Origin: a virus
Length of the DNA: 24,276 bases
Direction: 5' to 3' (one strand)
IMG/VR virus record: IMGVR_UViG_3300022602_000417
Coordinates: 1 to 24,276 of that record
Shown here piece by piece: positions 1 to 24,276 of this stretch. The first letter of the stretch is position 1. The number at the start of each line of letters is the position of its first letter. The notes under the pieces are model-generated. The model was not told the origin of the DNA. It saw only the letters and a list, made by a program, of their open reading frames with translations, and did no database searches. Made by a program: the position numbers and the translations under genes.

Positions 1-1445
1 CTCAGGGTTCTACCGGTTCTACCGGTTCACAAGGAACTACGGGAGCAACTGGTTCTCAAGGAACAACCGGTTCTCAAGGTTACCAAGGTGTTCAAGGATA
101 TCAAGGTGCAACAGGAAACCAAGGTCCACAGGGAACTCAGGGATATCAAGGAAACCAAGGATATCAAGGTTATCAAGGCGACACAGGTTCGCAAGGTTTT
201 CAGGGAAACACTGGCGCACAAGGTTCGCAAGGAACAACTGGTTCTCAAGGAACGCAAGGCTCTACCGGAGCGCAGGGTTCAACAGGCGCTCAAGGCAATC
301 AGGGTTTTCAGGGAGCACAGGGAGCACAGGGAGCACAGGGCTCGCAGGGATATCAAGGAAACCAAGGATATCAAGGTCAATCAGACAAATACGCTTCAAC
401 AAGTTCTTCTTCTTACACACTTGGTGTAGGAACACAATCAATAACAATTGGTACGGGATTGTCTTGGACACCAGGACAAGCATTAATTATTGCTAACGAT
501 AGTTCTCATTATGTTGTTGCAACCGTTAATACTTATAATTTGGGAACCGGTGTTCTTAACTTTACCGTTTCTTCTTCGCCAGGAAGTGTTGTTGGTACAG
601 GAACATTTACTTCTTGGACTATAAACCTAGACGGTGCAGTTGGTGTGCAGGGTTCACAGGGTAATCAAGGAACACAGGGTTCTACTGGCTCGCAGGGACC
701 ACAAGGTTTTCAAGGTAATCAAGGATTCCAGGGTGTAACTGGTGCGCAAGGTTCTACCGGTTCGCAAGGAACACAGGGCTCAACTGGAGCACAAGGTGCT
801 CAAGGAAATACTGGAGCGCAAGGTTCAACAGGAGCGCAAGGTGTTCAGGGTTCAACTGGTTCGCAAGGTGCTCAAGGTAACACTGGAGCAACGGGACCAC
901 AAGGTACGCAAGGAACGCAGGGAACACAAGGTGTTCAGGGCTATCAGGGTGCTCAAGGAAATCAAGGTTTTCAAGGTTATCAGGGATACCAGGGATACTC
1001 AGCAGCAACTACAAATGTAGTTCTTACTGCGCCGTTTGAAACAACAACAGTTTCGGGAACAGCACTCAGTGGTTCAACAGCAGCAGCGCTTAACGCATCT
1101 TCTGCATCCTTCTATTACTACACAGCAAATCCTACCGCAGCCTTTGCTGTAAATATTACAAACGCACCAACCACAACTGGTCAGTCGGCAACATTTACAA
1201 TGCTGGTAAATAACGGTTCAACTGCTTACTTGCCATCAAACATTACAATCAATACAAATCAAGCAGGTGCTTCATCTTCTGCCCTTCCCGCCGAAGGTGC
1301 AACAAACAATGGAATCACTACTCGTTATCAGGGTGGAACCGCATGGAGTGCCGCCGATGCATCAACAATTGACGCATATAACCTTGTTGTTATTTGCACC
1401 GGTTCAAGTGCATGGACGCTTCTACTAAGTCTGACAAAGTTCTAA
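1..1445 (+). CDS. Collagen-like tail fibre protein, 3' part (start lies left of window)
   Basis: The frame is open from base 3 to a TAA at 1443-1445 with no start in view, so the N-terminus lies outside. It encodes Gly-X-Y triplets with Gln or Thr dominating at Y ([13 protein letters not shown] style) over about 3-385 and 645-1000. These are separated by a non-collagenous beta-rich segment (about 386-640). The C-terminal part (about 1005-1445) is a Ser/Thr/Ala-rich domain that begins [11 protein letters not shown] and ends in Leu-Thr-Lys-Phe. The same domain closes the next gene. Gly-X-Y repeats in phage virion proteins form trimeric triple-helical shafts of fibres; receptor binding by the terminal domain is an inference. 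Internal methionine starts such as 459 fall inside the continuous frame and are not believed. High confidence in frame and repeat nature, moderate in the fibre role. Confidence 0.88.
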
Positions 1446-1455
1446 GGAAATATTT

Positions 1456-4400
1456 ATGGCACAACTCGAATATTACGATGAATCATCAGGTCAGTGGATA
1501 ACAGCGGTTGTAGGTTCGCAAGGACCGCAAGGCGAACGTGGCTTTCAAGGTTTCCAAGGATTTCAAGGTGTACAAGGCACAACTGGTGCAACGGGCAATC
1601 AAGGAACGCAAGGTTCTACTGGTGCTCAGGGTTATCAGGGTTCTCAAGGAACTGTTGGTGCGCAAGGCAATCAAGGAACGCAAGGGTACCAGGGTCCACA
1701 AGGCAATCAAGGTTATCAAGGCATGCCTTCAACCGTTCAAGGTCCACAAGGAAACCAAGGGTTTCAAGGTGATACTGGACCTCAGGGCTCAACCGGAACA
1801 ACCGGTGCTCAGGGAACACAGGGTGTACAAGGAACGCAAGGCGTTCAAGGCAATCAAGGTTTTCAAGGTTACCAGGGAAACACGGGTTCTCAAGGTTCAC
1901 AAGGAACTCAAGGCGTCACAGGGGCACAAGGACAACAGGGATACCAAGGACAGACCGGTTCCCAAGGTTCCACCGGTTCTCAAGGCAATCAAGGCTTCCA
2001 GGGCAATCAGGGTTTTCAAGGAGAAACAGGTGCACAAGGTACAACTGGTTCACAAGGAACACAGGGCTATCAAGGCAATCAGGGTTTCCAAGGCAATCAA
2101 GGATATCAAGGTGTTCAAGGTTCTACTGGACCTCAAGGTGCAACAGGCTCGCAAGGATATCAAGGCAACCAAGGTAATCAAGGCAACCAGGGTAACCAAG
2201 GTTTTCAAGGCAATCAAGGGTATCAAGGAAACCAAGGCTTCCAAGGAACACAGGGTTATCAAGGTTTTCAGGGTCGTGCAAGCACAAACAACGCTCACAA
2301 CGCAGTAGCAGTTGCCGATACATTCGGTACAACTAACGCATCTACATACACCGCCGGTTCAACAGACCTTAACGGCGGTACTGGTATTGGTGCAAAACTT
2401 ACTGCCACCTCTTATGGCGCACTTGTAATTGATGGTCACACGGTGGCCTCAAACGAACGCGTACTTGTTGCCGCCAACACTAACGCTAAATACAATGGTA
2501 TTTATCAACTAAGCACTTTAGGAACGGGAAGTGTTTATTGGGTTCTTACCCGCGCTACCGACTATGACGACAGCGTAATCTCTGACGTTAACCAAGGTGA
2601 CTATGTTTTAGTCATTTACGGTTCTGCCAACATTGGTAAAACGTACATGGAAACAGAACTTGGTTCTTATTCCGACGGCTCCATTATTATTGGAACCGAC
2701 AACATTCTTTTTGCACAAGTTTCTGGTCAGGGTGCTCAGGGTTATCAGGGTGCTCAAGGTGCCGGTGGCGCTCAAGGATACTACGGTTCTTTCTGGGACA
2801 CCACAACGCAAAGTGCTTCTGCAACAAATACAAAGTACGACATTACTCTTAACAGCAAGGGTGACAGAAGTGGCGTAGACGTTTCCTCGGGTTCGCACAT
2901 TGTTATTGCAAACCCAGGTGTGTACAACGTACAGTTTTCTGCGCAACTTAAACGCAATTCTGGTGGTACCGGAAACGCTATTATTTGGATTAACCAAAAT
3001 GGTACAGACATTGCGGCATCAGCCGGTGACGTTCAACTAACAGGTAACAACTACGCAATTATTCAATCGTGGAATTACCTAATTACTACCACAACTGCTA
3101 ATGAGTACGTAAAATTTGTTTGGTTAACAGATGACACTGCTATTCAAATAGTTAATATTGCTGCCGGTTCACAGGCGCCAGCAGCGCCTTCAATGATTGT
3201 TACTGTACAGCAAGTTATGTACACTCAGGTCGGCCCACAGGGTTACCAAGGAACAACTGGTTCACAGGGTGCCACAGGTTCACAAGGTTCACAAGGTACG
3301 CAAGGTTTAACTGGGGCACAGGGTTCACAGGGATACCAGGGCACACAGGGCGTACAGGGTTCAACGGGTTCGCAGGGTTCTACTGGCGCACAGGGCTCAC
3401 AGGGCTCACAGGGCGTACAGGGAGCAACGGGAAGTCAAGGTTTACAAGGTTACCAGGGAAATACAGGTGCTCAGGGTTCAACGGGTGCTCAAGGTAGCAC
3501 CGGAGCACAGGGAAGCACGGGTGCTCAAGGCTCAACTGGGGCACAGGGACCTCAAGGATATCAGGGTTCTACTGGTACGCAGGGCTCTACTGGTTCGCAG
3601 GGAGCGCAAGGCGCCACAGGTGCACAAGGAAATCAAGGTGTACAAGGCTCGCAAGGTAATCAAGGTTATCAAGGAACGCAGGGCTATCAAGGCAACCAAG
3701 CAAGCGTTGCACTTGGAACAACCTCGACGGTTTCATATTCAACCGGAGCATCAGTTACAAATACAGGTACGCAAGGTGCTGCTGTATTTAATTTTAGTCT
3801 TCCTCAGGGTCCACAAGGTAATCAAGGAAATCAGGGTTTTCAAGGGACGCAGGGAAATCAAGGCACTCAAGGCTCTACTGGTCCTCAAGGAACACAAGGA
3901 AACCAAGGTTCAACCGGAGCACAAGGAAGTCAGGGTTCGCAGGGTTCTACTGGTTCACAAGGCTCACAGGGTTCAAACGGAACGCAAGGCCCTCAAGGTT
4001 ATCAGGGATATCAATCAGGCATTACCATTGGTACAACAACAACCGTTGCTTACACAAGCAGCGCTGCTGTAACCAACTCTGGTTCTCAAGGTGCGGCGAC
4101 ACTTAACTTTAGTATTCCACAGGGCCCTCAAGGCGCAACCGGTTCTCAAGGTTCACAAGGTAATCAAGGTACGCAAGGAAATCAGGGAACATCGGCGTCA
4201 ACAACAAACGTTCTTCTTAATGCACCTTTTGAATCTGTAAGCGTTTCTAATACAGCACTTAGTGGTTCAACTGCCGCAACGCTTGCGGCTGGAACAACTT
4301 CGTTTTTTATGTACACGGCCAATCCAACGGCTTCGTACGCCATCAATATGACTGGTTGCCCAACAACTTCCGGCCAATCGGTTACGTTTGCCATGGTAGT

Positions 4401-4632
4401 TATTAACGGTTCTACGGCCTACCTGCCTTCAAGCATTTCGGTTAACGGTGTTGCTGCGGCGGCGTCTGGAATACCTGCAACCAATACTACGTACAATAAC
4501 ATTACTTTTTGGTGGCAAGGTGGCACAGCCCCAACTGCCGCTAACGTTTCTACTGGAGATTCATACACATTTACAGTAGTGTGTACAGGTTCAAGTACCT
4601 GGACGGTAATTGCAAGTCAGGTAAAGTTCTAA
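1456..4632 (+). CDS. Large collagen-like tail fibre protein with four non-collagenous domains
   Basis: A 1058-residue protein; ATG follows an AAGGAAA ribosome site 10 nt after the preceding stop. Domain order: short N-terminal head (about 20 residues), long Gly-X-Gln/Thr shaft (to about base 2275), a globular domain (about 2276-2725) with the [16 protein letters not shown] and NGIYQL motifs common in phage fibres, a jelly-roll-like segment (about 2785-3225, [10 protein letters not shown]) resembling C1q/TNF-type trimer domains, more collagen, then two homologous ~40-residue modules (about 3700-3810 and 4015-4125) each ending in NFS(L/I)PQGPQG. It ends with the same C-terminal domain as the upstream fibre. 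It probably forms part of the distal tail and adhesin. Fold assignments are from pattern recognition only. No transmembrane or signal sequence is visible. Confidence 0.88.
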
Positions 4633-4835
4633 TGCCACAATTTTCAAACCACACGTATTTTGACAACACCGGAAACAGTAAATCAACAGGTTTTTCTTCC
4701 GGCACAAACATTCGATATTTTACTCCACAACCAGGAAGCCTGGAAGTTAGCGCCTCATCAGCAACACTTGAAGTTATGGATGTAGGTAATTGGGAAGCAG
4801 TTTTAGATTACTTGGGCATCAACCCAGAGGAATAG
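4632..4835 (+). CDS. Small putative virion-associated protein
   Basis: A 67-residue protein. Its ATG overlaps the stop of the large fibre by one base (TAATG), so I take this start rather than the in-frame ATG at 4581 that lies inside the fibre gene. The sequence (starts [12 protein letters not shown], ends LDYLGINPEE) is rich in Ser, Thr and aromatic residues and shows no recognised motif. The tight coupling to the fibre gene suggests it belongs to the tail/fibre set, perhaps as a small decoration or chaperone protein, but this is context only. Confidence 0.75.
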   Translation: MPQFSNHTYFDNTGNSKSTGFSSGTNIRYFTPQPGSLEVSASSATLEVMDVGNWEAVLDYLGINPEE

Positions 4836-4838
4836 GCC

Positions 4839-5210
4839 ATGAGAACATTCATTCCAAACACATACGTTCAAGGAACTACCATTCAGTTCTTTACCTCTAA
4901 GCCATTTTTGGCTCAAGACAATGTAACTATTATTGACCCGGACCAAGTTTATTTTGGTTTTCAAATTAATGGTGGTACACCACAAATATTTAATTACACT
5001 TATGGCGTGGGTGACGTAACATCTACAATTGTTCGCATTGGCCTTGGCCTTTACGTTGCCAGCATTGACACCAGTTTGTATAACGATGGTGTTTGGGTTT
5101 ACTCGTTTTTGGGTGAGCCGGATGACGCAATTAATCACGACCAAACCAAGACCAAAGTTCGAGCAATGGGTGAGTTAGTTGTATTGGCTCCTGACTTTCC
5201 TATGGGCTAA
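4839..5210 (+). CDS. Putative structural protein, beta-rich
   Basis: A 123-residue protein starting 3 nt after the previous stop. The composition is that of a beta-sandwich (alternating Val/Ile/Thr/Tyr, little helix): FQINGGTPQIFNYTYG in the middle, and VVLAPDFPMG at the end. The overall pattern resembles small Ig-like or head-tail accessory proteins in late phage operons. I recognise no specific family. It is the last gene before a promoter on the same strand, so it probably ends the late operon, although no strong terminator is visible between it and 5215. Confidence 0.75.
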   Translation: MRTFIPNTYVQGTTIQFFTSKPFLAQDNVTIIDPDQVYFGFQINGGTPQIFNYTYGVGDVTSTIVRIGLGLYVASIDTSLYNDGVWVYSFLGEPDDAINHDQTKTKVRAMGELVVLAPDFPMG

Positions 5211-5214
5211 ATGC

Positions 5215-5243
5215 TTGACATTTAAATAACACTGGTGTAACCT
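5215..5243 (+). promoter_or_regulatory. Sigma70-type promoter for the 5278 operon
   Basis: TTGACA (5215-5220), a 17-bp spacer and TAACCT (5238-5243, fits the actinobacterial TAnnnT -10). The predicted start is near 5250. It is followed by two purine-rich ribosome-site candidates, GGAGG at 5253-5257 and AAGGAG at 5265-5270; the second is correctly spaced for ATG 5278. The position right after the structural genes suggests separate timing for the downstream three genes. Confidence 0.65.
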
Positions 5244-5277
5244 TCATACAACGGAGGATTAACCAAGGAGTGTCAAA

Positions 5278-5502
5278 ATGTCAAAGGTAGATTTGTCTGA
5301 ATTCTATTCAACAAAAAAATGCGCTATTGGTTCCCTTCCACTAAGTGAAGAACAATGGGCAAAAATAAACACCGTTTTAAAAATGTCTAACAAAGAAGTT
5401 CAGACTGCAACCATTATGGAAGTTCTGGACAAATGGGGTTTTCCAGTAAAAAGAACCACTCTTTCTGAACACCGACGCGGCTTATGCTGCTGCGGAAAAT
5501 AA
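5278..5502 (+). CDS. Small HTH-like protein with C-terminal Cys cluster
   Basis: A 74-residue protein preceded by AAGGAG. Residues 1-11 (MSKVDLSEFYS) match the N-terminus of the next gene product (MSKNKIDISEFYR). The middle (about 38-66) looks like a short helix-turn-helix: NKEVQTATIMEVLDKWGF followed by TTLSEHRRG. It ends LCCCGK, three adjacent cysteines that could bind metal. Small proteins with a TV/TL-x-x-H-R-R-G-x-C pattern are common in actinophages next to nuclease or phosphoesterase genes; that is recollection of a pattern, not a search result. A DNA-binding or small-terminase-like role is possible. Confidence 0.7.
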   Translation: MSKVDLSEFYSTKKCAIGSLPLSEEQWAKINTVLKMSNKEVQTATIMEVLDKWGFPVKRTTLSEHRRGLCCCGK

Positions 5503-5517
5503 GGAACGAGGAACCCC

Positions 5518-6510
5518 ATGTCTAAAAACAAGATTGACATTAGCGAGTTTTATCGTCACAGATTAGAGCCAGTTGTAGTCGAACCAGAAGACCTTACAAA
5601 ACTATGCAAAGAAGTTGCTAAGCGCAAACCAGCCAAGCAAACAAAGCCAACTGGCGATACTTCAATGCTTGTTCTTCTTAGTGACTGGCAAGCGGGAAAA
5701 AATGAAGGCGGGGGAAGCGCAATGATTGCTGACCGCATCGTTGCATTTCAAGACCGACTTGTTCAACGTCTTAAGGACTTGAAGAAGATTGGCCGTGAGA
5801 TTAACACTGTATACGGTGTTGGTCTTGGTGACCTTATTGAGCAATGCTCGGGACACTATGCAATGCAGACTGCTAATACAGATTTAGACCGTCGAGAGCA
5901 AATGCGTTTAGCACGACGACTTGTTATGCGCTTTGTTGACCTTATGGTTGACGAAGGCTACAACGTTGTTCTTGGTGCCGTTCCAGGTAACCACGGTGAA
6001 AACCGTAATGCCATGGGCAAGGCATACACAACGTGGACCGACAATGATGACCTTGCTATCTTTGATGGCATTGCAGAAATAATCAGCCACAACGCGGAAC
6101 GTTATGCCAATGTAAACATCCCACTCGGTGCCATTGCAGATGACCTTACTATGACCTTAGATATTTCTGGTGTTACCTGTGGCTTTGCTCACGGTCACAG
6201 TTTCCGTAATGGTGGAAGCAAGAACTGGATAAAGACTAACGGTTCAATTGGAAAGATTGAATCGTGGTGGCTTGGACAAGCAATGGGTCGTCAACCTATT
6301 TCTAACGCAGACATTCTTTTCTGTGGACACCTTCACCACTTTGTAGCATCTAGTGCTACAGGTCGTCAGGTATTTATGTCACCTGCTGCTGATGGTGGTT
6401 CACATTGGTACACAAGCACTACGGGAAGTAACTGTCCCCCGGGAATGCTGACGTTGTTAGTCGGAACTGGTTGTGGTGCTTTTGGTTGGAGCGACTTAGC
6501 GATACTGTGA
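5518..6510 (+). CDS. Calcineurin-like metallophosphoesterase
   Basis: A 330-residue protein, 15 nt after the previous gene with GGAACGAGGA upstream. Metallophosphoesterase motifs appear in order: LLSDWQAGK (residues 53-61; Asp56, with Gln58 where the family has His), GLGDLIE (about 102-108), PGNHGE (about 153-158), AHGHSF (about 224-229) and CGHLHHF (about 270-276). These are the usual dinuclear metal ligands, so an active phosphodiesterase/nuclease or phosphatase is likely. The Asp-x-Gln form of motif I looks like a phage-family variant rather than decay, since every other motif is intact. Its position between structural and recombination genes suggests a DNA-processing job, possibly SbcD/Mre11-like. 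The substrate cannot be read from sequence. Confidence 0.85.
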   Translation: MSKNKIDISEFYRHRLEPVVVEPEDLTKLCKEVAKRKPAKQTKPTGDTSMLVLLSDWQAGKNEGGGSAMIADRIVAFQDRLVQRLKDLKKIGREINTVYGVGLGDLIEQCSGHYAMQTANTDLDRREQMRLARRLVMRFVDLMVDEGYNVVLGAVPGNHGENRNAMGKAYTTWTDNDDLAIFDGIAEIISHNAERYANVNIPLGAIADDLTMTLDISGVTCGFAHGHSFRNGGSKNWIKTNGSIGKIESWWLGQAMGRQPISNADILFCGHLHHFVASSATGRQVFMSPAADGGSHWYTSTTGSNCPPGMLTLLVGTGCGAFGWSDLAIL

Positions 6511-6752
6511 AAAGAAATAAAGAACCTCAGAACGTAGAGATTGCTCGTCAAATAAATTTACGCAAAAACAAAGCAGACAAATACAAATGGGTACCGTGCA
6601 TTGTATGCGGTGACTTATGTCCTCAGGGGCAACCAGGCTTTGAAGATTGCGATGAAGTTCATGTTACCTGTAAGTACGAACCAGGTTATTCTGCTCTTGC
6701 TAAAAAATTATTAAAGCAAAAAGCAGAAGCATTAAACACTTCTTTATTCTAG
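6507..6752 (+). CDS. Small putative zinc-binding protein
   Basis: An 81-residue protein. I choose GTG 6507, which overlaps the upstream TGA (GTGA), instead of the ATG at 6471 inside the phosphoesterase gene. The N-terminus is basic (KRNKEPQNVEIARQINLRKNK), followed by a cysteine cluster VPCIVCGDLC and later DCDEVHVTC (about residues 32-57), consistent with a zinc ribbon. The C-terminus is a short helix (YSALAKKLLKQKAEAL). It was probably co-translated with the phosphoesterase. Its 3' end overlaps by 9 bases the convergent whiB gene. Confidence 0.7.
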   Translation: MKRNKEPQNVEIARQINLRKNKADKYKWVPCIVCGDLCPQGQPGFEDCDEVHVTCKYEPGYSALAKKLLKQKAEALNTSLF

Positions 6753-7067
6753 TTCTGGAGTTATTTCCAGCCACGCGTCGTGAACCGTCACGTCGTTCTG
6801 TATCCATCTTGCCCTCTGTTCTGGAGTTGAGCCTCCCCAAACTCCATGTTCTATTTTATTATCAATGGCGTACTCATGGCATTCGTATTGCACTGGGCAA
6901 TAGAGGCACATTTCAACAGCCTTTTTAATTTTTGACGATTGACCTCGCCCAGGAAAAAATTCTTTTGTGTTTGAATTACGACACAACGCAAGCCAATAAA
7001 AATTAGGTCTTGATTCTTCAAGGACTCTAATGAACTCTAGGATTTCGTAGTCGGAATATTTAAACAT
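6744..7067 (-). CDS. whiB-like: WhiB-family Fe-S transcription regulator
   Basis: A 107-residue protein with the full WhiB signature: Cys29, Cys54, Cys57 and Cys63 (C-x24-C-x2-C-x5-C), FFPG after the first Cys, and GVWGG at 75-79 followed by a basic TPEQRARW helix. WhiB proteins carry a [4Fe-4S] cluster, contact the primary sigma factor and are essentially limited to Actinobacteria and their phages, so this is the best host indicator in the window. I choose ATG 7067 because it overlaps the stop of the small upstream gene; a GTG at 7121 in the same frame would add 18 residues but has a poor ribosome site. It probably redirects host transcription during infection, as the phage WhiB of TM4 does. 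Confidence 0.9.
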   Translation of the reverse strand: MFKYSDYEILEFIRVLEESRPNFYWLALCRNSNTKEFFPGRGQSSKIKKAVEMCLYCPVQYECHEYAIDNKIEHGVWGGSTPEQRARWIQNDVTVHDAWLEITPELE

Positions 7068-7233
7068 CTCGCTCTGCCGACATATCCGCAAGGTGTTGAT
7101 AGGCAGATGATATTGCTTCACTTCTTTTGGGAACTAAAACCTTCCAAGAACATGTGCATTTGACTTCATATTTTTCTTTATTAAAAATAAAGTCAACGTA
7201 ATGGTGTTCTACGTTTATTCTTCCCAAGACCAT
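7060..7233 (-). CDS. 57-residue Cys-containing microprotein
   Basis: An open frame from ATG 7233 to TAA 7060, overlapping the 3' end of the HNH gene by 19 bases and the start of whiB by 8. GAGGA lies 9 nt upstream. The product contains KCTCSWKVLVP (CxC followed by Trp) and SEAISSAYQHLADM, the shape of the small CxC-W...A...H proteins common in actinophages (possible metal-binding microdomain). It fills the whole gap between HNH and whiB, and both overlaps are typical of coupled phage genes, so I believe it is real. Function unknown. Confidence 0.7.
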   Translation of the reverse strand: MVLGRINVEHHYVDFIFNKEKYEVKCTCSWKVLVPKRSEAISSAYQHLADMSAERDV

Positions 7234-7607
7234 TTTCTATATCCTCGTTCGTGCGCTTCTTGCGGGTTATCGGTAATCATTGTGTGACAATACCGGCATA
7301 CTGCCATGTAATTATCCCACTTAGTGTCAACTATTTTACCGCCAGCACTGCGAGGTAATATTTCGTGAACATCTACTGACTTAATATAGCAGTTATTGTC
7401 CCAACGTGCCTGACAAATTGGATGCAATTCAAGAAACTCTTTAACAAAGGGAGCACGTTCCTTATATATTTTTTTCATTTTCAAAGAACGGGGCTGGAGC
7501 GATTTTGTCGCCTTCAGCCCCTTCTCTGATTTTAAAATAGAACGTGTGTTAAGCGTGGATTTTCTTTTAAGAGCCTTTTTAACTACGAGGCGCTTACGTC
7601 TTTCCAC
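7215..7607 (-). CDS. HNH endonuclease
   Basis: A 130-residue protein starting with GTG 7607, overlapping the stop of the upstream gene (TAGTG). The N-terminal ~50 residues are very basic (RRKRLVVKKALKRK). The HNH fold follows: Cys65 and Cys73, then VDVHEILPRSAGG with His81 as likely general base, Asn99, and CRYCHTMI with Cys104, Cys107 and His108. The paired cysteines suggest the zinc-stabilised subfamily. HNH proteins in phages act as terminase-associated nickases, homing enzymes or resolvases. Here it sits downstream of SSB and ERF, so a role in recombination or DNA processing is plausible. The catalytic residues look intact. Confidence 0.85.
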   Translation of the reverse strand: MERRKRLVVKKALKRKSTLNTRSILKSEKGLKATKSLQPRSLKMKKIYKERAPFVKEFLELHPICQARWDNNCYIKSVDVHEILPRSAGGKIVDTKWDNYMAVCRYCHTMITDNPQEAHERGYRKWSWEE

Positions 7608-7762
7608 TAGAGGTCAACGTGTTGCTGTTGACTGTCAAGAATAGAAATGAGACGCTTCGATTTATCAAGTTCAATTCGAAGTTTGCTTGTCTCTTTTTGT
7701 AACTCTTCAACTGTTTTTTCTAGTTCAAGAATGTACGTTTGAATTTCATTTTCGTATGACAT
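7607..7762 (-). CDS. 51-residue coiled-coil microprotein
   Basis: An open frame from ATG 7762 to TAG 7607, with GGAGGG just upstream (inside the end of the previous gene) and a 1-base overlap with the HNH start. Almost the entire peptide is one heptad-repeat helix: hydrophobic Ile/Leu/Val every 3-4 residues within IQTYILELEKTVEELQ and TSKLRIELDKSKRLISIL. It is probably a dimeric or trimeric coiled coil that serves as an adaptor. Clean operon geometry on both sides makes it very likely real despite its length. No family recognised. Confidence 0.7.
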   Translation of the reverse strand: MSYENEIQTYILELEKTVEELQKETSKLRIELDKSKRLISILDSQQQHVDL

Positions 7763-7765
7763 TCA

Positions 7766-8146
7766 TCACCCTCCTGCTTCTCGGTAGGAAGCCATAAGGC
7801 TCCTCAGGGCCTCTACACGGCTACGAACCGATAAGAGTGCTTGGCGTGTTGCATCATGCTTTGCCTTGGCTGCTTCCATTGCAAGTCGTTCGGTTTCCGT
7901 CTCGGTTGTTGCAAGGTCAGATGCCATGTCGGCGGTTATCTTTAATCCATTATGACTTCCCTCATACCGAGCCGACAAACGACTCTTGGCATAAGCGATT
8001 TCATAAGTTGCTTCTGCTCTACCAAACTCGTCCGCCGTTACAGCGAATGAAGATGTAAGGTCTTCCATTTGATTCATGGCGTGACGCATTGTTTCTTCAA
8101 TACGCATGTAACTAAGCGGGACAGAGTAATTGGTTTTTTCAGACAT
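7766..8146 (-). CDS. Helical protein of the recombination operon, unknown function
   Basis: A 126-residue protein; its ATG overlaps the SSB stop (TAATG). The sequence is nearly all helix, rich in Ala, Glu and Arg, with a long amphipathic stretch from about residue 40 (FGRAEATYEIAYAKSRLSAR) and another from about 85 (MEAAKAKHDATRQALLSVR). Small helical proteins at this position beside ssb in phage recombination operons may be recombinase or SSB accessory factors; I cannot name the family. Confidence 0.75.
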   Translation of the reverse strand: MSEKTNYSVPLSYMRIEETMRHAMNQMEDLTSSFAVTADEFGRAEATYEIAYAKSRLSARYEGSHNGLKITADMASDLATTETETERLAMEAAKAKHDATRQALLSVRSRVEALRSLMASYREAGG

Positions 8147-8538
8147 TAAAAGTCTTCTTCATCCCATGGGTTGGTACCTGCTGGCGCAGATGAAGTTCCC
8201 TTTTCGTTCTTTTGAATTGAGACTGTTGCAAACTTAAGCAAAGCGCCAACATCTTCAGCAACAATTTCTGCTGCTGTTCCCTTGGTTCCATCCTTGCGTT
8301 CAAAGTCTTTAACCTCAAGACGACCGCTAATGATTGCAGCAGCACCCTTTGCAAGTGATGCGTGTACGTTTTCTGCGGTCTTTCCAAAAGCAATAACGTC
8401 GTAATAACTTGTTGTTTCACGTTCCTTAACACGGCGAGTAGATGCAAGCCCAAATCGAACTCGTGCTAGGCCATTGTCCCCGAACTTTAACTCAGGCTCA
8501 CGGGTAAGGTTTCCGGTAACGGTAATAATTGAATTCAC
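8146..8538 (-). CDS. ssb: Single-stranded DNA-binding protein
   Basis: A 130-residue OB-fold SSB: the N-terminus MNSIITVTGNLTREPEL is the classical SSB opening, followed by RFGLASTRR, YYDVIAFGKTAENV and AAIISGRLEVKDFERKDG. A short disordered linker (Ser/Ala/Pro/Gly) leads to the acidic tip PWDEEDF, the conserved C-terminal peptide that recruits recombination and replication partners. It is shorter than most bacterial SSBs, as is usual in phages. It is followed by a 1-base overlapping helper gene and preceded by the ERF annealing protein, so it probably coats single strands produced by the phage exonuclease. CTCCTAA on the + strand gives TTAGGAG as ribosome site. Confidence 0.92.
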   Translation of the reverse strand: MNSIITVTGNLTREPELKFGDNGLARVRFGLASTRRVKERETTSYYDVIAFGKTAENVHASLAKGAAAIISGRLEVKDFERKDGTKGTAAEIVAEDVGALLKFATVSIQKNEKGTSSAPAGTNPWDEEDF

Positions 8539-8546
8539 TTTATCTC

Positions 8547-9230
8547 CTAATTGCTTTGTAGTGATTGTAGGTGTTCGATGACAGACTTCGCTTCGTCAAA
8601 AGTAAGTTGCTCCAACTTCGGAACTCTCCTACCTGTAACGTTATCAATAGTGTCATACATTGTTGGGTCATCAAAGCCCAGCGAACTGTGACTAATAGCC
8701 CAAATCATTTTGCACATCTTCTCGGTTGCCATGTTGGTTGTTGGCTTACCAGCCGCTTTAGCAACTGCGTTGCCGAGAGTGTTGTCCTGCTTAGGTGTAG
8801 GCGCTGACTTAGGTTCTGGCTTAATAGCCTGACCAGTTGAAAGTGGACTTGCAGTAACTGCATCGTCATCCTCATCCGCAACAAGCCCCAAGCATGCCAT
8901 GTAGGCATAACGACGAGCGAACGTTGTAGCACTGCCCTGCGCCATTGGGTCTGCCTTAACCATGTGTAACTTCATTGCGTAAGCCATGTACTGACCTGAA
9001 GTGTGGAGTAGATGCGTCATAAGCAAGTCTCCAGTTTCGTCGTAAGTAATGAACTGACTAACAGCAAGTCCATGCTTAGCAAGTACAGGACCAGCAGTAG
9101 CAACTACTTCTGGCAACGCCGCATACCTACTCTTAAAAAACGGATTAACAGAACCCTTGGGCACAGCAGAAAATTCTGCCTGAGCCGCAACGAGTGCCGT
9201 AATTAATTCATTGATTGATTCACTCTGCAT
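8547..9230 (-). CDS. erf: ERF-family single-strand annealing protein
   Basis: A 227-residue protein. The N-terminal ~130 residues have the ERF hallmarks: INELITALVAAQAEF, then NPFFKSRYAALPEVV, VLAKHGLAVSQF, and QGSATTFARRYAYMACLGL followed by the acidic VADEDDDA. A variable linker rich in Pro/Lys/Ser comes next, then a C-terminal helical tail with MATEKMCKMIWAISHSSLGF. ERF proteins anneal complementary strands (P22 Erf) for recombination or genome circularisation. It is first gene from the 9276 promoter, with AAAGGAAATAAATA before ATG. Together with the YqaJ exonuclease upstream and SSB downstream it makes a complete annealing pathway. Confidence 0.9.
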   Translation of the reverse strand: MQSESINELITALVAAQAEFSAVPKGSVNPFFKSRYAALPEVVATAGPVLAKHGLAVSQFITYDETGDLLMTHLLHTSGQYMAYAMKLHMVKADPMAQGSATTFARRYAYMACLGLVADEDDDAVTASPLSTGQAIKPEPKSAPTPKQDNTLGNAVAKAAGKPTTNMATEKMCKMIWAISHSSLGFDDPTMYDTIDNVTGRRVPKLEQLTFDEAKSVIEHLQSLQSN

Positions 9231-9253
9231 TATTTATTTCCTTTCACAATAGT

Positions 9254-9269
9254 AGTCTTCTTTAAGACT
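9254..9269 (-). promoter_or_regulatory. 5'-terminal hairpin of the ERF mRNA
   Basis: Perfect inverted repeat AGTCTT-(4 nt)-AAGACT beginning where transcription from the 9276-9304 promoter is expected to start. It would form a stem at the extreme 5' end of the mRNA (protective cap) or, as DNA, an operator. Confidence 0.5.
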
Positions 9270-9275
9270 GGTACA

Positions 9276-9304
9276 AGTGTAACACACTTATTTGATTTTG
9301 TCAA
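9276..9304 (-). promoter_or_regulatory. Promoter of the ERF-SSB-HNH-WhiB operon
   Basis: On the minus strand TTGACA (9304-9299), 17 bp, TACACT (9281-9276). The sequence after the -35 (AAAT) and before the -10 (GTGTGT) matches the promoters at 22694, 23583 and 24150. An inverted repeat AAGTGT-gtt-ACACTT overlaps the -10 and could be an operator. Confidence 0.75.
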
Positions 9305-9309
9305 GTTCA

Positions 9310-10332
9310 TTATTTTAACGGTCGTAAAGTTCTTGAACCGGGGCGAGTCTTCTTAAATTGTTCAAAAATCTCAGGAGCCTCTGCCTTAAGTCGCTCGGTG
9401 TCAAGTGTCTCAACATCCTTGCTTGCCTTGTAAGAAAGAATAGCCTTGCCATTTACGGTAGCAAACTCTGCATTGCCTACAATTTCAAGAATCTTTGCTC
9501 GCAATGCTTTGCGTTGAGTATCTGCTTCGTCCGCACGGGCTTTTGCTTCTGTAAATTCATCCCAAATAGCCTGCAAATCAGAACCACCTTCAACGCCTTT
9601 GCCTTCTTCGTGGCGAGGGTAACGTTTTTGCTGTGCTGATTCAGTTGCATCACTACCGTCAGTTTCTGGAGCGTTACCAAATTTAATGCAATCCCAAAAC
9701 TGTTGCTCTGCAATGACCATGTTCTCTGCAATTTCATCATCCCATTGCATTTCACGAACCTGAAGTCCAGCACCGCCGAGTAGACACGCAAAAGTTATAT
9801 TGGTATAACCAGTTACAACACCGTAGTGATATCCCTGAAGCATGTAACTTGGTGGAACTTGATTGTTTGCCCATGCGCCAGGATTTCCTGGACCAGCAAT
9901 ACCGGCGGTCTTAACCTCAAGAATACCCAAGATGTTTGGTGGTGCGTAATCAAAACGCCAAGTTTGTACTTTGCCAGCAGGAAACTCATCACTTGGTTCA
10001 ACAATCAAGAAGTCAAGGTTCGCAAACATAAACTCACGACCTTCTTCTTCTGACCACAAAATAACAGGCCATTCAACAACGGCTTTATTATTTTCTTCGG
10101 CGTAGAATTCAGCAATAGGACGTTCAAACTTATGTCCAATGCGGATGGCTTCGCCAACCACAGGGTCACGTTCTACAATGTGAGACTTCTCAGCCCACAA
10201 GGCGTAAGCAGACTTGTACCTATTAACACCGCAAACAGTACCGGCATCACTGCCACCAATACCACCTTCACGAGCCTCAAGCCAGTCTTCCTCTGACATA
10301 TCCCATACTGGGATTACTTTTACTTTATTCAT
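9310..10332 (-). CDS. YqaJ-type viral recombinase / lambda-exonuclease-like nuclease
   Basis: A 340-residue protein. The N-terminal half has the YqaJ fold: WLEAREGGIGGSDAG (17-31), a helix with Glu70, FANLDFLI with Asp107, ILEVKTA with Glu139 and Lys141 (the E-x-K of the PD-(D/E)XK site), and PPSYMLQGYHY with Gln166. The C-terminal third is a charged helical region (about 235-310) ending in an Arg-rich KKTRPGSRTLRPLK. This is the 5'-3' exonuclease partner of annealing proteins such as ERF. Its ATG overlaps the stop of the 10329 gene by 4 bases. It is last in the recA operon, with the ERF promoter immediately after its stop. Confidence 0.88.
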   Translation of the reverse strand: MNKVKVIPVWDMSEEDWLEAREGGIGGSDAGTVCGVNRYKSAYALWAEKSHIVERDPVVGEAIRIGHKFERPIAEFYAEENNKAVVEWPVILWSEEEGREFMFANLDFLIVEPSDEFPAGKVQTWRFDYAPPNILGILEVKTAGIAGPGNPGAWANNQVPPSYMLQGYHYGVVTGYTNITFACLLGGAGLQVREMQWDDEIAENMVIAEQQFWDCIKFGNAPETDGSDATESAQQKRYPRHEEGKGVEGGSDLQAIWDEFTEAKARADEADTQRKALRAKILEIVGNAEFATVNGKAILSYKASKDVETLDTERLKAEAPEIFEQFKKTRPGSRTLRPLK

Positions 10333-10724
10333 TGAACACTCTCCTTTTGAAGTTCCCTGATGGTTTGACGAACTGCATCAGCCACCATTGACTTAATCAT
10401 TTCTTGATATTCGTCAACGGTATCAATAGGGTGTGACACCAACTCTTCAATAGAAGCAACATCAACGTTGTTTCCAATGTATCGAACATAGACGCGGTGG
10501 ATAATCTTTCGACCGACCATCTCCCGACCATGCTTTCGCTCAAATTCTGGACCACGAAGTGATGTTGGAACAGAACCAACTTTGTCACCTTCATAAATGA
10601 CAGCCCATTGACCCGGCTTCTCTTTGAGACGTGTTGCATACGTCTTTTTACGATACTTCTTTGTACTCTTTCGAGGAACAGCCGATTTTACTGGCGGTTC
10701 CTCCCACTTCAAATGCTTGCCCAT
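10329..10724 (-). CDS. Conserved small basic protein, paralogue of the 18555 gene
   Basis: A 131-residue protein; AAAGGAAT precedes the ATG. The N-terminus is rich in Lys and Arg (KSTKKYRKKTYATRLK). A central module reads KPGQWAVIYEGDKVGS ... RKIIHRVYVRYIGN, and the same order PGTWFVWKEDSKTGG ... WTIYVRYVGE is found in the gene at 18555-18887. I infer that the two are divergent paralogues with a small beta-fold. The C-terminus is helical (YQEMIKSMVADAVRQTIREL). The position between the LexA-like gene and the exonuclease suggests a recombination or regulatory function, otherwise unknown. Confidence 0.8.
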   Translation of the reverse strand: MGKHLKWEEPPVKSAVPRKSTKKYRKKTYATRLKEKPGQWAVIYEGDKVGSVPTSLRGPEFERKHGREMVGRKIIHRVYVRYIGNNVDVASIEELVSHPIDTVDEYQEMIKSMVADAVRQTIRELQKESVQ

Positions 10725-10749
10725 TTTATTATTCCTTTCTTGTTTGTAT

Positions 10750-10971
10750 TTATTTATTCAATAGTTTTATTGTTCTTGCTACACCATCTTGGAAAGTAAT
10801 TACTTTTGCTTCCCTCAATTGCTGACAAGCACTAAAGACATTTCCTAGGGACATTTCAGTCATCTCCGATAGGTCACGATAACTCGGACCGTAAGCATGC
10901 TTTTTGTACCACTTCTCAATTGCCTTTGTAATTTTCTTTTCGTTATCTAGTTTAGCATTAATTTTCGTCAT
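10750..10971 (-). CDS. LexA-type DNA-binding domain protein without peptidase domain
   Basis: A 73-residue protein; ATG 10971 lies 14 bases inside the recA 3' end (an alternative TTG at 10977 would add two residues). The sequence follows the LexA N-terminal winged helix: [20 protein letters not shown] (Tyr27-Gly-Pro-Ser30, LexA has G-Y-x-P-S), [20 protein letters not shown] as the helix-turn-helix (33-52), then LREAKVITF and a short wing. Full LexA proteins are about 200-230 residues because they add an S24 self-cleavage domain; that domain is absent here, and nothing downstream looks like it. It would therefore bind DNA without being inactivated by RecA. It is translationally coupled to recA, whose promoter carries an SOS box, so autoregulation or occupation of host SOS boxes is a reasonable hypothesis. 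It could also be a general wHTH with no LexA specificity. Confidence 0.72.
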
Positions 10972-11992
10972 TGTCAAGTCCTATTTTAAAATTTTTGTTT
11001 TCCATTGTAGCAATTACCTGATTGTATATAGTTTCATACAATTCTGGTTGTTCTTCTAATTTAGCCTTTGCTTTCAATCTTCCGTTTGCAAACTGCTCGC
11101 CCTCATAGTATATCCAAGCACCGGATTGACGCAAAACACCTGCGTCAATAGCACAATCGAGAAGAGCATTGGCTTTTGGAACACCAACGCCATATTCAAG
11201 GTCAAACTCAGCCTGTTTTAACGGTGGTGCAACTTTGTTTTTTACAACTTTTACTCGGGTTCGGTTAGCGGTTGCTTCTTCACCCTTTTTAATGGTTTGA
11301 ATACGTCGAATGTCTAGTCGAACCGAAGCGTAATAAGGCAATGCCTTACCGCCTGGTGTGTATTCACTTGGCCCATACATCTTTCCAATTGATTCACGCA
11401 ATTGATTAATAAAAATAACCAAAGTATTCGTTCTTGATACGGTTCCTGTCAACTTTCTTAATGCTTGTCCCATCAACCTTGGTTGAAGTCCAACATGGGC
11501 ATCGCCCATTTCTCCTTCAATTTCAGCGCGGGGAACCAAAGCGGCAACAGAGTCAATAACAACTACACCAATTTCACCACTTTCTACAAGGCGAATAGTA
11601 ATCTCCAAACCTTGTTCTGCGGTGTTGGGTTGGCTGATTAGTAGGCTGGGTAGGTCAACCCCAATTACGTCCGCGTAAACGGCATCTAGGGCGTGCTCAG
11701 CGTCAACGTAGGCACATGTCAGTCCCATTTTTTGCGCTTCAGAAATTACGTGAAGAGCAAGGGTGGATTTGCCCGAAGAAGGTGGCCCAAAAAATTCTAC
11801 AATTCTACCCCTAGGAAGACCACCCACACCAAGGGCAAGGTCCAATGGCAAAATACCAGTCGTGATTACATCAACAGGCACTACGTCTGATTGACTCAGG
11901 CTCATAATAGAACCAGCACCAAACTGCTTGTTAATCTCTGCTAAAACTAAGGCTAAGTTGTCCTTACCCTGAGTTACCGCTTTCTTTGCCAT
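10958..11992 (-). CDS. recA: RecA recombinase
   Basis: A 344-residue protein of normal RecA length. I choose ATG 11992, five bases after GGAGG; the frame continues upstream to 12016 but that would put the ribosome site inside the gene. Motifs: AGSIMSL near residue 30, Walker A GPPSSGKS (69-76, where bacterial RecA usually has GPESSGKT), [10 protein letters not shown] with the catalytic Glu, [21 protein letters not shown] (Walker B and L1), [13 protein letters not shown] then [16 protein letters not shown] (L2 region). The C-terminal domain is complete and ends in an acidic tail (DNDEN). It forms the nucleoprotein filament for strand exchange and would promote LexA cleavage. A SOS box inside its promoter predicts damage induction. 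Confidence 0.96.
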
Positions 11993-12026
11993 AAAACCTC
12001 CATTTTCAAATTTCAAATTTCTCTAC

Positions 12027-12055
12027 ATGTTATCCGAACATTTGTTCTGTGTCAA
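12027..12055 (-). promoter_or_regulatory. recA promoter
   Basis: On the minus strand TTGACA (12055-12050), 17 bp, TAACAT (12032-12027). The spacer contains the SOS box at 12035-12048, so a bound LexA-type repressor would cover the space between -35 and -10. The start is predicted near 12020, leaving a leader of about 28 nt with GGAGG. Confidence 0.75.
12035..12048. promoter_or_regulatory. SOS box (LexA/DinR-type operator)
   Basis: AGAACAAATGTTCG on the minus strand: the palindrome GAAC-N4-GTTC, with AAAT fitting the RNRY centre of the Gram-positive consensus CGAACRNRYGTTCG; only the first base differs. Its place between -35 and -10 of recA is the expected position for repression. Confidence 0.75.
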
Positions 12056-12058
12056 GTA

Positions 12059-12087
12059 TTGACAAACGGAACTTTCTGTGTTATAAT
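12059..12087 (+). promoter_or_regulatory. Promoter of the replication operon (leaderless)
   Basis: TTGACA (12059-12064), 17 bp, TATAAT (12082-12087), then 6 nt and the ATG at 12094. The transcript should start at or next to the start codon, giving a leaderless mRNA. The -35 lies 3 bp from the recA -35, forming the palindrome TGTCAAgtaTTGACA. TGTGT before the -10 matches the phage promoters of the right arm. Confidence 0.8.
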
Positions 12088-12093
12088 AGTAAC

Positions 12094-14136
12094 ATGCAAA
12101 ACGTTCCTGCAAACAATTACGCTTGGATTCAAAATAATGTTATTATTTTGAAAACCGAGTATAACAAACAACTTGTTGAGGATAGTCGCAATATTCCGGG
12201 TCGTCGTTGGGATGGGGAGATGAAAGTTAATACTTTCCCTCTTTCTTCCATAATAGAAGTTCGCAATCTTGCTAACACACATAATATCACATTGGCGCCT
12301 GAATTGCAAGACTCAGACGTTAAAAAGTATTTTACTGATTCGGGCAAAGAGTTTCAAGTGGAAATGGACGGGGATTCCGTTACTATCTGCTTTAACTACG
12401 ACCCCAAGATGATTACGGCCATTAAATCTTCTGTTCCTAGCGCAAAATGGAACGGAAAATCTCGTTCTTGGCTAGTTCCTAAACGTGACATTATGCAAGC
12501 GATTCGTTTTGCCCTTTTGCATAACCTCACTATTGAAGACAGCCTTATGGAAACCGCTCGTAATGTAATGAACGAGGCCAAAACCATGCGTGAGGCGTCG
12601 GAATCTTTGAACGCTGACCTTGATGTTCCGGGCATACAAATCCCGCTCCTTCCATACCAAAAAGCCGGAATTGCTTATTTGAAGCAAGTCCGTAAGGGCA
12701 TTTTGGGCGACCAACCGGGACTTGGGAAGACGGCACAAGCCATTGCTACCCTTGCATCGGAAGACGCTTTCCCTGCTGTTGTTGTATGTCCTAATACATT
12801 AAAAATAAATTGGGAGCGGGAAATTAAAAAATTTTTTCCAAATTTGACCGTTTCGATACTCAATGGTGGTAAGTCAGAGGAAATTGAACCCTGTGATGTA
12901 ATTGTTGTTAATTACGATATTTTATATCAACGCAACAAAAACATTATGGAACATGGCTTTGTTTCACTCGTTGTAGACGAATCTCACGCTATTAAAAACG
13001 GGCAGAAGAAGTGGCGATGCCCGGAATGTGAAAAACCGTGCCGAGCAAACACCGCAGTATGCAAAGAATGTGGTGCGTTGGCAATTCGCCCCCGAGAAAC
13101 TTGGACAGTTAAGCGTACTGACGCCGTTATGAAGTTGGCGAAGTCACTTGGACCTGAGAACTTTGTACTCCTACTAACCGGCACGCCGATTACGAACCGC
13201 CCCGAAGAACTAATTCCCCAACTTGAAGCCATTGGTCAGTTGGACAGTTTCGGTGGCGTTTGGAGATTTAAGAACCGTTACGCACCAAAGCGCAATGTTG
13301 CTCTTAATACCAAAGAACTTAACGAAAAAATGCGTGAAACCTGTTTTGTACGTCGCAACAAAATGGACGTTTATGGAGAACTGCCAGAACTACGAAACGC
13401 CGTGCAATACCTATCAGTTTCTACTGAAGAAATGGCTTCATACAAGGTAGTCGAAGACGACGTTGTTGAGTATTTTGCTCAACGTGCGCGTGATATTGCC
13501 GAAGAAGAAGGCAGTGACGGCTCTAGTGCTTACTGGGGCAAGAAGATTGCTCTTGAAAACTCGGTTAATCTTGTTCGTATTACCGCACTTCGTGATGCGG
13601 TGTCGAAAATCAAGTTTGAAAGCACTGCTTCGTGGTTGGACAACTTCCTAGAGTCCGGTACGGGTGAAAAGGTCATTGTTTTTGCGGAACATATTGAAAT
13701 GGTTGAAAAACTGTATGCTCGGTACCAAGATGTAGCAGTGAAGATTCGTGGCGGAGTTTCAGTCGAAGAACGACAGAATGCAGTGGACTCGTTTCAGAAC
13801 GACCCGAAAGTACGAGTATTTGTAGCAAACATGACAGCCGCTAGTGAGGGTTTAACACTTACAGCCGCAAGTGATGTAGTCTTCTGTGAACTAGGTTGGA
13901 CACCTGCTATACATGAGCAATGTGCCAGCCGTTGTTATGGTCGAGTTAATGACATGCACGGTGCAACAGCATGGTATTTGCTAGCACCTGAGACCATTGA
14001 CGAAGACATGTACAGTCTGTTAGACAAGAAGAAAAAAGTTGTTAACTCCGTTACTGACGGTGTTGACGTTGAGGAACAAGGAAGCATTATTGGCGAACTC
14101 GTCAAAACGCTTGCTGAAAGGGGAATGAGCAAATGA
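12094..14136 (+). CDS. SNF2/SMARCAL1-like DNA helicase with HARP-like repeats and inserted zinc ribbon
   Basis: A 680-residue protein; ATG 12094 is chosen over the in-frame ATG 12049 because the latter lies upstream of the promoter -10. The N-terminus has two related Trp-containing modules (GRRWDGEMKVNTFPL and SAKWNGKSRSWLVP) like HARP repeats of annealing helicases. Helicase core: DQPGLGKTAQ (motif I), VVCPNTLKINWEREI, VVDESHAIKNG (II), then a zinc ribbon insert CPECEKPC...CKECG, LLTGTPITNRP (III), KVIVFAEH (IV), ASEGLTLTAASDVVF (V) and CASRCYGRVND (VI, replacing the usual QaxxRxxRiGQ). SMARCAL1-type enzymes anneal or remodel fork DNA without processive unwinding. Head of the replication operon; it overlaps the next gene by 4 bases. 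Confidence 0.9.
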   Translation: MQNVPANNYAWIQNNVIILKTEYNKQLVEDSRNIPGRRWDGEMKVNTFPLSSIIEVRNLANTHNITLAPELQDSDVKKYFTDSGKEFQVEMDGDSVTICFNYDPKMITAIKSSVPSAKWNGKSRSWLVPKRDIMQAIRFALLHNLTIEDSLMETARNVMNEAKTMREASESLNADLDVPGIQIPLLPYQKAGIAYLKQVRKGILGDQPGLGKTAQAIATLASEDAFPAVVVCPNTLKINWEREIKKFFPNLTVSILNGGKSEEIEPCDVIVVNYDILYQRNKNIMEHGFVSLVVDESHAIKNGQKKWRCPECEKPCRANTAVCKECGALAIRPRETWTVKRTDAVMKLAKSLGPENFVLLLTGTPITNRPEELIPQLEAIGQLDSFGGVWRFKNRYAPKRNVALNTKELNEKMRETCFVRRNKMDVYGELPELRNAVQYLSVSTEEMASYKVVEDDVVEYFAQRARDIAEEEGSDGSSAYWGKKIALENSVNLVRITALRDAVSKIKFESTASWLDNFLESGTGEKVIVFAEHIEMVEKLYARYQDVAVKIRGGVSVEERQNAVDSFQNDPKVRVFVANMTAASEGLTLTAASDVVFCELGWTPAIHEQCASRCYGRVNDMHGATAWYLLAPETIDEDMYSLLDKKKKVVNSVTDGVDVEEQGSIIGELVKTLAERGMSK

Positions 14137-15110
14137 GGGCAGATAGATACGACCATGAGGGCAAAGCGATTTACTCTCTTAAGTTTGATGGCGCAACAAT
14201 TATTGGCGATTTAACTGGAGAAAAGTCTATTATTACGCCTTCGTGGATTTTGGTTCACCCCGACTTAAGTCCATTGGCCAAAGTTCTTTTTGGTTACATG
14301 AAGGCAATTCTTATGGGCGAAGTATTTATTGCCAACACTTCTCACGGTTCATTTGCAAACTTACTTAAGGTTGATGCTCGTACTGTTCGTCGCAAGATTA
14401 AAGAACTAAGCGATGTTGGAGCGATTATTGTTAAAAGTAGTTTTAAGGACAATAAACAACAAACTAATGTCTACTACCTATGGCCTTACAACCCCGAATT
14501 AGGGGGGACAAATTTGTCAGGGGGGACAGAAATGTCCAGGGGGGTGGACACAGATGTCCAGGGGAATAATAATAATAATATATATAATAATATAGTCTCG
14601 CCAAAAGTCGAGGTAAAGAAGACTCGTAAGACTAAAGTTTATACTCCTGAGTTTGAGGCACTATGGCTTTTGTATCCTCGCAAGGAAAACAAGCCGGGAG
14701 CATTTGAGGCTTACAACGGTCGTATCAGAGATGACAAGGTTCCTTACGAAACATTGATGCAAGCAGTAAAGAACTACGCTTTAAAGAGGAAGAACGAAAA
14801 TCCTACGTACACGTTACACCCCAAGACGTTCTTCGGCCCGGGCAGGCGATACGAAGACTATCTTGGCAAACAAGATGATGTTTTCCCACTAACACCAGAG
14901 CAGATTGTTGTTGCTGAGATTTACGAAGACTGGGATAAGTTGAAGACTTGGATTAATCCAGTGGACGGAGAAGTAATACTTGATAATCCTGTCAAGATGA
15001 ACTACAGTCGTCCCACTAACGAAATAGGGCAACCTATTGACATAAACGGCAGGCCTTACAAACTTGACAACCAAGGCCGTCGTCATTCATTAGAATTTAC
15101 CACTTACTAG
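14133..15110 (+). CDS. Replication initiator-like winged-helix protein
   Basis: A 325-residue protein, ATGA overlap with the helicase. The N-terminal region (about 40-120) is a winged-helix domain of the replication-initiator type: SWILVHPDLSPLAKVLFGYM, HGSFANLLKVDARTVRRKIKEL, VGAIIVKSSF. A low-complexity Gly/Asn linker (about 124-150) is encoded by the GC-rich repeats and AT-rich stretch of the probable origin. The C-terminal module (about 168-250) with FEALWLLYPRKENKPGAFEAY and LHPKTFFGPGRRYEDYL is common in phage replisome organisers/DnaT-like proteins and may contact the helicase encoded next. The architecture resembles lambda O: an N-terminal iteron-binding domain, a linker encoded by the origin, and a C-terminal partner domain. 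DNA specificity is inferred. Confidence 0.78.
   Translation: MRADRYDHEGKAIYSLKFDGATIIGDLTGEKSIITPSWILVHPDLSPLAKVLFGYMKAILMGEVFIANTSHGSFANLLKVDARTVRRKIKELSDVGAIIVKSSFKDNKQQTNVYYLWPYNPELGGTNLSGGTEMSRGVDTDVQGNNNNNIYNNIVSPKVEVKKTRKTKVYTPEFEALWLLYPRKENKPGAFEAYNGRIRDDKVPYETLMQAVKNYALKRKNENPTYTLHPKTFFGPGRRYEDYLGKQDDVFPLTPEQIVVAEIYEDWDKLKTWINPVDGEVILDNPVKMNYSRPTNEIGQPIDINGRPYKLDNQGRRHSLEFTTY
14502..14594. other. Probable replication origin: three iterons plus AT-rich unwinding element
   Basis: Three consecutive repeats begin with a run of six G and carry the dyad GGACA-n-TGTCC: 14502-14519, 14520-14538 and 14539-14560 (the first has TTGTCA at its right half; the third carries an extra TGG). A fourth GGGG (14561-14564) is followed by 30 bp of pure A/T (AATAAT repeats then ATATAATAATATA). 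Iterons next to an AT-rich element inside the initiator gene is the lambda-type arrangement. The repeats could instead be purely coding low complexity, but dyad conservation while the amino acids differ argues for DNA function. Confidence 0.65.
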
Positions 15111-15122
15111 AAAGGGTTATTG

Positions 15123-16319
15123 GTGAACGGGCAAACCATACCCCACGATTTTCAGGCAGAAGAGGCATTGATAGGTTCAATGCTTCTGTCTATAGAAGCA
15201 GTTATAGAAGGCATTGATTCTTGTCTTCCCGAGGATTTTTACAATCCTTTGAACGCAAGGATTTTTACCGCTATTCGCAGTCTCTTTTCAAGGGGCGTAA
15301 AGATTGACCCAGTTACAATTGCTGGTGAAATCAACGACGAAGAAGTTGCTTCCAAGTTAGTCAACATGTCTCTAAACGTTCCTTCATGGAAGAACGCTAG
15401 TGAGTACGGTGCAATAGTTCTTAAGCACAGTTCTAGTCGCAAACTCATTGGAGAGATTGATACATACAAGAACTTGTTGTTGACAGGCGAGAACCCGTAC
15501 GAGATTGCATCAGGCATGGGAAAGATGTTGACTGGCGTTGGCTCGATGCGTTCGCTTGAACCACAAGCAATGACTATTAGCCAACTTGTTGCGAATGCGG
15601 AAGCGATTGCACCAGTTGTTATTCCAGGAATGATGCACCAAGATTATCGAACAATTGTTGTTGCAGAAGAAGGTGCTGGTAAGTCGCTTCTACTTAGAAC
15701 GATTGCTATGTCAGTATCGCAAGGCATTCATCCATTCAGTCACAAGCCAATTGAACCTAAGCGTGTATTGATTATTGACCTTGAAAACCCAACGCAAGCA
15801 ATTACCGAAACTGCTGAACCATACATGAGACACATGGCTGGAAGAGTTGGTACTGCTTTTGATGAAGAACGTTTAAAGATTTATCGTCGTCCCGGTGGTA
15901 TTGAGATTCGAAATCTGTCCGACAAGGCAGAAGTACAGCGTGAAATTGCGGCTCATAAACCAGACTTGGTTGTTATTGGTCCTATTTACAAAATGTATCG
16001 CAGGCAACCTAACGAGACATACGAAGACTCTGCTGACTCTGCAATGGCTGTACTTGATGACCTTAGAACGAGATACAAGTTTGCCCTTGTTATGGAGCAT
16101 CACGCGGCTAAGGGTAAGGCTGGAGAACGTGACCTAACGCCAATGGGTTCACAGCGCTGGATGGCGTGGCCTGAAATTGGTATATCATTGTATAAAGACA
16201 AAGTTGATGAAACAATGTTAAATGTAAAACGTTTTCGTGGAGACCGTTTGCAAGGTGTAACATGGCCAGACAGAATTGTTCGCCACCGCACTTTGTTGGT
16301 TGAAGGAATTTGGGACTAA
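15123..16319 (+). CDS. Replicative helicase: DnaB N-domain fused to RepA/RadA-like ATPase
   Basis: A 398-residue protein. GTG 15123 lies 6 nt after AAAGGG; a TTG at 15120 is too close. The N-terminal ~110 residues are a DnaB-type helical domain: AEEALIGSMLLSIEAV, CLPEDFYNPLNARIFTAI and GVKIDPVTIAGEI. The C-terminal RecA-fold ATPase has Walker A AEEGAGKS (181-188), VLIIDLENP (Walker B region), DLVVIGPIYKMYR, and MEHHAAKGK (sensor region). The motor resembles RepA of plasmid RSF1010 or the AAA_25 family more than DnaB, so the protein looks like a DnaB-RepA hybrid often seen in phages without a full-length DnaB. It would be loaded at the origin in the preceding gene. Confidence 0.85.
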   Translation: MNGQTIPHDFQAEEALIGSMLLSIEAVIEGIDSCLPEDFYNPLNARIFTAIRSLFSRGVKIDPVTIAGEINDEEVASKLVNMSLNVPSWKNASEYGAIVLKHSSSRKLIGEIDTYKNLLLTGENPYEIASGMGKMLTGVGSMRSLEPQAMTISQLVANAEAIAPVVIPGMMHQDYRTIVVAEEGAGKSLLLRTIAMSVSQGIHPFSHKPIEPKRVLIIDLENPTQAITETAEPYMRHMAGRVGTAFDEERLKIYRRPGGIEIRNLSDKAEVQREIAAHKPDLVVIGPIYKMYRRQPNETYEDSADSAMAVLDDLRTRYKFALVMEHHAAKGKAGERDLTPMGSQRWMAWPEIGISLYKDKVDETMLNVKRFRGDRLQGVTWPDRIVRHRTLLVEGIWD

Positions 16320-16813
16320 TGACAGTAGTTGTTGCATGTACAAGTGAAAATTGGTGCGGTATGTCATTTGACTCCGCATCAAGCGACGATGACATGGTTC
16401 TAGCCGCCTCAACACCAAAAGCAATTATTCATGCTGGCAACGGCATTATGGGAGCGGCTGGTTCGTGGCGCATTATAAATCTTTTGTCGAAGTTAAAGGC
16501 AAGGAAAGTGAGTCCGGAGACTATTGTTTCTATGCTCAAAGAAGTGAAGGGTGAAGATGAATCCATCAAAGAGATGGAGATTCTTTGCGCTTGGCCCGGT
16601 CGTCCATTAGTCATCATTCAAGGTGACTTTGCGATGATTGAAATGGAGTCGCCGTATTTGGCGATTGGTAGCGGTTCCCCCTATGCCCTCGGTTACTTAG
16701 AAGGTTGCGAAGACATAGGCCCAAACGAACTAAGTTACGCTGTGGAAGTAGCAATTAAATACTCCCCAAGCGTGGCTGGCCCAGTAAAAAATCTTTACTG
16801 TGGGTCGAAGTAG
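16319..16813 (+). CDS. hslV-like: HslV/proteasome-beta-like Ntn peptidase
   Basis: A 164-residue protein. ATG 16319 overlaps the helicase stop by one base (TAATG); an in-frame TTG at 16310 would hide the Thr and is rejected. Removing Met leaves Thr1 (TVVVACTSE). In mature numbering Asp17 (SFDSAS), Lys33 (STPK) and Gly47 (MGAAG) sit exactly where HslV and proteasome beta subunits have Thr1, Asp17, Lys33 and the Gly45-48 loop; LAIGSGSPYALGYLEG (about 113-128) matches the HslV IGSGGPYA segment with Ser117. The length matches HslV (~174). These are self-compartmentalising threonine proteases that need an unfoldase (HslU); no such ATPase lies in the window. The protein may form rings by itself or pair with a host AAA+ ATPase. 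Target unknown. Family call confident, activity inferred. Confidence 0.85.
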   Translation: MTVVVACTSENWCGMSFDSASSDDDMVLAASTPKAIIHAGNGIMGAAGSWRIINLLSKLKARKVSPETIVSMLKEVKGEDESIKEMEILCAWPGRPLVIIQGDFAMIEMESPYLAIGSGSPYALGYLEGCEDIGPNELSYAVEVAIKYSPSVAGPVKNLYCGSK

Positions 16814-16823
16814 AAAAGGTTAA

Positions 16824-17294
16824 ATGAAATATCTTTCTATCGTTCTATTGTCACTTGCTGTATTCAGTGTTAGTTCACCAAATCCCTCGGCGGAAACGGT
16901 ATCAACAAGTACAACAATTGCCGTAGGACAATCATGGAACCCAGCATCACTAACAGCACCACCAGTTGCACCGCCTTCGTTAACGCACATTGATGCGCCA
17001 ACAACGTTGCCAACAATGGTGCCACCACCGCTTGTGTCACCTGACATTATGGATAAGTGGTTAAAGGTTGCTCAATGTGAGACTGGAAGTAATTGGCATT
17101 CAATGGGAGGTGTTTATCAAGGCGGAATAGGTATTCTTGTTTCAAATTGGTACGCCTACGGAGGATTTAAATTGTTCGGACCGTTGTATGATGCAACTCC
17201 AGAACAACAAGTATTTATTGCTATAAAAATACAAGCATTGGCAGGAATACCAAATTATGTTCCCGACCAATACGGTTGTGGACGAGGATGGTAA
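16824..17294 (+). CDS. rpf-like: Secreted Rpf-like transglycosylase
   Basis: A 156-residue protein preceded by AAAAGGTTAA. Residues 1-23 are a Sec signal peptide (KYLSIVLLSLAVFSV, cleavage near PSA-E). A Pro/Thr/Ala-rich linker (about 25-72) leads to a resuscitation-promoting-factor domain: KWLKVAQCETGSNWHS with Glu86 as catalytic acid, GGVYQGGIGILVSNWYAYGG, ATPEQQVFIAIKI and a final GCGRGW. Cys85 and Cys152 match the disulfide pair of Rpf domains. Rpf proteins are lysozyme/lytic-transglycosylase-like enzymes of Actinobacteria that cleave peptidoglycan and wake dormant cells. In the phage it could be a secreted lysin/cell-wall remodeller or stimulate host growth. It lies among replication genes, not with a recognisable holin. 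Confidence 0.82.
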   Translation: MKYLSIVLLSLAVFSVSSPNPSAETVSTSTTIAVGQSWNPASLTAPPVAPPSLTHIDAPTTLPTMVPPPLVSPDIMDKWLKVAQCETGSNWHSMGGVYQGGIGILVSNWYAYGGFKLFGPLYDATPEQQVFIAIKIQALAGIPNYVPDQYGCGRGW

Positions 17295-17306
17295 TGAAAG
17301 GGAAAA

Positions 17307-17507
17307 ATGAATTTTGACGAATGGTTGAAGTACGGTACTGAAAACGGATTTTGCACTGAACAATTTTGTTCTACGCATGATGCAATGCCGTTACATGAAA
17401 CTGAAGAAAGAGCATGGGAAGAGGGTAGCGACCCATGCGCACATATGGTTAGACTAGGCATGCCTTCAGATTGGGCATTACCTGATTGGTGGTTTAACAA
17501 TGACTGA
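17307..17507 (+). CDS. Conserved small Cys-containing phage protein
   Basis: A 66-residue protein with GAAAGGG upstream of ATG. The pattern WLKYGTENGFCTEQFCSTHD, then EEGSDPCAHMVRLG, is familiar from small actinophage proteins of the type F-C-x(4)-C-x-T-H-D...G-x-D-P-C. The three Cys and one His could bind metal. Its stop overlaps the start of the next gene by 8 bases. Function unknown. Confidence 0.8.
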   Translation: MNFDEWLKYGTENGFCTEQFCSTHDAMPLHETEERAWEEGSDPCAHMVRLGMPSDWALPDWWFNND

Positions 17508-18204
17508 TGAAGAACGTTGGGCGCAACTGCACCCAGAAGAAAAGTTGCCGGGAAGCGCAGAACCTTTAGAAGGTAAATGCGGAGCAAGGCTTAAGAATAA
17601 AGAACTCAAGGAATTGGGTATTACTCGTTACTGTTACAAAACAGCAGGCATGGGTACTAATCACCTTGGGGCTGGAACTTGTAAGTGGCATCTTGGCAAT
17701 ACAGCCAAGCACACTACTGGCGCAGTTCAGACTGTTATGAAAAAAGAACTTGCAACACTTTCAGAACAACTAGGTGAACCAACACCACTCGGGCCACCAG
17801 AAGTTGAAGCGTTTCAACTTGCTTCAAAGATGAAACAATGGACACTTATTCTTGAAGACAAGATGAGCGAACTAAACGGCATTTTGGAAGTAACTGACAA
17901 GGCTGGCGTTGAACACGTTAGAGCATTGATTGAAGTTATGGAACGTGCTTGGGAGCGATATCAAAATGCTCTTGAGTTTATGATGAAATACGATTTGCGC
18001 AAACGAGTAATTGAACTTGAAGAACATCAAGCCAGTTTGGTTGGAGCAGCCTTCATGGCAATTATTCTTAGCAAAGACCTAAAATTGTCTGAATCGCAAA
18101 TTGACATTGCTCGTCAAATGTTTGCAAACAGCATGATTGAACTTGGTGGCGACATGGAGCCAAGTTGGGCGTCAGGAATTGTTGACGCTGAAGTTATTGA
18201 TTAA
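17500..18204 (+). CDS. Probable terminase small subunit
   Basis: A 234-residue protein starting with ATG inside the previous stop region. Near the N-terminus is a Cys/His cluster CGARLKNKEL...YCYKTAGMGTNHLGAGTCKWHLG (about 27-66), the usual C...C...G-x-G-x-C-x-x-H-(G/L)-G element of actinophage small-terminase-like proteins. The rest is helical: a proline hinge (GEPTPLGPPEVEAF), then long helices including DLRKRVIELEEHQASLVGA and KLSESQIDIARQMFANSMIEL. Small terminase subunits recognise the packaging site and recruit the large subunit, which is not in this window because the strand reverses directly after. A zinc-containing DNA-binding protein of other function cannot be excluded. Confidence 0.55.
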   Translation: MTDEERWAQLHPEEKLPGSAEPLEGKCGARLKNKELKELGITRYCYKTAGMGTNHLGAGTCKWHLGNTAKHTTGAVQTVMKKELATLSEQLGEPTPLGPPEVEAFQLASKMKQWTLILEDKMSELNGILEVTDKAGVEHVRALIEVMERAWERYQNALEFMMKYDLRKRVIELEEHQASLVGAAFMAIILSKDLKLSESQIDIARQMFANSMIELGGDMEPSWASGIVDAEVID

Positions 18205-18478
18205 GCGTGTAGTTCTTGCCAAGATAGAATTCTCTAACTTGGTTATTTAGGCTTGTGCGTTGAGTGGTTGTAAGAAACGTGCCAGAATGCTCTACAACAG
18301 TGTTCTGGTAATCAATATTACTTAACTGCTCAAATGCCCATTTACGCTTATCTGGCGCTGTTGTAAGGGTTTCTAATACACCCTCAGCAAGGTCTGAATT
18401 CTTGATAATAATGATTCCGTTGGCGTCTCCGAAAGAGCCGTCTTGTGCAATGTATGTAATGCCTTCGGGTTTGTTCAT
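18194..18478 (-). CDS. Unrecognised 94-residue protein, leaderless
   Basis: ATG 18478 is chosen because it follows TATAAT by 6 nt, implying a leaderless mRNA; the frame extends to 18496 but only through the promoter. The protein starts MNKPEGITYIAQDGSFGDA, contains GIIIIKNSDLAEGVLETL and ends in a basic tail. No motif recognised. It could be a small wHTH or DUF-type protein. Its 3' end overlaps by 11 bases the convergent small-terminase gene. Confidence 0.7.
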   Translation of the reverse strand: MNKPEGITYIAQDGSFGDANGIIIIKNSDLAEGVLETLTTAPDKRKWAFEQLSNIDYQNTVVEHSGTFLTTTQRTSLNNQVREFYLGKNYTLNQ

Positions 18479-18484
18479 GCAACA

Positions 18485-18493
18485 ATTATACCA
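18485..18493 (-). promoter_or_regulatory. Extended -10 promoter, leaderless
   Basis: TGGTATAAT on the minus strand (TG-n plus a perfect TATAAT), 6 nt before ATG 18478. No convincing -35; the corresponding bases lie in the terminator stem at 18508-18533. Confidence 0.65.
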
Positions 18494-18507
18494 CAACGCA
18501 AAGTAGA

Positions 18508-18533
18508 AATCCCCCGCCTTTTGGCGGGGGATT
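18508..18533 (-). terminator. Strong hairpin terminator after the 18555 gene
   Basis: A perfect 11-bp stem AATCCCCCGCC / GGCGGGGGATT with a 4-base loop (18519-18522), followed on the minus strand by TTCTACTTT. It lies between the stop of the 18555-18887 gene and the next promoter, so it insulates the two. The U-tract is imperfect. Confidence 0.75.
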
Positions 18534-18554
18534 CTCTATTTCCGACACGGGAAA

Positions 18555-18887
18555 TTATTCAGCAGTTGCAAACTCTCTGCGCTCGCCAACGTAGCGAACA
18601 TAGATAGTCCAAGTGCCTTGTTCGCTCATACGGGCTGTTGCTTCGTATGATAAACCACTACGGTCAACACCAGTGATGTTGCTAATTCCTAGAAGCGTAC
18701 GAAGAGCCTGTCCGGTGTCTCCACCAGTCTTTGAATCTTCCTTCCAAACAAACCACGTTCCCGGCTGGCTCTGCAATTGCTCACGACGAGCAATAGTCTT
18801 AGACGATGGTCCACGACCACCTGCAGAGTTACGAGGACGAGGGCTTTCTGCCTTCATTGGATTAATTTCCCTAGTTAAGTTACTCAT
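18555..18887 (-). CDS. Small protein, paralogue of the 10329 gene
   Basis: A 110-residue protein; AGAAAGGAAAAATAAT precedes ATG. The first 40 residues are basic and probably disordered (PRPRNSAGGRGPSSK). A PGTWFVWKEDSKTGGDTG module, LRTLLG, and WTIYVRYVGERREFA share order and key residues (P-G-x-W; Y-V-R-Y-[IV]-G) with the 10329-10724 protein. A small beta-rich domain is likely. It follows the structured RNA region and is closed by the terminator at 18508. Function unknown. Confidence 0.78.
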   Translation of the reverse strand: MSNLTREINPMKAESPRPRNSAGGRGPSSKTIARREQLQSQPGTWFVWKEDSKTGGDTGQALRTLLGISNITGVDRSGLSYEATARMSEQGTWTIYVRYVGERREFATAE

Positions 18888-18915
18888 ATTATTTTTCCTT
18901 TCTGAAACTTTTTTT

Positions 18916-18935
18916 AAAAACTGCGGACCTTCCGC
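18916..18935 (-). terminator. Small terminator hairpin ending the structured RNA
   Basis: On the minus strand GCGGA-AGG-TCCGC, then AG and TTTTT. The stem has only 5 GC-rich pairs, so termination may be partial (attenuator-like), allowing read-through into the 18887 gene. Confidence 0.5.
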
Positions 18936-19058
18936 TATTTGTGAGAGGTAAGCAGTGGCACCAAGTCGTTCCCCCTAGTGCCACTGCACTCGTTGGGCAG
19001 AGAAAGGGACTGCCCAACGGCGTCGTACGCCTCGGGCAGTAGGCTACGACAGAACTGT
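18916..19058 (-). ncRNA. Candidate structured small RNA or leader with three strong hairpins
   Basis: A 196-bp non-coding gap holds three consecutive near-perfect stems: 19050-19042/19031-19022 (9 bp, one bulge, 10-nt loop), 19019-19010/19000-18991 (10 bp, 9-nt loop) and 18987-18978/18961-18952 (10 bp, 16-nt loop), then a terminator-like hairpin. A promoter lies just upstream (19063-19091). The loop of the first stem (CTGCCC, 19039-19034) can pair with GGGCAG of the second (19015-19010), giving a possible pseudoknot or switch. It is either a stand-alone ~140-nt RNA or the leader of the 18887 gene. No known Rfam family is recognised by eye. Confidence 0.6.
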
Positions 19059-19060
19059 CG
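19047..19060. promoter_or_regulatory. 14-bp palindrome at the start of the small RNA
   Basis: CGACAGAACTGTCG, a perfect palindrome over the predicted transcription start. It may be a repressor operator; as RNA it competes with the first stem for bases 19047-19050. Confidence 0.45.
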
Positions 19061-19062
19061 CA

Positions 19063-19091
19063 ACACTACCACTCTCTACCCTACTAGTCAA
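19063..19091 (-). promoter_or_regulatory. Promoter upstream of the structured RNA
   Basis: On the minus strand TTGACT (19091-19086), 17 bp, TAGTGT (19068-19063; fits TAnnnT). The predicted start is near 19056. It overlaps the stop codon of the 19084 gene. Confidence 0.55.
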
Positions 19092-19464
19092 GGATTTTGC
19101 CTGTTTTAACGGCCTCCCGTTCCGCTAAACCATCACGAACTCTGTAAAGTCCGCGCTTAACCTTAACAAAGTAATCAGTGTTTTTCACCAACTTCAATGC
19201 TAAGGAATCCGTTACCTTAAGCATACTTTGAATTTCTGCAGTTGTCAATTCCAAACTTGCATTTATCCTGCACCAATCCTGCAATTCTTTGTCCATGTCA
19301 CGTTTTTGCTCACGCCTTGCAAGAACAACTGCCTCTCCAGTTAATTCTTCAATAAGCGTGTTGCTTACCATGTGAGATTTCAAAGTATCAACAACGTTAG
19401 AACCATCACGTTCTGCTTTTTCAATAATGTGCCTTGCCCTAATTAATTCTTGTTGCTCACTCAT
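19084..19464 (-). CDS. Helical protein with possible winged-helix C-terminus
   Basis: A 126-residue protein; ATG 19464 overlaps the upstream stop by 8 bases, so the longer frame to 19521 is not used. The N-terminal half is charged helix (SEQQELIRARHIIEKAERDG, VVLARREQKRDMDKEL). The C-terminal 60 residues, LELTTAEIQSMLKVTDSLAL then FVKVKRGLYRVRDG, look like a small wHTH (helix-turn-helix followed by a wing hairpin). It may be a transcriptional regulator or replication accessory. Family not recognised. Confidence 0.72.
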   Translation of the reverse strand: MSEQQELIRARHIIEKAERDGSNVVDTLKSHMVSNTLIEELTGEAVVLARREQKRDMDKELQDWCRINASLELTTAEIQSMLKVTDSLALKLVKNTDYFVKVKRGLYRVRDGLAEREAVKTGKILD

Positions 19465-19771
19465 CTTCCCCCAACAGTTCAGTAAGTTTTTCTTGCAATA
19501 AATGATTAACAAACATTCCAAGGGTATAACCCTTAGAGAAGTCTGACTTAGATTCTTTCATCAAGTCTTGAATAAACTTTTCGGAAATAGCAATAATTGT
19601 TTCAATCCCGTCAGGCAATTCAATGTAATCGTAAGGTTTTTCCTCGCTTGTAACTGCATCCTCAGGAACAGCAATGGCTGTTACTTTAATGCCCTGTGAA
19701 GAAACACTGCTTAACAATGTGTCAAACGGTGCATCACTAATGTAATTAAATTTTTTGTTGTTAAAATCCAT
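19457..19771 (-). CDS. Unrecognised 104-residue acidic protein, partner of the 19084 gene
   Basis: ATG 19771 is preceded by GAAAGGAG (right spacing). The sequence starts MDFNNKKFNYISDAPFDTLL and carries a central EEKPYDYIELPDGIETII and helix FIQDLMKESKSDFSKG with YTLGMFVNHLLQEKLTELL at the end. Acidic, soluble, no membrane segment. First gene of a two-gene unit driven by the 19795 promoter; the 8-base overlap suggests the two products act together, and a toxin-antitoxin-like or repressor pair is possible but unsupported by motifs. Confidence 0.75.
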   Translation of the reverse strand: MDFNNKKFNYISDAPFDTLLSSVSSQGIKVTAIAVPEDAVTSEEKPYDYIELPDGIETIIAISEKFIQDLMKESKSDFSKGYTLGMFVNHLLQEKLTELLGEDE

Positions 19772-19794
19772 ACTACTCCTTTCTTTATGTAACC

Positions 19795-19823
19795 ATTATA
19801 GCACTAATTGGGCTGAATGTCAA
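19795..19823 (-). promoter_or_regulatory. Promoter of the 19771 two-gene unit
   Basis: On the minus strand TTGACA (19823-19818), 17 bp, TATAAT (19800-19795); GTGC before the -10 resembles the other right-arm promoters. It lies across the 3' end of the upstream gene. Confidence 0.75.
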
Positions 19824-20244
19824 GTACGGTTAATTTTCCCGTGTTTGCAAGCAATTCCCAATCAATGTCTTCTTCAATGTCTTCTTCATCAATCTCTGCA
19901 AGCAAAGTTAATTTGTATTGTTTAATGTTTCTGCTTTTATAGTCTGCAACACATTGCTTTATGCTTTCAACATCCCAAAGAACAGTTGCTAAAACTTTGT
20001 TTTTAGAATCTATTAAACGAACTTCAAATGCTGGTATTTCACCGCCCTGAGCATCCACTTCAAGTGCATACTCAACAGCCTGCCATGTTGGTACGGCGTT
20101 GCACATTTCGCCAAACAACTCAAATGCTTCTGAACGAACAACTACGTCTTCAAAGAAAATACCAATCTCCTTGTAAGCACGCCCTAGTTTTTCGTATAAA
20201 GCAATAGTCCATTTTTCGCTATCAACGTTATAAAAATTATACAT
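19804..20244 (-). CDS. Unrecognised 146-residue acidic protein
   Basis: ATG 20244 is preceded by GAGAGGAAAAA. The protein begins MYNFYNVDSEKWTIALYEKL, carries AFELFGEMCNAVPTWQAVEY, and has an acidic helix LLAEIDEEDIEEDIDWELL near the C-terminus. Mixed alpha/beta, no catalytic motif visible. Last gene of the overlapping chain starting at 22642; the 20-nt gap to the previous gene keeps it in the same unit. Acidic small proteins in phage early regions often mimic DNA or bind host enzymes, but there is no direct sign of that here. Confidence 0.78.
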   Translation of the reverse strand: MYNFYNVDSEKWTIALYEKLGRAYKEIGIFFEDVVVRSEAFELFGEMCNAVPTWQAVEYALEVDAQGGEIPAFEVRLIDSKNKVLATVLWDVESIKQCVADYKSRNIKQYKLTLLAEIDEEDIEEDIDWELLANTGKLTVLDIQPN

Positions 20245-20264
20245 TTTTTCCTCTCGTAGATTTT

Positions 20265-20429
20265 TTAAAAAACTTCAAGTTCTTCGGGCGGATAATACAA
20301 ATCGCAACCACATTCTTTGCAATTTAATTCTTCCCAATCAGGTTTGCCTTCGGGGTTTTGATTAATGTTCCAAAGATGAGAACCGTATTCGCAACCGCAA
20401 TTAAGACAGTCTTTAATCTCCTCTGTCAT
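20265..20429 (-). CDS. 54-residue zinc-ribbon microprotein
   Basis: ATG 20429 overlaps the previous TGA (ATGA) and the frame closes at TAA 20265. The peptide has two matched cysteine knuckles, CLNCGCEYG (residues 8-16) and CKECGCDLYY (37-46), each C-x2-C-x-C, the classic layout of a zinc ribbon. A short loop rich in Asn/Pro/Gly (NINQNPEGKP) separates them. Likely folds around one zinc; may bind nucleic acid or a protein partner. Small size but strong operon coupling. Confidence 0.78.
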   Translation of the reverse strand: MTEEIKDCLNCGCEYGSHLWNINQNPEGKPDWEELNCKECGCDLYYPPEELEVF

Positions 20430-20926
20430 TCCCTAATCCTTTCTAATAGTTGCACGTCATCTTCTCCAAACATAGTGCAATCCAAAACATACTCTTCTTC
20501 GTTCCTGCCATCAAACTTACCAATAACACATTCTCTAGGAAAAGTCTCGGTATAAACATTTCCATTGCCACCCATGCGGGATGCAAACCACTTAGCACGC
20601 TCTAAGGAACTAGTCCAAGACATGCCCCTAGCAAACTCTGAATAACAACCTCGATACAGCGTTAAATTTTCGGGCAAAGAACTGGTAGATAAAATCGTTC
20701 CGTTATCAGTTAAGTAGCCTGTGCCGTCATCATTTAAAACCATGTTGAATAGAGTTACCCAATACTTAGGTTCAAGTGTCCGAGCAGGCCATTCAGGCAT
20801 TGTCCAAGAATCAGCAATTGCAATAGCCAACTCCTTGTTGTTCATGTTTTTCCAGTTCTCCACTAGCAATGCTGGAAAATCGTTGCGACCCCAACCTTCT
20901 TTAATTTTGTCCCAACGTTTAGCCAT
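20426..20926 (-). CDS. Putative ADP-ribosyltransferase-fold protein
   Basis: A 166-residue protein; ATG 20926 overlaps the previous stop (TAATG), so the longer frame to 20941 is rejected. The second half shows the R-S-E pattern of mono-ADP-ribosyltransferases: LTLYRG with Arg92, GMSWTSSLERAKWFASR with Ser103-Trp-Thr-Ser (the S-T-S strand), then a basic and acidic stretch ending RNEEEYVLD with Glu143-x-Glu145 (the E-x-E catalytic loop). Phage ARTs such as T4 Alt/ModA modify host RNA polymerase and other proteins; this one is smaller and could be a related host-takeover enzyme. The N-terminal half (LVENWKNMNNKELAIAIADS) is a helical module of unknown role. Remote family call by motif only. Confidence 0.55.
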   Translation of the reverse strand: MAKRWDKIKEGWGRNDFPALLVENWKNMNNKELAIAIADSWTMPEWPARTLEPKYWVTLFNMVLNDDGTGYLTDNGTILSTSSLPENLTLYRGCYSEFARGMSWTSSLERAKWFASRMGGNGNVYTETFPRECVIGKFDGRNEEEYVLDCTMFGEDDVQLLERIRE

Positions 20927-21090
20927 TACACACCCAACCAAATCAATTCAATGCCAATGTTGCTTTCGGGGCAAGTGTATTCAGCACAATGAAACCCAGC
21001 ATGAAAGAAAACTTTGTTCTCATCATTGCTAAGAAATTTCCATTGCTCATGCTCCCTGCACGTTGCCTTGTAAGTGTGATTAGAGGTCAT
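20926..21090 (-). CDS. 54-residue Cys/His microprotein
   Basis: ATG 21090 lies 11 bases inside the end of the upstream gene; the frame to 21138 has no better start. The peptide contains CREHEQW, HAGFHCAEYTC and ends IELIWLGV. One Cys and two His followed by a Cys-x-x-x-x-Cys pair suggest a small metal-binding fold. It is coupled on both sides to other small genes. Confidence 0.65.
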   Translation of the reverse strand: MTSNHTYKATCREHEQWKFLSNDENKVFFHAGFHCAEYTCPESNIGIELIWLGV

Positions 21091-21427
21091 CTTCAACCTC
21101 GTCCCAATTGTTTGCCTCACACAACACAAGTAATGCACTCATGGTGTCAATGGCGCAACTGTCAAGCGGAAAGATTTTGTTAGCATCATCAACAAAAGGC
21201 TTGTAGGCCGAAGTCTTTTTTGCATACTTAGTCATTCCGTTAGAAGCGTTGTAAGCAACTGGTAGTTCATCACCGTCTTTATGGACAATGTAACCAAGCC
21301 AATTACCATTGTCATTTACGTTCTCCATTGCAAACCAATAGTCTTCCAATAGCGAAACGTTAAAAGGCATAAGAAAGTCGGCCTCTAAATCGTCCATCTC
21401 GTCAATCATTTTTTCAACATGAATCAT
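21080..21427 (-). CDS. Unrecognised 115-residue acidic protein
   Basis: ATG 21427 overlaps the upstream TGA by 4 bases. It begins MIHVEKMIDEMDDLEADFLM, has WFAMENVNDNGNWLGYIVHK (a SUKH/SMI1-like turn is possible but not demonstrated) and ends WDEVEDDL. Strongly acidic at both ends. Member of the 22642-20265 overlapping operon. No catalytic motif recognised. Confidence 0.72.
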   Translation of the reverse strand: MIHVEKMIDEMDDLEADFLMPFNVSLLEDYWFAMENVNDNGNWLGYIVHKDGDELPVAYNASNGMTKYAKKTSAYKPFVDDANKIFPLDSCAIDTMSALLVLCEANNWDEVEDDL

Positions 21428-21705
21428 TCGTCTTCCTCCTTTTCGTAGTCTTCATCAATAACTTCTAACTCCATGTCTTTGTCTTCCCAAGCAATCTCGG
21501 TGACGTAGTAATGCAATCGGTTCACATAAGCACGCCCAGCAACGGTCACGTCATCATCAACGTCAATTGCTGTCCATACATAGTGTTCGTCTAAGTTTTT
21601 TACATAATCCCAATCTTCGCCAAAGGTTTCAAATTGAATTGAATCCCAAGTGTTGTATGGATTTGTTATTGGCTTGTATTTTTTTACCCAATCGTCCCAA
21701 TTCAT
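21424..21705 (-). CDS. Unrecognised 93-residue aromatic-rich acidic protein
   Basis: ATG 21705 overlaps the stop of the upstream gene (ATGA). Trp/Tyr-rich N-terminus (NWDDWVKKYKPITNPYNTWD), DEHYVWTAIDVDDDVTVAG and RLHYYVTEIAWEDKDMELEV, ending in a run of Glu/Asp/Lys. A small alpha/beta fold with an acidic face; the next two genes in the operon are similarly acidic. No family recognised. Confidence 0.74.
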   Translation of the reverse strand: MNWDDWVKKYKPITNPYNTWDSIQFETFGEDWDYVKNLDEHYVWTAIDVDDDVTVAGRAYVNRLHYYVTEIAWEDKDMELEVIDEDYEKEEDE

Positions 21706-22109
21706 GCCAATTCCTCTGACGTAAATGGTTCGTTAGTAATTCCCAAAGCATCAATTAAGTTAATTATGTCGTAACTGTCGGTGGGTTCATCTCCCCAACT
21801 CATACCGCCAGTAATAAAGTAATGCTTGCCCTCAAGATGTAAGTCTGAAACGTCTCGCAAAACACCCCAGTTACTAAGAAAATCAGCAACTTCGTTTGCT
21901 TTGTCGGCAATAATTGATTCAACATCTTCATCATCTTCTGAATAAAGAACACCACAATCTTCAAGCGTTGTTAAAAATAAATCGTCCTCACGAGAAATTT
22001 TTAAAAAACGCTCAGTTACAGCACGCTTTAAGTTGTCGCCGGACAAAATCATTGTATTGTTTGTATCAACGGGAATGTTGCAAATTGCAAAAGTAAAATC
22101 AGCACCCAT
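21702..22109 (-). CDS. Conserved phage protein, 135 residues, unknown
   Basis: ATG 22109 overlaps the upstream stop (TAATG). It starts MGADFTFAICNIPVDTNN and carries FITGGMSWGDEPTDSYDII near residues 98-116. The opening M-G-A-D-F-x-F-A and the G-G-M-S-W-G-D-x-P-T segment recur, as I recall, in hypothetical proteins of actinophages and other phages. Likely a small globular domain; no catalytic assignment. Acidic like its neighbours. Confidence 0.78.
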   Translation of the reverse strand: MGADFTFAICNIPVDTNNTMILSGDNLKRAVTERFLKISREDDLFLTTLEDCGVLYSEDDEDVESIIADKANEVADFLSNWGVLRDVSDLHLEGKHYFITGGMSWGDEPTDSYDIINLIDALGITNEPFTSEELA

Positions 22110-22642
22110 TAGTTCACCTCGATACTGTCGGCGTTAAGCGTGTTCTGCACAAGTTCCCAGTTAGGTTCTGACTCGTCCCAGTAGTACGTTCCAACAAGCG
22201 CCCAGTAACCGCCTACTTCGGTGTCACTAGCCCCCATGCCAAACATACCTGTACCATGTCCGAGGTCTCCGTTAGGCTTGCCAAATCGGCGCTCAAATAC
22301 AGTTAAAGCCAAGTCGCCAATAACATAAGCCCACTCAGTACCCCAGTCATCACCAGTTGAATGAATGAAACCACAGTCCGTTTCGTCACGCCACGTTGCC
22401 GTTCCATGAGTACCGTACTTTTCCTCAGTCTCAGCCACTTCTGACGGTGGCACAAAAGAAGACCAACGCCCGTCTTGGCTTGGCTTTACAGCGTACTCAA
22501 TTAGAGCGTCTGCATTATTTTCTACTTCTCGGTAACTCTGCCAAAGGCGAGCGCCCATTGATTCGGGATAACCGTCCCAATGACAGTAACGGCCCTTGAA
22601 ACCGTCACCCTCAATAATTGCTAATACACTTCTCGTTCCCAT
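22109..22642 (-). CDS. Conserved phage protein, 177 residues (MGTRS family)
   Basis: First gene of the operon after the 22694 promoter; AGAGAGGAATTACAAGT precedes ATG 22642. The N-terminus MGTRSVLAIIEGDGFKGRYC and HWDGYPESMGARL are characteristic of a widespread phage family that begins MGTRS and carries HWDGYP. The middle has two glycine-rich aromatic segments (WRDETDCGFIHSTGDDWG, GMFGMGASDTEVGGYWALVG), and the protein ends in a Trp/Glu tail. The family function is not known to me; the repeated G-x-Y/W and the conserved HWDGYP suggest ligand or nucleotide binding, but that is inference. Confidence 0.82.
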   Translation of the reverse strand: MGTRSVLAIIEGDGFKGRYCHWDGYPESMGARLWQSYREVENNADALIEYAVKPSQDGRWSSFVPPSEVAETEEKYGTHGTATWRDETDCGFIHSTGDDWGTEWAYVIGDLALTVFERRFGKPNGDLGHGTGMFGMGASDTEVGGYWALVGTYYWDESEPNWELVQNTLNADSIEVN

Positions 22643-22667
22643 ACTTGTAATTCCTCTCTATTAAAGA

Positions 22668-22686
22668 ATCAAGGCTTGTCCTTGAT
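22668..22686 (-). promoter_or_regulatory. 5'-terminal mRNA hairpin, loop ACAAG
   Basis: On the minus strand ATCAAGG-ACAAG-CCTTGAT, a 7-bp stem starting at the predicted +1 of the 22694 promoter. The same layout occurs at 24123-24143. Confidence 0.65.
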
Positions 22687-22693
22687 ACATACC

Positions 22694-22722
22694 AGTATAA
22701 CACATAAAACTTATTTTGTCAA
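22694..22722 (-). promoter_or_regulatory. Promoter of the 22642-20265 operon
   Basis: On the minus strand TTGACA (22722-22717), 17 bp starting AAAT and ending TGTGT, TATACT (22699-22694). Member of the phage promoter family. Confidence 0.82.
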
Positions 22723-22723
22723 G

Positions 22724-22963
22724 TCACTTTACAAAAAAATCTAAATCAGCCCCGTCAGCAACAATCAGTTGTGTTTCTCCTTCGGGGTTAAGCCAAGAAA
22801 GAACATAGTTGTTGTAATCGTCACTAGTAAGCACGTTGCACTCACCTAGTTCATCACCTTCCACAAATCTTTCTCTAAAATCAACACCGCAACCAATAAC
22901 AACCAATACACCAATTGCCAGTTCATCTTCAACTAGGTCTTTGCGCACCTTTGCTTTAAGCAT
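22724..22963 (-). CDS. Unrecognised 79-residue acidic protein
   Basis: I choose ATG 22963, which overlaps the upstream stop by 8 bases, rather than the longer frame to 22996. The sequence begins MLKAKVRKDLVEDELAIGVL, continues VIGCGVDFRERFVEGDELG and ends QLIVADGADLDFFVK: a small beta-rich domain, acidic. Its stop is directly followed by the -35 of the next promoter. Last gene of the 23535 operon. No family recognised. Confidence 0.7.
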   Translation of the reverse strand: MLKAKVRKDLVEDELAIGVLVVIGCGVDFRERFVEGDELGECNVLTSDDYNNYVLSWLNPEGETQLIVADGADLDFFVK

Positions 22964-23198
22964 AAGCGCCCTCTCCAGCACTTTTAAAATCGTCAATCAT
23001 TACGTTTAGCATGCTCCAAGACTGGTGGGCGTGTTCGCAATCTTCCGCATTGTCGCCTTCAATCCAACCCCATTCGTCAGTCTCCACGTTATAAACGTTG
23101 CCGTTGCCGTCAAAAACTGCATTGGCGGTGTCTGTGTCAATCGAGAATGTTCTAGTCTCGGTGTCATACCTAACCACATAGTGAATCTGCTTGCTCAT
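22956..23198 (-). CDS. Unrecognised 80-residue protein
   Basis: ATG 23198 overlaps the upstream TGA (ATGA) and is preceded by GATGGAGC. The N-terminus MSKQIHYVVRYDTETRTFSI and VETDEWGWIEGDNAEDCEHA give a beta-hairpin pattern with a Trp-Gly-Trp turn; the C-terminus is helical (SMLNVMIDDFKSAGEG). One Cys with adjacent His. Function unknown. Confidence 0.75.
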   Translation of the reverse strand: MSKQIHYVVRYDTETRTFSIDTDTANAVFDGNGNVYNVETDEWGWIEGDNAEDCEHAHQSWSMLNVMIDDFKSAGEGAYA

Positions 23199-23362
23199 TG
23201 TTTTGCTCCATCTCTAATAGATACCAAGTTCATCATTCGACCACAAACAAAACACTTCGGGTCGCTAATGCCAGCAGAGGGCGTTGTAACCTCTGTTAGC
23301 GTGTCACAATCATCAGGGTCACATACATAGGTGAACTTCCACCACTTGTCTTTGTTAATCAT
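23195..23362 (-). CDS. 55-residue Cys-containing microprotein
   Basis: ATG 23362 follows the previous stop by 2 nt, with GGAGGG as ribosome site; TGA 23195 overlaps the next ATG. It contains FTYVCDPDDCDTLTEV and PKCFVCGRMMNL, two cysteine pairs (C-x4-C and C-x2-C), consistent with one structural zinc. Similar small zinc peptides with a CDP..C...CxxCG layout are frequent in actinophages. Function unknown. Confidence 0.72.
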   Translation of the reverse strand: MINKDKWWKFTYVCDPDDCDTLTEVTTPSAGISDPKCFVCGRMMNLVSIRDGAKQ

Positions 23363-23364
23363 TG

Positions 23365-23535
23365 TTAACCCTCCACTTTGTAATCGTCACAGATACTGGC
23401 TACTGCCTCGCTAAGAGCATCAATCAATTCAGCCAAATCATCAGCCTCTAAATGACCAATCATGCCCTCGGTTAGTTCGGCAAACCAAACTACCTCCGTA
23501 TTGTCTGCACCAAATGTTTTAATTTCTTCACTCAT
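23365..23535 (-). CDS. Unrecognised 56-residue acidic protein
   Basis: ATG 23535 has AGAAAGGCGG upstream; the longer frame to 23592 runs through the promoter and is rejected. It starts MSEEIKTFGADNTEVVWFAE and ends in the helix DDLAELIDALSEAVASICDD followed by YKVEG. Short acidic helix-rich peptide, first gene of the operon from the 23583 promoter. No family recognised. Confidence 0.7.
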   Translation of the reverse strand: MSEEIKTFGADNTEVVWFAELTEGMIGHLEADDLAELIDALSEAVASICDDYKVEG

Positions 23536-23582
23536 TCTGTACCGCCTTTCTGGGTTATTAGCCCGTTTAGTTGTTGTGAACC

Positions 23583-23611
23583 AGTATAGCACACAAATTG
23601 TATTTTGTCAA
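23583..23611 (-). promoter_or_regulatory. Promoter of the 23535-22724 operon
   Basis: On the minus strand TTGACA (23611-23606), 17 bp starting AAAT and ending TGTGC, TATACT (23588-23583). Nearly identical to the 24150 and 22694 promoters. Confidence 0.82.
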
Positions 23612-23614
23612 GTC

Positions 23615-24100
23615 CTAAAAGTGAAAATCTACTGCTACTAAGTATTGCTCGGTAGGATTTTTTTCTATACGTTTTTTGAGGTACTCATCACCAGCACCAC
23701 CATCAACCATGTCGTAAAAATAACCGTACGGGTTACTGTCCCCATTTGCTATTTCTAATGCTTTCCCAAGTCGCCAAGCCTGCATACCATCTTGGTCGTT
23801 AAAAGCAAGTTCTTCGCCGTTGTAATTTTTTAGCAAACTCGTAACATGCTCAACATCTACCTTCGCAAGGTAACTATTGACTTGTTCAACTCGCCATTGC
23901 CTTGCCGTTTCAACGGCTTCCAAAAACTTTTCAGGGGTTTCTGAATAACTGATAACGGTATCTTCTTCACCCCAACGACCACCAACTACTGACCAGTCTG
24001 ACCAATTGAAATTACCACTTTCTTCAATGTATTCATTAACAAGGTCTTTCGCTTCTTGGGCGTTTTCTGCCTCTACTGCAATTCTGTGTAAAACATGCAT
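23615..24100 (-). CDS. Unrecognised 161-residue protein with VVGGRW motif
   Basis: ATG 24100 follows GAAAGGAAC. It starts MHVLHRIAVEAENAQEAKDL, then NWSDWSVVGGRWGEEDTV (about 31-50), a helical middle and FNDQDGMQAWRLGKALEI. Proteins carrying a W-x-x-V-G-G-R-W segment near the N-terminus are common in phage early regions and have no assigned function I know of. It is a monocistronic unit between the 24150 promoter and the 23583 promoter. Confidence 0.8.
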   Translation of the reverse strand: MHVLHRIAVEAENAQEAKDLVNEYIEESGNFNWSDWSVVGGRWGEEDTVISYSETPEKFLEAVETARQWRVEQVNSYLAKVDVEHVTSLLKNYNGEELAFNDQDGMQAWRLGKALEIANGDSNPYGYFYDMVDGGAGDEYLKKRIEKNPTEQYLVAVDFHF

Positions 24101-24122
24101 AATTAAGTTCCTTTCGTTAATT

Positions 24123-24143
24123 CACCAACGCTTGTCGTTGATG
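24123..24143 (-). promoter_or_regulatory. 5'-terminal mRNA hairpin, loop ACAAG
   Basis: On the minus strand CATCAACG-ACAAG-CGTTGGTG, an 8-bp stem with one G-T wobble starting at the predicted +1. The stem bases differ from the 22668 hairpin while the loop is identical. Confidence 0.65.
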
Positions 24144-24149
24144 GAATCT

Positions 24150-24178
24150 AGTATAGCACATAAATTCTATTTTGTCAA
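24150..24178 (-). promoter_or_regulatory. Promoter of the 24100 gene
   Basis: On the minus strand TTGACA (24178-24173), 17 bp starting AAAT and ending TGTGC, TATACT (24155-24150). Confidence 0.82.
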
Positions 24179-24180
24179 AT

Positions 24181-24276
24181 TTATTTTTTGTAAGCAACGC
24201 CATACTTGGCAAGCGTTTTTACGGTTGATTTGGCAGAACTAATAATGGAGCGCATTTCAAACGAATCATAAGAGTC
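24181..24276 (-). CDS. C-terminal fragment of a gene that starts beyond the window
   Basis: An open frame of 31 codons ends at TAA 24183-24181; the start lies right of the window. The visible tail is Ser/Lys-rich (MRSIISSAKSTVKTLAKYG) and ends AYKK. The spacing to the promoter right after its stop matches the other gene-promoter junctions. Identity cannot be judged from this fragment. Confidence 0.55.
   Translation of the reverse strand, partial: DSYDSFEMRSIISSAKSTVKTLAKYGVAYKK

Follow-up and report, generated by a model that had tools for sequence, protein, structure and literature searches.

What is a proteasome-like peptidase doing among the replication genes of a phage, with no unfoldase beside it? 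The question is raised by a virus record from IMG/VR, 24,276 bases long (this whole stretch is called the window here), in which an open reading frame on the plus strand, 16319-16813, encodes a protein that begins MTVVVACTSENWCGMSFDSAS. A preliminary description saw in it an HslV-like threonine protease and called a stand-alone copy of this kind in a phage unusual.

Active site and predicted fold

All of the residues on which that description relied are present in the frame: the Met-Thr start, the IGSGSPYA segment and, counting the Thr after the initiator Met as 1 (mature numbering), Thr1, Asp17, Lys33 and Gly47 (Table 1). These four are the active-site positions of proteasome beta subunits, with Gly47 serving the oxyanion hole (PMC8665760). 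An upstream TTG at 16310 was considered as an alternative start and is ruled out by comparison across the 41 loci of the window clade, all from IMG/VR (their first 480 bases fall into 25 distinct sequences; the best 80 of 100 relatives were kept, and the 41 top that list). No in-frame start upstream is common to the 41, the nearest lying 1 to 15 codons away and seven loci having none, and in every one of them ATG is followed by Thr or Ser. On these grounds the placement of Thr at residue 2, also claimed beforehand, is sound. Near the C terminus, inspection by eye brings out no evident counterparts of proteasome Asp166 and Ser169.

Table 1. Positions of the peptidase, its predicted active-site codons and the neighbouring genes in the window
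Feature	Coordinates	Strand	Remarks
Replication initiation protein, upstream, same module	14133..15110	+	phrog_270, 5.7e-34
DnaB-like replicative helicase (DnaB N-terminal domain and AAA_25 ATPase)	15120..16319	+	profile matches
Proteasome-like (HslV-like) N-terminal-nucleophile peptidase	16319..16813	+	164 aa, Met-Thr start; Met is the whole propeptide
Predicted nucleophile Thr1 (residue 2), codon	16322..16324	+	Ser in 6/41 clade loci
Asp17 (residue 18), codon	16370..16372	+	Asp in 41/41 clade loci
Lys33 (residue 34), codon	16418..16420	+	Lys in 41/41 clade loci
Gly47 (residue 48), codon, oxyanion-hole position	16460..16462	+	Gly in 41/41 clade loci
IGSGSPYA (residues 116-123), GSG loop common to HslV	16664..16687	+	GAG in L065, L066
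Transglycosylase-like protein, immediately downstream (context)	16824..17294	+	profile match

Then there is the predicted fold. With an alignment of 33 sequences, all five AlphaFold2 models agree (pLDDT 86.0 to 88.9, the best at 88.9 with pTM 0.85); in an earlier run on a narrower alignment one model alone was good (85.7, the other four scoring 61.9, 55.0, 41.5 and 37.4). The best models of both runs match HslV, BPH (the beta-proteobacterial proteasome homolog) and proteasome beta across 150 to 163 residues. The Foldseek comparison with HslV and proteasome beta that had been suggested gives matches from end to end, the top one for both models being BPH 5ovt (1.6e-10 and 3.1e-11). VIA Z scores are 19.1 and 19.0 to ClpQ for the two models (158 residues for the 19.0), 18.3 to BPH 5ovt and about 18 to 19 to 20S beta. 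In most proteasome rows the first pair aligned by VIA sets model residue 2 against the first residue of the mature chain, and this puts residue 2 at the nucleophile site of the proteasome chain. In the model, helices 50-57, 66-74 and 80-84 precede strand 87-91, and helices 120-128 and 135-148 sit where ring-packing helices lie, as mapped by eye on a single chain. The fold of the proteasome/HslV superfamily, proposed from the letters of the sequence, is borne out by these models together with the profile matches that follow.

Relation to HslV and to other phage proteins

The protein is almost certainly a proteasome-like Ntn peptidase. PHROG 1040, which carries the name 'peptidase HslV family', matches residues 1-161 at E 1.2e-16 and matches all ten of the relatives tried. 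A profile made from 11 sequences of the clade finds HslV first in the PDB (1.4e-6); the single sequence, searched with phmmer, finds PDB entries weakly (E 0.013). Pfam PF00227 remains below its gathering score with the window protein (12.4 vs 22.4 bits) and matches 7 of the 11 clade members at E up to 1, the best at 0.01. Because the PF00227 cut-off is missed, membership in the superfamily rests instead on fold, residues and the other profile matches.

It is another matter whether the protein is an HslV. With the NCBIfam equivalog TIGR03692 it scores 18.1 bits where 157.75 are required, a shortfall of about 140 bits, and with NF003964 17.4 against 137. Four bacterial HslV proteins and four core PHROG 1040 proteins lie beyond a supported branch in both of two trees, at 98/97 in a tree of 52 proteins (L014 and L053 excluded) and at 100/99 in one of 54 (L009, L014, L018, L053 and L062 excluded, being near-copies and one very long branch), with long branches in both comparisons. 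Judged by its sequence, then, the window peptidase is proteasome-like and not HslV proper, and a reading of it as an HslV is not supported. Its own clade, represented by 15 rows, is a single group at 100/100 in the 52-protein tree; adding five more distant helicase-linked rows gives a group of 18 at only 76/84 in the 54-protein tree. Profile comparison ranks, nearest first, proteins of the DSL-LC01 type (6.6e-19), core PHROG 1040 (1.6e-12), a stand-in for the AAH family (1.9e-10) and HslV (8.9e-8). The stand-in consists of Rhizobium, Mesorhizobium, Streptomyces and Bacillus plasmid proteins together with phage proteins, picked by taxonomy and not by name; it forms a separate clade in the 52-protein tree and shares a 96/94 branch with the window clade in the 54-protein tree. 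The exact position of the window clade is unsure, owing to the long branches. A candidate second copy in the window, the frame 23615-24100 on the minus strand, was best among 423 proteins in a local BLAST (39.7 bits, E 1e-6) and matched at E 3.2e-5 and 17.8 bits, with one small record searched. Since this frame has a set of relatives to itself, starts with Met-His and matches over one short stretch, the match was judged to be chance.

Set beside known systems, the window peptidase most resembles the DSL-LC01 type (WJZ48484.1; L069), which has the closest profile and the same Met-Thr, Asp17, Lys33, Gly47 and GSG loop, and of which the only named phage, DSL-LC01, has an actinobacterial host. That type differs in a longer stretch from the first helix to the GSG loop and in its separate branch, and the window-type helicase is absent from the DNA examined in 19 IMG/VR loci that are of this type or similarly distant. 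HslV/ClpQ shares the fold, Thr1/Asp17/Lys33, the GSG loop and a similar length; it differs in having Gly where the window protein has Ser18, in not having Gly at exactly 47 as proteasome beta does, and in the missed equivalog cut-off, the separation in the trees and the HslU that was not found with the window type in 13 records. Ser18, like Gly at exactly 47, stands where proteasome beta subunits have it. BPH (5ovt/5ovs) is the best Foldseek match of both models at an identity of only 17 to 21%; its pore loop is longer and acidic, and no unfoldase is known for it (PMC8665760). The PHROG 1040 proteins of phAPEC8, PAc, 4L372XY and VnaP are phage-borne, with Thr1, the GSG loop and a profile match over nearly the full length; unlike the window clade they are 230 to 288 aa long, have a C-terminal extension and lie beyond the supported branch. 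AAH, PPH and CPH, compared here by description or stand-in, likewise belong to the Group I proteasome homologs and occur in phages, and an AAA+ partner is not known for them. PPH, of about 140 aa, lacks helix H2, whereas the window protein of 164 aa has helices there (H2 mapped by eye). The two-helix insertion that connectase carries between S3 and S4 is missing, the model having no helix before residue 50.

How unusual is a phage copy without a partner? Less so than was first thought. The protein of Aeromonas phage PAc matches 178 INPHARED records with E no higher than 0.01, a count in which the GenBank copy and the RefSeq copy of a phage figure separately. In 18 records the match covers 80% of the protein or more, and among the matches listed several are named 'peptidase HslV family'. 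Fuchs, Alva and Lupas described 22 new proteasome homologs in 2021, three of them (PPH, AAH and CPH) with phage members; they identified neither a co-occurring AAA+ partner nor a suggestive genomic context, and found no Actinobacteria-specific phage with AAH (PMC8665760). A paper on a Salmonella jumbo phage tells of HslV genes without HslU (PMC7823757), a proteasome-like gene appears in a list for an Alteromonas phage (PMC7289586), and a further phage paper contains the words 'peptidase HslV family' (PMC11841896). A search of the open-licence literature on phage-encoded proteasome and HslV returned PMC7823757 alone, and searches on actinophage with HslV, on HslV-like phage proteins and the proteasome, or on freshwater and actinobacterial phages, returned nothing. 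L069 as query finds relatives in Actinomycetia phage DSL-LC01, in the Arthrobacter phages Pitbull (gp77) and Hum25 (gp81) and in Microbacterium phage Pumpernickel (gp135), with annotations of 'ATP-dependent protease subunit' or 'protease'. In the laboratory Pitbull and Hum25 have A. globiformis B-2979 as host, and Pumpernickel has M. paraoxydans NRRL B-14843. The peptidase gene does not adjoin the helicase in Pitbull or Hum25. BFVD holds 42 viral models that match at E up to 0.001, among them one named as HslV of an uncultured phage and one from Gordonia phage Daredevil. A tblastn search against INPHARED gives two weak matches to the window peptidase, 21 records with E no higher than 1 to L029, the best of them at 4e-6, and none up to E 0.1 to L065, these two queries having Ser as residue 2; no phage record there matched the DNA of the window from 10000 to 24000.

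The substitution of Ser for Thr deserves attention. The preliminary description had relied on homologues keeping Thr1, Asp17 and Lys33. Within the clade Asp17, Lys33 and Gly47 are invariant, and residue 2 is Thr in 35 of the 41 loci and Ser in the other six (L027, L028, L029, L065, L066, L067); Ser occurs farther out as well, in L153 and L154, which are less close, and also in L062 and L078. A wide set of 54 relatives has Thr or Ser at residue 2 in all 54 (in four bacterial HslV rows the propeptide was cut and Met substituted, so that there only the Thr counts), Asp at position 17 in 53 with Glu in the remaining one, and Lys at most one column from position 33 in every row. At position 47 there is Gly in 46 rows, whereas the other eight, all from the AAH stand-in, carry Ser or Thr, so the pattern is not wholly universal. 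The GSG loop is looser, with GCG in three AAH-like rows besides the GAG of two clade members (Table 1). Four sampled close Ser-type sequences form one group at 99/94 in the 52-protein tree, and the 54-protein tree does not settle their branching order; since the two trees differ, the nucleophile may have switched once or more than once.

Methionine aminopeptidase removes the initiator Met when residue 2 is small. The restriction to Thr and Ser fits such removal by the host's enzyme, as it fits a nucleophile at this position. The 2021 survey indeed writes the triad as Thr1/Ser1, Asp17, Lys33 (PMC8665760, section 3.3). The gene is under purifying selection, with dN/dS ranging from 0.055 to 0.20 when relatives are compared in five pairs, and pN/pS from 0.12 to 0.41 between the window gene and ten relatives. 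From its residues, the window peptidase is very probably competent in catalysis.

The helicase junction

The stop codon of the helicase, TAA at 16317-16319, and the ATG of the peptidase share one A (TAATG). This closeness is general. In 40 of the 41 clade loci the helicase ends between 4 bases inside the peptidase gene and 15 bases before its start, with overlap in 33, and in the remaining one (L065) an HNH-like frame is inserted after the helicase and shares 4 bases with the start of the peptidase. The search may also be run from the helicase side, which gives 66 loci, mostly on the same contigs. The peptidase lies at most 900 bases downstream of the helicase in 47 of the 62 loci with enough DNA; its absence from the other 15 was confirmed by a stop-to-stop search for frames, which shows that the helicase does not need it. 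Where helicase identity is at least 55%, the peptidase is found in 44 of 44 loci with enough DNA (3 more are cut); at 44-54% it is found in 3 of 6 (1 cut), and below 44% in none of 12.

With the helicase and the initiator as neighbours, the peptidase lies in a phage replication cluster, just as the preliminary description had it. Gene order in the module, which extends from RecA as far as a putative small subunit of terminase, is widely kept. It is kept also in L156 and L160, which have no peptidase gene (in L160 a transglycosylase-like gene comes shortly past the helicase), and L157, again without the peptidase, retains the upstream half. The peptidase gene is a stable yet dispensable member of the replication module. 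Its adjacency to the helicase may reflect nothing beyond general synteny, given that L156 and L160 keep the order without it. Adjacency suggests co-expression and proves no interaction, as the module order is conserved as a whole; taken as proof of function it is ruled out by the three loci without the gene. PADLOC gave no defence or counter-defence match for the window peptidase, two of its relatives or three other window proteins.

Unfoldase, host and a proposed role

The HslU- and Clp-type ATPase domains PF07724 and PF10431 are each absent from all 13 records searched, most of which may be fragments, in keeping with the earlier remark that no HslU-type ATPase is in view. The general AAA domain PF00004 finds something in all 12 records tried (the window record left out), exceeding the cut-off in four. 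Coordinates assign the G001 matches, as well as the first of those in G002, to the RecA gene. G002, G003 and G007 also have an AAA match in a frame of some 260 aa; the frame measures 251 aa in G002 and 260 aa in G003, and in both of these the next protein, of 480 or 518 aa, carries a DLSGSMS motif. These two genes I take to be a MoxR-type ATPase with its VWA protein. As a general partner the MoxR-type AAA was rejected, the matches listed for the other nine records including none of this kind over the cut-off. G006 has a second weak PF00004 match, at 17.4 bits, in a frame of 154 aa.

The host is probably an actinobacterium, to judge from gene content. The virus has a WhiB-like gene (PF02467, 1.7e-17). 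WhiB is not known outside actinobacteria and their phages. The best relatives of the helicase, at about 28 to 32% identity, are in Arthrobacter and Gordonia phages, and 204 of the 310 records matched are of Mycobacterium phages, with Streptococcus and Vibrio phages matching too. The WhiB-like gene and the helicase relatives together indicate such a host. In Table 1 of the 2021 survey the HslV cell for Actinobacteria is empty (PMC8665760), which makes a host HslU unlikely as partner. A scan of genome contigs for relatives in hosts gave five distant matches, four of them bacterial HslV (L058-L061) and one proteasome-like with Ser1 (L062); none of the five is a host or prophage of the window clade.

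I propose that the gene encodes an active ring peptidase, free of any propeptide and of a dedicated unfoldase, that works in the replication phase, an account to which, taken whole, I give about even chances. Host methionine aminopeptidase would remove Met1 and so free the amino group of the Thr or Ser. The subunits would assemble into a ring or double ring resembling that of HslV or BPH, with the active sites inside, where Lys33 and Asp17 would activate Thr1 and Gly47 would help to hold the oxyanion. The peptidase would then cut unfolded or short-lived proteins, of phage replication or of the host, while the genome is replicated, possibly fed by host chaperones or by a housekeeping AAA+ protein. 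That it works without a dedicated unfoldase is most likely, in view of its overlapping run with replication genes and of the fact that no phage unfoldase was seen in the records searched. Formation of a ring is somewhat favoured; action in the replication phase is the more tentative part. Knock-down of the mitochondrial HslVU of Trypanosoma brucei is reported to cause over-replication of minicircle DNA (PMC2277460), which for the window peptidase is analogy only.

A different view is that the ring docks on an AAA+ unfoldase of the actinobacterial host, such as Mpa/ARC, ClpX or ClpC, which is thereby turned on substrates of the phage's choosing. The 13 records without an HslU-type unfoldase and the probable host would suit this, and with no HslV entered for Actinobacteria another AAA+ protein would have to serve; set against it, the 2021 survey could name no AAA+ partner co-occurring with homologs of this kind (PMC8665760), and I consider it unlikely. 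I think equally unlikely an enzyme, monomeric or in small oligomers, whose task is to cut or ligate a single specific protein, the way of connectase, which the survey describes as a monomeric, specific ligase of the same superfamily (PMC8665760). Strong constraint and a gene that adjoins that of one conserved protein, the helicase, speak for such an enzyme; the connectase insertion, however, is not visible in the model, and helices 120-128 and 135-148, mapped by eye, lie where those that pack the two rings would be.

Might the gene simply be a true HslV, acquired horizontally from a host and partnered with the host's HslU? The name of PHROG 1040 and the first PDB match of the clade profile would lead one there, but an equivalog score of 18.1 against 157.75 bits, supported branches (98/97 and 100/99) that set HslV apart, a profile nearer other phage proteins (6.6e-19) than HslV (8.9e-8), and HslV unmarked for Actinobacteria (Table 1 of PMC8665760) leave this largely refuted and very improbable. 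It is just as hard to believe in a catalytically dead remnant or a structural protein that retains only the fold, for which proteasome alpha subunits offer a precedent (PMC8665760, section 3.3), when Asp17, Lys33 and Gly47 do not vary in 41 loci and residue 2 changes only from Thr to Ser. A bolder extension of the proposed ring peptidase is a proteasome coupled to the replisome: the ring would act on the neighbouring helicase or on its initiator, by docking on the hexamer of the helicase or by removing it from DNA, and so time the passage from replication to packaging, with the change from Thr to Ser in some lineages tuning the speed. I regard this as a long shot.

Phage proteasome-like proteases are already on record as a kind, and the window gene is a further branch of them. 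What is new in this branch is the steady junction with the helicase, the natural change between Thr and Ser as nucleophile, and the likely actinobacterial host. The branch and its place in the replication cluster have been little explored. In 2021 the phage homologs were named without function or suggestive context (PMC8665760); the window branch supplies a context. The helicase junction, the contrast of Thr with Ser and the relatives in isolated, named actinophages make the function of a phage proteasome directly testable.

Diverged proteasome-like genes

More diverged proteasome-like genes lie downstream of the same helicase family in five distant loci reached from the helicase side (L153, L161, L162, L167 and L168). 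In the alignment, the GSG loop of the window's peptidase (the IGSGSPYA segment, 16664-16687) is replaced by GAA in L162 and L168 and by GAG in L153, and the second glycine is missing from that position in L167. Nearer at hand, the 161-aa product of a minus-strand ORF in the window resembles the peptidase family weakly and locally, with a score of 39.7 bits from a search of a small sequence set; we take the likeness to be chance.

Features of the window and of related loci
Locus	Position	Strand	Feature	Basis
Window	459-1445	+	Long protein, mostly collagen-like G-x-Q repeats	Read by eye
Window	1456-4632	+	Second such protein	Read by eye
Window	6744-7121	-	WhiB-like transcription factor	PF02467, 1.7e-17
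Window	8146-12016	-	Compact recombination set: SSB, ERF-type annealing protein, RecE-like exonuclease, RecA/UvsX-like recombinase	
Window	23615-24100	-	161-aa protein, function unknown	
L010	16937-19298	+	AAA protein, then protein with DLSGSMS motif	
L014	16395-18718	+	AAA protein, then protein with DLSGSMS motif	
L065	9327-10004	+	ORF with two HNH-like C-x2-C...DFDHVRG...CANCH units	

Gene content of relatives

The HNH-like ORF of L065, a member of the window's clade, is inserted at the junction of helicase and peptidase, overlapping the peptidase start by 4 bases, and is possibly a free-standing homing endonuclease. Some relatives (L010, L014) carry an AAA gene paired with one encoding a DLSGSMS motif, presumably a MoxR/VWA-like pair.

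Other genes of the window and the host

The recombination set runs against the replication genes. The two G-x-Q repeat proteins are probably tail fibres or decoration proteins. The window's WhiB-like gene is a pointer to an actinobacterial host. The Actinomycetia phage DSL-LC01 carries a WhiB gene too, in its case adjoining the HslV-like gene.
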